The translations under genes were made by a program, and so were the position numbers. Positions 1 to 64,000 of a stretch of DNA of 64,000 nt are shown one piece after another. The number at the start of each line of letters is the position of its first letter. The first letter of the stretch is position 1. The DNA comes from Goleter apudmare HA4340-LM2 (GTDB lineage Bacteria; Cyanobacteriota; Cyanobacteriia; Cyanobacteriales; Nostocaceae), in the NCBI GenBank assembly GCA_019359495.1, contig JAHHHF010000081.1, positions 1 to 64,000 on the forward strand, given 5' to 3'. The notes under the pieces are model-generated. The model had not been told where the DNA came from, searched no databases, and worked only from the letters and a program-made list of their open reading frames with translations.

Positions 1-120
1 CGGTTTATTAAGTATCAATGGCTTGAAATTGATGCTTATAAAAATTGGCAGACTTTTGTTGCATCTGTGGAAAATATTCTCCGAGAATTCGGTAAAAAAT
101 ATGTAATTAATTTTGTTTAG
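1..120 (+). CDS. C-terminal fragment of an unknown protein (cut by window start)
   Basis: Frame 1 is open from the first base and stops with TAG at 118-120, giving 39 residues ending NFV. The composition (WLEIDAYKNWQTF, then a helix VENILREFG) is protein-like, and no start codon is visible, so this is the tail of a longer gene. It lies just left of the leftmost att core, outside the 18-kb repeat unit. I cannot assign a family from 39 residues. Since the att core here lacks the tRNA 5' half, the gene may belong to another mobile element further left. Confidence 0.5.
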   Translation, partial: RFIKYQWLEIDAYKNWQTFVASVENILREFGKKYVINFV

Positions 121-247
121 CTACTTAAAAGTAGAGCATCGGAGTAAAGGAAAGATGGTGATTGTTGTGGGGGTGAGAAATTGGGGTAAGATTGGGGTAG
201 GCTATTTTTGCATAGCGTGAAAATACTGAAAAAAGGGGATTGTGGGA
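121..247. other. Left flank of the leftmost att site
   Basis: A 127-bp G-rich stretch contains a short direct repeat of ATTGGGGTA. Bases 246-250 (GAGGA) still pair with TCCTC across the CTGAAAA loop, so the anticodon arm is complete here. The D-arm and 5' acceptor strand of tRNA-Phe are absent upstream. I see no gene. Confidence 0.5.
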
Positions 248-308
248 GGACTGAAAATCCTCGTGTCACGAGTTCAAGTCTCGTTCCTGGCATCCAATCA
301 AGACAAGC
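248..308 (+). repeat. att core, copy 1 (3' half of tRNA-Phe)
   Basis: This is a 61-bp sequence repeated identically at 18254-18314 and 36260-36320. It reads as the 3' half of a tRNA: anticodon loop CTGAAAA (anticodon GAA, Phe), T-arm ACGAG-TTCAAGT-CTCGT, acceptor strand TCCTGGC plus discriminator A, then 16 bp of downstream flank. Identity stops at 247/248 and 308/309 when the three copies are compared. Tyrosine recombinases commonly use tRNA 3' ends as attB, and a tyrosine recombinase gene ends about 100 bp before the next core. Confidence 0.9.
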
Positions 309-313
309 TATCT

Positions 314-342
314 AGCCTCCAGAGTTATCGCCTTTGGTGGCT
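314..342 (+). terminator. Hairpin downstream of the tRNA 3' end
   Basis: AGCCTCCA (314-321) pairs with TGGTGGCT (335-342) with one mismatch, and TTGTTTG follows. The chromosomal side of the third core has its own hairpin at 36326-36358. The element may therefore bring a replacement 3' flank for the tRNA it enters. The function is inferred from position only. Confidence 0.35.
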
Positions 343-410
343 TGTTTGCTATTTGTGCCCGTTTTTTGCCATAGCAGTTTTATCAAAGCCTGTTGATCCA
401 TCAGGTTTAC

Positions 411-740
411 TTAATTTTTTAGCCCTAAAATTTCTGGCTGGGTTTGAACCATCGTTTTAAATTTCCTCAGTTCATCCCAAGCCCTGGTGTTGGTGTCCAG
501 TTTATTGGAGTGCTGATTTGGATGGTAATTTTGGCACTTGAAGAGAATATATTTGGCGATCGCCTCCAAGACGATATCGGCTGCATTGCCGTGTAACACG
601 GCATCACCTCTATCTAGTGCCCTAGCATAAGCCATGATTTCCACTTCCAGTGCGACGGGAACGCGAATCACTTTAGTTTCTCCATACTGCCAAGAGCTAA
701 CACTCTTCCAAGTAGTGCGAGTCTTGCCACCTTTGCTCAT
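411..740 (-). CDS. Small RHH-like putative DNA-binding protein (109 aa)
   Basis: The first half carries ETKVIRVPVALEVEIM, a beta strand followed by an amphipathic helix as in ribbon-helix-helix proteins; cyanobacterial plasmids and islands often carry orphan proteins with a similar VIRVPVAL stretch. The C-terminal half is polar and helical. A near-perfect 7-3-7 palindrome lies 17 bp upstream of the ATG and a perfect copy of the same palindrome lies inside the gene, which suggests autoregulation (inference). It is the last gene of the minus-strand block, separated from the holin-like genes by 85 bp. The family assignment is tentative. Confidence 0.7.
   Translation of the reverse strand: MSKGGKTRTTWKSVSSWQYGETKVIRVPVALEVEIMAYARALDRGDAVLHGNAADIVLEAIAKYILFKCQNYHPNQHSNKLDTNTRAWDELRKFKTMVQTQPEILGLKN
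587..603. promoter_or_regulatory. Perfect 17-bp palindrome inside the RHH-like gene
   Basis: TGCCGTG-TAA-CACGGCA is a perfect inverted repeat with 7-bp arms and a 3-bp centre. An almost identical site lies at 757-773, just upstream of the same gene. The pair looks like a duplicated operator. Confidence 0.5.
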
Positions 741-756
741 AAAAAAAATCCTCTAT

Positions 757-773
757 TGCCGTGTAACAAGGCA
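757..773. promoter_or_regulatory. Palindromic operator candidate upstream of the RHH-like gene
   Basis: TGCCGTG-TAA-CAAGGCA differs by one base from the perfect palindrome at 587-603. It sits 17-33 bp upstream of the start codon at 740, a position suited to promoter occlusion. Confidence 0.5.
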
Positions 774-825
774 TTGTAGAGGATGCATCATCTTGAGTGG
801 AAGTTTACTTGAGAGGAAGGATTGA

Positions 826-1005
826 CTAAATATTACTATCCGGTATCGCTGGTCTTTGCACCAGATACCCCAGGATTGCTGTAGCGACTCCACCTACAGC
901 ACCTGCTAAATGAGTATCAATAAGTCCGCTACCACTCAAAAGGCTTGCGCCGCCAGCCACTAATCCCAAAAAGGTGCTGAGTCTATCTAATGTTTGCTTG
1001 TTCAT
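826..1005 (-). CDS. 59-aa holin-like membrane protein
   Basis: The ATG at 1005 overlaps the stop of the 89-aa gene upstream as ATGA, so the two are probably translationally coupled. The 59-residue product starts MNKQTLDRLSTFLG and has two Gly/Ala-rich hydrophobic stretches (about residues 12-28 and 33-50, GAVGGVATAILGYLV) separated by a short polar turn, then a polar tail. Size, topology and pairing with a second one-helix protein resemble phage holins, but no sequence family is certain. It is a shorter ORF than usual gene-calling cut-offs. Confidence 0.72.
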   Translation of the reverse strand: MNKQTLDRLSTFLGLVAGGASLLSGSGLIDTHLAGAVGGVATAILGYLVQRPAIPDSNI

Positions 1006-1271
1006 GGTTTTTCCTTGTGTCTAAATTCAGCTTTGATTTCCAAAATGTCATGCCCAATGGCATCTAGTCGTCGATCCATCTCAACCATTAATTGCCCAAT
1101 CCCTTGAGAAATTTGCTCTTGATTGCGCTTTAAATGATTGAAATCTCGCTCTGATGCATACTTTTTTTTCTCGCTGTTTACATACCAAAGTATTGCTCCA
1201 GTGGCAGTAGTAAAAAGAGCCAAAGCGAAACTACATAATGCAACCAGAGTATTTATATCAAGAGGTTTCAT
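1002..1271 (-). CDS. Single-TM coiled-coil protein (89 aa)
   Basis: One N-terminal membrane helix (about residues 8-31, LVALCSFALALFTTATGAILWYV) is followed by a charged helical region with heptad character (residues 40-85). The start overlaps the end of the 133-aa gene by 14 bp and its stop overlaps the holin-like gene by 4 bp. An inner-membrane protein with a cytoplasmic or periplasmic coiled coil is the structural reading. It might act with the holin-like protein, but that is inference from adjacency. Confidence 0.8.
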   Translation of the reverse strand: MKPLDINTLVALCSFALALFTTATGAILWYVNSEKKKYASERDFNHLKRNQEQISQGIGQLMVEMDRRLDAIGHDILEIKAEFRHKEKP

Positions 1272-1659
1272 TAGATTTATTTTTAATCTTCCCCAACTCT
1301 AGGAGGATAGTCTTTTGTAACATATCAGGAGTGCAAGCAATCTTTCTGCCATTAAAAGCCAATTCCCAATTCTGTTCATCTCTTTTCAACAAAATCTGAG
1401 TATCTAAATAAGTAAAAACAGCTACTACAGATAGCGCGGAGATTTCTTTGGGAGGAAGTATTTTAATGCTCAGGGAACTCCTTAGAGCATTGTCCAGGCA
1501 TCCATTCAATTCACTTTCGAACTGCTTTGTTAAAGCATTTAAAGCAATTTCTTCAGCCCCGTGACGGTCTCTTTGGATATTCTCATTTCTACTTTGTACA
1601 CTCTTCCATTGAGTATCAATAGCATCATCAATCTTGAACTGTGGCAAGATAATTTCCAT
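1258..1659 (-). CDS. Hypothetical element protein (133 aa)
   Basis: The start is the ATG at 1659 (MEIILPQFKID), preceded by AGGAG seven bases upstream; the frame is open to a TTG further up, but that lacks a ribosome site. The product is helical and charged in the first half (QSRNENIQRDRHGAEEIALNAL), with a beta-like second half. No signal peptide or membrane helix is seen. It lies ten bases after the stop of the 524-aa membrane protein. I do not recognise the family. Confidence 0.75.
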   Translation of the reverse strand: MEIILPQFKIDDAIDTQWKSVQSRNENIQRDRHGAEEIALNALTKQFESELNGCLDNALRSSLSIKILPPKEISALSVVAVFTYLDTQILLKRDEQNWELAFNGRKIACTPDMLQKTILLELGKIKNKSNETS

Positions 1660-1669
1660 GTATTCACTC

Positions 1670-3244
1670 CTAATCAATTACGTTTTCAGCACCCGGTTTT
1701 TGCAACATCTCTAAAATGATGTCGTTAAAATTGGGCGGCTCCACATCAACCCACAAATCAATTCGTTCCTCTTTTCTGATGTAGCGTTTTCCGTTGATAG
1801 GAATTCCACTACCCAGCGCTCCTGGAACACGATATTGATTAAATAGTGTGAAATAAGCAGGATAGACTTTCACAGGCTGCTTAATGTAGCTACCCGTAAC
1901 ATCCTCTGTTCTGTCTTCTGTGATGGTTGGTTTTTTGATTAATTCAGCTTTACTGAGGGTCAAAAGCGCTCTTAGCCTGTCCTCGGCTTCATCGCCAGTT
2001 ACTGCGTAAACAGCCATTTGGCGACCATTGTTCAGCAAACCAGTAGCTCGAAACCTGCCGTAAAGATAGCCATTGATGCCCCCACAAGCTAGCTTGATTC
2101 GCTCCCAATCCAATTTAGCTGGGTCAATGTCCGGTACAGAATAGCTGGCACTAACTAACCTGTCTTGTCCCAAACGTTTAGACCAAGGCGGAGTTGGCAC
2201 ACTGAAGAATTGCACCTGCAAGCTTAAACTTCTTGGTTTACCTCGCAAATAATCATCAATGGGGGTTCCCACAAAGGTTCCTATATCGCGCTGTTCCATC
2301 AACTGATAATTTGTGAGGGTTTGCACGATGACAGGCCTAAGAGCCGCTTCTGGACCAGCTAACACAATTCGTTGGTCATCAATAGAGCGATCTGGAGTGA
2401 TTTCAACATATTTACCTTCTCCCATTGGAGGCATTTGCTCTTGTGCAAGTTTCTCTTGTGCAAGGAAAGCCTCGATTGAGTTGGCGACTACGTAGCCAGC
2501 TTCCACGCATCCATCCCAAGCCTCCTCTAGGGCTTCTTCAACAAAATTTCTTACGAAACTGTTATCTATTGATTCCACGGCTTCATCAACCCCCATAGCA
2601 AACGACCCAGGCTTGGAATTAGGAGCGCCCCAAGCTTTGACTGCATCTGCGGCTTTAGAACCGAAAAACCGATTGACTACATCCACATTGGTTTTAATCC
2701 ACTTGCGGATATTTTTGAAACTCCATAGAAGCAAGGATTGCACGCCACTCATAAACGTGTAGCGAACTAAATTAGATAAGTTAGCCAGAAATTCTTCAGC
2801 CAGTTCTTCAGTCACATTCTTAAGAACGTAAGCCCCCATTGCCTCGTTGAAAGACATGATGATAGCCCCAGGAAGGACACCACAGCCCAAATAACCAATT
2901 AAATTCCCCACAGTTCCACCTAAAAGCCCTCCAATTGCGTCCCATCGCTGGCGTATTTGCTGGTCAATTGATTGGTCACTCATGTTCCAGTCAAAATTCC
3001 AAATGAACTGAACAGTCGAAACAAACAGCGACCATAGTCCGGTTAGAGTGAAGCTGATCAGGTTGCCAGCCTGGGAAATCAAAAACCCTACCAAGCGACT
3101 GCCAGCATTCCAAAGCCAGCCTAGTAAGCCTCCTTCATCATCTCGTTGTGCATTTTCAAACTTGGGATTAAACGAACGATTCCCAAGCGCAGAACGCACC
3201 TGGCGAGACTCTAAGGCACTTTCAACAATATCCGCTAGCCCCAT
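1670..3244 (-). CDS. 524-aa membrane-anchored element protein
   Basis: GGAGG precedes the ATG. Residues about 35-85 hold two long hydrophobic stretches (LLGWLWNAGSRLVGFLI and FTLTGLWSLFVSTVQFIW), and residues 100-180 hold a Gly-rich hydrophobic region and a third (VQSLLLWSFKNIRKWI). The remaining ~330 residues are soluble and rich in predicted strands. The start overlaps the upstream 131-aa gene by 10 bp. Membrane N-terminus plus large soluble domain would suit a membrane-spanning virion, secretion or DNA-transfer component, but no known motif (no Walker A) is visible. Function unknown. Confidence 0.85.
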   Translation of the reverse strand: MGLADIVESALESRQVRSALGNRSFNPKFENAQRDDEGGLLGWLWNAGSRLVGFLISQAGNLISFTLTGLWSLFVSTVQFIWNFDWNMSDQSIDQQIRQRWDAIGGLLGGTVGNLIGYLGCGVLPGAIIMSFNEAMGAYVLKNVTEELAEEFLANLSNLVRYTFMSGVQSLLLWSFKNIRKWIKTNVDVVNRFFGSKAADAVKAWGAPNSKPGSFAMGVDEAVESIDNSFVRNFVEEALEEAWDGCVEAGYVVANSIEAFLAQEKLAQEQMPPMGEGKYVEITPDRSIDDQRIVLAGPEAALRPVIVQTLTNYQLMEQRDIGTFVGTPIDDYLRGKPRSLSLQVQFFSVPTPPWSKRLGQDRLVSASYSVPDIDPAKLDWERIKLACGGINGYLYGRFRATGLLNNGRQMAVYAVTGDEAEDRLRALLTLSKAELIKKPTITEDRTEDVTGSYIKQPVKVYPAYFTLFNQYRVPGALGSGIPINGKRYIRKEERIDLWVDVEPPNFNDIILEMLQKPGAENVID

Positions 3245-3630
3245 AATTCCTCCAGTTTGATCTGTAGGTTGGCATCTGGGGTCACTCCTACCAAACGCGA
3301 TCTACGTCTGCCAACTTTGTAAACTTCAAAATCACGGAAGTAAACAGAACGCTCTTGTAAGTCCAAAGGAATAGGCAATTCAACAATCACAGGGGTAGTG
3401 GCTGGATAGAGTCTTACAGCATTACCAGTTTGGTCACTGTTAGCCGTGTTGTATCTAGGGCGAATCAAAACGTAACTAGAAAGCTTATTCCAGTCATTAC
3501 AGATGAATGAGGCGCGAAGTGTGGAATTGGCACCTGTGGCTGTGACAGGGAACTTAATCCACTGTTTTTTCACGGTTTGTATAGTGCCAAGGTTATTCCA
3601 AACGCCAATATCATCCGTAGTTGTCGTCAT
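3235..3630 (-). CDS. Beta-rich element protein (131 aa)
   Basis: The protein is made of alternating hydrophobic and polar short segments (WIKFPVTATG, SYVLIRPRYN, TTPVIVELPIPLDL) typical of an all-beta fold, with few helices and no signal peptide. It overlaps the 84-aa gene by 20 bp upstream and the 524-aa gene by 10 bp downstream. A small structural (virion-like) subunit is one possibility, judged only from fold character and neighbours. Confidence 0.75.
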   Translation of the reverse strand: MTTTTDDIGVWNNLGTIQTVKKQWIKFPVTATGANSTLRASFICNDWNKLSSYVLIRPRYNTANSDQTGNAVRLYPATTPVIVELPIPLDLQERSVYFRDFEVYKVGRRRSRLVGVTPDANLQIKLEELWG

Positions 3631-3865
3631 CTTGCCCTGATTCCTCTAACCATTGGTCGTATTCTCCCCCCTCTACGTATTTCACCATTTCTGCTTCTGT
3701 CACCGCTTCTAACATGCCACTGCCAGCACGAGCAACGAAAGCAAAATCAGGATTGTGGTAGGCGTAATCTCGCCAATCTGGGGGAAGAGTGCCGTAAAGG
3801 TATTCGTCAAAAAAAGGATGACCGGGGAGAATTAACCCGGCTTCCGTTTCAATTGGGAGCAGCAT
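3611..3865 (-). CDS. Acidic 84-aa element protein
   Basis: The start codon shares one base with the stop of the 224-aa gene (TAATG). The product is acidic, with aromatic-rich LPPDWRDYAYHNPDF near the middle and an acidic tail EESGQDDDNYG. No family is recognised. The tight overlaps on both sides make it a real operon member. Confidence 0.72.
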   Translation of the reverse strand: MLLPIETEAGLILPGHPFFDEYLYGTLPPDWRDYAYHNPDFAFVARAGSGMLEAVTEAEMVKYVEGGEYDQWLEESGQDDDNYG

Positions 3866-4539
3866 TAGGGGTTTGATGGTGCCGCGCCGACCAAGATTTT
3901 CTCTTCACTAAGAATGTCGTATCCGGCTTGGACCACATCTCCTTGCTTATCAGTAGAGAAGAAACTGGAGAAATTTGACCCATTGGGCAGTAGTTTGGAG
4001 GCCTTACCTGGATAAGGCATTGTAGCTCCACTGACAAGTTTGTTTCGTTCAGCATCCGTAGTGACAACTACCGAGCTACTCAGTCCTAGTTCTGCTCCAT
4101 AAGCATCAAAGTCAGCTTTGTTCATAGGGAAGCAGTACAGTATACCCCCGGTCAATGTCGCAATAGCAGTCAAGCTATTTCTAGGCGAAGTGGGAGAACG
4201 CAAAGATACACTTCTACGAGTTTTCGTTAAAGTCCATCCTGCGGATTGAGCTGTTGAAATGCTGTTGTAAGCGCAATAGCTACTAGCTGTTTGCTGCAAT
4301 CCTGCACCATTTCCTAGTTTTTTAGTTACTCTCGCAGGTTTCGGGGCATTGGCTCCTATGATAAGAATTTTTCCGGCTTGAATATTACTAGCAGCGTTAT
4401 GTCCAAGAGAAATAACATCTGAACTGGACACCCCAGGTAATGATGCAATATCTTTTGGTTTAAATCCAAAATACATCAGTTCATTTACCGCTACAAAAAC
4501 CGTATTTGTTCTTTTCTGTCCCCGCGTATAACTCGGCAT
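3865..4539 (-). CDS. 224-aa element protein, LysM-like N-terminal region
   Basis: GGGAGA precedes the ATG and the gene opens this sub-operon after a 250-bp gap. The first ~35 residues are basic (MPSYTRGQKRTNTVFVAVNE). Residues 25-62 (FKPKDIASLPGVSSSDVISL, ending in AGKILIIGAN) recall a LysM-type repeat, though weakly. The rest is Ser/Thr-rich and mixed alpha/beta with no membrane helix. It could be an abundant structural or surface protein. That is inference, and the fold is not established. Confidence 0.78.
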   Translation of the reverse strand: MPSYTRGQKRTNTVFVAVNELMYFGFKPKDIASLPGVSSSDVISLGHNAASNIQAGKILIIGANAPKPARVTKKLGNGAGLQQTASSYCAYNSISTAQSAGWTLTKTRRSVSLRSPTSPRNSLTAIATLTGGILYCFPMNKADFDAYGAELGLSSSVVVTTDAERNKLVSGATMPYPGKASKLLPNGSNFSSFFSTDKQGDVVQAGYDILSEEKILVGAAPSNP

Positions 4540-4793
4540 AAGTATAAATCTCCCTACTTAGATACTTCAAGATATTACATCCTGAGCATTAATGGCTATA
4601 GTAAAAACCCCCTGAATAGTGCTGTTTAACTATTAGTAAGTTTGAATACATCTGGCTGACGACAAGCCTCAAAAACACAACTTATTGTCACCTCGTTAAC
4701 TATCAAAAACTGCATTTAGACCCTTAAGGGTGCTAATAAAAGACGATGCCTCGCCAAGCCTTAAAACCCAACCAAAATCAACCCCTGTGAAAA
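4540..4793. promoter_or_regulatory. Divergent intergenic region with a 12-bp palindrome
   Basis: This 254-bp gap separates the minus-strand 224-aa gene from a plus-strand Arg-rich gene. It contains the perfect palindrome ACCCTTAAGGGT at 4720-4731, about 60 bp upstream of the plus-strand start. Promoters for both directions are expected here, but I cannot pin -10/-35 boxes with confidence. Confidence 0.4.
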
Positions 4794-5039
4794 ATGGAAT
4801 TAATCTGTTACCCATTACTCAGCACCCCCAGCAAACGCGCTATGCGCCGACGTTGGCGTTCAAAACGATTTGGACTTAAACGCCCGTATCGCTACGTGCC
4901 CCAATACCGACTCATTAAAAGATTGATGGCTGAGACGGGGTTTTCCGAGGTGCAAGTGAGGCGACAGATATATAATGAAAGGCTTTTTCTGCTAAAAGAA
5001 GATTGGGGACATTCAGAAATTACAGCTTCTGACGTGTGA
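4794..5039 (+). CDS. Arg-rich small protein on the opposite strand (81 aa)
   Basis: This is the only plus-strand gene inside the long minus-strand block. The first 35 residues are very basic (RAMRRRWRSKRFGLKRP) and residues 40-70 read LIKRLMAETGFSEVQVRRQI, an amphipathic helix-turn-helix-like pattern. It may start at the second Met (4842). No good ribosome site is visible. A nucleic-acid-binding role is plausible. It ends 3 bp before the convergent 662-aa gene ends. Confidence 0.6.
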   Translation: MELICYPLLSTPSKRAMRRRWRSKRFGLKRPYRYVPQYRLIKRLMAETGFSEVQVRRQIYNERLFLLKEDWGHSEITASDV

Positions 5040-5042
5040 AAG

Positions 5043-7031
5043 CTACGTGCTTTCGCTGGTATCATTCCCAATTTCTCTGATTTTTGGGCGTTGAGCGAAT
5101 GGACGCCCATAAGGATTAGTGGTGTCTGTGATACCCGGTTGAGTGATAAATCCAGATTCAGCATTTTCCACAAAGCTATCCCAATCATTTTTCTTCGGTT
5201 CTGGTGATGGAGCATTGGGATTGTTTGGATCTGGTGGTGGGGTCAATCCAGATAAATTGCTCATGACTGTGGATATATCAGCCGCGCCACGAAGAATGCT
5301 GCCAAGTTTGCCCAAAGGGTCACTAGTGCCGACATTGCGATAGTTGGCAGCCCGGTACATGGCCGCCATCTCTAGTAGTGGCACGAGAACATCATTTAAA
5401 TCGTTCTTGTCGTCGTTATCGAACCCTTTAACCTTCACTTCCCCCGGCTGGAGCATTTTATCTAGTTGCTGTTCCCCTGGCTTGAAGGTAAATGGAACTT
5501 GGCGCTCGACTTGTTTACCCTTGTAGCCTAAGAATTCAGAATTGGCAGCTGCATGATCTCCTGCTAATATTGCCGCTTGTTTGGCACTGCCTGCCTCAAT
5601 CATGGCGTTAACCGTGGCAATTAAATTGGCATTTGATTCTGATTGCAATACCAACAGTATCCCCACGATTTCCGCTATGGATTCAGCTAAGTTTGGTAAC
5701 TCTATTGCGCGTTCTTGGTTCCCTTCTTGCGTTAAATCGGCATCTTCAATTTTAATTTCTTGGGGGAATTGTCCAAATTGGTTATTAGTTTGTTTGATTG
5801 AATAAGCGATAAATTGCGCTAAGTTTTGAATTTGAGTTGTGCCACTGTTCTTTTTGGTTAAGCTATTTGGCACAAATGCGGGTAAATCAGTTGAACCAAT
5901 TTTCTTGAGGATTAATCTTAAAAGTTGTTCTACATTTGAATTATTTGGACAGCATCCCATTTTGCAGCATTCCTTACGGGGTGGGGGTGGGGGGAATGTC
6001 CCCCGCTCTTTTATGTAGTCCGAACAAACAAGTTTGAGTGAAATTTGTTGATTAGTGACATTAAGTCTATCCCATGAAGCATCACATCCAATATTCCCAA
6101 AAGAATCTTCGGCACAGTTTGAAATTACAATACTATATTGACGAAATGGCGTAACAACATTAATGAAACTATCTAAAACGTCAAAATTAACAATATAGTC
6201 AGACTGTTGTTGGTTTGTTACTGTGCTGTAATTGTACAAGAAACCATAAAGAATATTATCTTGTAATACTTGTTGACTTAGCGCTATCCAACCTAATGTT
6301 GTATTTACACCGCCTATTATGCCGCTTAATGTAATCAATTGTGTTCCCGCATCACGAGGATGATTCCTGGGTATAGTGTGAGTAAATAAAGATTCTGTAA
6401 TTGTAGGTTGATTATTCAATCTAGGATTAAAAATTAATGATTCAGTTGTTGCCTTAAAAGTTACCCTAATAGTTTTAACTGTTTCTTGTAATTCTGGCGG
6501 AAATACAGCCGATTCCAAGGATACTGTTACTTTAGAGTATTGCCAGCCTTGCCCAGAGAATTCATAATCTGAGGCATTGCTAATCGAATTCAAAGACCGA
6601 GTTATTCCATCAAAATAAGTGAAAAATAAATTTCTTGTAATTACATAAAAGTTTAATCCATCTTCGCAGTTGCCTTCTGGCACGGCTGGACGGTCAACAT
6701 ATTGAATGATGACAGGTTCTGGGGGTGGTTCCTCAACTGTAGGAATGCAATTTGGATTTCTGTAAACAATTTGCACAGGAGGTAGTTTTATAAATCCCAA
6801 AGTGAGATTTAATTGGATTCCTAGGTTACAGCTATCAAACACTATTGAGGGTTCTATCGCTGCGAATTTTAAAGATAGTGGATTTTCACCACAATATGGA
6901 CTATTGGGGTATCTATCGCAATCTGTGGGGTCTGCTGGCGTGTTGGGTGTTACGTAAAAGGGGGAGTTGAAAACAGGTACAAGTCCCTCCTGTATGGTTT
7001 TTCTTTCTTTAAGTAGCTTGCGTCGTACCAT
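5043..7031 (-). CDS. 662-aa modular element protein with a Cys cluster
   Basis: This is the largest protein of the left block. Residues ~1-110 are Pro/Cys-containing; ~115-345 form a beta-rich domain (many alternating Val/Thr/Ile strands). A Cys cluster CCKMGCCPN lies near residues 353-361, after a poly-Pro run. The rest is helical with EIVGILLVLQSESNANLIA and a Pro/Asn-rich tail (TPPPDPNNPNAPSPEP). No signal peptide is seen. It could be a spike- or tail-like structural protein, or a membrane-surface protein. I do not recognise a family. The start overlaps the 48-aa gene by 23 bp, and GGTGAGA precedes the ATG. Confidence 0.82.
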   Translation of the reverse strand: MVRRKLLKERKTIQEGLVPVFNSPFYVTPNTPADPTDCDRYPNSPYCGENPLSLKFAAIEPSIVFDSCNLGIQLNLTLGFIKLPPVQIVYRNPNCIPTVEEPPPEPVIIQYVDRPAVPEGNCEDGLNFYVITRNLFFTYFDGITRSLNSISNASDYEFSGQGWQYSKVTVSLESAVFPPELQETVKTIRVTFKATTESLIFNPRLNNQPTITESLFTHTIPRNHPRDAGTQLITLSGIIGGVNTTLGWIALSQQVLQDNILYGFLYNYSTVTNQQQSDYIVNFDVLDSFINVVTPFRQYSIVISNCAEDSFGNIGCDASWDRLNVTNQQISLKLVCSDYIKERGTFPPPPPRKECCKMGCCPNNSNVEQLLRLILKKIGSTDLPAFVPNSLTKKNSGTTQIQNLAQFIAYSIKQTNNQFGQFPQEIKIEDADLTQEGNQERAIELPNLAESIAEIVGILLVLQSESNANLIATVNAMIEAGSAKQAAILAGDHAAANSEFLGYKGKQVERQVPFTFKPGEQQLDKMLQPGEVKVKGFDNDDKNDLNDVLVPLLEMAAMYRAANYRNVGTSDPLGKLGSILRGAADISTVMSNLSGLTPPPDPNNPNAPSPEPKKNDWDSFVENAESGFITQPGITDTTNPYGRPFAQRPKIREIGNDTSEST

Positions 7032-7155
7032 GATTAAATCTCACCAGTAAGCCGTAAGAAAAGTTTCTCAAGCGTTTGTATTTATCTATCATCAATTCTT
7101 TATCAAGCTTGCCGTAAATTTTGTAAGGCATTTTGAAATCATCCATGTCATTCAT
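7009..7155 (-). CDS. 48-aa small protein coupled to its neighbours
   Basis: The ATG at 7155 forms an ATGA overlap with the stop of the 123-aa gene, and its stop lies 23 bp inside the start of the 662-aa gene. The product begins MNDMDDFKMPYKIYGKL and is basic and helical towards its end. It is below usual ORF length limits, but the coupled arrangement is the same as for other genes of the element. Function unknown. Confidence 0.6.
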   Translation of the reverse strand: MNDMDDFKMPYKIYGKLDKELMIDKYKRLRNFSYGLLVRFNHGTTQAT

Positions 7156-7523
7156 CGCGCGGTTATCTCCATTGTGAAATCATCTTTGAAATTGAAAGGC
7201 ATATAATTTTGGCTGGCAATTAGCCTGTATTCAGCTAAATCATCTGGAGACAGCGAATCAACAATATTTTCAATAGTGCTATCCCAAATGAGTTTTAGTA
7301 ATTGCAAATCTTCGTTAGTAATATCAGGCTTCAATTCCAGTCTGGTAATAGCAATTTCTAGCCTGATTCTGGCGTTTTGATTGGGGGTTAGTTGAGATAG
7401 TTTGTTGTAGGCTAGGCTTAACAACATTTGAGTTGAATATTGGGATACGTCAGGGGGAATTAATGATTGCTCAATCTGTCGTATCTCAATCAATTCTCCA
7501 TCTTTAAAAATTCTTAATTCCAT
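7152..7523 (-). CDS. Hypothetical element protein (123 aa)
   Basis: The start chosen is the ATG at 7523 (MELRIFKDGELIEI), two bases after the stop of the preceding gene; a TTG further upstream is less likely. The first ~20 residues look like a beta hairpin, followed by helical stretches (LLSLAYNKLSQLTP, NEDLQLLKLIWDSTIENIV). It is soluble with no signal. A virion assembly or tail-chaperone-like role would fit the neighbourhood but is not shown by any motif. Confidence 0.75.
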   Translation of the reverse strand: MELRIFKDGELIEIRQIEQSLIPPDVSQYSTQMLLSLAYNKLSQLTPNQNARIRLEIAITRLELKPDITNEDLQLLKLIWDSTIENIVDSLSPDDLAEYRLIASQNYMPFNFKDDFTMEITAR

Positions 7524-7525
7524 AG

Positions 7526-8119
7526 CTAATTCGTGGTAAACCAAAACATAGGCGGTCTAATTGGAGTCCCTAAATCAGTTTTAGGAGCAATTAAATAATC
7601 AGTATTAAAATCCACATTTGCTTTAGTGTAAAAACAGGGTTCCGCTCCTGCTACTCTATTGTTAAATCCTAAATACCAATTAATTTGGGAATTAGTAGAA
7701 CCTACTAACCCTGTAACAATATATCCTTCATTAGACGTATGCCTTAACCCTAGCCAATGAAAACCTGCATCAAATTGAGAATTGACAGTCCAAGCTACTT
7801 GAGTATTACTTAAATTATTAACTGTTCCTAGTGCTAGCTTTCTAGTAGAAGGCAAGCCATTTTCATTATTAAAAATATCCAGTTTTGTAAAAGTACCAGA
7901 ACTTACAACAACAAGATTCATAATAATTAATTCTATATTTGCTGCTTTCGGTAAGTACCAAGGAATATAGCCAAAAACAGTTATGCCAAACGGACTAACA
8001 TTACTTACATTTGCAGCTTTATCGATGCAACTATAAATTTTTCCTGGGACATATCCTGGGTGGTTGTCAGGTGTAGATGCGGTAAGCGGAATAGAATAAA
8101 CCGGATTTCTTAAAGGCAT
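7526..8119 (-). CDS. Beta-sandwich-like element protein (197 aa)
   Basis: The ATG at 8119 overlaps the upstream stop by one base (TGATG). The sequence is rich in aromatic and small residues in a strand-turn pattern (FGYIPWYLPKAANIELIIMN, AWTVNSQFDAGFHWLGL), similar in character to carbohydrate-binding or virion decoration beta-sandwiches. No signal peptide is present. Together with the next gene upstream it forms a pair of probable surface or structural proteins (inference). Confidence 0.78.
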   Translation of the reverse strand: MPLRNPVYSIPLTASTPDNHPGYVPGKIYSCIDKAANVSNVSPFGITVFGYIPWYLPKAANIELIIMNLVVVSSGTFTKLDIFNNENGLPSTRKLALGTVNNLSNTQVAWTVNSQFDAGFHWLGLRHTSNEGYIVTGLVGSTNSQINWYLGFNNRVAGAEPCFYTKANVDFNTDYLIAPKTDLGTPIRPPMFWFTTN

Positions 8120-8928
8120 CAAACAGACTCCGTCCCCGTTAATGTTGTGTTATCAGCCGTAGCGATCGCCGATATCGCTCCATAGTACGGCGTATCTTTG
8201 ATGTAAAGCTCGTAAGTCCCCCCTCCGGGGAATATGGGAATACCTTGTCCCAGGCTGGCAGTCTCTCCAAAATTCAAATAAACCTTACTGAATGATTCGT
8301 TGACAAACAGCGCATACTTCCTACTTGAATTGGCGGAAAGCACTACAGTGCTAGACGTGCCAATTGTTTGACCAAATGGAGTATTACCAGTAATTGGAGC
8401 GGGGTTATCTTCTACTACTATTTCTCTGAGGCGACTGCCATGAATTGTCACCAAGTCGCTACCAGTTAGTAAACCATAGCCCACGTCTTGAATTTGTACG
8501 CCAATTTGACCGTTGTCACCTAGTTCTATGGCTAGGTTATCAGTGTACAAGTCCATTAGATTGTACATCCGGTAGGGATAGCCGGATGGGTTGAGCAAGC
8601 TGATGGAGCCGATTAAGTTCCAGTCAACTGGATCGGTGTTGCTGATGTATAGGTTAAGTTGCTTTCTGGGGCTGCCCCACTCCACATCTAGTGTTTTGTA
8701 GAGTTTGTCAGTCTCAGTATCTTCAAGTTCAAAATTAGGCAGGTTAATCGGGTCTAAGCTGGCGATTTTGGCATAGGCTTTCAGGTTTTTGATGAAAATG
8801 TTTTGGCTGAGAATTTGATAGCCAGTGGAAAATGCCGCGCTACTGAACACAGGAATGATACTGCTTGCACTAGCGCTGTTGAGTTTTAAGGTGATGGCTT
8901 TTGATTCGGCTATGGTCGTGATGGTCAC
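8119..8928 (-). CDS. Probable structural protein with a phage-type C-terminal domain (269 aa)
   Basis: Translation starts at GTG 8928; no strong ribosome site is visible. The first ~180 residues are mixed, with helical and beta parts. The last ~85 residues (TVVLSANSSRKYALFVNES, then NFGETASLGQGIPIFPGGG and a YELY strand) resemble a small all-beta domain seen in many phage virion or head-decoration proteins, where a sugar- or particle-surface role is assumed. This is the best hint that the minus-strand operon encodes particle components. It lies 38 bp downstream of the primase-helicase gene. Confidence 0.78.
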   Translation of the reverse strand: MTITTIAESKAITLKLNSASASSIIPVFSSAAFSTGYQILSQNIFIKNLKAYAKIASLDPINLPNFELEDTETDKLYKTLDVEWGSPRKQLNLYISNTDPVDWNLIGSISLLNPSGYPYRMYNLMDLYTDNLAIELGDNGQIGVQIQDVGYGLLTGSDLVTIHGSRLREIVVEDNPAPITGNTPFGQTIGTSSTVVLSANSSRKYALFVNESFSKVYLNFGETASLGQGIPIFPGGGTYELYIKDTPYYGAISAIATADNTTLTGTESV

Positions 8929-8966
8929 TTGCTAAATCCGTGTGGTTAATCGAATTTAGCCTGTAT

Positions 8967-11867
8967 TCAAGTGTTTTGAGTAGCTGGCTTGCTTAAATTA
9001 CTGGCTTTGACATATTGAAAGCGTCCTTTGGTTGCAAGCTCAACTTGATACTGACGCTTGTTAGGGTCGTAGCCAACAACCTGCACCAGTTCACCCCCAT
9101 ACATGGCTGGTTGTCCTATTGTTGGCTTCCAAGGTTGATTTTCCATTTTCTTGATGAATTCAAGCGCGATCGCCTCCAGTTGCAATTTATAATTTCGCTG
9201 CATTTCGATAACTGGCTGATAAACTTGCCCTTCCACTTCAATCTGCCAATGGACTTTGCCGCCACGCTGAAACTTGATTGGCTCAAAGTGGACTGCCTTG
9301 TTGTTGACTACATTGTCGAATCCTAGAGGCATGATTTTTCTCGTGACCGGGCACTCCTTATATGGAAGTACAGCCTTAGCTGGATGGGTGACGGGTTGAG
9401 CAGGATTTTCAAAGGAAGAAAACAGAAGTTGTGTTTCCTGTTTTTGGTTCGCATAGCCAGTAGTTGTAAGGCTATTATCGGTCATCACCTTATTTAGCAA
9501 GGCTTTCGAGTCATCACCCGACCCGTCACCCGACCCGTCACCATCCGTCACCGACCCGTCACTACCCGTCACCCGTTGCATAAGACAGTAATCGTAGGTG
9601 GGATTTTGCTCGTCAAGCACTGTCCTTAGCCGTAGCCCCTTGATAAATTTGCCTGTTTTGGTGTGTTGCTTTTCTACTGACCACTTCAGAACTGTATGGC
9701 ATAGCTCTATCAAATCGGGACTAAAAACTTTACTGCTTTTGGGTGAATCACCAGATGCCGCACAGTGTTGGATGTACGAGCCGAATAAAGTACGTGGCTC
9801 ACCGTTGGCTCCCTCGTTCCTGTCGTTGCCTATGGGAGTCACGGCGTTAGGGTCGTAAATAACTTTGTCGTTGAGCCAAGCAGCGATTGAATCACCTTTC
9901 ATCTGGTTATTCCAGAATTCCAAGGTGCATTCTGGGATTTCTTTCTTGCCTCTGAGTACCGCGCTGACATGATCGTCTGAAAGCGAGAGTAAGTAGTTGG
10001 TGAACGCTGCCAATTCTGGCTCGAATACTGTGGATAACTGTTGGCGTTTGGCTTCAGGAACGGGGTTGTTACAGGGAACGGTGATAGTTCGACGTTTGGC
10101 ACGGCTGCTACTGCCACCGCTAAAAACTGGAAAGTTAGAAACGACTAAGGTCATTCCCTGGTAATCAAAGTTGAAAGACTTCTGTCTTTTTTCTTCGGCT
10201 CTCACCTGGTCTTCGCCAGTCAAGCTGAGGAATCGCCCTATGCTTCCTCTATAGGGGTCTTCATCTGGGAATATTACTAATCGCTTGCCAAAGGCGTTGG
10301 CTCCCTCGAATTGGTTGGTACACCAGATGGGTAGATTAGTCACCAGAACGTTTTGCTTGCCAATTAATTCGGTGAGTAATCTGGTGAAAGTGCCCTTACC
10401 TGTTCCACCTAATCCAATTAAGTGTAGAAATTTCTGCAAGTCATAGCGTCCTTTGATAACGGCGTTGCAGTAACAGATTAGTACTTGCTTGATATCAGCA
10501 TTTCCAGCAGAAAGGTGTTCCAGAAATTTGTTGATATTCTCCCAGCTTCCACCTTCGGCAGAATAATTTCTTGGGAGACACCAAGTCAGCCTGAAATGTG
10601 GTGAATGCGGCAAAAGTTTACCTGTGCTGAGTTCTACTACCCCATTGAGAAAGGGCAAGAATTCGCGGGACGAGACCTGTCTCCATTGGCGTTCAACAAG
10701 TTCATGGCGCAGTAATCTAACTATCGTGGTGATGTAATCAGCACCAAAGGTGTGAGCGCCTTCATTGAGAACAATTCTATAAATGAACGATTCAATGAAT
10801 TCGGGTGACTCATTAGACCAAACCCCGTCAAAGTCAGCGCTGTATCTACGCCATTGTTTTGTCTCGTTATCAAAAGCCAATTGTTGGCGATAGTCTTCGG
10901 CAATCTTTTTCGCCATCTGGTCAGGAGGCAGTTTTTTTTCTTTATCTTCTTTGGACAAGAAGACACCATTACCGGGCTTAAATTGTTTCTCTAGCCGGGC
11001 GATCGCCCGGTTGTAAGACGAGTCAAATGCTCCAAATCCTTTGTTCATGATTAAGTCATCAACTCCCTTGCCGTCCTCTGACGACCAAATAATATCCTCT
11101 ACATAGTTCTTAAAACCATCTTTGTTAAGAACGTTTCCCAGTCTTCGCTTGGCGGCGTTGACTCGGTGACGAGTTTTTTCTTTGCTGTCCCGGTCTAGGG
11201 CAAGCAGCCACATCCCTGATTCTTTATTGAATTGACGAAGGTCGGGGATTAGTTCTTTCTGTCCCCCGGAATCGCAGCCGTAGAGCGATAAGGGGACGTA
11301 TCCGTGGGTGAGTAGGGACAATCCTTTTTTGCCTCCTTCGGTCACTATTCGTGGGATGTCCAATTCTGAATTTCTAAACCATTCCCAGAAACTGCCGTCT
11401 GTGGGAAGCTCTACCCCGTATCGCTGTCCGATTTTTTTCCGAATAGCCGTAGGCACTGGTGGAAGGAAGACTTTATCACCGTTGCCTTTGGGGGCGAGAT
11501 AGCGATAAGGGCGCTGTCTCTCTTCATCCCATTCAGAAATAATGGCTTGCCAAACTGAGCCATCTTCATTTACAAAGAACGCAGCATACATCGGCTCTTT
11601 TACTTTTTGGGTGAACCTGGTAAATGTCCAATTCAAAGCATCATGTATGGGTGTAACAACTTCTCCACCATCATAAAATTCTTGGTCTTGATGAAATTCG
11701 ATGCAATCGCTAAACAGGATTGGATCTATCCCGCTCCCTTCAATAAATGAATTTCCAATGAACTCTTGAAAATCATTGAATGAATCAAATTTGTTTCTAG
11801 AATTAACCTGCTGATATTCAGCAGATAACACGGCTAATCCTTGATTGCTAGATGTTTGGCTAGTCAT
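8967..11867 (-). CDS. DUF3854/SF3 primase-helicase (966 aa)
   Basis: The protein should prime and unwind DNA for replication of the element. Residues ~170-270 (VTEGGKKGLSLLTHGY, WLLALDRDSKEK) match the DUF3854 TOPRIM-like region of phage and plasmid primases. Residues ~480-600 form an SF3/D5-type helicase: Walker A GLGGTGKGTFT near residue 487, Walker B RLVIFPDEDP, motif C TLVVSNFP and a sensor region SRAKRRTITVP. Residues ~765-785 are an acidic Gly/Asp linker encoded by iteron-like DNA repeats. GGAGGA sits just upstream of ATG 11867, preferred over the TTG at 11900. It leads the minus-strand operon. Confidence 0.92.
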   Translation of the reverse strand: MTSQTSSNQGLAVLSAEYQQVNSRNKFDSFNDFQEFIGNSFIEGSGIDPILFSDCIEFHQDQEFYDGGEVVTPIHDALNWTFTRFTQKVKEPMYAAFFVNEDGSVWQAIISEWDEERQRPYRYLAPKGNGDKVFLPPVPTAIRKKIGQRYGVELPTDGSFWEWFRNSELDIPRIVTEGGKKGLSLLTHGYVPLSLYGCDSGGQKELIPDLRQFNKESGMWLLALDRDSKEKTRHRVNAAKRRLGNVLNKDGFKNYVEDIIWSSEDGKGVDDLIMNKGFGAFDSSYNRAIARLEKQFKPGNGVFLSKEDKEKKLPPDQMAKKIAEDYRQQLAFDNETKQWRRYSADFDGVWSNESPEFIESFIYRIVLNEGAHTFGADYITTIVRLLRHELVERQWRQVSSREFLPFLNGVVELSTGKLLPHSPHFRLTWCLPRNYSAEGGSWENINKFLEHLSAGNADIKQVLICYCNAVIKGRYDLQKFLHLIGLGGTGKGTFTRLLTELIGKQNVLVTNLPIWCTNQFEGANAFGKRLVIFPDEDPYRGSIGRFLSLTGEDQVRAEEKRQKSFNFDYQGMTLVVSNFPVFSGGSSSRAKRRTITVPCNNPVPEAKRQQLSTVFEPELAAFTNYLLSLSDDHVSAVLRGKKEIPECTLEFWNNQMKGDSIAAWLNDKVIYDPNAVTPIGNDRNEGANGEPRTLFGSYIQHCAASGDSPKSSKVFSPDLIELCHTVLKWSVEKQHTKTGKFIKGLRLRTVLDEQNPTYDYCLMQRVTGSDGSVTDGDGSGDGSGDDSKALLNKVMTDNSLTTTGYANQKQETQLLFSSFENPAQPVTHPAKAVLPYKECPVTRKIMPLGFDNVVNNKAVHFEPIKFQRGGKVHWQIEVEGQVYQPVIEMQRNYKLQLEAIALEFIKKMENQPWKPTIGQPAMYGGELVQVVGYDPNKRQYQVELATKGRFQYVKASNLSKPATQNT
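9521..9579. repeat. Iteron-like repeats inside the helicase gene
   Basis: Five copies of RYCCGTCAC-type 9-mers (ACCCGTCAC at 9521, 9533, 9554, 9564; ATCCGTCAC at 9543) start 12, 10, 11 and 10 bp apart, followed by a degenerate sixth at 9571. They are the reverse complement of the array at 12283-12391 and have the same spacing. A single copy in the other orientation is at 9388-9396. Confidence 0.75.
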
Positions 11868-11876
11868 GATTTCCTC

Positions 11877-11893
11877 CAATTGTGTTACAATTG
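11877..11893. promoter_or_regulatory. 17-bp palindrome upstream of the primase-helicase gene
   Basis: CAATTGT-GTT-ACAATTG is perfect, with 7-bp arms and a 3-bp centre, and abuts the ribosome binding site. It has the same 7-3-7 geometry as the palindromes near 587 and 757 but different arms. A repressor operator or an RNA hairpin covering the start are both possible. Confidence 0.5.
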
Positions 11894-11928
11894 AAGACAA
11901 ATAAGGTTTTAAATGTCTTTTTATTTTT

Positions 11929-11962
11929 CCGAGGAATGCTATTACATTCTCTCGGTTTTTTT
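11929..11962 (+). terminator. Hairpin with T-tract upstream of the helicase operon
   Basis: CCGAGGAATG (11929-11938) pairs with CATTCTCTCGG (11945-11955, one bulged T), followed by seven T on the plus strand. There is no plus-strand gene just before it, so it may stop antisense transcription or act as a structured leader for the minus-strand operon. Confidence 0.45.
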
Positions 11963-12008
11963 CTTTTTATACACATATTCTTTCTCCTGATTTACGTAGG
12001 TGGATGAA

Positions 12009-12281
12009 TTAAAAAGGAATGGAATCAATGTCAGTAAGGTCTATTTCTATACCTTGTTTTTTCATGGCATTAATAAATGCCCATTCTGCTGCATGGGGTG
12101 CATTCACAATGATTTCTGGGATGTAAAAGGACAGGCTGATTGTGAATACGCGTGTCCATTTTGACCAGTCGATTCTTATCTCGATGGGGAAGTGGTTGAG
12201 GGTAATAAGGAAGCGATCAAAGTGGGGTGAGTGCATGGCTCCCCACTGCCAAAATTTGAGAATCATGCATAGTTTTTTCAT
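12009..12281 (-). CDS. Hypothetical element protein (90 aa)
   Basis: The protein has a compact hydrophobic/aromatic N-terminal half (FWQWGAMHSPHFDRFLITLNH) and a strand-rich middle (TRVFTISLSFYIPEIIV), ending with acidic IEIDLTDIDSIPF. No signal or membrane helix is clear. The start codon lies two bases from the first iteron of the array, so no canonical ribosome site exists and its expression may respond to occupancy of the repeats. Family not recognised. Confidence 0.65.
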   Translation of the reverse strand: MKKLCMILKFWQWGAMHSPHFDRFLITLNHFPIEIRIDWSKWTRVFTISLSFYIPEIIVNAPHAAEWAFINAMKKQGIEIDLTDIDSIPF

Positions 12282-12282
12282 A

Positions 12283-12391
12283 GTGACGGGTCAAATGACG
12301 GATGGTGACGGGTCGGTGACGGTTGGTGACGGGTTGGTGACGGATGAATGGTGACGGGTTGAAACGCTTGCTGGATAAGGGGGTGACGAGT
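12283..12391. repeat. Iteron-like array (eight GTGACGGGT-type 9-mers)
   Basis: Starts at 12283, 12295, 12305, 12316, 12326, 12337, 12351 and 12383, consensus GTGACGGRT with minor variants (ATGACGGAT, GTGACGGTT, GTGACGAGT). The spacing of 10-12 bp places most copies on one face of the helix. It is non-coding, next to the replication gene, and mirrored by the inverted array at 9521-9579. This is a candidate replication origin or copy-control/partition site. Confidence 0.65.
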
Positions 12392-12462
12392 TGAGTGGCA
12401 AGTAGTGGTAGCTATGGAGGGGAATTTTTAAAAAGTTGACTTTGCATTTATCCCCTCTGTAA

Positions 12463-12705
12463 CTAATTCGACTGGTTTCTACTTCGCTTGAGTTTGTTGG
12501 CGGTGTATTTGAGTGTTGCCATGAATCTGGGAGATTCACTGATCAGCCTGGGGAGTTTTTCGAGAAAGACCCCTGTTAACACCGTGACTTCCACTTCGTC
12601 CAATTCGGGGTCGAGTTCCTTCATGAAGGCGATGAGTTCGCACAGTTTCATCCCTGTGAAAAGGGTGGCTTCATCAATTTGGGAATTTACTTGTTTAGTG
12701 GTCAT
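12463..12705 (-). CDS. Hypothetical acidic helical protein (80 aa)
   Basis: The product (MTTKQVNSQIDEATLFTGMK) is mostly helical, with an acidic middle (KELDPELDEVEVTVLTG) and a basic C-terminus (NKLKRSRNQ). The start overlaps the stop of the 58-aa gene upstream as ATGA. A small regulator or adaptor is possible; nothing more can be said. Confidence 0.68.
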   Translation of the reverse strand: MTTKQVNSQIDEATLFTGMKLCELIAFMKELDPELDEVEVTVLTGVFLEKLPRLISESPRFMATLKYTANKLKRSRNQSN

Positions 12706-12878
12706 GGGTTAACGTCTCGGTCAAGAACGACTGTGAAAAAGCACTCGTGATAGATTGAGCCTGCAATATGTTTGAATGCTCTGTTTCCCCATATCAAAAA
12801 TTCTGGGTATTCGGTGAAGGGGAGTATCTTTGCTTCTTTGACAAACTCCCTTGTGGCTGTTTTGAGTATGACTGTCAT
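12702..12878 (-). CDS. 58-aa small protein (coupled)
   Basis: The ATG at 12878 opens a 58-codon frame starting MTVILKTATREFVKEAKILP and ending VVLDRDVNP; its stop overlaps the next ATG (ATGA). It has a protein-like pattern of strands and one helix. It is the first gene of the minus-strand run facing the divergent KGK-type gene, and falls below usual ORF length cut-offs. Confidence 0.62.
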   Translation of the reverse strand: MTVILKTATREFVKEAKILPFTEYPEFLIWGNRAFKHIAGSIYHECFFTVVLDRDVNP

Positions 12879-12910
12879 TGGTCGTTGAGTAACGGGGAAT
12901 GATTAGGGAA

Positions 12911-12938
12911 GGCGGGTTGAGTTGGCGCTTAACCCGCC
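12911..12938. promoter_or_regulatory. Inverted repeat in the divergent promoter region
   Basis: GGCGGGTT (12911-12918) and AACCCGCC (12931-12938) are perfect arms around a 12-bp centre. They lie between the divergent 58-aa gene (start 12878) and the KGK-type gene (start 12967), so this may be an operator for both. Confidence 0.45.
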
Positions 12939-12966
12939 AGTTGTGTCGGACAAGAGAGAAAGCGAA

Positions 12967-13302
12967 ATGAGCAGTTTTGAATTGAATGATGATGATGTGA
13001 TTTCGATGGAGATGCCTGACTTTGGAACAGGCTTTACCTTTAAATTCAGTGAACTCAAACAGAAAGTGCGAGAGTTTGCGAATCAAGAAAACAAAAACAG
13101 TTCTTACCAGAATGCAAAGGTTAAATGGTTCACTGAGGCAGGAGCTAAATGCGAAATTTTAAGCACTCAGGGAGGAGGTTGGCAGAAAGGAAGACTTCGC
13201 TTTCGCCTGGAATTCATTCCTGATAAACCGCCAACACCAAAGCCTTGTGAGTGTTCTACTGATTCATCACCAAGCGATTTTCGTTCTGAGGTAGGCATCT
13301 GA
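12967..13302 (+). CDS. KGK-domain-like protein (111 aa)
   Basis: The sequence matches the cyanobacterial KGK family in outline: an acidic N-terminus (DDDVISMEMPDF), then residues 55-90 with KWFTEAGAKCEIL, then WQKGRLRFRLEFIPD, where the family's Lys-Gly-Lys is here Lys-Gly-Arg. The family has no established biochemical role. The start is ATG 12967; the open frame extends upstream to 12922 through a non-ATG codon. It is followed by a strong bidirectional terminator. Confidence 0.72.
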   Translation: MSSFELNDDDVISMEMPDFGTGFTFKFSELKQKVREFANQENKNSSYQNAKVKWFTEAGAKCEILSTQGGGWQKGRLRFRLEFIPDKPPTPKPCECSTDSSPSDFRSEVGI

Positions 13303-13340
13303 GAAACCTGCTAATTAACTAAATAGGCAAAACGTCCATA

Positions 13341-13377
13341 AATAAAGCCGTCTACCCATTGGGTAAACGGCTTTATT
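13341..13377. terminator. Bidirectional terminator
   Basis: AATAAAGCCGT pairs with ACGGCTTTATT, and an inner TACCC/GGGTA extends the hairpin. It lies between the convergent KGK-like gene and the RHH/coiled-coil gene, with T-rich ends on both strands. Confidence 0.85.
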
Positions 13378-13525
13378 CTTGCTGGACATCTTCGATAGGT
13401 TGCGACTCTACGCTTTCTAATAGATTTGACAATTGAACTAAACGACTACGCAGCTTGTCAGCCCTAGACTCTGTTTCTTCTAGCTCCTCAAGAGTTTCAG
13501 CTATAAGCTGCTTAATTGTTCCCCC
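13373..13525 (-). CDS. Coiled-coil extension of the RHH gene in the -1 frame
   Basis: In the frame one base back from the RHH gene, 49 codons after a run of five G (13521-13525 on the plus strand) encode TIKQLIAETLEELEETESRA, then a further heptad-rich helix (LRSRLVQLSNLLES) and an acidic end. It has no start of its own with a ribosome site and is far more protein-like than the same frame further upstream. The likely product is a 111-aa fusion of RHH domain and coiled coil, made by -1 slippage at G-GGG or left by a fixed frameshift. Confidence 0.5.
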   Translation of the reverse strand, partial: GGTIKQLIAETLEELEETESRADKLRSRLVQLSNLLESVESQPIEDVQQE

Positions 13526-13707
13526 AGCAGTATGTCCCCCTGTCCCGCAGACGACATCTCGCCCCTTGCGATCATTTCGACCACTTCGGAACGACTGATT
13601 TCTAGGTTCTTCGCTAACTGGTCGAGCCTTTGGAGACTTGTATCCGACAAGCTCATGCTCACAGTTTTCTTGATCTCTCCTCGCTGGAGATGCTTGGCTT
13701 TGGGCAT
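13501..13707 (-). CDS. Ribbon-helix-helix (CopG-type) regulator, 68 aa
   Basis: MPKAKHLQRGEIKKTVSMSL supplies the basic N-terminus and strand, and SLQRLDQLAKNLEISRSEVVEMI gives the two helices of an RHH fold. Such proteins bind short palindromes as dimers of dimers. Three TTAGGAT half-sites lie just upstream (13733-13791). In-frame translation stops soon after the domain (GEQLSSL); the -1 frame continues as a coiled coil that could aid oligomerisation. It may be the master repressor of the divergent right-hand operons (inference). Confidence 0.82.
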   Translation of the reverse strand: MPKAKHLQRGEIKKTVSMSLSDTSLQRLDQLAKNLEISRSEVVEMIARGEMSSAGQGDILLGEQLSSL

Positions 13708-13732
13708 TTGACAAAACCATAATGACTTCCCA

Positions 13733-13791
13733 TTAGGATAGCAGGATTCTAATTGTAATTATCTTATTAGGATGTTAGTGTATTATCCTAA
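13733..13791. promoter_or_regulatory. TTAGGAT operator cluster
   Basis: TTAGGAT occurs at 13733-13739 and 13767-13773, and its complement ATCCTAA at 13785-13791, forming an inverted pair with an 11-bp centre plus one more direct half-site. The cluster covers the AT-rich region immediately upstream of the RHH gene start (13707), as expected for autoregulation. Confidence 0.6.
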
Positions 13792-14022
13792 CAGAATATC
13801 TTACTCTACTCCAGTAAAAACTACTAAAGCCCCATTCCGTTTACCTCAAACCATGCAGAGATAGCAGCCTGCCGCCCGTAGTGCAACAGTAAAGACCTGC
13901 TAGAGGAAAGCGCGATGAAGCCAGTAAAAAAAAACAGCCACCGGGACAAGCAGCCGGAATCGAAACCCTAGAGGGAGCCTTGGAAAAATGCACAGCGAAG
14001 AGGTGAGAATAGAAACAGGAAC
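13792..14022. other. Leader region without a clear gene
   Basis: About 230 bp between the operator cluster and the 58-aa gene. It holds only very short frames (18 codons from ATG 13915 with GAGGAAA upstream; 28 codons from 13988), and a Gly/Pro-poor, A-rich sequence. It may be a 5' leader for the plus-strand operon. No riboswitch fold is recognised. Confidence 0.3.
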
Positions 14023-14199
14023 ATGGAACCAACATCAAAGCAAGCAATCAACGCAATTCGGGTTTGCGCTCAACTGACCAGAGTTTACAAAACAATAGAC
14101 TTAGTGAGATTAGATGAGCGGACCAGAAACATTTACATCTTGGCTGATAATTCGTTAGAAGCTGAGATTACACCAGTAGGAGAGGTAATTTGGTTATGA
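14023..14199 (+). CDS. DUF6888-like small protein (58 aa)
   Basis: MEPTSKQAINAIRVCAQLTR, then VYKTIDLVRLDERTRNIYIL, resembles the short cyanobacterial proteins grouped as DUF6888, which usually sit directly upstream of a DUF6887 gene, as here. The stop overlaps the next start as ATGA (14196-14199). It is a shorter ORF than usual gene-call limits. The biological role of the pair is unknown; the two-gene coupled layout resembles toxin-antitoxin modules, but there is no direct evidence for toxicity. Confidence 0.72.
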   Translation: MEPTSKQAINAIRVCAQLTRVYKTIDLVRLDERTRNIYILADNSLEAEITPVGEVIWL

Positions 14200-14387
14200 C
14201 CAAGCCAGATTTTCAACAGATGACTTTAGATGAGCTAAAAAATTACGTCTTAGCCCATCGGGACGATGAGGAGGCATTCCAGACTTACATTACAAGAAAA
14301 CGCGCTCTTGCTGTGAACGCGATACCAATGACTATTGAGGAGGCAGAAGCTGATTTAGAGAGACGATTTGGACAACAAGCAAGCTAG
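14196..14387 (+). CDS. DUF6887-like small protein (63 aa)
   Basis: MTKPDFQQMTLDELKNYVLA followed by HRDDEEAFQTYI is the typical start of cyanobacterial DUF6887 proteins. The rest is acidic and helical (IEEAEADLERRFG). The ATG at 14196 overlaps the upstream stop, and the TTG at 14190 is not needed. A strong terminator follows, making a self-contained two-gene unit ahead of the integrase operon. Confidence 0.78.
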   Translation: MTKPDFQQMTLDELKNYVLAHRDDEEAFQTYITRKRALAVNAIPMTIEEAEADLERRFGQQAS

Positions 14388-14407
14388 TAAAAACGAAATT
14401 TATCCCT

Positions 14408-14440
14408 AAAAGCGTTGTGCTCTTAACACAACGCTTTTTT
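14408..14440 (+). terminator. Rho-independent terminator
   Basis: AAAAGCGTTGTG (14408-14419) pairs perfectly with CACAACGCTTTT (14427-14438), 7-nt loop, followed by TTATTTT. It separates the DUF6888/6887 pair from the MerR-like gene. Confidence 0.9.
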
Positions 14441-14473
14441 ATTTTACCAGCCAGTAAACTAACCTGGAAAACA

Positions 14474-15034
14474 ATGCAACTATACACCATTGCCGAGGCA
14501 TCTCAACTAACAGGAATTAAAGTATCAACCATTCGGTCCTGGCTGAGGCGATACCCAGAGGTATTTCAATTAGACGTTCATCTTGCCAGCGATGAACATG
14601 GAAGAAAGCTTTGGACAGAGGCAGGTATCGAAGTACTGCGCTCTCGTCTATCACAGAATGATGCAACTGACGATGCAACCGACGATGCAACCGACGATGC
14701 AACCGACGATGCAACCGACGATGCAACCGACGATGCAACCGACGATGCAACCGACGATGCAACCGACGATGCAACCGACGATGCAACCGACGATGCAACC
14801 GATATGTTGGAAATAATCTTGGAACGGGATGCAGAACTTCTTGCACGAGAATACTGGCGACAGCTGCCAGGGCGGGTACTACGCCGCATCATCTTGATGC
14901 GCGATAACCCCACGCCACAACAGCGTGAAATTGTGCAAATGAGTGTACACGCTGCACTCAACGCTGGCACATCACGTTTACTGTTGCCTGTTTATCAACC
15001 GATGCTTGTGGAGTCAGATGATGAACAAAGCTAA
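14474..15034 (+). CDS. MerR-type HTH protein with a (DDAT)n minisatellite (186 aa)
   Basis: The start is ATG 14474 (MQLYTIAEASQLTGIKVSTI), because the longer frame runs through the terminator. Residues 3-60 form a MerR/excisionase-like winged helix (TIAEASQLTGIKVSTIRSWL). Residues 63-110 are 12 tandem Asp-Ala-Thr-Asp units, and residues 111-186 form a helical domain (ARVLRRIILMRD-like, ending ESDDEQS). It heads the operon that ends with the integrase, so it may act as an excisionase or operon regulator. The repeat is a flexible acidic linker whose length could vary by slippage. Confidence 0.82.
   Translation: MQLYTIAEASQLTGIKVSTIRSWLRRYPEVFQLDVHLASDEHGRKLWTEAGIEVLRSRLSQNDATDDATDDATDDATDDATDDATDDATDDATDDATDDATDDATDDATDMLEIILERDAELLAREYWRQLPGRVLRRIILMRDNPTPQQREIVQMSVHAALNAGTSRLLLPVYQPMLVESDDEQS
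14660..14803. repeat. 12-bp minisatellite, 12 units
   Basis: Twelve head-to-tail units of GATGCAACCGAC (first unit with T, last ending GAT) lie inside the HTH gene. The unit length keeps the frame, and the reverse strand and other frames stay open too. The unit number is the same in the second element copy. Confidence 0.97.
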
Positions 15035-15281
15035 ACAGCCGCCAACTAGCAAGGTTGTTCCATTCACAGGTGAATTTTTTTACCCACAACCTGACCCTAC
15101 ACCACAGCCAGCGACGGGAAACTTATCAGCATTCATGGTCCTGATTATTGCAGCGCTGGCAGGCGGGTTAGCAATTGGAGCTATCGCCACCTACCAACGC
15201 GCCGACCAAACAGAACTGAGGCAACTGCAAGCCGAAAGGCAACAGCTGCAACAGGTAAAACAGAACGTTTGTACTCAATGA
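15018..15281 (+). CDS. Single-TM protein with coiled-coil tail (87 aa)
   Basis: The start ATGATG at 15018/15021 overlaps the end of the HTH gene. A Pro-rich N-terminus (PQPDPTPQPATG) leads into one membrane helix (residues 37-60, FMVLIIAALAGGLAIGAIA) and a Gln/Leu-rich coiled coil (LRQLQAERQQLQQ). The architecture suggests an anchored spacer or regulatory subunit. No family is recognised. Confidence 0.75.
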   Translation: MMNKAKQPPTSKVVPFTGEFFYPQPDPTPQPATGNLSAFMVLIIAALAGGLAIGAIATYQRADQTELRQLQAERQQLQQVKQNVCTQ

Positions 15282-15288
15282 GGTAAAC

Positions 15289-15798
15289 ATGGGAGTTTTA
15301 GCAAGAATCACTAGCAGCACTCAAAAAAAAGGCGGTGAATCAAACTCACTCGCCACCGGAACACACGCCATAGATAAAGATAAGGTGTTGGCTGCAACAG
15401 ACCCAACCGTTATTAACCCACTGCAAACAGGTACTTGGGAAACTATTCGGACTGCTCCAGTTAATCACACCCCGCGTTACTTCAACAAGGCAGAAGCCGA
15501 CGCACTCAAAGCCACTGCAACGCGATCGCAACAGGAGGCAAGACAAACAAAACGCGCTTACAAGTCACTCAAGAAGATTGAAAACGCAGACGCTCAAGTT
15601 CATGCAGCCCATCGGGGGTACATTCGTGGTGTTGCCGACAGTGAGCTAGTCAAAAAACGTTCAGATGCAGCAACCGCCCGACATCTCCATGCACTTAGAC
15701 CAGAATACGCCCGCATGGGAGCAGGGCTAGACCGTGCCGAAAATAACGCAAACGCACGGATTGCCGAAATCAAAGCCAAAGTGAAGAGTAACTACTAA
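15289..15798 (+). CDS. Basic helical element protein (169 aa)
   Basis: AGGT precedes ATG 15289. The protein is alanine/lysine-rich and largely helical after residue 60 (RSQQEARQTKRAYKSLKKIE; NANARIAEIKAKVKSNY). No membrane helix is seen. It may be a DNA- or membrane-associated scaffold. The stop and the next start share one base (TAATG). Confidence 0.75.
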   Translation: MGVLARITSSTQKKGGESNSLATGTHAIDKDKVLAATDPTVINPLQTGTWETIRTAPVNHTPRYFNKAEADALKATATRSQQEARQTKRAYKSLKKIENADAQVHAAHRGYIRGVADSELVKKRSDAATARHLHALRPEYARMGAGLDRAENNANARIAEIKAKVKSNY

Positions 15799-16070
15799 TG
15801 GCAAGAGCGATACACCTGGGGGCATGGTTTTTAACCGGGTGTATCGCTTCTAGCTTTGTGGCGTGGCTAGGGGCGATACATCCGGCATTACTACGAGTCA
15901 TGTGGGTGATTTACATTGTTGCGGCGGCGGCGCTGGTGCTGGCACTCGTGACCGATGATGCAGTGCGAGTGTTTCTCAAACTAGGTGAACAAGATTACTA
16001 CGCGCTACTAATTGCGATCGCATCAGCGATAATTCTGGGGGGAATTTTGCAATGGTTAATCGGTGGATGA
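15798..16070 (+). CDS. Three-helix membrane protein (90 aa)
   Basis: Three hydrophobic stretches span about residues 8-25, 31-52 and 68-88 (LLIAIASAIILGGILQWLIG). There are few charged residues outside the loops. It overlaps both neighbours (TAATG upstream, ATGA downstream), so it is co-translated with them. A small inner-membrane component of unknown function. Confidence 0.78.
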   Translation: MARAIHLGAWFLTGCIASSFVAWLGAIHPALLRVMWVIYIVAAAALVLALVTDDAVRVFLKLGEQDYYALLIAIASAIILGGILQWLIGG

Positions 16071-16591
16071 AAACAAATTGCCTTATGGCTAGCGCCGCGT
16101 CCTTGTGGTTAGCGGCACTCTCTCCCATGCCAGTAATTGGTAAGGGAATTTCCTATGGCTTGGCATTGGTGACTTCAGTGCAACTAGTGCAAGAATCCAG
16201 ACGGCTCATGGTGCAAGATGCCCGCCGCGCTGCCCTAAATGCCGTCAACCAAGAACTCGAACAGACAGAAATTGCACTGCATCACTGGCAACAAGAAGAA
16301 TCGCTTAAAGAGGTTTACGGAGCAACAGCGACTTACCCGCCGGAAGTCAAGCAGGAGTTAACCGAATCGCTGGAACACTTATATAAAGAGCCAAGTGCAG
16401 ATCACCCACAGGAAACTTACACTTCCACTTCCCACACAAAAGCTTTTTATTTGGCTGTGAAGTCACTTTTGGATGCCAAGGGAGAGACGTTTGTGATTGA
16501 GCAAATCCTTAAACTTGGGGGTAGGAATTGGGCAGAAGGGAAAGCACACTTGCAACAGATTTTAAATGAGGGGGAAGCTAATGGATGGTGA
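16067..16591 (+). CDS. Membrane-anchored helical protein (174 aa)
   Basis: The chosen ATG 16067 overlaps the upstream stop as ATGA; ATG 16052 after GGGGGGAA is an alternative. One or two N-terminal hydrophobic stretches (LMASAASLWLAALSPMPVIG) are followed by long helices (QDARRAALNAVNQELEQTEI) and a globular C-terminus (KGETFVIEQILKLGGRNWAE). Unknown function. The last part resembles DNA-binding helix packing only loosely. Confidence 0.75.
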   Translation: MKTNCLMASAASLWLAALSPMPVIGKGISYGLALVTSVQLVQESRRLMVQDARRAALNAVNQELEQTEIALHHWQQEESLKEVYGATATYPPEVKQELTESLEHLYKEPSADHPQETYTSTSHTKAFYLAVKSLLDAKGETFVIEQILKLGGRNWAEGKAHLQQILNEGEANGW

Positions 16592-17003
16592 CAAATCCTC
16601 AATCATGAGTGAGGAATTAGAGAGAAAACTTTGTTCACTAGCTGAAGAATACGTCGAAAATGAACATTACCGCGTAGGTAGTCACAGTTATGCGTGGGAA
16701 GAAACAGACTATCGCAGCGACCATTTAGACGGAAATGTCGTGTGTGGTGAGTGCCGTCCCAATGATGCACATCATTATTCTTGGTGGGAAGTTGTCTCCA
16801 CTGAAATCCTTGATAGTGAAATAAGTGAGTGCAACGATGAAACCGGGGAATATTGCGTTGCTGTTAAGGCTTTGATTGCGGTTAGTTGTGGGGATGAAGA
16901 TGAAGATGTTGACGAAAAGGCAGAACCAGAAGAATGCATAATTTACATTCACATTGAGCGCGATGACGAGGGAGATTTTTGTGTCGTTAGTACAGAAGAA
17001 TAG
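16581..17003 (+). CDS. Acidic hypothetical protein (140 aa)
   Basis: ATG 16581 follows AGGGGGAAG and overlaps the upstream gene by 11 bp. The product is strongly acidic (GDEDEDVDEKAEPEE) with two Cys in VVCGECRPNDAHHYSW and mixed strands. It could mimic DNA or act as a small regulator of the integrase it precedes, but no family is visible. It overlaps the integrase start by 23 bp. Confidence 0.72.
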   Translation: MDGDKSSIMSEELERKLCSLAEEYVENEHYRVGSHSYAWEETDYRSDHLDGNVVCGECRPNDAHHYSWWEVVSTEILDSEISECNDETGEYCVAVKALIAVSCGDEDEDVDEKAEPEECIIYIHIERDDEGDFCVVSTEE

Positions 17004-18153
17004 CGATGAAATTGAAACCTTAATATCAGAAGCTAACACCAGACTCAAAGCACAAAACATCGGCATCATTATAGATTGCAAAGGCTCATTTTTAAGACTA
17101 CGGGGACTATTCCCCAAAAAGCCAGGTTCCCCCGATACAGGACTCACAAGCCAACGCATTAGCTTAAAAATTCGTGCCACAGCAAGCGGAGTCAAAGCAG
17201 CAGAGAAACAAGCTCTAAAAATTCGGTTATCCTTGGATGCAGGCGATTTTGATTGGTCGTCGTATTCTTCCAAAAATTCAATCATTACTCGAAATTACGC
17301 AAACCAAACCCCTCGCACAATCAGCGAGTGGGTTTCTTTATTTGAGGTTGATTATTTTCAAAGAAGACGCACAGATCAGCAAACTTTAACCACCTGGCGC
17401 ACTGAATACGGCATGGTGTTCAAGCGTCTCCCCTCAGAGGCAACCTTGACATCAGAATTATTGCTGCAAACTATCCTCGCTACTCCCCCAGATACCAAAA
17501 CCCGCAAGCGATTTTGTATTTGCCTCGGCGCGATCGCCAAATTTGCTGGCATTCCTTTAGATACTGGGCAACTCAAAGGCAACTACAACCCCAAGCGAGT
17601 TGCACCCCGCCAAATTCCAGATGATCAAGTGATTGTTGAGTGGTATTACAAAATTCCTTCTGCTCCCTGGCGTTGGGTCTACGGCATGATTGCTACTTAT
17701 GGCCTTCGCAATCATGAAGTATTTCGCCTGGATTTGGAGGCATTTGAGGGTAGCCACATTTGCACGGTGCTGGAAGGTAAAACCGGGAATCGGCGCGTGT
17801 GGCCGTTTCATTTGGAATGGGTGGAAGAATTTCAATTGCACTTCCCCCAATTACCCGCCGTCAATTTGGAGCGCTCGAATGCCAGCTTGGGGGGAGACGT
17901 AAGCCAAATGTTTCGGCGAGTGGGTATAAACTTCCCTGCCTACAATCTACGCCACGCTTGGGCAATCAGAACATTAGAGTATGGCTTGCAAGTTTCTCTG
18001 GCAGCCCAGCAGATGGGGCACTCGCAACAAGTGCATAGTGAGTTGTATCATCATTGGATAACAGAAAAACAACACCAACGCGCTTTTGAGCAGTTGCTTA
18101 AACGCTCAGATCGCCCCCGTCCCCCAGTAGTCAATCCCGACAATCCCCTATAA
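16981..18153 (+). CDS. int: Tyrosine recombinase / integrase (390 aa)
   Basis: The enzyme should catalyse integration at the tRNA-Phe 3' end, and with a helper also excision. Catalytic residues are Arg243 (GLRNHEVFRL), Lys267 (LEGKTGNRRVW), box II YNLRHAWAIR with Arg324 but Tyr321 where most relatives have His, His347 (MGHSQQ) and nucleophile Tyr356 (SELYHHW). The N-terminal ~100 residues resemble an arm/core-binding region. GTG 16981 is preferred as start, since GAGGGAG lies six bases upstream; the frame also has ATG 16963. The gene ends 100 bp before the next att core. Confidence 0.93.
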   Translation: MSLVQKNSDEIETLISEANTRLKAQNIGIIIDCKGSFLRLRGLFPKKPGSPDTGLTSQRISLKIRATASGVKAAEKQALKIRLSLDAGDFDWSSYSSKNSIITRNYANQTPRTISEWVSLFEVDYFQRRRTDQQTLTTWRTEYGMVFKRLPSEATLTSELLLQTILATPPDTKTRKRFCICLGAIAKFAGIPLDTGQLKGNYNPKRVAPRQIPDDQVIVEWYYKIPSAPWRWVYGMIATYGLRNHEVFRLDLEAFEGSHICTVLEGKTGNRRVWPFHLEWVEEFQLHFPQLPAVNLERSNASLGGDVSQMFRRVGINFPAYNLRHAWAIRTLEYGLQVSLAAQQMGHSQQVHSELYHHWITEKQHQRAFEQLLKRSDRPRPPVVNPDNPL

Positions 18154-18253
18154 CTAAGCTTTATATATACCTGATGCCAGTAAAACCCCACTCACACAAG
18201 GATTACAGCCTAAATATTGTCAACAATGGGCAAAAATCAAAAGTTGACTTTGT
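18154..18253. other. Integrase-to-att spacer (attP arm)
   Basis: A 100-bp AT-rich stretch between the integrase stop and the att core (18254). It ends AAGTTGACTTTGT before the core. It probably holds recombinase arm sites, none of which can be defined from sequence alone. Confidence 0.4.
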
Positions 18254-18314
18254 GGACTGAAAATCCTCGTGTCACGAGTTCAAGTCTCGTTCCTGGCATC
18301 CAATCAAGACAAGC
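18254..18314 (+). repeat. att core, copy 2 (junction of the two elements)
   Basis: Same 61 bp as 248-308. Upstream it continues the element's own right end (TTTGT), so the anticodon stem is not fully paired here (GTGGA instead of GAGGA). It is the hybrid junction between the two copies. Confidence 0.92.
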
Positions 18315-18416
18315 TATCTAGCCTCCAGAGTTATCGCCTTTGGTGGCTTGTTTGCTATTTGTGCCCGTTTTTTGCCATAGCAGTTTTATCAAAGCCTGTT
18401 GATCCATCAGGTTTAC

Positions 18417-18746
18417 TTAATTTTTTAGCCCTAAAATTTCTGGCTGGGTTTGAACCATCGTTTTAAATTTCCTCAGTTCATCCCAAGCCCTGGTGTTGGT
18501 GTCCAGTTTATTGGAGTGCTGATTTGGATGGTAATTTTGGCACTTGAAGAGAATATATTTGGCGATCGCCTCCAAGACGATATCGGCTGCATTGCCGTGT
18601 AACACGGCATCACCTCTATCTAGTGCCCTAGCATAAGCCATGATTTCCACTTCCAGTGCGACGGGAACGCGAATCACTTTAGTTTCTCCATACTGCCAAG
18701 AGCTAACACTCTTCCAAGTAGTGCGAGTCTTGCCACCTTTGCTCAT
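18417..18746 (-). CDS. Small RHH-like putative DNA-binding protein (copy 2)
   Basis: Same protein as 411-740 in copy 1, again with a perfect palindrome inside the gene and its near-copy upstream. Confidence 0.7.
   Translation of the reverse strand: MSKGGKTRTTWKSVSSWQYGETKVIRVPVALEVEIMAYARALDRGDAVLHGNAADIVLEAIAKYILFKCQNYHPNQHSNKLDTNTRAWDELRKFKTMVQTQPEILGLKN
18593..18609. promoter_or_regulatory. Perfect 17-bp palindrome (copy 2)
   Basis: TGCCGTG-TAA-CACGGCA inside the RHH-like gene, as at 587-603. Confidence 0.5.
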
Positions 18747-18762
18747 AAAAAAAATCCTCTAT

Positions 18763-18779
18763 TGCCGTGTAACAAGGCA
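18763..18779. promoter_or_regulatory. Palindromic operator candidate (copy 2)
   Basis: TGCCGTG-TAA-CAAGGCA, 17 bp upstream of the RHH-like start, as at 757-773. Confidence 0.5.
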
Positions 18780-18831
18780 TTGTAGAGGATGCATCATCTT
18801 GAGTGGAAGTTTACTTGAGAGGAAGGATTGA

Positions 18832-19011
18832 CTAAATATTACTATCCGGTATCGCTGGTCTTTGCACCAGATACCCCAGGATTGCTGTAGCGACTCCACC
18901 TACAGCACCTGCTAAATGAGTATCAATAAGTCCGCTACCACTCAAAAGGCTTGCGCCGCCAGCCACTAATCCCAAAAAGGTGCTGAGTCTATCTAATGTT
19001 TGCTTGTTCAT
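18832..19011 (-). CDS. 59-aa holin-like membrane protein (copy 2)
   Basis: Same as 826-1005; ATGA overlap with the gene upstream is preserved. Confidence 0.72.
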   Translation of the reverse strand: MNKQTLDRLSTFLGLVAGGASLLSGSGLIDTHLAGAVGGVATAILGYLVQRPAIPDSNI

Positions 19012-19277
19012 GGTTTTTCCTTGTGTCTAAATTCAGCTTTGATTTCCAAAATGTCATGCCCAATGGCATCTAGTCGTCGATCCATCTCAACCATTAATTG
19101 CCCAATCCCTTGAGAAATTTGCTCTTGATTGCGCTTTAAATGATTGAAATCTCGCTCTGATGCATACTTTTTTTTCTCGCTGTTTACATACCAAAGTATT
19201 GCTCCAGTGGCAGTAGTAAAAAGAGCCAAAGCGAAACTACATAATGCAACCAGAGTATTTATATCAAGAGGTTTCAT
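19008..19277 (-). CDS. Single-TM coiled-coil protein (copy 2)
   Basis: Same as 1002-1271: one N-terminal membrane helix and a charged helical tail. Confidence 0.8.
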   Translation of the reverse strand: MKPLDINTLVALCSFALALFTTATGAILWYVNSEKKKYASERDFNHLKRNQEQISQGIGQLMVEMDRRLDAIGHDILEIKAEFRHKEKP

Positions 19278-19665
19278 TAGATTTATTTTTAATCTTCCCC
19301 AACTCTAGGAGGATAGTCTTTTGTAACATATCAGGAGTGCAAGCAATCTTTCTGCCATTAAAAGCCAATTCCCAATTCTGTTCATCTCTTTTCAACAAAA
19401 TCTGAGTATCTAAATAAGTAAAAACAGCTACTACAGATAGCGCGGAGATTTCTTTGGGAGGAAGTATTTTAATGCTCAGGGAACTCCTTAGAGCATTGTC
19501 CAGGCATCCATTCAATTCACTTTCGAACTGCTTTGTTAAAGCATTTAAAGCAATTTCTTCAGCCCCGTGACGGTCTCTTTGGATATTCTCATTTCTACTT
19601 TGTACACTCTTCCATTGAGTATCAATAGCATCATCAATCTTGAACTGTGGCAAGATAATTTCCAT
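19264..19665 (-). CDS. Hypothetical element protein, 133 aa (copy 2)
   Basis: Same as 1258-1659, with the start at ATG 19665 after AGGAG. Confidence 0.75.
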   Translation of the reverse strand: MEIILPQFKIDDAIDTQWKSVQSRNENIQRDRHGAEEIALNALTKQFESELNGCLDNALRSSLSIKILPPKEISALSVVAVFTYLDTQILLKRDEQNWELAFNGRKIACTPDMLQKTILLELGKIKNKSNETS

Positions 19666-19675
19666 GTATTCACTC

Positions 19676-21250
19676 CTAATCAATTACGTTTTCAGCACCC
19701 GGTTTTTGCAACATCTCTAAAATGATGTCGTTAAAATTGGGCGGCTCCACATCAACCCACAAATCAATTCGTTCCTCTTTTCTGATGTAGCGTTTTCCGT
19801 TGATAGGAATTCCACTACCCAGCGCTCCTGGAACACGATATTGATTAAATAGTGTGAAATAAGCAGGATAGACTTTCACAGGCTGCTTAATGTAGCTACC
19901 CGTAACATCCTCTGTTCTGTCTTCTGTGATGGTTGGTTTTTTGATTAATTCAGCTTTACTGAGGGTCAAAAGCGCTCTTAGCCTGTCCTCGGCTTCATCG
20001 CCAGTTACTGCGTAAACAGCCATTTGGCGACCATTGTTCAGCAAACCAGTAGCTCGAAACCTGCCGTAAAGATAGCCATTGATGCCCCCACAAGCTAGCT
20101 TGATTCGCTCCCAATCCAATTTAGCTGGGTCAATGTCCGGTACAGAATAGCTGGCACTAACTAACCTGTCTTGTCCCAAACGTTTAGACCAAGGCGGAGT
20201 TGGCACACTGAAGAATTGCACCTGCAAGCTTAAACTTCTTGGTTTACCTCGCAAATAATCATCAATGGGGGTTCCCACAAAGGTTCCTATATCGCGCTGT
20301 TCCATCAACTGATAATTTGTGAGGGTTTGCACGATGACAGGCCTAAGAGCCGCTTCTGGACCAGCTAACACAATTCGTTGGTCATCAATAGAGCGATCTG
20401 GAGTGATTTCAACATATTTACCTTCTCCCATTGGAGGCATTTGCTCTTGTGCAAGTTTCTCTTGTGCAAGGAAAGCCTCGATTGAGTTGGCGACTACGTA
20501 GCCAGCTTCCACGCATCCATCCCAAGCCTCCTCTAGGGCTTCTTCAACAAAATTTCTTACGAAACTGTTATCTATTGATTCCACGGCTTCATCAACCCCC
20601 ATAGCAAACGACCCAGGCTTGGAATTAGGAGCGCCCCAAGCTTTGACTGCATCTGCGGCTTTAGAACCGAAAAACCGATTGACTACATCCACATTGGTTT
20701 TAATCCACTTGCGGATATTTTTGAAACTCCATAGAAGCAAGGATTGCACGCCACTCATAAACGTGTAGCGAACTAAATTAGATAAGTTAGCCAGAAATTC
20801 TTCAGCCAGTTCTTCAGTCACATTCTTAAGAACGTAAGCCCCCATTGCCTCGTTGAAAGACATGATGATAGCCCCAGGAAGGACACCACAGCCCAAATAA
20901 CCAATTAAATTCCCCACAGTTCCACCTAAAAGCCCTCCAATTGCGTCCCATCGCTGGCGTATTTGCTGGTCAATTGATTGGTCACTCATGTTCCAGTCAA
21001 AATTCCAAATGAACTGAACAGTCGAAACAAACAGCGACCATAGTCCGGTTAGAGTGAAGCTGATCAGGTTGCCAGCCTGGGAAATCAAAAACCCTACCAA
21101 GCGACTGCCAGCATTCCAAAGCCAGCCTAGTAAGCCTCCTTCATCATCTCGTTGTGCATTTTCAAACTTGGGATTAAACGAACGATTCCCAAGCGCAGAA
21201 CGCACCTGGCGAGACTCTAAGGCACTTTCAACAATATCCGCTAGCCCCAT
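19676..21250 (-). CDS. 524-aa membrane-anchored element protein (copy 2)
   Basis: Same as 1670-3244: hydrophobic N-terminal third and large soluble remainder. Confidence 0.85.
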   Translation of the reverse strand: MGLADIVESALESRQVRSALGNRSFNPKFENAQRDDEGGLLGWLWNAGSRLVGFLISQAGNLISFTLTGLWSLFVSTVQFIWNFDWNMSDQSIDQQIRQRWDAIGGLLGGTVGNLIGYLGCGVLPGAIIMSFNEAMGAYVLKNVTEELAEEFLANLSNLVRYTFMSGVQSLLLWSFKNIRKWIKTNVDVVNRFFGSKAADAVKAWGAPNSKPGSFAMGVDEAVESIDNSFVRNFVEEALEEAWDGCVEAGYVVANSIEAFLAQEKLAQEQMPPMGEGKYVEITPDRSIDDQRIVLAGPEAALRPVIVQTLTNYQLMEQRDIGTFVGTPIDDYLRGKPRSLSLQVQFFSVPTPPWSKRLGQDRLVSASYSVPDIDPAKLDWERIKLACGGINGYLYGRFRATGLLNNGRQMAVYAVTGDEAEDRLRALLTLSKAELIKKPTITEDRTEDVTGSYIKQPVKVYPAYFTLFNQYRVPGALGSGIPINGKRYIRKEERIDLWVDVEPPNFNDIILEMLQKPGAENVID

Positions 21251-21636
21251 AATTCCTCCAGTTTGATCTGTAGGTTGGCATCTGGGGTCACTCCTACCAA
21301 ACGCGATCTACGTCTGCCAACTTTGTAAACTTCAAAATCACGGAAGTAAACAGAACGCTCTTGTAAGTCCAAAGGAATAGGCAATTCAACAATCACAGGG
21401 GTAGTGGCTGGATAGAGTCTTACAGCATTACCAGTTTGGTCACTGTTAGCCGTGTTGTATCTAGGGCGAATCAAAACGTAACTAGAAAGCTTATTCCAGT
21501 CATTACAGATGAATGAGGCGCGAAGTGTGGAATTGGCACCTGTGGCTGTGACAGGGAACTTAATCCACTGTTTTTTCACGGTTTGTATAGTGCCAAGGTT
21601 ATTCCAAACGCCAATATCATCCGTAGTTGTCGTCAT
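21241..21636 (-). CDS. Beta-rich element protein, 131 aa (copy 2)
   Basis: Same as 3235-3630. Confidence 0.75.
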   Translation of the reverse strand: MTTTTDDIGVWNNLGTIQTVKKQWIKFPVTATGANSTLRASFICNDWNKLSSYVLIRPRYNTANSDQTGNAVRLYPATTPVIVELPIPLDLQERSVYFRDFEVYKVGRRRSRLVGVTPDANLQIKLEELWG

Positions 21637-21871
21637 CTTGCCCTGATTCCTCTAACCATTGGTCGTATTCTCCCCCCTCTACGTATTTCACCATTTCTGC
21701 TTCTGTCACCGCTTCTAACATGCCACTGCCAGCACGAGCAACGAAAGCAAAATCAGGATTGTGGTAGGCGTAATCTCGCCAATCTGGGGGAAGAGTGCCG
21801 TAAAGGTATTCGTCAAAAAAAGGATGACCGGGGAGAATTAACCCGGCTTCCGTTTCAATTGGGAGCAGCAT
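21617..21871 (-). CDS. Acidic 84-aa element protein (copy 2)
   Basis: Same as 3611-3865, sharing one base with the preceding stop codon. Confidence 0.72.
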   Translation of the reverse strand: MLLPIETEAGLILPGHPFFDEYLYGTLPPDWRDYAYHNPDFAFVARAGSGMLEAVTEAEMVKYVEGGEYDQWLEESGQDDDNYG

Positions 21872-22545
21872 TAGGGGTTTGATGGTGCCGCGCCGACCAA
21901 GATTTTCTCTTCACTAAGAATGTCGTATCCGGCTTGGACCACATCTCCTTGCTTATCAGTAGAGAAGAAACTGGAGAAATTTGACCCATTGGGCAGTAGT
22001 TTGGAGGCCTTACCTGGATAAGGCATTGTAGCTCCACTGACAAGTTTGTTTCGTTCAGCATCCGTAGTGACAACTACCGAGCTACTCAGTCCTAGTTCTG
22101 CTCCATAAGCATCAAAGTCAGCTTTGTTCATAGGGAAGCAGTACAGTATACCCCCGGTCAATGTCGCAATAGCAGTCAAGCTATTTCTAGGCGAAGTGGG
22201 AGAACGCAAAGATACACTTCTACGAGTTTTCGTTAAAGTCCATCCTGCGGATTGAGCTGTTGAAATGCTGTTGTAAGCGCAATAGCTACTAGCTGTTTGC
22301 TGCAATCCTGCACCATTTCCTAGTTTTTTAGTTACTCTCGCAGGTTTCGGGGCATTGGCTCCTATGATAAGAATTTTTCCGGCTTGAATATTACTAGCAG
22401 CGTTATGTCCAAGAGAAATAACATCTGAACTGGACACCCCAGGTAATGATGCAATATCTTTTGGTTTAAATCCAAAATACATCAGTTCATTTACCGCTAC
22501 AAAAACCGTATTTGTTCTTTTCTGTCCCCGCGTATAACTCGGCAT
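21871..22545 (-). CDS. 224-aa element protein (copy 2)
   Basis: Same as 3865-4539, with the weak LysM-like N-terminal region. Confidence 0.78.
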   Translation of the reverse strand: MPSYTRGQKRTNTVFVAVNELMYFGFKPKDIASLPGVSSSDVISLGHNAASNIQAGKILIIGANAPKPARVTKKLGNGAGLQQTASSYCAYNSISTAQSAGWTLTKTRRSVSLRSPTSPRNSLTAIATLTGGILYCFPMNKADFDAYGAELGLSSSVVVTTDAERNKLVSGATMPYPGKASKLLPNGSNFSSFFSTDKQGDVVQAGYDILSEEKILVGAAPSNP

Positions 22546-22799
22546 AAGTATAAATCTCCCTACTTAGATACTTCAAGATATTACATCCTGAGCATTAATG
22601 GCTATAGTAAAAACCCCCTGAATAGTGCTGTTTAACTATTAGTAAGTTTGAATACATCTGGCTGACGACAAGCCTCAAAAACACAACTTATTGTCACCTC
22701 GTTAACTATCAAAAACTGCATTTAGACCCTTAAGGGTGCTAATAAAAGACGATGCCTCGCCAAGCCTTAAAACCCAACCAAAATCAACCCCTGTGAAAA
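22546..22799. promoter_or_regulatory. Divergent intergenic region (copy 2)
   Basis: Holds the palindrome ACCCTTAAGGGT at 22726-22737, as in 4540-4793. Confidence 0.4.
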
Positions 22800-23045
22800 A
22801 TGGAATTAATCTGTTACCCATTACTCAGCACCCCCAGCAAACGCGCTATGCGCCGACGTTGGCGTTCAAAACGATTTGGACTTAAACGCCCGTATCGCTA
22901 CGTGCCCCAATACCGACTCATTAAAAGATTGATGGCTGAGACGGGGTTTTCCGAGGTGCAAGTGAGGCGACAGATATATAATGAAAGGCTTTTTCTGCTA
23001 AAAGAAGATTGGGGACATTCAGAAATTACAGCTTCTGACGTGTGA
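22800..23045 (+). CDS. Arg-rich small protein, opposite strand (copy 2)
   Basis: Same as 4794-5039, the lone plus-strand gene of the left block. Confidence 0.6.
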   Translation: MELICYPLLSTPSKRAMRRRWRSKRFGLKRPYRYVPQYRLIKRLMAETGFSEVQVRRQIYNERLFLLKEDWGHSEITASDV

Positions 23046-23048
23046 AAG

Positions 23049-25037
23049 CTACGTGCTTTCGCTGGTATCATTCCCAATTTCTCTGATTTTTGGGCGTTGA
23101 GCGAATGGACGCCCATAAGGATTAGTGGTGTCTGTGATACCCGGTTGAGTGATAAATCCAGATTCAGCATTTTCCACAAAGCTATCCCAATCATTTTTCT
23201 TCGGTTCTGGTGATGGAGCATTGGGATTGTTTGGATCTGGTGGTGGGGTCAATCCAGATAAATTGCTCATGACTGTGGATATATCAGCCGCGCCACGAAG
23301 AATGCTGCCAAGTTTGCCCAAAGGGTCACTAGTGCCGACATTGCGATAGTTGGCAGCCCGGTACATGGCCGCCATCTCTAGTAGTGGCACGAGAACATCA
23401 TTTAAATCGTTCTTGTCGTCGTTATCGAACCCTTTAACCTTCACTTCCCCCGGCTGGAGCATTTTATCTAGTTGCTGTTCCCCTGGCTTGAAGGTAAATG
23501 GAACTTGGCGCTCGACTTGTTTACCCTTGTAGCCTAAGAATTCAGAATTGGCAGCTGCATGATCTCCTGCTAATATTGCCGCTTGTTTGGCACTGCCTGC
23601 CTCAATCATGGCGTTAACCGTGGCAATTAAATTGGCATTTGATTCTGATTGCAATACCAACAGTATCCCCACGATTTCCGCTATGGATTCAGCTAAGTTT
23701 GGTAACTCTATTGCGCGTTCTTGGTTCCCTTCTTGCGTTAAATCGGCATCTTCAATTTTAATTTCTTGGGGGAATTGTCCAAATTGGTTATTAGTTTGTT
23801 TGATTGAATAAGCGATAAATTGCGCTAAGTTTTGAATTTGAGTTGTGCCACTGTTCTTTTTGGTTAAGCTATTTGGCACAAATGCGGGTAAATCAGTTGA
23901 ACCAATTTTCTTGAGGATTAATCTTAAAAGTTGTTCTACATTTGAATTATTTGGACAGCATCCCATTTTGCAGCATTCCTTACGGGGTGGGGGTGGGGGG
24001 AATGTCCCCCGCTCTTTTATGTAGTCCGAACAAACAAGTTTGAGTGAAATTTGTTGATTAGTGACATTAAGTCTATCCCATGAAGCATCACATCCAATAT
24101 TCCCAAAAGAATCTTCGGCACAGTTTGAAATTACAATACTATATTGACGAAATGGCGTAACAACATTAATGAAACTATCTAAAACGTCAAAATTAACAAT
24201 ATAGTCAGACTGTTGTTGGTTTGTTACTGTGCTGTAATTGTACAAGAAACCATAAAGAATATTATCTTGTAATACTTGTTGACTTAGCGCTATCCAACCT
24301 AATGTTGTATTTACACCGCCTATTATGCCGCTTAATGTAATCAATTGTGTTCCCGCATCACGAGGATGATTCCTGGGTATAGTGTGAGTAAATAAAGATT
24401 CTGTAATTGTAGGTTGATTATTCAATCTAGGATTAAAAATTAATGATTCAGTTGTTGCCTTAAAAGTTACCCTAATAGTTTTAACTGTTTCTTGTAATTC
24501 TGGCGGAAATACAGCCGATTCCAAGGATACTGTTACTTTAGAGTATTGCCAGCCTTGCCCAGAGAATTCATAATCTGAGGCATTGCTAATCGAATTCAAA
24601 GACCGAGTTATTCCATCAAAATAAGTGAAAAATAAATTTCTTGTAATTACATAAAAGTTTAATCCATCTTCGCAGTTGCCTTCTGGCACGGCTGGACGGT
24701 CAACATATTGAATGATGACAGGTTCTGGGGGTGGTTCCTCAACTGTAGGAATGCAATTTGGATTTCTGTAAACAATTTGCACAGGAGGTAGTTTTATAAA
24801 TCCCAAAGTGAGATTTAATTGGATTCCTAGGTTACAGCTATCAAACACTATTGAGGGTTCTATCGCTGCGAATTTTAAAGATAGTGGATTTTCACCACAA
24901 TATGGACTATTGGGGTATCTATCGCAATCTGTGGGGTCTGCTGGCGTGTTGGGTGTTACGTAAAAGGGGGAGTTGAAAACAGGTACAAGTCCCTCCTGTA
25001 TGGTTTTTCTTTCTTTAAGTAGCTTGCGTCGTACCAT
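23049..25037 (-). CDS. 662-aa modular protein with a Cys cluster (copy 2)
   Basis: Same as 5043-7031, including CCKMGCCPN and the Pro-rich tail. Confidence 0.82.
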   Translation of the reverse strand: MVRRKLLKERKTIQEGLVPVFNSPFYVTPNTPADPTDCDRYPNSPYCGENPLSLKFAAIEPSIVFDSCNLGIQLNLTLGFIKLPPVQIVYRNPNCIPTVEEPPPEPVIIQYVDRPAVPEGNCEDGLNFYVITRNLFFTYFDGITRSLNSISNASDYEFSGQGWQYSKVTVSLESAVFPPELQETVKTIRVTFKATTESLIFNPRLNNQPTITESLFTHTIPRNHPRDAGTQLITLSGIIGGVNTTLGWIALSQQVLQDNILYGFLYNYSTVTNQQQSDYIVNFDVLDSFINVVTPFRQYSIVISNCAEDSFGNIGCDASWDRLNVTNQQISLKLVCSDYIKERGTFPPPPPRKECCKMGCCPNNSNVEQLLRLILKKIGSTDLPAFVPNSLTKKNSGTTQIQNLAQFIAYSIKQTNNQFGQFPQEIKIEDADLTQEGNQERAIELPNLAESIAEIVGILLVLQSESNANLIATVNAMIEAGSAKQAAILAGDHAAANSEFLGYKGKQVERQVPFTFKPGEQQLDKMLQPGEVKVKGFDNDDKNDLNDVLVPLLEMAAMYRAANYRNVGTSDPLGKLGSILRGAADISTVMSNLSGLTPPPDPNNPNAPSPEPKKNDWDSFVENAESGFITQPGITDTTNPYGRPFAQRPKIREIGNDTSEST

Positions 25038-25161
25038 GATTAAATCTCACCAGTAAGCCGTAAGAAAAGTTTCTCAAGCGTTTGTATTTATCTATCATCA
25101 ATTCTTTATCAAGCTTGCCGTAAATTTTGTAAGGCATTTTGAAATCATCCATGTCATTCAT
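25015..25161 (-). CDS. 48-aa small coupled protein (copy 2)
   Basis: Same as 7009-7155, with ATGA overlap upstream and 23-bp overlap downstream. Confidence 0.6.
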   Translation of the reverse strand: MNDMDDFKMPYKIYGKLDKELMIDKYKRLRNFSYGLLVRFNHGTTQAT

Positions 25162-25529
25162 CGCGCGGTTATCTCCATTGTGAAATCATCTTTGAAATTG
25201 AAAGGCATATAATTTTGGCTGGCAATTAGCCTGTATTCAGCTAAATCATCTGGAGACAGCGAATCAACAATATTTTCAATAGTGCTATCCCAAATGAGTT
25301 TTAGTAATTGCAAATCTTCGTTAGTAATATCAGGCTTCAATTCCAGTCTGGTAATAGCAATTTCTAGCCTGATTCTGGCGTTTTGATTGGGGGTTAGTTG
25401 AGATAGTTTGTTGTAGGCTAGGCTTAACAACATTTGAGTTGAATATTGGGATACGTCAGGGGGAATTAATGATTGCTCAATCTGTCGTATCTCAATCAAT
25501 TCTCCATCTTTAAAAATTCTTAATTCCAT
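25158..25529 (-). CDS. Hypothetical element protein, 123 aa (copy 2)
   Basis: Same as 7152-7523. Confidence 0.75.
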   Translation of the reverse strand: MELRIFKDGELIEIRQIEQSLIPPDVSQYSTQMLLSLAYNKLSQLTPNQNARIRLEIAITRLELKPDITNEDLQLLKLIWDSTIENIVDSLSPDDLAEYRLIASQNYMPFNFKDDFTMEITAR

Positions 25530-25531
25530 AG

Positions 25532-26125
25532 CTAATTCGTGGTAAACCAAAACATAGGCGGTCTAATTGGAGTCCCTAAATCAGTTTTAGGAGCAATTAA
25601 ATAATCAGTATTAAAATCCACATTTGCTTTAGTGTAAAAACAGGGTTCCGCTCCTGCTACTCTATTGTTAAATCCTAAATACCAATTAATTTGGGAATTA
25701 GTAGAACCTACTAACCCTGTAACAATATATCCTTCATTAGACGTATGCCTTAACCCTAGCCAATGAAAACCTGCATCAAATTGAGAATTGACAGTCCAAG
25801 CTACTTGAGTATTACTTAAATTATTAACTGTTCCTAGTGCTAGCTTTCTAGTAGAAGGCAAGCCATTTTCATTATTAAAAATATCCAGTTTTGTAAAAGT
25901 ACCAGAACTTACAACAACAAGATTCATAATAATTAATTCTATATTTGCTGCTTTCGGTAAGTACCAAGGAATATAGCCAAAAACAGTTATGCCAAACGGA
26001 CTAACATTACTTACATTTGCAGCTTTATCGATGCAACTATAAATTTTTCCTGGGACATATCCTGGGTGGTTGTCAGGTGTAGATGCGGTAAGCGGAATAG
26101 AATAAACCGGATTTCTTAAAGGCAT
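25532..26125 (-). CDS. Beta-sandwich-like element protein (copy 2)
   Basis: Same as 7526-8119, starting with a TGATG overlap. Confidence 0.78.
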   Translation of the reverse strand: MPLRNPVYSIPLTASTPDNHPGYVPGKIYSCIDKAANVSNVSPFGITVFGYIPWYLPKAANIELIIMNLVVVSSGTFTKLDIFNNENGLPSTRKLALGTVNNLSNTQVAWTVNSQFDAGFHWLGLRHTSNEGYIVTGLVGSTNSQINWYLGFNNRVAGAEPCFYTKANVDFNTDYLIAPKTDLGTPIRPPMFWFTTN

Positions 26126-26934
26126 CAAACAGACTCCGTCCCCGTTAATGTTGTGTTATCAGCCGTAGCGATCGCCGATATCGCTCCATAGTACGGCGTA
26201 TCTTTGATGTAAAGCTCGTAAGTCCCCCCTCCGGGGAATATGGGAATACCTTGTCCCAGGCTGGCAGTCTCTCCAAAATTCAAATAAACCTTACTGAATG
26301 ATTCGTTGACAAACAGCGCATACTTCCTACTTGAATTGGCGGAAAGCACTACAGTGCTAGACGTGCCAATTGTTTGACCAAATGGAGTATTACCAGTAAT
26401 TGGAGCGGGGTTATCTTCTACTACTATTTCTCTGAGGCGACTGCCATGAATTGTCACCAAGTCGCTACCAGTTAGTAAACCATAGCCCACGTCTTGAATT
26501 TGTACGCCAATTTGACCGTTGTCACCTAGTTCTATGGCTAGGTTATCAGTGTACAAGTCCATTAGATTGTACATCCGGTAGGGATAGCCGGATGGGTTGA
26601 GCAAGCTGATGGAGCCGATTAAGTTCCAGTCAACTGGATCGGTGTTGCTGATGTATAGGTTAAGTTGCTTTCTGGGGCTGCCCCACTCCACATCTAGTGT
26701 TTTGTAGAGTTTGTCAGTCTCAGTATCTTCAAGTTCAAAATTAGGCAGGTTAATCGGGTCTAAGCTGGCGATTTTGGCATAGGCTTTCAGGTTTTTGATG
26801 AAAATGTTTTGGCTGAGAATTTGATAGCCAGTGGAAAATGCCGCGCTACTGAACACAGGAATGATACTGCTTGCACTAGCGCTGTTGAGTTTTAAGGTGA
26901 TGGCTTTTGATTCGGCTATGGTCGTGATGGTCAC
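26125..26934 (-). CDS. Probable structural protein, 269 aa (copy 2)
   Basis: Same as 8119-8928, GTG start, phage-type beta C-terminal domain. Confidence 0.78.
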   Translation of the reverse strand: MTITTIAESKAITLKLNSASASSIIPVFSSAAFSTGYQILSQNIFIKNLKAYAKIASLDPINLPNFELEDTETDKLYKTLDVEWGSPRKQLNLYISNTDPVDWNLIGSISLLNPSGYPYRMYNLMDLYTDNLAIELGDNGQIGVQIQDVGYGLLTGSDLVTIHGSRLREIVVEDNPAPITGNTPFGQTIGTSSTVVLSANSSRKYALFVNESFSKVYLNFGETASLGQGIPIFPGGGTYELYIKDTPYYGAISAIATADNTTLTGTESV

Positions 26935-26972
26935 TTGCTAAATCCGTGTGGTTAATCGAATTTAGCCTGTAT

Positions 26973-29873
26973 TCAAGTGTTTTGAGTAGCTGGCTTGCTT
27001 AAATTACTGGCTTTGACATATTGAAAGCGTCCTTTGGTTGCAAGCTCAACTTGATACTGACGCTTGTTAGGGTCGTAGCCAACAACCTGCACCAGTTCAC
27101 CCCCATACATGGCTGGTTGTCCTATTGTTGGCTTCCAAGGTTGATTTTCCATTTTCTTGATGAATTCAAGCGCGATCGCCTCCAGTTGCAATTTATAATT
27201 TCGCTGCATTTCGATAACTGGCTGATAAACTTGCCCTTCCACTTCAATCTGCCAATGGACTTTGCCGCCACGCTGAAACTTGATTGGCTCAAAGTGGACT
27301 GCCTTGTTGTTGACTACATTGTCGAATCCTAGAGGCATGATTTTTCTCGTGACCGGGCACTCCTTATATGGAAGTACAGCCTTAGCTGGATGGGTGACGG
27401 GTTGAGCAGGATTTTCAAAGGAAGAAAACAGAAGTTGTGTTTCCTGTTTTTGGTTCGCATAGCCAGTAGTTGTAAGGCTATTATCGGTCATCACCTTATT
27501 TAGCAAGGCTTTCGAGTCATCACCCGACCCGTCACCCGACCCGTCACCATCCGTCACCGACCCGTCACTACCCGTCACCCGTTGCATAAGACAGTAATCG
27601 TAGGTGGGATTTTGCTCGTCAAGCACTGTCCTTAGCCGTAGCCCCTTGATAAATTTGCCTGTTTTGGTGTGTTGCTTTTCTACTGACCACTTCAGAACTG
27701 TATGGCATAGCTCTATCAAATCGGGACTAAAAACTTTACTGCTTTTGGGTGAATCACCAGATGCCGCACAGTGTTGGATGTACGAGCCGAATAAAGTACG
27801 TGGCTCACCGTTGGCTCCCTCGTTCCTGTCGTTGCCTATGGGAGTCACGGCGTTAGGGTCGTAAATAACTTTGTCGTTGAGCCAAGCAGCGATTGAATCA
27901 CCTTTCATCTGGTTATTCCAGAATTCCAAGGTGCATTCTGGGATTTCTTTCTTGCCTCTGAGTACCGCGCTGACATGATCGTCTGAAAGCGAGAGTAAGT
28001 AGTTGGTGAACGCTGCCAATTCTGGCTCGAATACTGTGGATAACTGTTGGCGTTTGGCTTCAGGAACGGGGTTGTTACAGGGAACGGTGATAGTTCGACG
28101 TTTGGCACGGCTGCTACTGCCACCGCTAAAAACTGGAAAGTTAGAAACGACTAAGGTCATTCCCTGGTAATCAAAGTTGAAAGACTTCTGTCTTTTTTCT
28201 TCGGCTCTCACCTGGTCTTCGCCAGTCAAGCTGAGGAATCGCCCTATGCTTCCTCTATAGGGGTCTTCATCTGGGAATATTACTAATCGCTTGCCAAAGG
28301 CGTTGGCTCCCTCGAATTGGTTGGTACACCAGATGGGTAGATTAGTCACCAGAACGTTTTGCTTGCCAATTAATTCGGTGAGTAATCTGGTGAAAGTGCC
28401 CTTACCTGTTCCACCTAATCCAATTAAGTGTAGAAATTTCTGCAAGTCATAGCGTCCTTTGATAACGGCGTTGCAGTAACAGATTAGTACTTGCTTGATA
28501 TCAGCATTTCCAGCAGAAAGGTGTTCCAGAAATTTGTTGATATTCTCCCAGCTTCCACCTTCGGCAGAATAATTTCTTGGGAGACACCAAGTCAGCCTGA
28601 AATGTGGTGAATGCGGCAAAAGTTTACCTGTGCTGAGTTCTACTACCCCATTGAGAAAGGGCAAGAATTCGCGGGACGAGACCTGTCTCCATTGGCGTTC
28701 AACAAGTTCATGGCGCAGTAATCTAACTATCGTGGTGATGTAATCAGCACCAAAGGTGTGAGCGCCTTCATTGAGAACAATTCTATAAATGAACGATTCA
28801 ATGAATTCGGGTGACTCATTAGACCAAACCCCGTCAAAGTCAGCGCTGTATCTACGCCATTGTTTTGTCTCGTTATCAAAAGCCAATTGTTGGCGATAGT
28901 CTTCGGCAATCTTTTTCGCCATCTGGTCAGGAGGCAGTTTTTTTTCTTTATCTTCTTTGGACAAGAAGACACCATTACCGGGCTTAAATTGTTTCTCTAG
29001 CCGGGCGATCGCCCGGTTGTAAGACGAGTCAAATGCTCCAAATCCTTTGTTCATGATTAAGTCATCAACTCCCTTGCCGTCCTCTGACGACCAAATAATA
29101 TCCTCTACATAGTTCTTAAAACCATCTTTGTTAAGAACGTTTCCCAGTCTTCGCTTGGCGGCGTTGACTCGGTGACGAGTTTTTTCTTTGCTGTCCCGGT
29201 CTAGGGCAAGCAGCCACATCCCTGATTCTTTATTGAATTGACGAAGGTCGGGGATTAGTTCTTTCTGTCCCCCGGAATCGCAGCCGTAGAGCGATAAGGG
29301 GACGTATCCGTGGGTGAGTAGGGACAATCCTTTTTTGCCTCCTTCGGTCACTATTCGTGGGATGTCCAATTCTGAATTTCTAAACCATTCCCAGAAACTG
29401 CCGTCTGTGGGAAGCTCTACCCCGTATCGCTGTCCGATTTTTTTCCGAATAGCCGTAGGCACTGGTGGAAGGAAGACTTTATCACCGTTGCCTTTGGGGG
29501 CGAGATAGCGATAAGGGCGCTGTCTCTCTTCATCCCATTCAGAAATAATGGCTTGCCAAACTGAGCCATCTTCATTTACAAAGAACGCAGCATACATCGG
29601 CTCTTTTACTTTTTGGGTGAACCTGGTAAATGTCCAATTCAAAGCATCATGTATGGGTGTAACAACTTCTCCACCATCATAAAATTCTTGGTCTTGATGA
29701 AATTCGATGCAATCGCTAAACAGGATTGGATCTATCCCGCTCCCTTCAATAAATGAATTTCCAATGAACTCTTGAAAATCATTGAATGAATCAAATTTGT
29801 TTCTAGAATTAACCTGCTGATATTCAGCAGATAACACGGCTAATCCTTGATTGCTAGATGTTTGGCTAGTCAT
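26973..29873 (-). CDS. DUF3854/SF3 primase-helicase (copy 2)
   Basis: Same as 8967-11867: TOPRIM-like region, Walker A GLGGTGKGT, and the iteron-encoded acidic linker. Confidence 0.92.
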   Translation of the reverse strand: MTSQTSSNQGLAVLSAEYQQVNSRNKFDSFNDFQEFIGNSFIEGSGIDPILFSDCIEFHQDQEFYDGGEVVTPIHDALNWTFTRFTQKVKEPMYAAFFVNEDGSVWQAIISEWDEERQRPYRYLAPKGNGDKVFLPPVPTAIRKKIGQRYGVELPTDGSFWEWFRNSELDIPRIVTEGGKKGLSLLTHGYVPLSLYGCDSGGQKELIPDLRQFNKESGMWLLALDRDSKEKTRHRVNAAKRRLGNVLNKDGFKNYVEDIIWSSEDGKGVDDLIMNKGFGAFDSSYNRAIARLEKQFKPGNGVFLSKEDKEKKLPPDQMAKKIAEDYRQQLAFDNETKQWRRYSADFDGVWSNESPEFIESFIYRIVLNEGAHTFGADYITTIVRLLRHELVERQWRQVSSREFLPFLNGVVELSTGKLLPHSPHFRLTWCLPRNYSAEGGSWENINKFLEHLSAGNADIKQVLICYCNAVIKGRYDLQKFLHLIGLGGTGKGTFTRLLTELIGKQNVLVTNLPIWCTNQFEGANAFGKRLVIFPDEDPYRGSIGRFLSLTGEDQVRAEEKRQKSFNFDYQGMTLVVSNFPVFSGGSSSRAKRRTITVPCNNPVPEAKRQQLSTVFEPELAAFTNYLLSLSDDHVSAVLRGKKEIPECTLEFWNNQMKGDSIAAWLNDKVIYDPNAVTPIGNDRNEGANGEPRTLFGSYIQHCAASGDSPKSSKVFSPDLIELCHTVLKWSVEKQHTKTGKFIKGLRLRTVLDEQNPTYDYCLMQRVTGSDGSVTDGDGSGDGSGDDSKALLNKVMTDNSLTTTGYANQKQETQLLFSSFENPAQPVTHPAKAVLPYKECPVTRKIMPLGFDNVVNNKAVHFEPIKFQRGGKVHWQIEVEGQVYQPVIEMQRNYKLQLEAIALEFIKKMENQPWKPTIGQPAMYGGELVQVVGYDPNKRQYQVELATKGRFQYVKASNLSKPATQNT
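27527..27585. repeat. Iteron-like repeats in helicase gene (copy 2)
   Basis: Five ACCCGTCAC-type 9-mers with 10-12 bp spacing, as at 9521-9579. Confidence 0.75.
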
Positions 29874-29882
29874 GATTTCCTC

Positions 29883-29899
29883 CAATTGTGTTACAATTG
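29883..29899. promoter_or_regulatory. 17-bp palindrome upstream of helicase (copy 2)
   Basis: CAATTGT-GTT-ACAATTG, as at 11877-11893. Confidence 0.5.
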
Positions 29900-29934
29900 A
29901 AGACAAATAAGGTTTTAAATGTCTTTTTATTTTT

Positions 29935-29968
29935 CCGAGGAATGCTATTACATTCTCTCGGTTTTTTT
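29935..29968 (+). terminator. Hairpin with T-tract (copy 2)
   Basis: Same hairpin and seven-T tract as at 11929-11962. Confidence 0.45.
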
Positions 29969-30014
29969 CTTTTTATACACATATTCTTTCTCCTGATTTA
30001 CGTAGGTGGATGAA

Positions 30015-30287
30015 TTAAAAAGGAATGGAATCAATGTCAGTAAGGTCTATTTCTATACCTTGTTTTTTCATGGCATTAATAAATGCCCATTCTGCTGCAT
30101 GGGGTGCATTCACAATGATTTCTGGGATGTAAAAGGACAGGCTGATTGTGAATACGCGTGTCCATTTTGACCAGTCGATTCTTATCTCGATGGGGAAGTG
30201 GTTGAGGGTAATAAGGAAGCGATCAAAGTGGGGTGAGTGCATGGCTCCCCACTGCCAAAATTTGAGAATCATGCATAGTTTTTTCAT
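30015..30287 (-). CDS. Hypothetical element protein, 90 aa (copy 2)
   Basis: Same as 12009-12281, starting next to the iteron array. Confidence 0.65.
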   Translation of the reverse strand: MKKLCMILKFWQWGAMHSPHFDRFLITLNHFPIEIRIDWSKWTRVFTISLSFYIPEIIVNAPHAAEWAFINAMKKQGIEIDLTDIDSIPF

Positions 30288-30288
30288 A

Positions 30289-30397
30289 GTGACGGGTCAA
30301 ATGACGGATGGTGACGGGTCGGTGACGGTTGGTGACGGGTTGGTGACGGATGAATGGTGACGGGTTGAAACGCTTGCTGGATAAGGGGGTGACGAGT
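30289..30397. repeat. Iteron-like array (copy 2)
   Basis: Eight GTGACGGGT-type 9-mers, as at 12283-12391. Confidence 0.65.
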
Positions 30398-30468
30398 TGA
30401 GTGGCAAGTAGTGGTAGCTATGGAGGGGAATTTTTAAAAAGTTGACTTTGCATTTATCCCCTCTGTAA

Positions 30469-30711
30469 CTAATTCGACTGGTTTCTACTTCGCTTGAGTT
30501 TGTTGGCGGTGTATTTGAGTGTTGCCATGAATCTGGGAGATTCACTGATCAGCCTGGGGAGTTTTTCGAGAAAGACCCCTGTTAACACCGTGACTTCCAC
30601 TTCGTCCAATTCGGGGTCGAGTTCCTTCATGAAGGCGATGAGTTCGCACAGTTTCATCCCTGTGAAAAGGGTGGCTTCATCAATTTGGGAATTTACTTGT
30701 TTAGTGGTCAT
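30469..30711 (-). CDS. Hypothetical acidic helical protein, 80 aa (copy 2)
   Basis: Same as 12463-12705. Confidence 0.68.
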   Translation of the reverse strand: MTTKQVNSQIDEATLFTGMKLCELIAFMKELDPELDEVEVTVLTGVFLEKLPRLISESPRFMATLKYTANKLKRSRNQSN

Positions 30712-30884
30712 GGGTTAACGTCTCGGTCAAGAACGACTGTGAAAAAGCACTCGTGATAGATTGAGCCTGCAATATGTTTGAATGCTCTGTTTCCCCATAT
30801 CAAAAATTCTGGGTATTCGGTGAAGGGGAGTATCTTTGCTTCTTTGACAAACTCCCTTGTGGCTGTTTTGAGTATGACTGTCAT
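30708..30884 (-). CDS. 58-aa small coupled protein (copy 2)
   Basis: Same as 12702-12878, with ATGA overlap into the 80-aa gene. Confidence 0.62.
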   Translation of the reverse strand: MTVILKTATREFVKEAKILPFTEYPEFLIWGNRAFKHIAGSIYHECFFTVVLDRDVNP

Positions 30885-30916
30885 TGGTCGTTGAGTAACG
30901 GGGAATGATTAGGGAA

Positions 30917-30944
30917 GGCGGGTTGAGTTGGCGCTTAACCCGCC
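30917..30944. promoter_or_regulatory. Inverted repeat in divergent promoter region (copy 2)
   Basis: GGCGGGTT and AACCCGCC arms, as at 12911-12938. Confidence 0.45.
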
Positions 30945-30972
30945 AGTTGTGTCGGACAAGAGAGAAAGCGAA

Positions 30973-31308
30973 ATGAGCAGTTTTGAATTGAATGATGATG
31001 ATGTGATTTCGATGGAGATGCCTGACTTTGGAACAGGCTTTACCTTTAAATTCAGTGAACTCAAACAGAAAGTGCGAGAGTTTGCGAATCAAGAAAACAA
31101 AAACAGTTCTTACCAGAATGCAAAGGTTAAATGGTTCACTGAGGCAGGAGCTAAATGCGAAATTTTAAGCACTCAGGGAGGAGGTTGGCAGAAAGGAAGA
31201 CTTCGCTTTCGCCTGGAATTCATTCCTGATAAACCGCCAACACCAAAGCCTTGTGAGTGTTCTACTGATTCATCACCAAGCGATTTTCGTTCTGAGGTAG
31301 GCATCTGA
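30973..31308 (+). CDS. KGK-domain-like protein (copy 2)
   Basis: Same as 12967-13302, with WQKGRLRFRLEF. Confidence 0.72.
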   Translation: MSSFELNDDDVISMEMPDFGTGFTFKFSELKQKVREFANQENKNSSYQNAKVKWFTEAGAKCEILSTQGGGWQKGRLRFRLEFIPDKPPTPKPCECSTDSSPSDFRSEVGI

Positions 31309-31346
31309 GAAACCTGCTAATTAACTAAATAGGCAAAACGTCCATA

Positions 31347-31383
31347 AATAAAGCCGTCTACCCATTGGGTAAACGGCTTTATT
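31347..31383. terminator. Bidirectional terminator (copy 2)
   Basis: Same hairpin as 13341-13377. Confidence 0.85.
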
Positions 31384-31531
31384 CTTGCTGGACATCTTCG
31401 ATAGGTTGCGACTCTACGCTTTCTAATAGATTTGACAATTGAACTAAACGACTACGCAGCTTGTCAGCCCTAGACTCTGTTTCTTCTAGCTCCTCAAGAG
31501 TTTCAGCTATAAGCTGCTTAATTGTTCCCCC
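31379..31531 (-). CDS. Coiled-coil extension in the -1 frame (copy 2)
   Basis: Same as 13373-13525; the five-G run is at 31527-31531. Confidence 0.5.
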   Translation of the reverse strand, partial: GGTIKQLIAETLEELEETESRADKLRSRLVQLSNLLESVESQPIEDVQQE

Positions 31532-31713
31532 AGCAGTATGTCCCCCTGTCCCGCAGACGACATCTCGCCCCTTGCGATCATTTCGACCACTTCGGAACGA
31601 CTGATTTCTAGGTTCTTCGCTAACTGGTCGAGCCTTTGGAGACTTGTATCCGACAAGCTCATGCTCACAGTTTTCTTGATCTCTCCTCGCTGGAGATGCT
31701 TGGCTTTGGGCAT
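31507..31713 (-). CDS. Ribbon-helix-helix regulator (copy 2)
   Basis: Same as 13501-13707. Confidence 0.82.
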   Translation of the reverse strand: MPKAKHLQRGEIKKTVSMSLSDTSLQRLDQLAKNLEISRSEVVEMIARGEMSSAGQGDILLGEQLSSL

Positions 31714-31738
31714 TTGACAAAACCATAATGACTTCCCA

Positions 31739-31797
31739 TTAGGATAGCAGGATTCTAATTGTAATTATCTTATTAGGATGTTAGTGTATTATCCTAA
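31739..31797. promoter_or_regulatory. TTAGGAT operator cluster (copy 2)
   Basis: Three half-sites, as at 13733-13791. Confidence 0.6.
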
Positions 31798-32028
31798 CAG
31801 AATATCTTACTCTACTCCAGTAAAAACTACTAAAGCCCCATTCCGTTTACCTCAAACCATGCAGAGATAGCAGCCTGCCGCCCGTAGTGCAACAGTAAAG
31901 ACCTGCTAGAGGAAAGCGCGATGAAGCCAGTAAAAAAAAACAGCCACCGGGACAAGCAGCCGGAATCGAAACCCTAGAGGGAGCCTTGGAAAAATGCACA
32001 GCGAAGAGGTGAGAATAGAAACAGGAAC
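31798..32028. other. Leader region without a clear gene (copy 2)
   Basis: Same sequence as 13792-14022; only very short frames. Confidence 0.3.
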
Positions 32029-32205
32029 ATGGAACCAACATCAAAGCAAGCAATCAACGCAATTCGGGTTTGCGCTCAACTGACCAGAGTTTACAAAACA
32101 ATAGACTTAGTGAGATTAGATGAGCGGACCAGAAACATTTACATCTTGGCTGATAATTCGTTAGAAGCTGAGATTACACCAGTAGGAGAGGTAATTTGGT
32201 TATGA
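32029..32205 (+). CDS. DUF6888-like small protein (copy 2)
   Basis: Same as 14023-14199. Confidence 0.72.
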   Translation: MEPTSKQAINAIRVCAQLTRVYKTIDLVRLDERTRNIYILADNSLEAEITPVGEVIWL

Positions 32206-32393
32206 CCAAGCCAGATTTTCAACAGATGACTTTAGATGAGCTAAAAAATTACGTCTTAGCCCATCGGGACGATGAGGAGGCATTCCAGACTTACATTACA
32301 AGAAAACGCGCTCTTGCTGTGAACGCGATACCAATGACTATTGAGGAGGCAGAAGCTGATTTAGAGAGACGATTTGGACAACAAGCAAGCTAG
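32202..32393 (+). CDS. DUF6887-like small protein (copy 2)
   Basis: Same as 14196-14387. Confidence 0.78.
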   Translation: MTKPDFQQMTLDELKNYVLAHRDDEEAFQTYITRKRALAVNAIPMTIEEAEADLERRFGQQAS

Positions 32394-32413
32394 TAAAAAC
32401 GAAATTTATCCCT

Positions 32414-32446
32414 AAAAGCGTTGTGCTCTTAACACAACGCTTTTTT
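32414..32446 (+). terminator. Rho-independent terminator (copy 2)
   Basis: Same 12-bp stem and T-tract as 14408-14440. Confidence 0.9.
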
Positions 32447-32479
32447 ATTTTACCAGCCAGTAAACTAACCTGGAAAACA

Positions 32480-33040
32480 ATGCAACTATACACCATTGCC
32501 GAGGCATCTCAACTAACAGGAATTAAAGTATCAACCATTCGGTCCTGGCTGAGGCGATACCCAGAGGTATTTCAATTAGACGTTCATCTTGCCAGCGATG
32601 AACATGGAAGAAAGCTTTGGACAGAGGCAGGTATCGAAGTACTGCGCTCTCGTCTATCACAGAATGATGCAACTGACGATGCAACCGACGATGCAACCGA
32701 CGATGCAACCGACGATGCAACCGACGATGCAACCGACGATGCAACCGACGATGCAACCGACGATGCAACCGACGATGCAACCGACGATGCAACCGACGAT
32801 GCAACCGATATGTTGGAAATAATCTTGGAACGGGATGCAGAACTTCTTGCACGAGAATACTGGCGACAGCTGCCAGGGCGGGTACTACGCCGCATCATCT
32901 TGATGCGCGATAACCCCACGCCACAACAGCGTGAAATTGTGCAAATGAGTGTACACGCTGCACTCAACGCTGGCACATCACGTTTACTGTTGCCTGTTTA
33001 TCAACCGATGCTTGTGGAGTCAGATGATGAACAAAGCTAA
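32480..33040 (+). CDS. MerR-type HTH protein with (DDAT)n (copy 2)
   Basis: Same as 14474-15034, again with 12 repeat units. Confidence 0.82.
   Translation: MQLYTIAEASQLTGIKVSTIRSWLRRYPEVFQLDVHLASDEHGRKLWTEAGIEVLRSRLSQNDATDDATDDATDDATDDATDDATDDATDDATDDATDDATDDATDDATDMLEIILERDAELLAREYWRQLPGRVLRRIILMRDNPTPQQREIVQMSVHAALNAGTSRLLLPVYQPMLVESDDEQS
32666..32809. repeat. 12-bp minisatellite, 12 units (copy 2)
   Basis: Same unit and unit number as 14660-14803. Confidence 0.97.
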
Positions 33041-33287
33041 ACAGCCGCCAACTAGCAAGGTTGTTCCATTCACAGGTGAATTTTTTTACCCACAACCTGA
33101 CCCTACACCACAGCCAGCGACGGGAAACTTATCAGCATTCATGGTCCTGATTATTGCAGCGCTGGCAGGCGGGTTAGCAATTGGAGCTATCGCCACCTAC
33201 CAACGCGCCGACCAAACAGAACTGAGGCAACTGCAAGCCGAAAGGCAACAGCTGCAACAGGTAAAACAGAACGTTTGTACTCAATGA
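33024..33287 (+). CDS. Single-TM protein with coiled-coil tail (copy 2)
   Basis: Same as 15018-15281. Confidence 0.75.
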   Translation: MMNKAKQPPTSKVVPFTGEFFYPQPDPTPQPATGNLSAFMVLIIAALAGGLAIGAIATYQRADQTELRQLQAERQQLQQVKQNVCTQ

Positions 33288-33294
33288 GGTAAAC

Positions 33295-33804
33295 ATGGGA
33301 GTTTTAGCAAGAATCACTAGCAGCACTCAAAAAAAAGGCGGTGAATCAAACTCACTCGCCACCGGAACACACGCCATAGATAAAGATAAGGTGTTGGCTG
33401 CAACAGACCCAACCGTTATTAACCCACTGCAAACAGGTACTTGGGAAACTATTCGGACTGCTCCAGTTAATCACACCCCGCGTTACTTCAACAAGGCAGA
33501 AGCCGACGCACTCAAAGCCACTGCAACGCGATCGCAACAGGAGGCAAGACAAACAAAACGCGCTTACAAGTCACTCAAGAAGATTGAAAACGCAGACGCT
33601 CAAGTTCATGCAGCCCATCGGGGGTACATTCGTGGTGTTGCCGACAGTGAGCTAGTCAAAAAACGTTCAGATGCAGCAACCGCCCGACATCTCCATGCAC
33701 TTAGACCAGAATACGCCCGCATGGGAGCAGGGCTAGACCGTGCCGAAAATAACGCAAACGCACGGATTGCCGAAATCAAAGCCAAAGTGAAGAGTAACTA
33801 CTAA
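33295..33804 (+). CDS. Basic helical element protein (copy 2)
   Basis: Same as 15289-15798. Confidence 0.75.
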   Translation: MGVLARITSSTQKKGGESNSLATGTHAIDKDKVLAATDPTVINPLQTGTWETIRTAPVNHTPRYFNKAEADALKATATRSQQEARQTKRAYKSLKKIENADAQVHAAHRGYIRGVADSELVKKRSDAATARHLHALRPEYARMGAGLDRAENNANARIAEIKAKVKSNY

Positions 33805-34076
33805 TGGCAAGAGCGATACACCTGGGGGCATGGTTTTTAACCGGGTGTATCGCTTCTAGCTTTGTGGCGTGGCTAGGGGCGATACATCCGGCATTACTAC
33901 GAGTCATGTGGGTGATTTACATTGTTGCGGCGGCGGCGCTGGTGCTGGCACTCGTGACCGATGATGCAGTGCGAGTGTTTCTCAAACTAGGTGAACAAGA
34001 TTACTACGCGCTACTAATTGCGATCGCATCAGCGATAATTCTGGGGGGAATTTTGCAATGGTTAATCGGTGGATGA
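33804..34076 (+). CDS. Three-helix membrane protein (copy 2)
   Basis: Same as 15798-16070. Confidence 0.78.
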   Translation: MARAIHLGAWFLTGCIASSFVAWLGAIHPALLRVMWVIYIVAAAALVLALVTDDAVRVFLKLGEQDYYALLIAIASAIILGGILQWLIGG

Positions 34077-34597
34077 AAACAAATTGCCTTATGGCTAGCG
34101 CCGCGTCCTTGTGGTTAGCGGCACTCTCTCCCATGCCAGTAATTGGTAAGGGAATTTCCTATGGCTTGGCATTGGTGACTTCAGTGCAACTAGTGCAAGA
34201 ATCCAGACGGCTCATGGTGCAAGATGCCCGCCGCGCTGCCCTAAATGCCGTCAACCAAGAACTCGAACAGACAGAAATTGCACTGCATCACTGGCAACAA
34301 GAAGAATCGCTTAAAGAGGTTTACGGAGCAACAGCGACTTACCCGCCGGAAGTCAAGCAGGAGTTAACCGAATCGCTGGAACACTTATATAAAGAGCCAA
34401 GTGCAGATCACCCACAGGAAACTTACACTTCCACTTCCCACACAAAAGCTTTTTATTTGGCTGTGAAGTCACTTTTGGATGCCAAGGGAGAGACGTTTGT
34501 GATTGAGCAAATCCTTAAACTTGGGGGTAGGAATTGGGCAGAAGGGAAAGCACACTTGCAACAGATTTTAAATGAGGGGGAAGCTAATGGATGGTGA
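34073..34597 (+). CDS. Membrane-anchored helical protein (copy 2)
   Basis: Same as 16067-16591; 34058 is the alternative start. Confidence 0.75.
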   Translation: MKTNCLMASAASLWLAALSPMPVIGKGISYGLALVTSVQLVQESRRLMVQDARRAALNAVNQELEQTEIALHHWQQEESLKEVYGATATYPPEVKQELTESLEHLYKEPSADHPQETYTSTSHTKAFYLAVKSLLDAKGETFVIEQILKLGGRNWAEGKAHLQQILNEGEANGW

Positions 34598-35009
34598 CAA
34601 ATCCTCAATCATGAGTGAGGAATTAGAGAGAAAACTTTGTTCACTAGCTGAAGAATACGTCGAAAATGAACATTACCGCGTAGGTAGTCACAGTTATGCG
34701 TGGGAAGAAACAGACTATCGCAGCGACCATTTAGACGGAAATGTCGTGTGTGGTGAGTGCCGTCCCAATGATGCACATCATTATTCTTGGTGGGAAGTTG
34801 TCTCCACTGAAATCCTTGATAGTGAAATAAGTGAGTGCAACGATGAAACCGGGGAATATTGCGTTGCTGTTAAGGCTTTGATTGCGGTTAGTTGTGGGGA
34901 TGAAGATGAAGATGTTGACGAAAAGGCAGAACCAGAAGAATGCATAATTTACATTCACATTGAGCGCGATGACGAGGGAGATTTTTGTGTCGTTAGTACA
35001 GAAGAATAG
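34587..35009 (+). CDS. Acidic hypothetical protein (copy 2)
   Basis: Same as 16581-17003. Confidence 0.72.
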   Translation: MDGDKSSIMSEELERKLCSLAEEYVENEHYRVGSHSYAWEETDYRSDHLDGNVVCGECRPNDAHHYSWWEVVSTEILDSEISECNDETGEYCVAVKALIAVSCGDEDEDVDEKAEPEECIIYIHIERDDEGDFCVVSTEE

Positions 35010-36159
35010 CGATGAAATTGAAACCTTAATATCAGAAGCTAACACCAGACTCAAAGCACAAAACATCGGCATCATTATAGATTGCAAAGGCTCATTTTTA
35101 AGACTACGGGGACTATTCCCCAAAAAGCCAGGTTCCCCCGATACAGGACTCACAAGCCAACGCATTAGCTTAAAAATTCGTGCCACAGCAAGCGGAGTCA
35201 AAGCAGCAGAGAAACAAGCTCTAAAAATTCGGTTATCCTTGGATGCAGGCGATTTTGATTGGTCGTCGTATTCTTCCAAAAATTCAATCATTACTCGAAA
35301 TTACGCAAACCAAACCCCTCGCACAATCAGCGAGTGGGTTTCTTTATTTGAGGTTGATTATTTTCAAAGAAGACGCACAGATCAGCAAACTTTAACCACC
35401 TGGCGCACTGAATACGGCATGGTGTTCAAGCGTCTCCCCTCAGAGGCAACCTTGACATCAGAATTATTGCTGCAAACTATCCTCGCTACTCCCCCAGATA
35501 CCAAAACCCGCAAGCGATTTTGTATTTGCCTCGGCGCGATCGCCAAATTTGCTGGCATTCCTTTAGATACTGGGCAACTCAAAGGCAACTACAACCCCAA
35601 GCGAGTTGCACCCCGCCAAATTCCAGATGATCAAGTGATTGTTGAGTGGTATTACAAAATTCCTTCTGCTCCCTGGCGTTGGGTCTACGGCATGATTGCT
35701 ACTTATGGCCTTCGCAATCATGAAGTATTTCGCCTGGATTTGGAGGCATTTGAGGGTAGCCACATTTGCACGGTGCTGGAAGGTAAAACCGGGAATCGGC
35801 GCGTGTGGCCGTTTCATTTGGAATGGGTGGAAGAATTTCAATTGCACTTCCCCCAATTACCCGCCGTCAATTTGGAGCGCTCGAATGCCAGCTTGGGGGG
35901 AGACGTAAGCCAAATGTTTCGGCGAGTGGGTATAAACTTCCCTGCCTACAATCTACGCCACGCTTGGGCAATCAGAACATTAGAGTATGGCTTGCAAGTT
36001 TCTCTGGCAGCCCAGCAGATGGGGCACTCGCAACAAGTGCATAGTGAGTTGTATCATCATTGGATAACAGAAAAACAACACCAACGCGCTTTTGAGCAGT
36101 TGCTTAAACGCTCAGATCGCCCCCGTCCCCCAGTAGTCAATCCCGACAATCCCCTATAA
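34987..36159 (+). CDS. int: Tyrosine recombinase / integrase (copy 2)
   Basis: Same as 16981-18153, adjacent to the chromosomal-side att core. Confidence 0.93.
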   Translation: MSLVQKNSDEIETLISEANTRLKAQNIGIIIDCKGSFLRLRGLFPKKPGSPDTGLTSQRISLKIRATASGVKAAEKQALKIRLSLDAGDFDWSSYSSKNSIITRNYANQTPRTISEWVSLFEVDYFQRRRTDQQTLTTWRTEYGMVFKRLPSEATLTSELLLQTILATPPDTKTRKRFCICLGAIAKFAGIPLDTGQLKGNYNPKRVAPRQIPDDQVIVEWYYKIPSAPWRWVYGMIATYGLRNHEVFRLDLEAFEGSHICTVLEGKTGNRRVWPFHLEWVEEFQLHFPQLPAVNLERSNASLGGDVSQMFRRVGINFPAYNLRHAWAIRTLEYGLQVSLAAQQMGHSQQVHSELYHHWITEKQHQRAFEQLLKRSDRPRPPVVNPDNPL

Positions 36160-36259
36160 CTAAGCTTTATATATACCTGATGCCAGTAAAACCCCACTCA
36201 CACAAGGATTACAGCCTAAATATTGTCAACAATGGGCAAAAATCAAAAGTTGACTTTGT
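36160..36259. other. Integrase-to-att spacer (copy 2)
   Basis: Same sequence as 18154-18253. Confidence 0.4.
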
Positions 36260-36320
36260 GGACTGAAAATCCTCGTGTCACGAGTTCAAGTCTCGTTCCT
36301 GGCATCCAATCAAGACAAGC
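36260..36320 (+). repeat. att core, copy 3 (element/chromosome boundary)
   Basis: Same 61 bp as the other two cores. After 36320 the sequence diverges (AATCCAGCCC instead of TATCTAGCCT), marking the end of the element and the start of chromosome. Confidence 0.92.
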
Positions 36321-36325
36321 AATCC

Positions 36326-36358
36326 AGCCCGCTAGATAGATAGATAACCTAGTGGGCT
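36326..36358 (+). terminator. Hairpin, likely original tRNA-Phe terminator
   Basis: AGCCCGCTAG (36326-36335) pairs with CTAGTGGGCT (36349-36358, one G-U) around a TAGA-repeat loop. It lies just beyond the att core, where the terminator of the uninterrupted tRNA gene would be. The T-tract is weak. Confidence 0.5.
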
Positions 36359-36956
36359 AGTTGTTGAGATTGATCGTTTTCTGCCACAGTACCAATCTAT
36401 AGATCGCGTTGATTCATATACCCTGGGGAACTGTAGAGGCTTTTCTGTCCAAATTCCTGACTTTTTGTAGCCTGGAATTTAGAAATCCCGGATTTATAGC
36501 GGTTTTCAGACGAGTGAAGTACAGTTTTAAATCGCAAAACCCGTAGGGGTTTCCCCGCCCTTGATTGTGTTGCGTTCAACTCAATAAAAAGAAAGGTTAA
36601 ATCCTGCATATCGCTATCCCAATCTCTGGAAGCAGGATTTAGCCCCATTGGCACAAAAGGTTTATTGCCATTTTCTAAGTCATCTTCACTCTAACACAGA
36701 CTTATTGATATTTAATAGCAATTTTGGAACTCAAATCCCTCCAAATTGCAGTTCTGTGCAACAGCAAATACCCTGAAAAACCAAGTTACAAGAGCTTTTT
36801 CGAGATCCGACATCTAATCTTTACAAAAAGTTACGTTAAACAAGTGATAAAGACTTTCAATAATTCTGCTACGATATTCCCAGACTTATTGAGATAGATA
36901 TTCAATAGAATATTGATTATTCTCAGCCATTGCAAAATTTCTTAAGAGGTAATGCC
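36359..36956. other. Intergenic region upstream of the antenna operon
   Basis: About 600 bp. A minus-strand 85-codon frame (36397-36654) resembles the low-complexity predicted ORFs scattered in Nostoc genomes and is not called. The right 130 bp is AT-rich and should hold the promoter of the antenna operon. It contains AGATATTCAATA at 36896-36907, also present upstream of isiA at 40985-40996, in a dyad-like AT-rich context that could be a Fur site. Confidence 0.45.
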
Positions 36957-37985
36957 GTGACAAGCATGGCTATGCAAACTCCACAGTCGATTCCCTGGTG
37001 GTCAGGAAACGCCCGGTTAACAGATCTCTCAGGACGACTTTTGGGTGCTCACGTTGCCCACGCCGGGTTAATTGTCCTCTGGGCTGGAGCTACCACTCTA
37101 TTTGAAATTGCCCACTTTAGCATCTCCCAACCCATGTACCAACAGGGGCTGATTCTATTACCCCACCTCGCTGCCCTCGGTTGGGGCGTCGGTAGTGGCG
37201 GACAGGTGATAGATACCCATCCCTACTTTGTCATCGGCGTCTTACATCTGATTAGCTCGGCTTTTCTGGGGTTGGGCGGCATTTTTCATGCCCTACGCGG
37301 GCCAGCCATTTTAGAAGACAAATTTCCCTTCTTTGGCTACCGTTGGCAAGATGCCGATAAAATGACCACAATCTTGGGCATCCACCTAGTTTTGTTGGGT
37401 TTGGGCGCTGGCTTACTGGTGGCGAAAGCCATGTTTTTTGGTGGTTTGTACGACTCGATCATCGGTGAAGTGCGGGTAATAGCTCACCCAACATTGAACC
37501 CCAGTATAATTTTTGGCTACTTATTTGGTGGGAGTAAGTACTGGATTGCGGGAGTCAACAACCTAGAAGACGTGATTGGTGGTCACATTTGGGTCAGTCT
37601 GCTGTGTATTGCTGGTGGTATCTGGCACATTGTTACTCAACCCTTGGAGTTAGCCAAACGGCTGTTGATTTGGTCAGGGGAAGCATACCTCTCATACAGC
37701 TTGGGTGCTTTGGCTTTAATGAGTTTGGTTGCTGCTTACTTTGTCTCTGTTAACACACTGGTTTATCCAGTTGAATTTTACGGTTCAGCATTAAGTATAG
37801 GGTTTGACCGCTTTCCTTACTTCCAAAGTGGAGATTTAATTTCCTCCCGCGTTTGGCTAGCCAATACTCACTTCTGGCTCGGTTTCTTCTTCCTCCAAGG
37901 ACACCTTTGGCACGCCTTGCGCGCAGCTGGCTTTGACTTCCGCCTTGGTAAAGTCGTGCATTCAACTCCCACAGAGGTAATGTAA
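36957..37985 (+). CDS. CP43'-like chlorophyll-binding antenna protein (342 aa)
   Basis: This is a six-helix chlorophyll a antenna of the IsiA/Pcb (CP43') family in the thylakoid membrane. Family signatures are [43 protein letters not shown] and [11 protein letters not shown], with His ligands in the helices; the large lumenal loop of CP43 is absent. GTG 36957 follows AAGAGG and gives the usual 342 residues. ATG 36966 is the alternative. It is followed two bases later by the next antenna gene, so the two are co-transcribed. It is more divergent than the canonical IsiA at 41194. Confidence 0.9.
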
Positions 37986-37987
37986 CA

Positions 37988-39424
37988 ATGGCAACTGCAA
38001 CCATAACAACATCCAAGGAATTTAGTTGGTGGGCAGGCAATGCCCGATTTATCAACCTTTCAGGTAAGCTCTTGGGCGCTCATGTTGCCCATGCTGGGTT
38101 AATTGCCCTCTGGGCAGGTGCCATGACCCTATTTGAAATCACCAAATATGACCCATCCCAACCCATGTATCAGCAGGGGTTAATCTTATTGCCCCACTTA
38201 GCCACCCTGGGATTTGGTGTTGGTAATGGTGGGCAAATTATTGATACCTATCCCTACTTTGTTATTGGCGTTTTGCATTTAATCAGTTCCGCCGTGTTGG
38301 GTGCTGGTGGTATTTACCATGCGCTCCTTGGCCCGGAAGTATTACCAAAAAACCAGACATTCCTGGGTTCTTTCGACTACGACTGGCAAGATGAAGACAA
38401 AATGACCACCATCATCGGCATTCATCTTGTTCTGTTGGGTTTGGGGGCTTGGTTATTGGTCGGGAAGGCTATGTTTTGGGGTGGTCTTTACGACCCAGCC
38501 ACAGAAACTGTCAGACTGATTACCGAACCCACATTCAACTCAGCACGGATATTTGGCTATCTCTTCGGAGCCTTTGGTAAAGAAGGTATGGCCGCCGTTA
38601 ACAATTTAGAAGATGTGGTGGGCGGACATATCTGGGTAGGATTACTCTGCGTTGCTGGCGGATTATGGCACATCTTCACCAAGCCTTTTAACTGGGCAAA
38701 AAGCATCCTCATTTGGTCTGGAGAAGCTTACTTGTCTTACAGTTTAGGCGCTCTGGCTTACATGGGTTGTTTGGCAGCCTACTTTGTCACAGTTAATGAT
38801 ACGGTTTATCCCACAGTCTTTTATGGCCCAGTCGGACTGAGTGTGGCGGCGTCGGGAGAACCAACAGTCCGCACTTGGTTAGCAACTAGTCACTTGGCGT
38901 TGGCAATTGTATTTTTAGCTGGTCATATTTGGCACGCTTTGAGGGCGCGTGTTATTGCTGCGGGGTTAGATTTTCAGCAAGGTGTTGTCAACTATGGTAG
39001 TACACCAGAAGTTGGTAATCTCGATACTCCCATCAATGCTTCTGCTTTAACTCAAACTTGGGTGCAGAATCTGCCAATTTACCGTCAGGGATTATCTCCT
39101 TTACGACGGGGGTTAGAAATTGGCATGGCACATGGTTATTTTTTGTTAGGCCCCTTCGTCAAACTCGGCCCCCTACGAGATACAGAATTAGCAAACTTGG
39201 CTGGACTGGCTGCCACAATTGGTTTGCTGTTTATTTTGTCTGTTTGTCTGGTGATGTATGCCAATGCATCCTTCAAAGATGGCAAAGTTGCTCTAGGTGA
39301 GTTACCCCAAAACATGAAAACAGCAAAATCTTGGAGTGAATTTAATACCGGCTGGACAGTTGGTAGCTGTGGCGGTGCGTTTTTTGCTTTTCTGTTGTTA
39401 AAAAACAGCAGTCTGTTTTTCTAA
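37988..39424 (+). CDS. CP43'-like antenna protein fused to a PsaL-like domain (478 aa)
   Basis: Residues 1-340 form a six-helix CP43'-type antenna ([33 protein letters not shown]). Residues ~345-478 ([40 protein letters not shown], three helices) match PsaL, the photosystem I subunit XI. Such CP43'-PsaL fusions are known in some cyanobacteria (the type called CBPV) and should dock the antenna on photosystem I, possibly replacing PsaL. The ATG lies 2 bp after the previous stop, within the isi-like operon. Confidence 0.93.
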
Positions 39425-39475
39425 AGTCTTCTCCGAACCTTTTATCTATCAACAAGTGCAATTTTAGGAATCAAG

Positions 39476-39988
39476 ATGGCAAAGAAAATAGGTTTGTTCT
39501 ACGGTACTCAAACTGGTAATACAGAAGCTGATGCGGAAAAAATTCGGGATGAATTTGGTGGTGATACTGTAACCCTACATCCAATTTATGAGGCCGATGC
39601 TGAAACTTTTGCTCAGTACGAATTACTGATTATTGGTTCTCCGACATGGGATATTGGTCAACTTCAGAGTGATTGGGAGAGCTTTTTTCCTGAACTTGAT
39701 GAAATAGATTTTAGTGGTAAGTTAGTTGCCTATTTTGGGGATGGAGATCAATACGGCTATGCCGATAACTTCCAAGATGCGATGGGAATTCTGGAAGAAA
39801 AGATTTCCCAAAAGGGCGGTAAAACAGTAGGCTATTGGCCGACAGATGGATATGATTTTCAGGAATCTAGAGCGGTGCAAAGTGGTAAGTTTGTGGGGCT
39901 AGCACTGGATAGCGGTGGTCAATCTGACCTCACAGACGATCGCATTAAAACTTGGGTGGCTCAGTTAAAGACAGAATTTGGCTTGTAG
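39476..39988 (+). CDS. isiB: Flavodoxin
   Basis: This 170-residue FMN protein replaces ferredoxin as electron carrier from photosystem I under iron limitation. The FMN phosphate loop is GTQTGNTE (residues 10-17); isoalloxazine-stacking loops include SPTWDIGQLQSDW (Trp57) and GDGDQYGYADNF (Tyr94). It is a long-chain flavodoxin by the 20-residue insertion in the last strand. It lies 51 bp downstream of the PsaL-fusion antenna gene and so is probably part of the iron-stress operon. Confidence 0.97.
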   Translation: MAKKIGLFYGTQTGNTEADAEKIRDEFGGDTVTLHPIYEADAETFAQYELLIIGSPTWDIGQLQSDWESFFPELDEIDFSGKLVAYFGDGDQYGYADNFQDAMGILEEKISQKGGKTVGYWPTDGYDFQESRAVQSGKFVGLALDSGGQSDLTDDRIKTWVAQLKTEFGL

Positions 39989-39995
39989 GGATGAA

Positions 39996-40015
39996 GGGCG
40001 TACATGAGTACGCCC
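39996..40015. terminator. Short perfect hairpin after isiB
   Basis: GGGCGTAC-ATGA-GTACGCCC, 8-bp stem and 4-nt loop, eight bases after the isiB stop. There is no T-tract, so it may be an attenuator or an RNA-stability element before the IsiC-like gene. Confidence 0.5.
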
Positions 40016-40062
40016 TGATTGAGAATTGCTCACCGATAATTTATCAAGTCTGAGAGATATTG

Positions 40063-40821
40063 ATGTCTGACTCATTTGATTTGCTGTGGTTAAGTGCCAG
40101 TCCTAGCTTGCAACGATTTGATCAACCCCTACTTAAATACTTGTCTGGTTTTGTCAGCATTGCCCAGTGGGAGTATCAGCAAACTCCGGACGAAGCCAGT
40201 TCTATAGATCAAGCGGTGGATTTGTTATCAGAATTTGTCGAACAGTCTCCCCAACCTCTGCATCTAGGAGGACATGGTGTGAGTGGTGCGATCGCTCTCA
40301 TCTTTGCGCGGCGATACCCCGAAAAAGTGCGATCGCTCACTCTTCTAGCTGTCGCTACTCAACCCGCAAATATCTGGCACGCTCACTACTACGTGCAACG
40401 ACAACTGTTTAGCATCAGTAGGGAACAGGTTTTAGCAAGCAATGTTCGCAGTCTCTTTGGTAGCCAACCACCCCACACCACTAAAAAATTATTAGCTGCC
40501 TTAGATAAAGACTTAGAACAATCTCCTTCTCCCCATTCCCTTTTCAAGCTAGCTCATTTACCTAAAGGTGGAGTTTCTATGCCCATGATGGTATGTGGTA
40601 GCAAAACAGATCCAATAGTCAATTCATCTACATTACAAGACTGGCTGAATTGGTTTAAACCAGAAGATATTATCTGGGAATGCCCCAAAGGATATCATTT
40701 CTTTCATTACTTCTATCCCCAACAAGTTGGTGAGCAAATGTTGAGTTTTTGGCAACGCCAATATACACAGTTAGTCATAGCTTCTACACTATCTTCTAAC
40801 TATATACAGTCACAAATTTAA
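40063..40821 (+). CDS. isiC: IsiC-like alpha/beta hydrolase-fold protein (252 aa)
   Basis: The protein is homologous to the third gene of the isiABC operon, an alpha/beta hydrolase-fold protein of unknown substrate. The position of the nucleophile elbow reads LGGHGVSGAIAL; in ordinary members this is GHSxGG, so the serine appears replaced by glycine. Asp (SKTDPIV) and His (KGYHFFHYF) of the triad region are present. ATG 40063 is used rather than the preceding TTG. It is likely co-regulated with isiB, but the hairpin between them may reduce read-through. Confidence 0.8.
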   Translation: MSDSFDLLWLSASPSLQRFDQPLLKYLSGFVSIAQWEYQQTPDEASSIDQAVDLLSEFVEQSPQPLHLGGHGVSGAIALIFARRYPEKVRSLTLLAVATQPANIWHAHYYVQRQLFSISREQVLASNVRSLFGSQPPHTTKKLLAALDKDLEQSPSPHSLFKLAHLPKGGVSMPMMVCGSKTDPIVNSSTLQDWLNWFKPEDIIWECPKGYHFFHYFYPQQVGEQMLSFWQRQYTQLVIASTLSSNYIQSQI

Positions 40822-41193
40822 TTCCTTAATATCATCTTTCTATCTTTGTAAACTAGACCCTTAACTATTAGTTATCGGGTCATGTTTTGCTGTGTTTATA
40901 CTTAATTTATCTGGGATTATTTGCCATTATTAATATTTGTAAATAACATAACTATTTAAGAAATATTTTCAATAAAGTAGATGCAGATATTCAATAATTA
41001 ACGAGTAGAGGCATAGGTGAGAGCCTACTCTAAGAGAACGCCTTACGGCGAACCCATAGGGTATAGTTGTCATCCCATGCCAAGCATTCAGCAAACAATT
41101 CTCCTCCCTTAACAACCATTCAACTCAAGCCTCTTGCTGATAGCTATCCATAATTATTGAGTATTTATCTCAACAAACTACAGTATCCAGACA
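40822..41193. promoter_or_regulatory. isiA upstream region
   Basis: About 370 bp, AT-rich. It contains AGATATTCAATA at 40985-40996, shared with the upstream region of the first antenna operon, and a palindromic interspersed repeat of Nostoc type at about 41021-41060 (GAACGCCTTACGGCGAAC). An iron-responsive promoter is expected; exact boxes are not certain. Confidence 0.45.
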
Positions 41194-42228
41194 ATGCAGA
41201 CATACGGTAATTCCAACGTCAAATATGATTGGTGGGTTGGTAACGCCCGCTTCGCCGACCTCTCTGGCTTATTTATTAGCGCTCATGTCGCCCAAGCCGC
41301 GCTCACTACCCTCTGGGCGGGGGCTTTTACATGGTTTGAACTTTCTCGTTACAACCCCAACATCCCGATGGGTGAACAGGGGCTGATTTTGTTACCCCAT
41401 CTAGCTACCTTGGGCTTTGGAGTAGGCGCAGGTGGTCAGATAGTAGATACTTACTCCTATTTCGTCATTGGTGCTTTGCACTTAATTTCCTCTGCTGTTT
41501 TGGGTGCTGGGGCGCTGTTCCATGCCTTCAAAGCTCCAAAAAACTTAAAAGACGCCACTGGACGCGCTCGCAAATTTCACTTTGAATGGGACAATCCTAA
41601 AAAACTCGGCTTCATTTTAGGACACCACTTAATCTTTTTGGGTGTAGCGGCTTTACTACTAGTAGGAAAAGCCATGTTCTGGGGAGGAATTTATGACTCC
41701 ACAATTCACGATGTCCGAATTGTCACCGAACCCACCCTCAACCCATTAGTCATCTATGGCTATCAAACCCACTTTGCTAGCGTTGACAACTTAGAAGATT
41801 TAGTTGGTGGTCATATCTATGTAGGCTTATTGCTCATTGGTGGTGGAATTTGGCATATCCTCATAGAACCTTTACCTTGGGCGAAAAAGCTTTTAATCTT
41901 CTCCGGGGAAGCAATTCTTTCTTATTCTTTAGGCGGTATTGCTTTAGCAGGATTTGTTGCAGCTTATTTTTGTGCAGTTAATACCTTAGCTTATCCCGTG
42001 GAATTTTACGGGCAGGTTTTGGAAGTAAAACTCGGTGTTAGCCCTTATTTTGCCGACACAGTCAAGTTAGCCAACGGTGGTTACAGTCCTAGAGCTTGGT
42101 TAGCAAATGCTCATTTCTTTCTAGCTTTCTTCTTTTTGCAAGGTCATTTGTGGCACGCATTACGAGCCATTGGTGTTGATTTTAGCCAAATTGAAAGAGC
42201 ATTAAATACCATCGGTAGCGAATCGTAA
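41194..42228 (+). CDS. isiA: Iron-stress chlorophyll-binding protein IsiA
   Basis: This is the canonical IsiA (CP43') of 344 residues, which forms chlorophyll-binding rings around photosystem I and quenches excess light under iron starvation. It starts [20 protein letters not shown] and shows the family's helices ([74 protein letters not shown]). It lies alone behind its own long upstream region, unlike the usual isiA-isiB arrangement, because flavodoxin is downstream of two other antenna genes here. Confidence 0.96.
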
Positions 42229-42233
42229 ACGTT

Positions 42234-42262
42234 GTAGAGACGTTGCATTCCAACGTCTCTAC
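42234..42262. repeat. Interspersed hairpin repeat
   Basis: GTAGAGACGTTG-CATTC-CAACGTCTCTAC is a perfect 12-bp stem. This palindrome is a familiar short interspersed repeat of Nostoc/Anabaena genomes. It separates isiA from the fourth antenna gene and may act as a terminator, though there is no T-tract. Confidence 0.75.
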
Positions 42263-42298
42263 GAATATCACCAATTTTGTTAGATAAGGTATTGAATT

Positions 42299-43273
42299 GT
42301 GGCAATTTCTACTGATAGAAGCTTGGCAGCAGATACAAATTTACCGTGGTTGATTGGTAATGCGCGTTTAATTGATTTATCTGGTCAATTATTAGGTGCT
42401 CATGTTGCCCATGCCGGTTTAATTATGTTTTGGGCAGGAGCAACAACAATATCGGAAGTGACACGTTTTGTCCCTGGTGTGCCAATGTATGAGCAAGGGC
42501 TGACTTTGTTACCTCATTTAGCAACTTTGGGTTGGGGTGTAGGCATTGGTGGTGAGGTGGTCAATACCTATCCCTATTTTGTGATTGGTATTTTGCATTT
42601 AGTTGCCTCGGCTGTGTTGGGTGCAGGGGGACTTTTCCATGTATTTCGCGCCCCTAGGATTTTATATAGTGCCGGTGGCTGGGCAGCAAAATTTCACTAT
42701 GAATGGAACGACCCTAAGCAATTGAGCTTAATTTTAGGTCATCACCTGATTGTTCTGGGTTTAGGTGCATTCTTGTTAGTAGGAAAAGCAATGTTTTTGG
42801 GTGGAATTTATGACACCACACTGGGAAATGTGCGCCTAATCACCGAGCCTAATTTAAACCCAGCAACAATATTCGGTTACTTAGTTGGGCTAAAAGATGG
42901 TAGCTGGAATATTTTAGGTATGGCAAGTGTTGACAACTTAGAAGATGTCATCGGTGGTCATATTTGGATTGGTTTAATCCTGATTGCAGGGGGTATATGG
43001 CATATTTTAGTTGAGCCTTTTGGGTGGGCAAGAAGAATTTTACCAATGAATGATGGCGAATATATTCTTGCTTACAGCTTATTAGGTTTAGCTTTAATAG
43101 CTTTCATTTCTGCTGCATTTGTAGGTTGTAACACTACAGTTTTTCCGCCAGAATTTTATGGTTTAGAACGTCAAGGATTAGCCAATATCCAGTTTTTTCT
43201 GGGTGTGTTGGCTTTCTTAGGATACGTTTGGCATACTTGGCGAACCTCTTCACTTCAACAAGCCAATAGTTAA
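42299..43273 (+). CDS. CP43'-like chlorophyll-binding antenna protein (324 aa)
   Basis: The fourth antenna paralogue of the cluster. It has [59 protein letters not shown] and [13 protein letters not shown], and a shortened lumenal loop before the last helix, 20 residues shorter than IsiA. It starts at GTG 42299. Six helices with conserved His ligands are visible. It would add accessory chlorophyll a antenna under iron or light stress. It follows isiA by about 70 bp with a hairpin between. Confidence 0.9.
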
Positions 43274-43371
43274 TTGATTTTCGCTCAACTCTAGCTAAGT
43301 AATGTTTCATGCCTGCGGTTAAAAGCAGTTGACTGTGGGCATTTTTTGAGATTTTCCAGGAGAAATTAATC

Positions 43372-43647
43372 ATGATTATTACTATTTTTTATTTCTTATG
43401 TGCTTGGGCAATGATAATTTTCATGTTTTGGAGTATTTGGTTAACCTTGAAAAAAGGAGTCAATTATGTCAAGAAATTACACGAAATTCCTTGCCATGCT
43501 TGTGAATTTTTTACCAATGATCATCGACTGAAATGTACTGTGCATCCAATAAAAGCTTGTTCTGAGCAAGCAATTAATTGTATTGACTTTGAGCCGAAAA
43601 CTGCTGCTTGTAATGCTTGTCAAAAAGGTCGGCGTAAACTTTACTAA
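43372..43647 (+). CDS. Conserved cyanobacterial TM protein with Cys motifs (91 aa)
   Basis: One N-terminal membrane helix (residues 3-25) is followed by a Cys-rich domain: IPCHACEFF, RLKCTVHP, KACSEQAINCIDF and AACNACQKGRR. Similar small proteins are common in cyanobacteria; metal or cluster binding is suggested by the paired Cys, but no function is known. It lies 98 bp downstream of the fourth antenna gene, on the same strand and possibly in its operon. Confidence 0.82.
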   Translation: MIITIFYFLCAWAMIIFMFWSIWLTLKKGVNYVKKLHEIPCHACEFFTNDHRLKCTVHPIKACSEQAINCIDFEPKTAACNACQKGRRKLY

Positions 43648-43757
43648 TTTGCTCACGCTAAATAATGATAGGAGTCAGACCAGATAAGCTTTTTGGATTT
43701 TAAATTTGCAATTCCGCTTTGCGGTATTAGCTTTATCCCCAAGAAATATCAATACCT

Positions 43758-44006
43758 ATGAACCAAAAATCTGATTTCTTAGCTGAACTCTGTGATTTTT
43801 TGTATCCTCGTAGTCCATACTATGGCCAGTTTAAGCCAGAGTATATGGCTTTTAATGCTAATCTCCAAGATTTTTCTCAACGGGTAAACTATATTTGTAG
43901 TCTACAAACTAGTGGTAAGCTTTCTCCAGAAGAGGCTTACAAGCAAATTCATATACTCTGGAAACAGTTAAAAATAGCCAGAAAGCAATTAGAAATTACC
44001 AGTTAA
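43758..44006 (+). CDS. Small conserved cyanobacterial protein (82 aa, DUF7219-like)
   Basis: Begins MNQKSDFLAELCDFLYPRSP and continues YYGQFKPEYMAFNANLQDFS with a helical C-terminal half (LSPEEAYKQIHILWKQLK). The pattern matches a small cyanobacterial family of unknown function that I associate with DUF7219. It is soluble. It lies about 110 bp after the Cys-motif gene. Confidence 0.78.
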   Translation: MNQKSDFLAELCDFLYPRSPYYGQFKPEYMAFNANLQDFSQRVNYICSLQTSGKLSPEEAYKQIHILWKQLKIARKQLEITS

Positions 44007-44215
44007 ACCACATCTGTAATGGAAGCATGTTGCTCTACGCAGGTAGATTAGTAGCTCAGAATATCCTCACCACTCTATATCTTAAGAAATGCCAGAGGTT
44101 GAGAGCGATCGCCTTCGGTTTGTATAAACAGCATTCACCAAGACCGCTAAAATAGTCTGATACAAACTTGTTGTTAACAAACACAAAGTTAAAAATCAGA
44201 GTGGGGAGGCAAAAA

Positions 44216-44956
44216 ATGGGATTGGCTGGGTTAAGAATTGTGTTGGTAGAACCAGCTGGCCCCATTAACGTCGGCGCGATCGCCCGCGTGATGAAAAATT
44301 TTGGACTACATCAACTAGTATTTGTCAATCCTCAATGCGATCCACTGTCAGAGGAGGCTGTGAGGATGGCAGTACATGCCAAAGAGATTTTAGAATCTGC
44401 GGTAGTGGTGGCGTCATTACCAGATGCATTGCAGGGATGCGTGAGGGCGATCGCTACGACTGGTAGGGTTCGGAGTGTGGAAACGCCTTTAGAAAACCCC
44501 CGCACTGCACTACCTTGGTTACTGGAGGAACCAGAACAACCTGTAGCTTTGATTTTTGGCAGGGAAGACCGAGGATTAAGCAACGAAGAGTTAAATTATG
44601 CCCAAAGATTTGTCCATATCCCCACCAGTGAGAATTATTTATCGTTAAATTTGGCGACGGCGGTGGCTATATGTTGTTACGAATTGGCACAATGTGTAGC
44701 ACCATCCCCAACTCAGACCCCAAACACCACAGAAATAGCGCCTTTTGATGTCGTGGAAGGATACTACCAGCAATTAGAATCTCTACTTTTGCACATAGGT
44801 TATCTTTATCCACATACAGCAGCAAGTCGGATGGAAAAATTCCGGCAGTTGTATAATCGTGCTCACCTGCAAACTACCGAAGTAGCAATGCTCCGAGGGA
44901 TTTTGCGACAGGTAGAATGGGCACTCACAAGGCAGCAAAATCATCAAGATTTATAA
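44216..44956 (+). CDS. trmJ: SPOUT RNA 2'-O-methyltransferase, TrmJ type (246 aa)
   Basis: This enzyme methylates the ribose 2'-OH of an RNA nucleotide with SAM, in TrmJ the nucleotide at tRNA position 32. SPOUT motifs are LVEPAGPINVGAIARVMKNF (motif 1), ALIFGREDRGLSNEEL (motif 2) and IPTSENYLSLNLATAVAICC (motif 3, the knot). The C-terminal ~70 residues form a helical extension typical of TrmJ. ATG 44216 follows GGGAGGC; upstream codons in frame lack a ribosome site. TrmH-family alternatives cannot be wholly excluded. Confidence 0.88.
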   Translation: MGLAGLRIVLVEPAGPINVGAIARVMKNFGLHQLVFVNPQCDPLSEEAVRMAVHAKEILESAVVVASLPDALQGCVRAIATTGRVRSVETPLENPRTALPWLLEEPEQPVALIFGREDRGLSNEELNYAQRFVHIPTSENYLSLNLATAVAICCYELAQCVAPSPTQTPNTTEIAPFDVVEGYYQQLESLLLHIGYLYPHTAASRMEKFRQLYNRAHLQTTEVAMLRGILRQVEWALTRQQNHQDL

Positions 44957-45128
44957 TTCATCGTTTAACATGTACGGATTCATCCCCCCAAAATATTGAA
45001 TATGGCTTAAACTAAACACAAAAATGCTACATGGTAGCAGAGGTGATTTGAGTATTAAGATGCTTAAAGGATAAGTTTTGGGTCGGGAGTCTGCCAGAAA
45101 ACAATCGAGGGGGTCACAAGGAGTAACG

Positions 45129-46664
45129 GTGTCAGAGTCGAGTGACAAACTAAACGCTTTCTCGCGGCGTCAACCGGCAAACCGTCGCCAGCGTCCGCGC
45201 CAAGTCCAAAAGGTAGAACAGAAGAAGGTAAAAGTTCCTTCCCAACGGCAACAAATGCCAACAGGAGGAACCATACTCACACGCCTCAATAGTGGTGTGA
45301 GTTCATCCCCAATGGCGGCCGGTGTGTCGAGAACAAGAACAGGACTAGTAATGCCAACCGCCGTTAAACCTATCCCTAGGGGTCAGGGAAAAGTACCTGC
45401 AATGAAACCCAATGGCGCAAAGCTCAAGACTGTGCGGATGGAGAGGTATGGATTGCCCAAACCCGGCAGACGATCGCGTAAAACCCGCTTAAAGCCACTA
45501 GCTAGGACATTGTTGTATACCCTGCGGTTGTTGATTGTGGGCATTGGCATTGGTGCGATCGTCGGGACAGCGTTGTCAGTGTTAGATCCCGCGAATCGCA
45601 TTACTCCAGATGCTTCTAAAGCATCTAGCAATGTGGGACAAACCCAACCTACACCCAATACTCAGGCAGGTTCCAACTTATACTTAACTCAAGAAATTAC
45701 TCCTTTAAAAACCGCCGTGCAAAACCTCGCGGCAGGTAATCCCAATCTGATGCCTGGCGTTTTCTTGGTAGATTTGGATGCAGGGGCTTACGTCGATGTG
45801 AATGGTGCTGCCAGTTTTCCGGCGGCTAGCACAATTAAAGTACCGATTTTGGTGGCATTTTTCCAAGATTTAGATGCGGGGAAAATTCGTCTCGATGAAA
45901 TGCTGCCTATGCAGCAAGAGGCGATCGCGGGCGGTTCTGGAAGTATGCAATTCAAACCCGCAGGCACTCAGTATTCAGCGCTGGAAGTCGCCACTAAAAT
46001 GATTACCATCAGCGACAATACCGCCACAAACATGCTGATTGCGCGACTGGGGGGTATAGAAGCTCTCAATCAGCGTTTCCGTAGTTGGGGACTGACAAAT
46101 ACACAACTTCGTAATCCCCTCCCCGATTTACCAGGGACAAACACCACCAGTCCCAGAGAATTGGTACATTTAATGGCGATGGTCAATCAGGGGAGTTTGG
46201 TGAGTATGCGATCGCGCGATCGGCTCCTTGATATCATGCGCCAAACCCAAAGAGATCAACTTTTGCCCTCCGGTTTGGGTACAGGCGCTAGTATTGCCCA
46301 CAAAACAGGTGATATTGGCACAATGTTAGCGGATACAGGGTTAGTCGATATGCCAACTGGCAAGCGCTACTTAATCACTGTGATGGTGCAACGCCCTAAT
46401 AATGACCCCCGCGCCGAAAAACTTATTAGTGCAATTTCCCGCACTGCTTACCAACAGTTTAGCCAAAATGCTGTTACTCCCCACAATACAGGAAGCACCA
46501 TCCCGCCTGCAAGTGGTTATCAATCACCAGGTGTAACTCCTCCCATGCCCATGAATGGTTATCAATCCCCAGTCGTGGCTCCTCCTCAGAATCCGGGAAA
46601 CACTATGCCCATGAATGGTTATCAATCTCCCGTCATTAATCCCCAGTACTATCCCCCTAGATAG
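45129..46664 (+). CDS. Class A beta-lactamase-like serine hydrolase, membrane-anchored (511 aa)
   Basis: A basic, disordered N-terminus of ~115 residues precedes one membrane helix (LLYTLRLLIVGIGIGAIVGT), then a serine hydrolase domain: SxxK at ASTIKVPIL, SDN at ISDNTATNML, and KTG at AHKTGDIG. The loop that carries Glu166 in true lactamases (ExxLN) reads PLPDLPGTN, so hydrolysis of beta-lactams is doubtful and a peptidoglycan role is possible. The C-terminus has three NGYQSP-type repeats. GTG 45129 follows AAGGAG at a good distance. Confidence 0.85.
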   Translation: MSESSDKLNAFSRRQPANRRQRPRQVQKVEQKKVKVPSQRQQMPTGGTILTRLNSGVSSSPMAAGVSRTRTGLVMPTAVKPIPRGQGKVPAMKPNGAKLKTVRMERYGLPKPGRRSRKTRLKPLARTLLYTLRLLIVGIGIGAIVGTALSVLDPANRITPDASKASSNVGQTQPTPNTQAGSNLYLTQEITPLKTAVQNLAAGNPNLMPGVFLVDLDAGAYVDVNGAASFPAASTIKVPILVAFFQDLDAGKIRLDEMLPMQQEAIAGGSGSMQFKPAGTQYSALEVATKMITISDNTATNMLIARLGGIEALNQRFRSWGLTNTQLRNPLPDLPGTNTTSPRELVHLMAMVNQGSLVSMRSRDRLLDIMRQTQRDQLLPSGLGTGASIAHKTGDIGTMLADTGLVDMPTGKRYLITVMVQRPNNDPRAEKLISAISRTAYQQFSQNAVTPHNTGSTIPPASGYQSPGVTPPMPMNGYQSPVVAPPQNPGNTMPMNGYQSPVINPQYYPPR

Positions 46665-46765
46665 AAAGTGTGAAGGTTGACAAATCGGGTGAGGTTAAAT
46701 TCTCAAAGATGCACATAATAGTGAAATGGGTTATTTCATATTGCATCTTTAATACTTGATTGAAC

Positions 46766-47134
46766 ATGGAAACTATCACCCCTTCCATCCAATTTTTTGC
46801 GGGACTTTTTGAAGACCTCAGTAATGTTAGTCTGCGGCGGGAAGTCCGTACTGGTAAACGCATAGTCTTAATGATTTTTAATCAATTACAAGCCTTACAA
46901 GGACTCAACAGCTTTACTAAACCATCCCTAAATTCTCTGTTGTTAACTGATGAAGAAGGCGAAATTAATGTCACACCTTCTTCCACTCGGTTTATTTTTG
47001 GTGGTGATGAAGGGGATGAACTAATGCGGGTAGAGTGCAAGTTTGAAATTGAGCAAGATGACCATTGGGAGCGATTTATGCGATTTATGCATCGCTACGC
47101 TGAGGCTAATGGTATGGAATATGGAGAGAGGTGA
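46766..47134 (+). CDS. psb28: Photosystem II assembly factor Psb28 family (122 aa)
   Basis: METITPSIQFFAGLFEDLSN, followed by VSLRREVRTGKRIVLMIFNQ, then TRFIFGGDEGDELMRVECKF and DHWERFMRFMHRYAEANGM, match the Psb28 family, which binds PSII assembly intermediates on the cytoplasmic side. The divergent start and the NGMEYGE end suggest the second paralogue (Psb28-2 type) rather than Psb28-1. ATG 46766 is used; the preceding TTG is less likely. It is followed by a strong terminator. Confidence 0.9.
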   Translation: METITPSIQFFAGLFEDLSNVSLRREVRTGKRIVLMIFNQLQALQGLNSFTKPSLNSLLLTDEEGEINVTPSSTRFIFGGDEGDELMRVECKFEIEQDDHWERFMRFMHRYAEANGMEYGER

Positions 47135-47154
47135 ATTGCTTGGTCGAAAGAAAT

Positions 47155-47192
47155 TGACACTCTCCAAATTTTGACGGAGAGTGTCAGTTTTT
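47155..47192. terminator. Bidirectional terminator
   Basis: TGACACTCTCC (47155-47165) pairs with GGAGAGTGTCA (47176-47186), followed by GTTTTTC. It lies between convergent psb28 and the ABC transporter gene. Confidence 0.88.
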
Positions 47193-47220
47193 CAATCAAA
47201 AACAACCATCAAACAACGTA

Positions 47221-49110
47221 CTAACTTCCCAACATTTGCAAATTGTGTAATGTGGCGTACATACCCCCTGCTTGCAACAATTTTTCATGGCTTCCCTGTT
47301 CAACCAATTCACCTCGCTTCAAGACAAAAATTCGATCTACGTTGCGAATTGTAGATAAACGGTGGGCGATTATGATTGCAGTACGTCTCATCAAAATCCG
47401 ATTTAAAGACTCTTGAATTAGAGCTTCAGTCCCTACATCTAGATTAGCTGTCGCTTCATCTAAGACTAAGATTTGAGGATTACGAATGGCAGCGCGAGCA
47501 AAAGCTAGGAGTTGTTTTTGTCCACTAGAAATATTTGTACCTCGTTCTCTTAGCTGAGTATCATACCCTGCGGGTAGTTGTTCAATAAATTGAGCAACGT
47601 TGGTAATTTGTGCTGCTTGTTGAATTGCTTCGATGCTGTAATCGTCACCTAAGCTAATGTTGCTTTTAACATCACCAGCAAACAAAAAACCTTCTTGTAA
47701 AATCACAGCTAAATATCGTCGCAATTCTGCTTGTGGTAGTTCTCGGATATCTATACCATCTATGAAAATACGTCCTTTAGTGGGTTCGTAAAGGCGGCAC
47801 AAAAGCCGAATGATGGAACTTTTACCCGCACCCGTAGGCCCTACCAATGCTATTTTTTCACCAGGATGAATAGTGAAGTCTAAATCTTTAATTACATAGT
47901 CATGATCTTTATAGGCAAACCAGACGTGTTCAAAACGAATTTCTCCTAATTGTGGGGGGAGGTCGAGGTTTTGAGATTCTAGATTAGCAACTACTTCTTC
48001 TATGTAACCCGATTTAGTATCAAACGTTGACAATTTTGAATTTGTGCTGTTAGTGGCATCGCGGATTTCTATCGGTTCATCTAAGATACTGCTTACCCGT
48101 TCAATAGCAGTAAAACCAGATTGGATGACAGTGAATTTTTCGGCGAAATTCCGCACAGGATCGAATAATTGCTGGGCGTATAAAATAAATGCCGATAAAA
48201 TCCCAAAAGTCAGACTTTCTCGCAATAGCAACCAACCACCCATCCACAATACACCTGCGATCGCTATCAAGCTAATCCATTCTAAGATCCCTGAGACGGC
48301 TGAATCATAAAAGATAGTTTTATCTACTTGTTTGTTGTAGCGTTTGTTCGTGATCCGAAACAATTCGCTATTGAATTTTTCCCGTCGGAACAACTGCACT
48401 ACGTTAATGCCAAGCACATTCTCTTGTAGCTGGGAATTCAGTTGAGACAGTTCTTCTCTGGCTTTGTAATTCGCTTGGCGGTACTGTTTTTGCAAGTAAA
48501 TAACTGCCACGCTAATCGGTATGAGCATCAATAGCAGCAAGCAAGCAAGTTGCCACTGGATAGAAAACATCAAACCGATAATCACCAGCATGGAAAACAA
48601 ATCTGAGACAATGCCAATTGCCCCAGTAGCAAAAACATCTCCCAAGGCTTCCACATCGCTGGTGAGTCTGGTAATCAATTTACCTACAGGCGTCCGGTCA
48701 AAAAAACGCACTGCTAGAGATGTGACATGATGAAATAGGTCTTGGCGAATTGCTGCTGTGATTTCTTGTCCTAGCTTTTGTACTAAATATCCTTGAAACC
48801 CTGTCAATAACAGTCGGATAATAATTGCAAACAGCAATAATCCTTGGAGAATATTTAGCCCTTGCAACAACGGGCGATTTCTCAGAAATTCATAGGTTCC
48901 TGGTTCACTGCGAATTAGGGAGATTGCTTGTCCAATCAGTAGTGGTTGTACTGAACTGGCTATAGCAATTGGTATAAGCAATGACATTGATATGGCTAAT
49001 AATCGTCCATGACGACGAGCATAAGGTACTAGCCGTAAAAATAACCGCCAGTCATTTTCACGCCGACGGTATTCTGTATCAGAGTTGTTGAGAGATTGGT
49101 AGGTACTCAT
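47221..49110 (-). CDS. ABC exporter half-transporter (629 aa)
   Basis: A fused permease-ATPase of the MdlB/MsbA type that probably works as a dimer. Residues ~35-340 hold six membrane helices (SMSLLIPIAIASSVQPLLIG onward). Residues ~390-625 hold the nucleotide-binding domain: Walker A GPTGAGKSS, Q-loop ILQEGFLFAG, signature ISSGQKQLLAF, Walker B ILVLDEATANLD and H-loop IIAHRLSTI. The substrate is not evident; lipid or drug export is usual. It is transcribed alone, opposite to psb28. Confidence 0.93.
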   Translation of the reverse strand: MSTYQSLNNSDTEYRRRENDWRLFLRLVPYARRHGRLLAISMSLLIPIAIASSVQPLLIGQAISLIRSEPGTYEFLRNRPLLQGLNILQGLLLFAIIIRLLLTGFQGYLVQKLGQEITAAIRQDLFHHVTSLAVRFFDRTPVGKLITRLTSDVEALGDVFATGAIGIVSDLFSMLVIIGLMFSIQWQLACLLLLMLIPISVAVIYLQKQYRQANYKAREELSQLNSQLQENVLGINVVQLFRREKFNSELFRITNKRYNKQVDKTIFYDSAVSGILEWISLIAIAGVLWMGGWLLLRESLTFGILSAFILYAQQLFDPVRNFAEKFTVIQSGFTAIERVSSILDEPIEIRDATNSTNSKLSTFDTKSGYIEEVVANLESQNLDLPPQLGEIRFEHVWFAYKDHDYVIKDLDFTIHPGEKIALVGPTGAGKSSIIRLLCRLYEPTKGRIFIDGIDIRELPQAELRRYLAVILQEGFLFAGDVKSNISLGDDYSIEAIQQAAQITNVAQFIEQLPAGYDTQLRERGTNISSGQKQLLAFARAAIRNPQILVLDEATANLDVGTEALIQESLNRILMRRTAIIIAHRLSTIRNVDRIFVLKRGELVEQGSHEKLLQAGGMYATLHNLQMLGS

Positions 49111-49341
49111 AGTACAAGCATTATATTAATTTTTGCAATTAATGCCATGCTTTATACGAATTGGTTTTGTCCGCACAACTGGAGGAGGTTGTTATTTGTC
49201 ATTGGTCATTTGTGTAGCTCTGTTCAACTATGGTTAAGAGGCTTGTAACAGGTAGCTTCATTAGTCAGAGTTTTCAGGGTATTTATGTCTCGTGACAATT
49301 ACTTAAGTAATTTGGTAGTAATTAAAGTATACGAAGAGACT
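49111..49341. other. Intergenic region
   Basis: About 230 bp, AT-rich, with nothing I can assign except the promoter expected for the ABC transporter gene at its left edge. Confidence 0.3.
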
Positions 49342-49857
49342 TTAATCACTAATGCTATACCGTTTGATATTATTTAGAGTAAGTTTAATTGTAGCGATCG
49401 CTTGTTCACAAGAATTTATAATATAAACATTTGCTGGTGACATTTTTTTGAAGAATACTTTGCTGATTTCGTCATCACTCAACAGTATTACAGGCTGATT
49501 TGCTTTCAATGCTAAAGCCACTTCGGAAGCTGTACCTATGCCCATACCACAGGCAATTACTACATCACTGGAGATGACATTAATATTGTTACGAGCGTTC
49601 CCCATATCTGTGAAAATGGCTATATCAACTGCTGCGGAAATGCCGTTTTCATTATCCCTAGGCAGAACGCCAATAGTTAATCCGTTGGCAGACTTTGCAC
49701 CCTGACTAGCAGCATCCATTACACCCACATTCCTCCCGCCAGTTAGTAAAACCCATCCTTGTTGGGCAATGAGTTCACCTAATTTATAGGCGTTTTGTAT
49801 TTCTTTCTCCGTAGCCTGATCTCCAGGCCCCATGACTCCAATCACAGTTTTTCTCAT
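49342..49857 (-). CDS. LOG/SLOG-fold nucleotide-binding protein (171 aa)
   Basis: The Rossmann-like fold is recognisable from KTVIGVMGPGDQA, LLTGGRNVGVMDAASQGAKS, TIGVLPRDN and GMGIGTASEVALAL, the last being the position of the PGGxGTxxE motif of LOG phosphoribohydrolases. Related proteins (TIGR00725 type) are annotated as possible lysine-decarboxylase-like or cytokinin-type enzymes, but the catalytic PGG is replaced here, so substrate is unknown. ATG 49857 (MRKTVIG) is preferred to the longer frame. Confidence 0.78.
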   Translation of the reverse strand: MRKTVIGVMGPGDQATEKEIQNAYKLGELIAQQGWVLLTGGRNVGVMDAASQGAKSANGLTIGVLPRDNENGISAAVDIAIFTDMGNARNNINVISSDVVIACGMGIGTASEVALALKANQPVILLSDDEISKVFFKKMSPANVYIINSCEQAIATIKLTLNNIKRYSISD

Positions 49858-49910
49858 AACTTGGGAATGGGGAATAACTGTTGACAAATGTCCAATTACA
49901 AAACCCCAAT

Positions 49911-50489
49911 TCACCACTTTTCAAACCAATAGACAATTTCTGAGGCTGAACTATCAATAGCTACCCCATAGCTATCACCATGACTCCAGTTGAAGCCAGC
50001 ACGACCTCTATCTTGTGCATTTAATACTAATATTTCATAGCTGGGTGGAAAAGATTCTGCGGCTGCGTCACTTGTATAAAAAAAAGTGGTCGGCACACCG
50101 TTGGGTAAGTTGGCGTGGTCATTTGTATTACCACCCTGGTATTTGTATTTAGCAACTTTCTGATATTGTAAAAGTGTCGTTTTTATCTTTTCTGGTGACT
50201 CTTTGAGTCTAATTTGCAAAAAACTATTACCTGTTGATGTATCTGGAGAGTAAGCAATTTTGATATCTTTAGTATCAGCAGGAATATTACTAGGAAAATG
50301 CTTTATTAGGTAATTATTATTGCCTATTTGCTCACGTATATTCTGGTAACGTGATGTATCACTGATTAACTGAGGTTCTCCGGAATTACTAAATGCTTTT
50401 TTCAGAAAAAAACTTCCCCCAACAACACCAACGCTGCTAAGGGAAAGTAAAAGTGTTATGGCGACTTGTGCCAAATGCGATCGCTTCAT
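49911..50489 (-). CDS. Membrane-anchored hypothetical protein (192 aa)
   Basis: A signal-anchor helix at residues 8-30 (VAITLLLSLSSVGVVGGSFF) precedes an extracytoplasmic domain of mixed strands (YLIKHFPSNIPADTKDIKIA, YEILVLNAQDRGRAG, GVAIDSSASEIVYWFEKW). No family is recognised. It lies upstream of the LOG-like gene, 53 bp apart, so they probably form a two-gene unit. Confidence 0.7.
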   Translation of the reverse strand: MKRSHLAQVAITLLLSLSSVGVVGGSFFLKKAFSNSGEPQLISDTSRYQNIREQIGNNNYLIKHFPSNIPADTKDIKIAYSPDTSTGNSFLQIRLKESPEKIKTTLLQYQKVAKYKYQGGNTNDHANLPNGVPTTFFYTSDAAAESFPPSYEILVLNAQDRGRAGFNWSHGDSYGVAIDSSASEIVYWFEKW

Positions 50490-50878
50490 TAAACTCGGTA
50501 TGTGAGATTTATATTCATATATCTAATTACTACTACGTTAAAGCCGCTATTTCCGGCATCTAGCCTAAGATATAACTACAAAAAAATCATGTTAATTTTA
50601 GTAAATTGTAACTTCAAATACAGTTATTCAGTATATACGTATAAAATCATCAGCAACAACTCAAATCGCGTAATTGAGCGATCGCTTTAAACCTATTTTC
50701 AGGTATTAATGTCGATTTTAATCGGCAAACTAGCCGAAAGCTTCATCATTTCTTTAAAATGCTGACTCAAAATGCCTAAAATGCTTGCTCATTTTGCCTG
50801 TTTGCTTACTCATTTAGGCAAAATGCTTTCTTATTTCAGTAGATTCCGCACTCATTTTGGTGTTATACGATCGCAAAC
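50490..50878. other. Intergenic region with short repeated words
   Basis: Nothing gene-like. From about 50755 to 50860 the words AAAATGC, CTCATTTTG and CATTTAGGC recur in both orientations (e.g. GCCTAAAATG then CATTTAGGCAAAATG), an AT-rich imperfect inverted-repeat patch near the end of the exonuclease gene. A terminator is not clear. Confidence 0.35.
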
Positions 50879-51661
50879 TTAAAATTCCACAATTACGGGT
50901 GTATGATCGCTAGGCTGAGTCAATTTCCTGGGTGCAACATCAATAATGCAACTTGTCGCCTGCTCATACAACACTGGTGTCAAATAATGATGGTCAATCC
51001 GCCAGCCGAGATTGCGACGGAAGGCGGCGGTGCGATAGTCCCACCAGCTGTAGTGTCCGCCTTCGGTAGTGAATTTACGAAAAGCATCAGCAAATCCCAA
51101 TGCAAGTATATCTCGTAGGGCTTGGCGTTCTGCTTCCGATGCCATGATGTGATTGTCTGGATTCACTTTGTCGTGTATGTCTATGGCTTCTAAGGCAATA
51201 TTAAAGTCGCCACAAACACAAATCGCTGGGTGTGATTTGTGTAATATTTGCAAGTACTCCTTGAGTGTGGCTAACCACTGGAGCTTGTAAGCATATTTTT
51301 CACTACCCACCGCCGAACCATTAGGTACATAAAGATTTACAATGCGAATCTGATCAATAACGCCGGTGATCACCCGCTTTTGTGCATCTAGTTCTGGCTC
51401 TACATGGGGCAAAATTGGCGTGAAACCTGTACTGACATCTGTAAGGGGTTGGTGGCTGATCATGGCTACGCCGTTATAAGCTTTCTGACCAGAGAAATAA
51501 ACGTGATAGCCTAGCTCTGTCAAAGGCGATCGCGGAAAATCGGCATCAATAACTTTTGTTTCTTGCAAACAAAGGACATCAACGGGGTTTTGCTTTAACC
51601 AATCAATCACCTGTTCTAGGCGAATCCGAATTGAGTTCACATTCCAAGTAGCTATTTTCAT
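50879..51661 (-). CDS. xthA: Exodeoxyribonuclease III (260 aa)
   Basis: AP endonuclease and 3'-5' exonuclease of base-excision repair. Family residues: Asn in TWNVNSIR, Glu34 in LQETKV, catalytic YVPNGS region, Asp and Asn in CGDFNIALE, and the C-terminal Asp-His in PSDHTPVIVEF. Length is as usual for the family. It is transcribed alone. Confidence 0.95.
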   Translation of the reverse strand: MKIATWNVNSIRIRLEQVIDWLKQNPVDVLCLQETKVIDADFPRSPLTELGYHVYFSGQKAYNGVAMISHQPLTDVSTGFTPILPHVEPELDAQKRVITGVIDQIRIVNLYVPNGSAVGSEKYAYKLQWLATLKEYLQILHKSHPAICVCGDFNIALEAIDIHDKVNPDNHIMASEAERQALRDILALGFADAFRKFTTEGGHYSWWDYRTAAFRRNLGWRIDHHYLTPVLYEQATSCIIDVAPRKLTQPSDHTPVIVEF

Positions 51662-52126
51662 TTTTTAATTATGTATAATTATGAAAAATCATCAATTATG
51701 AATTAATATTAACTGAGCAAACTTTTAGAATTATTTAACAATTTTAAATTTGCTAGTATTTATGCCATTTTCTTCGCAAAGAGACCCTAAAGAATTGATC
51801 CCACCTGATAATTTAGTAGTGTTAGCTACATTTTTTTTAATTTGGTGAGTTAAGTTACAAAATAGCATAACTGCTTATGATCCCCAAGATAGATGAAGTA
51901 GAAGAACAGGAGGTTGTAATTTAAGAATTGTAGTTGCCAGGTGGCAATGACTGAGGGCAAAAAATTTTTAGTGGTGTTTTTGAAGTAGGGTTAACCGATA
52001 TTGCGCTTTTAAAAGACTGTTTGGTTAATTTAACTTTTAGAGGAGTAAGGACAAATGCTCTGCCCTCATCAAATTAACTAGGTTCTCAATCTGAGAACTG
52101 TTTCATAAACTGAACCACAACAATTT
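51662..52126. other. Intergenic region between divergent genes
   Basis: About 465 bp, AT-rich, holding promoters for xthA (leftward) and the glycosyltransferase (rightward). I see no RNA gene, repeat or hidden long frame in it. Confidence 0.35.
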
Positions 52127-53194
52127 ATGAAAATCGCTCAAGTAGCCCCCTTATGGGAAAGAGTTCCACCTCCTAGTTATGGAGGAATTGAACTGGTAGT
52201 GAGTCACTTGACCGATGAGCTAGTTCGTCGCGGTCATGAGGTGACTTTGTTTGCCTCTGGTGATTCTCAAACTTTGGCTCATTTACAAGCAGTTTATCCA
52301 CGTGCATTGCGCTTAGATCCAAAGGTCAAAGAGTATGCAGTATACGAAATGCTTGAACTCAGCCAAGTTTACCAGCAAGCTATGGAATTTGACATTATTC
52401 ATTCCCATGTAGGGATTTCGGCATTACCTTTGGCGAATTTGGTATCAACTCCTACTGTGCATACTCTGCACGGTGATTTTACAAAAGATAATCAGAAAGT
52501 ATTTAGCCATCACAAAAAGCAACACTACGTCAGTATTAGTAACGCTCAACGTCAAATTAACTTAAACTATGTTGACACCGTCTATAACGGTATTAACCCT
52601 GAAGACTACCCGTTTGAAGCGCAACCCCAAAAACCGCAGTATTTAGCATTTCTAGGGCGCTTTTCAGCAGAAAAAGGCCCACACCATGCGATCGCCATTG
52701 CGAAACAGACTGGTTGGCGCTTGAAAATGGCAGGAAAAGTCGATATAGCAGATGCTAAGTTTTTTGCACAAGAAATTGCTCCCTATATAGATGGTAAGCA
52801 AATTGAATATCTCGGTGAAGTCAGCCATGCTGAAAAGGTGGAACTTTTGGGCAAAGCTGCTGTGACTTTGTTTCCTATTACCTGGCAAGAACCTTTTGGT
52901 TTAGTAATGATTGAATCAATGGCAACTGGTACGCCAGTGATTGCGATGAATTTCGGCTCTGTACCAGAGGTAATTGCTCAGGGAAAAACAGGTTTTATCT
53001 GTCAAAGCTTTGAAGAAATGGCTGCAAGTATTCCTCATGCTTTGAAACTAAATCGTCAAACCTGTCAAAAATATATAGTAAACAAGTTTAGTGTTCACCA
53101 AATGGTCGATGGTTACGAAGCAATCTACGAAAAAATTATCAAAGACCGTATAGACTTGAATGGTCGCATTCGTGCTATGAAAGTCAAACTTTAA
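52127..53194 (+). CDS. GT4-family glycosyltransferase (355 aa)
   Basis: Retaining glycosyltransferase with two Rossmann domains. N-terminal GGIELVVSHLTDELVRRGHE is the acceptor-side start typical of GT4; DIIHSHVGIS and LHGDF follow. The nucleotide-sugar side shows LGRFSAEKGPHHAI, the E-x7-E motif EPFGLVMIE, and GTPVIAMNFGSVPEVI. The sugar and acceptor are unknown; polysaccharide or glycolipid synthesis is likely. The small zinc-ribbon gene follows within 52 bp. Confidence 0.92.
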   Translation: MKIAQVAPLWERVPPPSYGGIELVVSHLTDELVRRGHEVTLFASGDSQTLAHLQAVYPRALRLDPKVKEYAVYEMLELSQVYQQAMEFDIIHSHVGISALPLANLVSTPTVHTLHGDFTKDNQKVFSHHKKQHYVSISNAQRQINLNYVDTVYNGINPEDYPFEAQPQKPQYLAFLGRFSAEKGPHHAIAIAKQTGWRLKMAGKVDIADAKFFAQEIAPYIDGKQIEYLGEVSHAEKVELLGKAAVTLFPITWQEPFGLVMIESMATGTPVIAMNFGSVPEVIAQGKTGFICQSFEEMAASIPHALKLNRQTCQKYIVNKFSVHQMVDGYEAIYEKIIKDRIDLNGRIRAMKVKL

Positions 53195-53246
53195 TCAACA
53201 ACTTTTTTTGTGTTTTTTCAACAACTTTTTCAGGGAGGACATCGGT

Positions 53247-53432
53247 ATGAGTATGAGAGCCAACACCTGTCCATGTTGCGGTGGTTCCCTCCTACGTCAT
53301 GTGCGGCACAGTGAATTGTACTGGTTTTGTCAGTCTTGTCGGCAAGAAGTGCCACTATTAACTATCAGTCGGCTTTCTAATGTAGAAACCCGGAATACGG
53401 GTGTGGTGTCTCAGCCAGCAGTGAATACCTAA
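53247..53432 (+). CDS. Small zinc-ribbon protein (61 aa)
   Basis: ATG 53247 is preceded by AGGGAGGA. Two Cys pairs, CPCCGG and WFCQSCRQE, form a zinc ribbon typical of small cyanobacterial proteins. The C-terminal part is disordered. The role is unknown; it may be co-expressed with the glycosyltransferase. Confidence 0.78.
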   Translation: MSMRANTCPCCGGSLLRHVRHSELYWFCQSCRQEVPLLTISRLSNVETRNTGVVSQPAVNT

Positions 53433-53560
53433 TGGTTTCTTAAGTAATGCCGAACTAAAGTCCTTACTAAGAACTTCAATCTCTTAATCTTTGTCAGCAA
53501 GATAACTTGTTAGCTCCACCTGATAAAATCAAGTGGAGTTATTTAATAGGGTCAAAAACT

Positions 53561-54586
53561 GTGCTAGCGGCGTTACTTTATGGTCAAGAAGATTTACGCC
53601 TAGAGGAGGTTGCTGATCCAACTCCGGCTGATGGGGAAGTGGTGATCCAAGTGGGCGCGGCCACCACTTGTGGCACAGATTTGAAAGTTTGGCGTCGTGG
53701 TGGTCATGCAAGAATGTTAAAACCACCAACGCTGTTCGGTCATGAGGGCGCAGGACAGATTGTAGCTGTGGGTACTGGTGTAAGAAATTGGCGAGTAGGC
53801 GATCGCATTGTTGCCAATAATTCTGCACCCTGCATGGAATGCTTTTTCTGTCAACGGCAAGAATATTCCCTGTGCCCCGATTTAACTTGGAACAATGGCA
53901 CATTTGCCCAATACTTGAAAATTCCCGCACCCATAGTACAGCATAATATGTTGCGGATTCCCGATGAGTTGCCATACGAATTGGCAGCAATGACGGAACC
54001 GCTAGCTTGTGTGTTACATGGTATAGGGCGTACCCAAATCAAAGCTAAAGATCGGGTAGTTGTCTTGGGAGACGGGGCAATTGGGTTAATGTTTGCCGCA
54101 GCTTTAGCTGATGCCGGACAAGCTGAGGTGTGGCTGTGGGGAGGGAATGACCACAGGCTAGAAATTGGTAAAAAACTCGGTGCAACCAAGACTTTTAATT
54201 ACCATCAAATCCCTGATATGCCCGGTGTAGTGAAAGAACTCACCCAAGGATGGGGTGCAGATGTGGTGATTGAAGCCACAGGTGTGCCTAGGGTCTGGGA
54301 AAGTGCGATCGCTTGTGCTCGTCCTGGTGGAACTGTAAACTTATTTGGCGGCTGTCCACGAGATACCACCATTACCGTCAACACAGAACAGCTACATTAC
54401 AACGAACTGACGCTGAAGGGTGTGTTTCACAACACTCCAGAGTATGTCCGCTTTGCACTTGCATTGATTGCCAGTCGCAGAATAGCTTTTGAATTACTGA
54501 TTAGTGAACAACGCCCACTAAAAGATTTAGCACAAATATTTGCTGATATGAAGGCGCGTAAGGTAATTAAGGTAGCACTTAAATAA
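53561..54586 (+). CDS. Zinc-dependent alcohol dehydrogenase, MDR family (341 aa)
   Basis: Medium-chain dehydrogenase/reductase, NAD(P)H-linked. Catalytic zinc ligands: Cys in TTCGTDLKVW, His-Glu in FGHEGAG. Structural zinc: four Cys in CMECFFCQRQEYSLCPD. NAD fold: VVLGDGAIGLMFAAAL. It resembles threonine- and sorbitol-dehydrogenase-like proteins, so the substrate is open. GTG 53561 is taken as start because the upstream frame extension is not protein-like and the N-terminal VLAALLYGQEDLRL matches the family. Confidence 0.88.
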   Translation: MLAALLYGQEDLRLEEVADPTPADGEVVIQVGAATTCGTDLKVWRRGGHARMLKPPTLFGHEGAGQIVAVGTGVRNWRVGDRIVANNSAPCMECFFCQRQEYSLCPDLTWNNGTFAQYLKIPAPIVQHNMLRIPDELPYELAAMTEPLACVLHGIGRTQIKAKDRVVVLGDGAIGLMFAAALADAGQAEVWLWGGNDHRLEIGKKLGATKTFNYHQIPDMPGVVKELTQGWGADVVIEATGVPRVWESAIACARPGGTVNLFGGCPRDTTITVNTEQLHYNELTLKGVFHNTPEYVRFALALIASRRIAFELLISEQRPLKDLAQIFADMKARKVIKVALK

Positions 54587-54657
54587 TTCGTAATTACATT
54601 GTTTACAGGACTCATATTTGATTTTTGAAAAAACGAAATTTAATGTTTACTATATAA

Positions 54658-55497
54658 ATGACTTCCAATCTCAAACCTATAGAAGGTTGGCATGGCAAAC
54701 TTAACTTAGTTTATGCCGATCGCCAAAATTCCACTCAGCTAATTTACAACCACCACCAAGCACCATTGAAGGTACAACGCCCATTTTATCCAGAAGGGGA
54801 TAAAGTTTGTCATAGTGTTATTTTACACACGGCTGGGGGTGTAGTAGGAGGCGATCGCCTATCCTGTAATTTCCACCTCCAACCAGATGCACAAGCCGTA
54901 GTTACTACATCTGCCGCCAGTAAGATATATCGCAGTAACGGACAGCAGGCGAGGCAAACGATAGTTATACAAGTTGATCATGGTGCATGTTTAGAGTGGT
55001 TACCCCAAGAGACAATTTTATTTAACGGCGGGATTTATCGGCAAGATTTACGGGTAGAATTAGCAACCGGAGCTAATTTTTTAGGTTGGGAAATTACTAG
55101 ATTTGGTCGTAGTGCTAGGGGAGAGAAATTTTACTCTGGAGAATGGCGATCGCACACGGAAATTTGGCAACAAGGTGTACCATTATGGATTGATCGCCAA
55201 TGGTTGCCAGGTAGTGACTGTGTTTTCCACAGTCCCCACGGCTTGAATGCAAAGCCAATTACGGGTAGTCTGGTTTGGGTTGGTGGTGTAGTTTCTGGGG
55301 AAATTGTGGAAAAAGCACGTAATTTGTGGACTGGAGAAGGCGATGTTGGGGTGACACGTTTAGAACATGGATTTTTATGTAGATATCGCGGTGATTCCAC
55401 ATTTGAAGTGAGAAACTGGTTTACTGCTGTGTGGCAAATGCTACGGGTGTCTTGTTTGCAGCGTGGCAATTGTATACCAAGAGTTTGGCAGGTTTAA
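54658..55497 (+). CDS. ureD: Urease accessory protein UreD
   Basis: UreD scaffolds UreF/UreG on apo-urease during nickel insertion. Family features: GWHGKLNLVYADRQNSTQLI, HTAGGVVGGDRL, TTSAASKIYRS, LEWLPQETILFNGG and WEITRFGRSARGE. The 279 residues are the usual length. It begins the urease run ureD-ureA-ureB, and is separated from ureA by about 70 bp of REP-like sequence. Confidence 0.96.
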   Translation: MTSNLKPIEGWHGKLNLVYADRQNSTQLIYNHHQAPLKVQRPFYPEGDKVCHSVILHTAGGVVGGDRLSCNFHLQPDAQAVVTTSAASKIYRSNGQQARQTIVIQVDHGACLEWLPQETILFNGGIYRQDLRVELATGANFLGWEITRFGRSARGEKFYSGEWRSHTEIWQQGVPLWIDRQWLPGSDCVFHSPHGLNAKPITGSLVWVGGVVSGEIVEKARNLWTGEGDVGVTRLEHGFLCRYRGDSTFEVRNWFTAVWQMLRVSCLQRGNCIPRVWQV

Positions 55498-55566
55498 ACC
55501 GCAGAGGAGGACACTTGCGTCGGCGCCAGACTTGTAGATACGGAGAACGCAAAAGAGGAGATAGGA
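55498..55566. repeat. Short interspersed repeat remnant
   Basis: CGCAGAGGAGGACAC and ACGCAAAAGAGG belong to the common 'CGCAGAGG...AACGCAAAGG' words found near many Nostoc genes, also at 56200-56240 and 62180-62240 here. Confidence 0.4.
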
Positions 55567-55869
55567 ATGCAACTGACACCGCAAGAGAAGGATAAGTTAT
55601 TGATTTTTACGGCTGGTTTGTTAGCTGAAAGACGTAAAGGAAGAGGTTTGAAATTAAATTATCCAGAAGCAGTAGCTTATATTTCTGCTGCTATTTTGGA
55701 AGGTGCGAGAGATGGAAAAACTGTAGCAGAATTAATGAGTTATGGCACGACTCTATTAACACGATATGATGTCATGGAAGGCGTGCCAGAAATGATTCAT
55801 GATATCCAGGTGGAAGCAACTTTTCCTGATGGGACAAAGTTGGTAACAGTGCATAATCCAATTCGTTAA
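55567..55869 (+). CDS. ureA: Urease gamma subunit UreA
   Basis: 100-residue structural subunit of the (alpha-beta-gamma)3 urease. [40 protein letters not shown] and [20 protein letters not shown] are characteristic. GAGGAGA precedes the ATG. Confidence 0.98.
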
Positions 55870-55887
55870 TTTTAAAATTTTGCAATT

Positions 55888-56193
55888 ATGATTCCAGGGG
55901 AAATTATCACACCAGCAGGTGAAATTGAACTCAATGCTGGGCGTTCTACTATTAAACTGCATGTGTCAAATACAGGCGATCGCCCGATACAAGTTGGTTC
56001 ACATTTTCATTTTTTTGAAGTCAATTCTGCCTTAAACTTTGAGAGAGAACAAACGCGAGGAATGCGCCTCGATATTCCCGCCGGTACAGCAGTCCGTTTT
56101 GAACCAGGCGATGAAAAAGAAGTTACTCTTGTTCCCCTTGTTGGTAGTCGTGAGGTTTATGGATTTAATGGCAAGGTTAATGGTGGACTTTAA
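55888..56193 (+). CDS. ureB: Urease beta subunit UreB
   Basis: 101 residues, typical [20 protein letters not shown], then [19 protein letters not shown] and [16 protein letters not shown]. It lies 18 bp downstream of ureA. In most urease operons ureC follows directly; here a 0.5-kb insert with an antisense gene intervenes. Confidence 0.98.
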
Positions 56194-56244
56194 GAATTTT
56201 TTTAACGCAGAGGGGCGCTGAGGTAAACGCAAAGGTACGCGGAG
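56194..56244. repeat. Interspersed repeat fragment after ureB
   Basis: AACGCAGAGGGGCGCTGAGG and AACGCAAAGGTACGCGG are common Nostoc repeat words; they border the antisense gene on the left, and similar words lie inside its 5' frame extension. Confidence 0.45.
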
Positions 56245-56622
56245 TTAGAGTTGATTGGCTACACGTTTGATGCCTTCTTTGAGGTGGAGGACGTTAAAGT
56301 TGAGAATAAGACCGAGTTTGCAATTAGTTAGTTTGAGATAAGTTAAAAGTTGTACGGAGTGGATTGGGTGAATAGATTCTACAGATTTGACTTCTATAAT
56401 TACTTTATTTTCTACTATTAAATCTAATCGATAAACACAATCTAATTGCACTCTTTCATATTCAAGCGGTATTGGAACTTGTTTACCAACATTAAATCCT
56501 CTCTTCTTCAATTCGTAATGCAAACACTCCTCATAAGCTGACTCCAACAACCCTGGACCCAAAGCCGTATGCACTCGCATCCCACAACCAATTATCGCCC
56601 CACTCAACTCATTCTCATCCAT
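56245..56622 (-). CDS. GxxExxY-family protein inserted in the urease locus (125 aa)
   Basis: Belongs to the GxxExxY (PDDEXK-like) family: GPGLLESAYEECL gives the motif, DLIVENKVIIEVKSVES holds the D...ExK nuclease-like core, and HPIHSVQLLTYLKLT follows. The function is unknown; the fold suggests nucleic-acid cleavage. ATG 56622 (MDENEL) is used, since the 17 residues of the longer frame derive from repeat sequence. It lies antisense between ureB and ureC, bracketed by interspersed repeats, which suggests insertion together with them. Confidence 0.82.
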   Translation of the reverse strand: MDENELSGAIIGCGMRVHTALGPGLLESAYEECLHYELKKRGFNVGKQVPIPLEYERVQLDCVYRLDLIVENKVIIEVKSVESIHPIHSVQLLTYLKLTNCKLGLILNFNVLHLKEGIKRVANQL

Positions 56623-56688
56623 ACTCCGCGAACCTTTGCGCCCCTTTGCGTTTAAACTCGATTCTAACCTCACTTTTAGGAATGTAAT

Positions 56689-58395
56689 ATGCCTTACAGA
56701 ATGGATCGCCGCGCCTACGCAGAAACCTATGGCCCAACCGTAGGCGATCGCGTCCGACTTGCGGATACAGAATTATTTATCGAAGTTGAACAAGACTTCA
56801 CCACCTACGGCGATGAAGTGAAATTTGGTGGTGGTAAAGTCATCCGTGATGGGATGGGACAATCCCCCATTTCTAACGCTGATGGTGCAGTGGATTTAGT
56901 AATTACAAATGCTTTAATTCTCGATTGGTGGGGTGTAGTTAAAGCGGATATCGGGATTAAAGATGGCAAGATTTTCAAAATTGGTAAAGCCGGCAATCCT
57001 TATATTCAAAATAATGTCGATATTATTATTGGCCCTGGAACCGAAGCTTTAGCCGGTGAAGGGATGATTCTTACGGCTGGCGGTATTGATAGTCATATTC
57101 ATTTTATTTGTCCCCAACAAATTGAAGTAGCGATCGCTTCCGGTATTACTACCATGATTGGCGGCGGTACAGGCCCAGCAACAGGAACCAACGCCACCAC
57201 CTGTACCCCAGGCCCTTGGAATATGTACCGGATGCTGCAAGCAGCTGATGCTTTTCCTGTCAACTTGGGTTTTTTAGGCAAAGGTAACGCCAGTCAACCC
57301 CAAGGACTTGTCGAACAAGTACAAGCCGGTGCAATGGGGTTAAAGCTGCATGAAGACTGGGGAACAACACCCGCAGCCATTGACACTTGTCTCAGCGTTG
57401 CTGACGAGTATGATGTCCAGGTGGCAATTCATACCGACACTCTCAACGAAGCCGGATTTGTGGAAGATACGATCGCCGCTTTTAAAAATCGTGCCATCCA
57501 CACCTACCACACCGAAGGCGCAGGGGGAGGTCACGCACCAGATATTATCAAAGTTTGCGGTGAGGCGAATGTCCTCCCATCTTCCACCAATCCCACACGC
57601 CCTTACACCCTCAACACCCTAGATGAACATCTGGATATGTTGATGGTATGCCATCACCTCGATCCAGCGATCGCTGAAGATGTCGCCTTTGCAGAATCCC
57701 GCATCCGTCGGGAAACCATCGCCGCCGAAGATATTTTGCACGACTTAGGCGCGTTTAGTATGATTGCTTCCGATTCCCAGGCGATGGGTAGAGTAGGTGA
57801 AGTTATAATTCGTACCTGGCAGACATCCCATAAAATGAAGGTACAGCGCGGAAGCCTTGCTGGAGAAACTCAAGCAGATAACTTGAGGGCAAAGCGTTAT
57901 GTTGCTAAGTACACCATTAACCCCGCAATTACTCACGGAATTTCCCAGTATGTGGGGTCAGTAGAAGAGGGGAAACTAGCAGATTTATGTTTGTGGCGAT
58001 CGGCATTTTTTGGTGTGAAGCCAGAGATAGTCATTAAAGGCGGAATGATTGCATGGTCGCAAATGGGCGACGCTAACGCCAGCATTCCCACACCCCAACC
58101 AGTACATATGCGACCGATGTTTGGCAGTTTTGCTAGGGCGCGTCACGCCACATCCTTAACTTTTGTTTCCCAAGCAGCTTTAGAAAGGGAAATTAAGAGC
58201 CAGTTGGGCTTGCAAAAATCGGCGGTTGCTGTTTCCGGGACACGCCAATTAAGTAAGCGGGATTTGAAGCTGAATGATGCACTACCTCATATTGAAGTAG
58301 ATTCAGAAACCTATGAAGTCAGGGCTGATGGCGAATTGCTGATTTGTGAACCTGCGACAGTTTTACCAATGGCTCAAAGATACTTTTTGTTCTAG
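56689..58395 (+). CDS. ureC: Urease alpha subunit UreC (catalytic)
   Basis: 568-residue nickel enzyme that hydrolyses urea to ammonia and carbamate. All active-site parts are seen: SHIHF nickel ligands, carbamylated Lys in GLKLHEDWG, His in AIHTDTLNE and [12 protein letters not shown], flap CHHLDP and Asp in [12 protein letters not shown]. It starts at ATG 56689 with TAGGA upstream. It is separated from ureB by the antisense GxxExxY gene, so it may need its own promoter. Confidence 0.98.
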
Positions 58396-58588
58396 TTCAT
58401 GGGTGAGACATGTAGAACACCTTCTCCTGGAGATTTACAGGTTGTTCAGCTTTTGATTAACAAATAAATTCTAAACAGAACTATCCCAGTTTTTCAGGTC
58501 AGATAAAAATCTCTATCTCTCATACCGTTTCTTTAGACATCTGGTGATAATTAATTCTGCGTTGCGAAGCAAAGAGTAGACCATTATA
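58396..58588. other. Intergenic region
   Basis: About 190 bp between convergent genes. No clear terminator or gene is seen. Confidence 0.3.
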
Positions 58589-59098
58589 TCATTTTTGGAG
58601 TAATTTTATCTTCAATAATTCTCGAAATTCATTCATCTCTGCTTCACTGCTAAAAGCTCTTTTGGGAAATAAGTTAAAAATGTTAAGAGATTGATAAAGC
58701 ATAAATAAATTAGGAGTTTCTTGCCAGTGTGTATAGAGTGACCAGTTCAGTTTTGATTCTGATAAATCTGTTTTGATCTGCAATCCTTCTTCGGTGGTTT
58801 CTACATTGATTGCAGTCTTGACTCCAGGTTGATTTTTCCAAGCACGATTAATCATAAATTTTTGAGAAATACGCACACCCAAATATAGAAAGGCAAAGAA
58901 TAATAAGTTAGGTACAATAACAGATAATAACATCTCATTGATGGTGATACTACCTTGTTTGAGCAAGGGAAGAATTGATGCTAATAGGACAGTTAGAATC
59001 ATGAATAAGTAATATTTCCATAAGAATTTTTTTGAGTGGGCTTGATTTGCTTCTTTTAAATCATTTATATTCAGGCGATATTCAAATCTCATGGTCAT
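58589..59098 (-). CDS. YcxB-like membrane protein (169 aa)
   Basis: ATG 59098 follows GAGGAAA. Two membrane helices (LFMILTVLLASILPLL and LLSVIVPNLLFFAFLYLGV) precede a C-terminal beta domain (INVETTEEGLQIKTDLSESK, then WSLYTHWQETPNLFMLYQS) as in the YcxB-like family of unknown function. The ending FPKRAFSSEAEMNEFRELL is also family-like. Confidence 0.8.
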   Translation of the reverse strand: MTMRFEYRLNINDLKEANQAHSKKFLWKYYLFMILTVLLASILPLLKQGSITINEMLLSVIVPNLLFFAFLYLGVRISQKFMINRAWKNQPGVKTAINVETTEEGLQIKTDLSESKLNWSLYTHWQETPNLFMLYQSLNIFNLFPKRAFSSEAEMNEFRELLKIKLLQK

Positions 59099-59202
59099 CT
59101 TTTCCTCGATTGTGTTGATGAATGCAAACAAAGTTGTCACTATGTTGTATTTTTAGTCCTAATACCGTTTCTTTGTGAAGCTGTACAAAATTATCATTTT
59201 TT

Positions 59203-59272
59203 AACGCATAGGCGCTTCTCTACGAGACGCTACGCGAACGCCTTCCCTCAGGGTAGGTACACAGAGGTTTCC
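59203..59272. repeat. Palindromic interspersed repeat
   Basis: AGGCGCTTCTCTACGAGACG-type words with CGCTACGCGAACGCC form a complex hairpin repeat widespread in Nostoc genomes. It lies in the 310-bp gap between the YcxB-like gene and mysE; the rest of this gap shows nothing. Confidence 0.6.
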
Positions 59273-59407
59273 TGAATCTCCATATCTCCCAAAATAATTC
59301 AGTCCATCTTCATATTAAATTGGTATCAGCTAAAAATAGTAGCAAATAATTATACTTAAAAATCAGTAAAGAAAGACAAACCCCTTTCTAATTGGTAAGA
59401 TTATTTT

Positions 59408-62098
59408 TTAAATCACATCAGGCGCAGTGCATAAACAAGCGTTTAATGATGCGGCGAGAGCTTGAACATGTGGTTCCAAAACGAAAGAATAGTGATGACC
59501 AGGGACATCATAAATCTCGATTTCATCAGCCGCCAATACAGCAAATAACTCTACCCATACCATTGTGGGGTCGGGAGCCATGATATGTTTTGTCTGCGCT
59601 CGAAATATGGTGACTTTTCCCGGATATGGTTGGCGCTGATAGCTATAAGTGGCTTTAAGAGTACCTACCAAAACATCTAAGATGCGGCGATTATTTTGAC
59701 GTTCTACACTAGGAGGAAATATTCTAGCTTGTCTGGCTTTATCAATAATATAATCTAGCCTTGCTTCAATACTCAGATGGGCAATTTCTTCAGGTGAAAC
59801 TAAATTATCTTGACCAAACATCCCACCAAAAACACGAGATAGGACACCTACTAAATAAACATCATCAATTAATTTGTTTTTATCTAATAAAATTGGCACG
59901 TAGGAATCTAAAATAGCTAACAGCGACACTTGTTGTCCCTGTTTGTGTAATTGTTGGGCGACTTCGTAAGCTACAACTCCCCCAAATGACCATCCGCCAA
60001 TTTGATATGGCCCTTGTGGTTTAAAGGTGCGGATGGCTTGGACGTAAAGACTCGCCATTGCTTCTACAGTTGTCAATGGTTCTGCATCGTTGTAAAAGCC
60101 TTGGGCTTGGAGTCCGTAAAATGGTTGGTCAGTACCGAGGTAACGGGCTAGGCTAGAGTAGCACAACACTTGACCGCCTGCTGGATGAATACAGAAAAAG
60201 GGTTGTTTATGACCTTTTGGTTGAATGGGGACTAAGGGTGTGGGGGAAGGAATATTTGTGGGGTTTTGAATAATTGCGGTTAATTGGGCAATAGTACTAT
60301 TGGTAAATAGAATTGCGAGGGGTAATTCTTGATGAAATTTTTCGGCTATTGCGTTCATTAAATGAACTGCTAATAAGGAATTACCACCAATTTCAAAGAA
60401 ATTATCGTTGATACTAATTTCTGGTATCTGTAGAATTTCTATCCAAATTTCTGCTAATTGCTGTTCTAATTTGTTGCGGGGAGGAATTAAGGAAGCTAGA
60501 CGATTTAATCGGGAAAATTCCTGTTGTGTCAAGGAACGACGGTCAACTTTTCCGCTTGGGGTGAGGGGTAGTGCAGTTAACACAAAAAACGTCGCTGGAA
60601 TCATGAATTCGGGTAATTTTTGTTTGAGGAAATCCCGTAAATCTGGAAGTGTGGGTGTGTGGTGGTGGGGGACAATATAAGCTATGAGTTGCTGATGAGT
60701 AAATTTATCGGTTTGAGCCATCACCACTGCTTCTCTAATTTGGGGATGTTGGCTGATGAAGTTCTCGATTTCCCCTAATTCAATGCGAAAGCCGCGAATT
60801 TTTACTTGCTGGTCTATCCTACCCACATACTCGATATTACCATCAGGTAAATAGCGGGCTAAGTCGCCTGTTTTGTAGATTTTACCTGAAGTGAAGGGGT
60901 TGGTGAGAAAGCGATCGCTAGTTAATTCGGGACGGTTGAGATATCCTCTCCCTACTCCCACTCCACCAATATAGAGTTCGCCAACTCCACCCACAGCTAC
61001 AGGTTCTAGGTACTGGTCGAGGATATAAATCTGGGTGTTGGCGATGGGACGACCGATGGGGACGCTTTGATAATTGGTTTGGGGTTGACATTGCCAATAT
61101 GTGACATCAATGGCGGCTTCTGTGGGGCCGTAGAGATTGTGTAATTCGCATTGCAAACGTTCAAAGAACCGCCTTTGTAAATCTATAGGTAAGGCTTCAC
61201 CGCTACAAATGACTCGTTTTAAAGTTTCACACCGCGATAACCCTGGAGTTTCTAAAAATATTTGCAGCATGGAAGGGACAAAATGCAAGGTGGTGATGTT
61301 CTCTTTGGCGATAGTATCTACTAAATAGTTGCTGTCACGGTGTCCCCCTGATTCAGCAACCACCAAACACGCACCTGTAATCAATGTCCAGAAGAATTCC
61401 CACACCGAAACATCAAAACTAAATGGTGTTTTCTGTAACACCCTATCTGTAGGAGTGAGTTGGTAAACATCTTGCATCCACAGTAGGCGATTGCAAATTC
61501 CCCGATGGGTATTCATAGCACCCTTGGGTTTACCCGTAGAGCCTGAAGTATAAATTACATAAGCTAGATTTTCTGGTTGGACTCTTGACGGGGAATAACT
61601 GTGGTGGACGGGAGGGATATTATCTAAGCAGATAGTATGCTTTGGCTGGGTGGGGAGAGTCGCAACTAAGTGAGAGTGTGTGAGTAACACTGACACCTGG
61701 GAATCCGCCAACATATATGCAATCCGTTCTGGGGGATATCCGGGGTCAATAGGTACATAAGCACCACCAGCTTTGAGAGTTCCCAACAGTCCCACCACCA
61801 TTTCTAGGGAACGTTCTACACAAATCCCGACTAAGGTTTCTGGTTGGACACCTAATGATTGTAAATATTGGGCGAGTTGATTGGCGCGGTTGTCTAATTC
61901 TCGGTAGGTCAGTTGCTGCTGGTTGAATTTAAGAGCGATGGCATTCGGTGTCTTTTCTACTTGCTGGCTAAACAACTCATGCAAACAGTAGGATAGATTA
62001 TACTCCCTTTGGGTGTCGTTCCACTCATATAGAATTTTTTGGCGATCGCTCTCACTCAATGGCGAAGATTTTGTGGCGTTCAATTCTTCCGTCAGCAT
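59408..62098 (-). CDS. mysE: NRPS-like mycosporine synthetase (A-PCP-TE, 896 aa)
   Basis: A single-module synthetase: adenylation domain (residues ~25-530; YVIYTSGSTGKPKG, NLYGPTEAAIDVTYW, YKTGDLARYLPDG, PSGKVDRRSL), carrier protein (FFEIGGNSLLAVHL, phosphopantetheine Ser) and thioesterase (PFFCIHPAGGQVLCYSSL; GWSFGG nucleophile). In Anabaena-type clusters this enzyme attaches serine to mycosporine-glycine to give shinorine. Gene order next to mysC and mysB supports that. The selected amino acid is inferred from the cluster, not from the binding-pocket code. Confidence 0.93.
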   Translation of the reverse strand: MLTEELNATKSSPLSESDRQKILYEWNDTQREYNLSYCLHELFSQQVEKTPNAIALKFNQQQLTYRELDNRANQLAQYLQSLGVQPETLVGICVERSLEMVVGLLGTLKAGGAYVPIDPGYPPERIAYMLADSQVSVLLTHSHLVATLPTQPKHTICLDNIPPVHHSYSPSRVQPENLAYVIYTSGSTGKPKGAMNTHRGICNRLLWMQDVYQLTPTDRVLQKTPFSFDVSVWEFFWTLITGACLVVAESGGHRDSNYLVDTIAKENITTLHFVPSMLQIFLETPGLSRCETLKRVICSGEALPIDLQRRFFERLQCELHNLYGPTEAAIDVTYWQCQPQTNYQSVPIGRPIANTQIYILDQYLEPVAVGGVGELYIGGVGVGRGYLNRPELTSDRFLTNPFTSGKIYKTGDLARYLPDGNIEYVGRIDQQVKIRGFRIELGEIENFISQHPQIREAVVMAQTDKFTHQQLIAYIVPHHHTPTLPDLRDFLKQKLPEFMIPATFFVLTALPLTPSGKVDRRSLTQQEFSRLNRLASLIPPRNKLEQQLAEIWIEILQIPEISINDNFFEIGGNSLLAVHLMNAIAEKFHQELPLAILFTNSTIAQLTAIIQNPTNIPSPTPLVPIQPKGHKQPFFCIHPAGGQVLCYSSLARYLGTDQPFYGLQAQGFYNDAEPLTTVEAMASLYVQAIRTFKPQGPYQIGGWSFGGVVAYEVAQQLHKQGQQVSLLAILDSYVPILLDKNKLIDDVYLVGVLSRVFGGMFGQDNLVSPEEIAHLSIEARLDYIIDKARQARIFPPSVERQNNRRILDVLVGTLKATYSYQRQPYPGKVTIFRAQTKHIMAPDPTMVWVELFAVLAADEIEIYDVPGHHYSFVLEPHVQALAASLNACLCTAPDVI

Positions 62099-62265
62099 CT
62101 GGTATTAATTCCTCTATAATCTCTGATCTCTGTGTTTTCTGCGCTCTTTGTAGTTAATTAAATTACTCTTTTTCACCGCAGAGGCGCAGCGAAAAGTCTG
62201 AGCGGAGGCTTCCTCCAATCAGAACTTTTCAAGACAGAGGTCGCAGAGAGAAAATTTGAATCTGT
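62099..62265. repeat. Intergenic repeat between mysC and mysE
   Basis: Contains CACCGCAGAGGCGCAGCG (reverse on the other strand also seen as CTCTGCGACC) and related repeat words, 167 bp without a gene. Confidence 0.4.
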
Positions 62266-63648
62266 TTAATCCCCATCCAATTCCACCAACTTACCAATAT
62301 TGAAATCTATCTTCACCCAACCCCTCAATTGCACTAAGTTTTGCAGCAACAAGAGAGGAATTTGCCAATGGTGAACCATTAAAAATGGTAAAGGATCATG
62401 TAATTGGTAAATCGCATCTTGACCACGGACTATGTTCCGCAACCAATTCCCCAATTGTGAGAGTGAAACTATCTCAGTTAATCGCCACAGTTCATGATAC
62501 AACCAATAGGTCGGCTTGCTATCAACTAATGGTTGGATGAGTTCTCCATCACCCAAATATGCATCGGCTACCCCAGAATGATTGTAAAACATGGTGATGG
62601 CGGAATGGGTGCGGGGGTTGCATTCAATGGCGTAAACTTGACCATCTTCTGCTTGGATAAAATCAAAGGAAACTTGTCCGGTGATTCCCAGTTGTTGGAT
62701 AAAGTGCTGTACCCATGCCAAAATTTGGGGATGATCCACATGTTCATAGTTCACCTGAAAGGCTGAGGACTGACAACAGCCATGCAACTTAATCTCCCCA
62801 TCCCTGACTGTACTGTGGGTGCAAAATTCTCTCCCAGGGATGAACTCTTGCATAATCCAAGGTTTGGCGGGACTAATAGGTAAACTCCGCACAAATTCCG
62901 CCGTTGCTTCGGGGGTGTCACAGGGAAGTTTGGTTAAGTTTAACCGCCGCACAGAGTCGTAGGGGATGCTTTTGAGGATATATTGACGCTGTTCTGGGGA
63001 AAAATCAAAGTTGATTACCTGTTCTGGATCATTGATTTTAAAGGATTTGGGAACAGATAAACCAAAGCTTTTGGCTATTTGGGAGAAAGCGTATTTATCA
63101 TCCAACATCTGCGTCATCTCTGCATCACAGTGGAAAACTTCGCAATGCTGAGAAAGTGCAGGTTTCACCAGGGAATCATAATAGCTGGCGATGGGAGAAC
63201 ACACGGGGACGTAAACATCGATTTGTTCTTGTTGGACGATATGTAATAGCGCCTGGGTGTAGGCTTGGGGGTTTTTTTCTGGTATGGGTACGGTGTAAAA
63301 ACCACTGACAGCACAAGAAAATCGATGTCCAGTTAACCAATATTTGTAGCTTTCTACCAAGATTACCCGATGTCCGGCGGCGTGGAAGGAACGGGCAAGT
63401 TGTAAGGCCTTGGTCATTTTGCCGCCACTGATTAAGATATTCTTGGGCTGGGCTGCAACCACTCGTGGCTGAAATGGTTTAGTAATTGCACTCCACAGTA
63501 AGGATAGCAGCACTACCGTGGCGTTAAAGGGTAGTGCTAGCAGCAACAGTAACAGTGTCCCTAAAGTTTTCCCAGTTGCAGAGATTTTGACTAGGGGTGA
63601 AATGGATGGTGTGGATGACACCAAACCGGAGATGATGGATTGTGCCAT
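62266..63648 (-). CDS. mysC: ATP-grasp mycosporine-glycine synthase (460 aa)
   Basis: An ATP-grasp ligase that joins glycine to 4-deoxygadusol to form mycosporine-glycine. N-terminal hydrophobic segment (LGTLLLLLLALPFNATVVLL) is unusual but also seen in MysC. The ATP-grasp core is visible: YILKSIPYDSVRRLNLTKL, PWIMQEFIPGREFCTHS and FIQAEDGQVYAIECNPRTHS with the Glu/Asn metal ligands. It starts one base after the stop of the O-methyltransferase gene, so the two are co-translated. Confidence 0.93.
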   Translation of the reverse strand: MAQSIISGLVSSTPSISPLVKISATGKTLGTLLLLLLALPFNATVVLLSLLWSAITKPFQPRVVAAQPKNILISGGKMTKALQLARSFHAAGHRVILVESYKYWLTGHRFSCAVSGFYTVPIPEKNPQAYTQALLHIVQQEQIDVYVPVCSPIASYYDSLVKPALSQHCEVFHCDAEMTQMLDDKYAFSQIAKSFGLSVPKSFKINDPEQVINFDFSPEQRQYILKSIPYDSVRRLNLTKLPCDTPEATAEFVRSLPISPAKPWIMQEFIPGREFCTHSTVRDGEIKLHGCCQSSAFQVNYEHVDHPQILAWVQHFIQQLGITGQVSFDFIQAEDGQVYAIECNPRTHSAITMFYNHSGVADAYLGDGELIQPLVDSKPTYWLYHELWRLTEIVSLSQLGNWLRNIVRGQDAIYQLHDPLPFLMVHHWQIPLLLLQNLVQLRGWVKIDFNIGKLVELDGD

Positions 63649-64000
63649 CTATTGCACCCTTTTAATCAGAGTTAAACCATCCCGCACTGGTAACAGTACT
63701 TGCTCAACACGGGGGTCTTGGGCGACAATGCGATTAAAGTGGGTGATCGCTTCTCCATTAGTTGTCCGTTGCTCTGGTGAGAGGTAAACTTGTCCTTGGA
63801 GCAAGGTGTTGTCAACGCAGATTAAGCCATCTGGTGCAAGTAAGTGATTATCCAAGATGGTTTGGAAATAAGCTACATACTCTTGTTTATCCGCATCAAT
63901 GAATATCAAATCAAAACATTCACCAGCTGCTGCTAATTTGCTGAGTGTTTCCAGTGCTGGGGCAACCTCAACGCTAATCTTATCGCCGTCGGGGGAATTT
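63649..64000 (-). CDS. mysB: O-methyltransferase of mycosporine synthesis (5' end cut by window)
   Basis: Class I SAM-dependent O-methyltransferase (caffeoyl-CoA OMT-like), 117 residues visible: metal-binding FDLIFIDADKQEY, then GLICVDNTLLQGQVY and VLLPVRDGLTLIKRVQ. In mys clusters it methylates desmethyl-4-deoxygadusol. The frame is open to the window edge, so the N-terminus and the usual first gene mysA lie beyond it. Confidence 0.9.
   Translation of the reverse strand, partial: NSPDGDKISVEVAPALETLSKLAAAGECFDLIFIDADKQEYVAYFQTILDNHLLAPDGLICVDNTLLQGQVYLSPEQRTTNGEAITHFNRIVAQDPRVEQVLLPVRDGLTLIKRVQ

Follow-up and report, generated by a model that had tools for sequence, protein, structure and literature searches.

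Paired, inverted iteron arrays as a candidate replication origin of a cyanobacterial integrative element with a P4-like primase-helicase

Beside a primase-helicase gene of Goleter apudmare HA4340-LM2 lies an array of short, helically phased direct repeats, which raises the question of whether the array is a replication origin and which protein would recognize it. A first-pass annotation of the window, by which the entire 64,000-nucleotide stretch of DNA analyzed here is meant, proposed the array as a candidate origin. The proposal gained support from comparative evidence, namely the pairing, co-variation and phasing of such arrays and the AT-rich intervals between them in relatives, and from the fold of a winged-helix domain. 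It was also altered: the array noticed at the outset, array B, is only half of the structure, and its inverted partner, array A, had been overlooked. With a probability of roughly three in four, arrays A and B would be the iterons of the element's own primase-helicase and together form a two-array replication origin, a reading drawn from sequence comparison and structure modelling.

Array B and the element that carries it

Array B (12283-12391, plus strand) is composed of seven clustered iterons of the GTGACGGGT type (12283-12359), a spacer and a last iteron. The units start at 12283, 12295, 12305, 12316, 12326, 12337, 12351 and 12383. The eight 9-mers described originally are all present: seven differ from GTGACGGGT by at most one mismatch and one (ATGACGGAT, at 12295) by two. 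They exceed what is expected by chance, as the window contains 31 matches of this type, both tandem copies of the element included, versus 7.2 ± 2.8 in shuffled sequences, none of 100 of which reached 31. In array B of a single element copy, one 7-mer occurs six times within 80 bp and 100 mononucleotide shuffles of the element never yielded more than three; the remainder of the element reaches seven copies of one 7-mer elsewhere, presumably in the 12-bp coding repeat at 14660-14802. Steps of 10-12 bp had been claimed throughout, which applies to the first five (12, 10, 11, 10 and 11 bp) but not to the last two (14 and 32 bp). The last unit is thus displaced by 32 bp, about three helical turns. 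The spacer (12360-12382) contains CGCTTGCTGGATAAGG, the final iteron (12383-12391) reads GTGACGAGT, and similar spacers were also seen in relatives.

The array was said to occupy a gene-free stretch. It is indeed noncoding and located between two small ORFs (12009-12281 and 12463-12705), but a mechanically predicted 82-aa ORF overlaps it. Array B starts 383 bp upstream of the first possible start of the primase-helicase. Adjoining it are 60 AT-rich base pairs (12422-12481) with a GC content of 0.32, within the lowest 7% of the element's 60-bp windows, which from their composition are a possible melting region. The AT-richest stretch in the vicinity (11956-12015, GC 0.25) lies between array B and the primase-helicase gene and may merely reflect the promoter region; the lowest GC content of the whole element occurs at 6602, away from array B. 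None of the 80-, 90- and 58-aa proteins, suggested earlier as possible binders, belongs to a Pfam family. Beyond the small ORFs, a KGK-domain protein is encoded on the opposite strand (12922-13302).

The same array at 30289-30397 was confirmed as identical because the entire 18,006-bp integrative element is tandemly duplicated. Its two perfect copies span 248-36259 of the window; the first extends from 248 to 18253 and the second from 18254 to 36259, with array A at 27486-27578 and array B at 30289-30397. The run of identity between the copies amounts to 18,067 bp, equal to one element plus a 61-bp att core, which is found at both ends and between the copies (248-308, 18254-18314 and 36260-36320). 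By eye the core resembles the 3' end of a tRNA; ARAGORN detected no tRNA anywhere in the window. Near the end of each copy a tyrosine integrase is encoded (16954-18153 in the first, plus strand), which matches Phage_integrase below Pfam's own cut-off and a PHROG integrase family. The 13-mer AAAGTTGACTTTG adjoins array B (12432-12444) and recurs directly before the att core (18240-18252), as it does in the second copy. Near-matches number seven, compared with 3.7 expected, and 8 of 100 shuffles reach as many; the sequence is therefore only suggestive of a possible integrase or excisionase arm site.

The minus-strand ORF block at 1670-8928 (524, 662, 269, 198 aa and others) yielded no Pfam family for the seven ORFs scanned and, among the PHROGs, a single weak match to a tail tape-measure protein. 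A nearly perfect 12-bp tandem repeat, GATGCAACCGAC, is present in 11.9 copies at 14660-14802 (and 32666-32808), with equal copy numbers in both element copies. It encodes (DATD)n within a 205-aa ORF whose N-terminus is MerR/excisionase-like. Among the 18 element ORFs scanned in Pfam no partition gene was recognized.

An inverted array within the primase-helicase gene

The primase-helicase is encoded on the minus strand (8967-11900) and comprises 977 aa from the first TTG. Pfam assigns DUF3854 (residues 171-288), D5_N (330-459) and DUF5906 (494-594), the last two constituting the core of a D5-type SF3 helicase. Pox_D5 has no sequence match at E≤0.1 in the protein, whereas P4 alpha matches. The nearest named relatives are from Nostoc and Cylindrospermum. 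Residues 668-764 form a predicted winged helix, encoded directly before array A (9609-9899, minus strand). It was recognized in a structure model of the helicase and the winged helix together (454 residues, nine alignment rows), which with a mean pLDDT of 74 is of moderate confidence; no claim is based on an earlier AlphaFold model of the C-terminal domain alone, with a mean pLDDT of 53. The modelled winged helix matches the origin-binding domain of P4 (1ka8) with Z 10.3 and an rmsd of 2.4 over 92 aligned residues with 23% identity. Runner-up structures for this part alone were RFX DNA-binding domains; because these score only 8.5 and 8.3, the P4 domain stands somewhat above other winged helices. 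For the helicase part the best structural match is the SaPI5 primase-helicase (7ola, Z 17.6), and the sequence profile agrees (E 2e-19). According to the model, the primase-helicase thus carries a C-terminal winged helix of an origin-binding fold. This domain is a likelier binder of the iterons than the 80-, 90- and 58-aa proteins. The link originally drawn between the array and the neighbouring primase-helicase fits this model and the pairing and co-variation in relatives described below.

Array A (9480-9572, minus strand) lies inside the primase-helicase ORF and encodes a low-complexity linker directly after the winged helix. Five iterons (9521-9572) are accompanied by two degenerate GTGATGAC units (9509-9517 and 9480-9488), which enclose the spacer CGAAAGCCTTGCTAAATAAG. 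Their separation of 29 bp deviates from the 32-bp mode of the relatives. Over 91-92 bp, spacer included, array A shares 78% identity with array B, and CTTGCT..ATAAGG in the spacer is common to both. A two-unit pattern, searched in the 6.7-Mb assembly of the organism with up to two mismatches, matched only arrays A and B of each element copy; this confinement to two places per copy rules out a dispersed, genome-wide cyanobacterial repeat. DnaA boxes in the spacer, inspected by eye, are not conserved.

Pairing, divergence and layout in relatives

A match to the primase-helicase, whole or partial, was found in 87 of 217 genomes of the window's family. Relatives were sampled from 40 places in genomes of the same family, six of 238 plasmid records, all 13 viral loci and 20 of 30 class-wide loci (L107-L126). 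Together with the window element these are 80 loci, which were reduced to 65 by removing three whose match falls short of the winged helix (L084, L100, L102) and 12 near-duplicates; L011-L013, whose contigs are equal in length to those of L045, L047 and L048, were not counted besides these. A DNA-level search of plasmids for relatives and a protein search of viral contigs with a single sequence gave no match.

At least four sense-strand units follow the winged-helix code directly in 50 of the 65 loci. Inverted arrays with matching units, at least three in each array, are present in 48 loci, compared with one of 650 dinucleotide shuffles; with at least four units the numbers are 38 loci and none of 650, and with at least two 56 loci and 35 of 650. 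The first set analyzed comprised 41 loci, 34 of them with four or more in-gene units. In 29 of the 34 a partner cluster of at least three units was present elsewhere in the locus, and 28 of the 29 partners were on the opposite strand. The unit count of a locus was reached by foreign units in 39 of 358 trials and by shuffled units in 54 of 762; three partnerless loci (L073, L077, L080) contributed 38 of these 39 and 51 of these 54 successes. The same two-array anatomy is displayed by complete plasmids, for example Gloeothece pP742404. The plasmid region L084, which lies outside the census, contains at least four GGTGTCAAC units, followed at 50-250 bp by three copies in inverted orientation.

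Relatives without the array had been named as evidence that would speak against an origin. Some exist: 48 of the 65 loci have at least three units on both sides, but 17 do not. Among these 17, L053 has its partner 4.8 kb upstream and L081 2.4 kb upstream; in seven others one side has just two units, and another five reach at most one. In the remaining three (L058, L060, L062) there is no array and the open primase ORF stops directly after the winged helix; these loci may be decayed or rely on a different origin.

The units vary strongly between loci. Besides GTGACGGGT they include GTGACGGTT, GTGACGGCT, GTGTAGGGT, GTGGTGGGT, CCTGGTGGA and GTGGTGAAC, further GTGACGACC, CTGACAACC, TGCACCAGTT, TGCAGGACTT, GTGTGTAC and others, some of which fail the pair test. 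Within one paired locus the second array repeats the same or nearly the same unit in inverted orientation; those of L048, for instance, differ by one letter (GTGTCGGGT versus GTGGCGGGT). For L051 the census recorded a pair of an ATAT-type word, and the real unit of this locus pairs upstream. The encoded linker peptide follows the unit (GDGS, GGGS, PGGL, GDDL, TDNH). The short direct repeats are helically phased, in array B mostly with steps of 10-12 bp, and their match to the initiator is seen by co-variation only. Differences between iterons correlate with those of the winged helix (Mantel correlation 0.54), the helicase (0.50) and the intervening segment (0.51). With the helicase held constant, the partial correlation is 0.23 for the winged helix (40 of 2000 permutations as high), 0.12 for the intervening segment (332 of 2000) and 0.18 for the primase part (265 of 2000); with the winged helix held constant, that of the helicase drops to 0.00 (983 of 2000). 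These values come from 24 related loci whose 9-mers were registered by eye, and the partial test is weak. The C-terminal tail beyond array A is unlikely to determine specificity because L011 and the window differ in their tails despite a common unit.

The distance between the cluster and its outlying unit is also conserved in relatives. Gaps were searched between 24 and 48 bp, with core words set by hand and near-duplicates included, and 59 were obtained from 33 of 46 loci. The outlier is placed at 31-33 bp in 34 gaps and at 41-43 bp in 22, about three or four helical turns, and thus at one of these two distances in 56 of the 59; the other three measure 24 or 45 bp. The window is absent from this sample because the degeneracy of its outlying units places them beyond the reach of the gap search. 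Since 33 and 42 bp are both divisible by three, the pattern in coding arrays may partly reflect the reading frame.

AANCCTT was found in 29 of the 59 gaps, in 27 of the 29 at offset 11-12, compared with 2.0% of control segments, and CTT(5-10)AAG in 31 of the 59 versus 6.9% of controls. AANCCTT was present on both strands alike, in 16 of 29 sense-strand arrays and in 13 of 30 opposite arrays. It was likewise found within 400 nt downstream of a related helicase in all seven streptococcal or lactococcal phage or satellite records (L134-L140), near inverted short repeats, with an expectation of 0.2-0.6 per region on both strands. One of these records was separate and the other six were selected out of 40 rows spread over 389 records; the pattern was picked after the sequences had been seen, and the counts are not blind. 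The occurrence in phages is therefore a lead, according to which AANCCTT may be an origin part common across phyla.

Most of the paired loci are compact. The interval between their arrays has a median of about 108 bp, and in 24 of 32 loci its GC content is among the lowest 10% of local values; three of the 35 compact loci, with intervals too short or unclear, were skipped. The window's clade has a split layout, in which B is located upstream of the gene and 2.7 kb from A. In 12 loci with this layout, array B precedes the stop-to-stop frame of the primase ORF by 77-515 bp. In the paired loci as a whole B is mostly downstream of the winged-helix code and often still within the gene (algorithmically in 36 of 48; with L051 corrected, in 35). 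In a tree, loci of the upstream type branch from among the downstream ones, which takes four changes between "up" and the rest, versus a mean of 13.7 on shuffled tips; none of 500 shuffles was as low as four. The tree, a quick one, covered 63 of the 65 rows (L111 and L122 were too short); its branches are long, its root was placed at the midpoint, and the layout labels of L051, L053 and L081 were assigned by hand. The nested position and the few changes suggest, as a lead, that the compact layout is probably older than the split one. Downstream of the winged-helix code, L061 and L065 have their two arrays in reversed, back-to-back order. In the tree L065 is a neighbour of the split-layout clade, and it may be an intermediate between the two layouts.

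These observations can be joined into a broader scenario, which we put forward tentatively and to which we give somewhat less than even odds. The initiator family would have begun with two inverted arrays situated mostly in the 3' end of its own gene; in the window's clade, whose named members are Nostoc and Cylindrospermum, one half would have moved ahead of the gene, resulting in a layout like the ori and crr of P4. Divergence of the iteron code would be rapid and coordinated between the two halves and the winged helix, giving each element a replication address of its own. AANCCTT...AAGG before the outlying iteron would be an undescribed, common part of the origin.

A proposed origin mechanism, its alternatives and known replicons

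From the anatomy of the arrays, their pairing, inversion, co-variation and phasing, and the modelled fold of the presumed binding domain, we infer iteron binding, helicase loading, melting and origin activity. The winged helix at the end of the helicase would bind the 9-mers. Clustered units one turn apart, together with one or more outliers three or four turns further on, would impose an orientation on the initiator complex assembled at each array, and the two inverted arrays would load two helicase rings that face in opposite directions. The rings would then melt nearby AT-rich DNA and prime synthesis. Array A would be both coding and regulatory, its encoded peptide acting as a linker.

The arrays could also serve as a copy-control or incompatibility locus, acting by titration or handcuffing instead of as an initiation site. 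Iterons often double as copy-control and initiation sites, and looping could pair two arrays that lie far apart; the AT-rich DNA between the arrays of 24 of the 32 compact loci is a better fit to an initiation site, and copy control in place of initiation seems to us possible but improbable. Slightly less credit is due to a role of array B as an operator through which the primase-helicase represses its own promoter, with only A, or neither array, being the origin. Autoregulation through iterons is common in plasmids, B precedes the primase ORF at short distance in the 12 split-layout loci, and the AT-richest nearby stretch between B and the gene gives this explanation a little more room. Against it, B lies downstream of the winged-helix code in most paired loci, and a crude scan revealed no sigma-70-type match near B on the strand of the gene. 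We therefore consider an operator unlikely.

Two further explanations dispense with initiation altogether. The Gly/Asp/Ser-rich linkers could be low-complexity code without any function at the DNA level, the repeats, which are prone to expansion, being kept alike by concerted evolution through slippage and gene conversion. Yet the linker protein changes with the unit, array B is noncoding in the window, and the phased spacer and the inverted order are retained while the unit changes. A mere coding repeat is ruled out by the second of these observations and the variation of the linker, and concerted evolution of linker code is in our view very unlikely. Even less probable is a centromere-like or transfer site with phased direct repeats (parC/parS, oriT). 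Partition sites can have phased repeats of about 11 bp, but no partition gene accompanies the arrays among the 18 ORFs scanned; what they accompany is the primase-helicase gene, one of them within it. The two-array origin served by the primase-helicase thus remains the preferred reading.

Iteron origins of winged-helix primase-helicases are already known. Like the alpha protein of phage P4, the protein of the window is a single primase-helicase with D5_N, DUF5906 and a C-terminal winged helix of the 1ka8 fold, and as in P4, short repeats occupy two cis regions, in P4 crr 3' of the gene and ori upstream. The annotated P4 record places type 1 repeats in both regions, with crr immediately 3' of alpha and ori about 2.3 kb upstream of it; the window likewise has two separate iteron regions, A in the 3' part of the gene and B upstream. 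P4 alpha binds the origin repeats via its winged helix and then unwinds and primes (PMC4234260); for P4 we rely on the annotated record and the accessible portion of the published text. The two systems differ in several respects. The primase of P4 consists of a zinc ribbon and Toprim_3 (Zn_Ribbon_Prim, Toprim_3), that of the window of DUF3854, and the window element is therefore not classed as P4 itself. The P4 repeat GGTGAACA occurs on both strands in each region, whereas the window arrays are direct and on one strand each; crr is outside the gene and array A inside it; and the spacers differ. Unlike the AANCCTT-bearing arrays of relatives, neither P4 region contains this motif.

The helicase part points to the PriRep1 protein of SaPI5, its best structural match (7ola). 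SaPI origins have paired repeat sets around AT-rich DNA. According to the portion of the source available, short repeats just downstream of rep are recognized by the C-terminal domain, and Rep apparently binds the origin as two hexamers (PMC7581432). The compact relatives, 24 of 32 of which have inverted arrays around AT-rich DNA, resemble this layout as it is described. The downstream repeat placement of SaPIs is not found in the window, where array A is in the coding region and B on the far side of the gene. Phage lambda O provides a parallel for an origin within a gene. So do the RepA_N plasmids of the pSK41 type, with origin repeats in the initiator gene that encode a linker peptide; their initiator family is different, and a second array is not mentioned in the accessible part of the source (PMC5703833). 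CyRepA and ORFb of pCC5.2 share DUF3854, and the ORF with its flank replicates in cyanobacteria (PMC10079941, PMC6066503, excerpts). Unlike that of the window, their helicase part is DEXDc and not D5-type, and rolling-circle replication is assumed for those replicons; the word iteron is absent from the available text of PMC10079941. A literature search, mostly without subscription papers, retrieved no cyanobacterial set of such origins, no in-gene origin array in this family and no matched divergence of arrays, a negative result that is weak because most subscription papers were out of reach.

The analysis provides a concrete origin candidate for a widespread cyanobacterial family of P4-like primase-helicases. 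With dozens of natural pairs of iterons and winged helices, the recognition code could become readable, and it could be predicted which elements are mutually compatible. The compact loci offer small replicons for cyanobacterial vectors, and the distribution of layouts suggests a route by which a compact, SaPI-like origin may have become a split, P4-like one.
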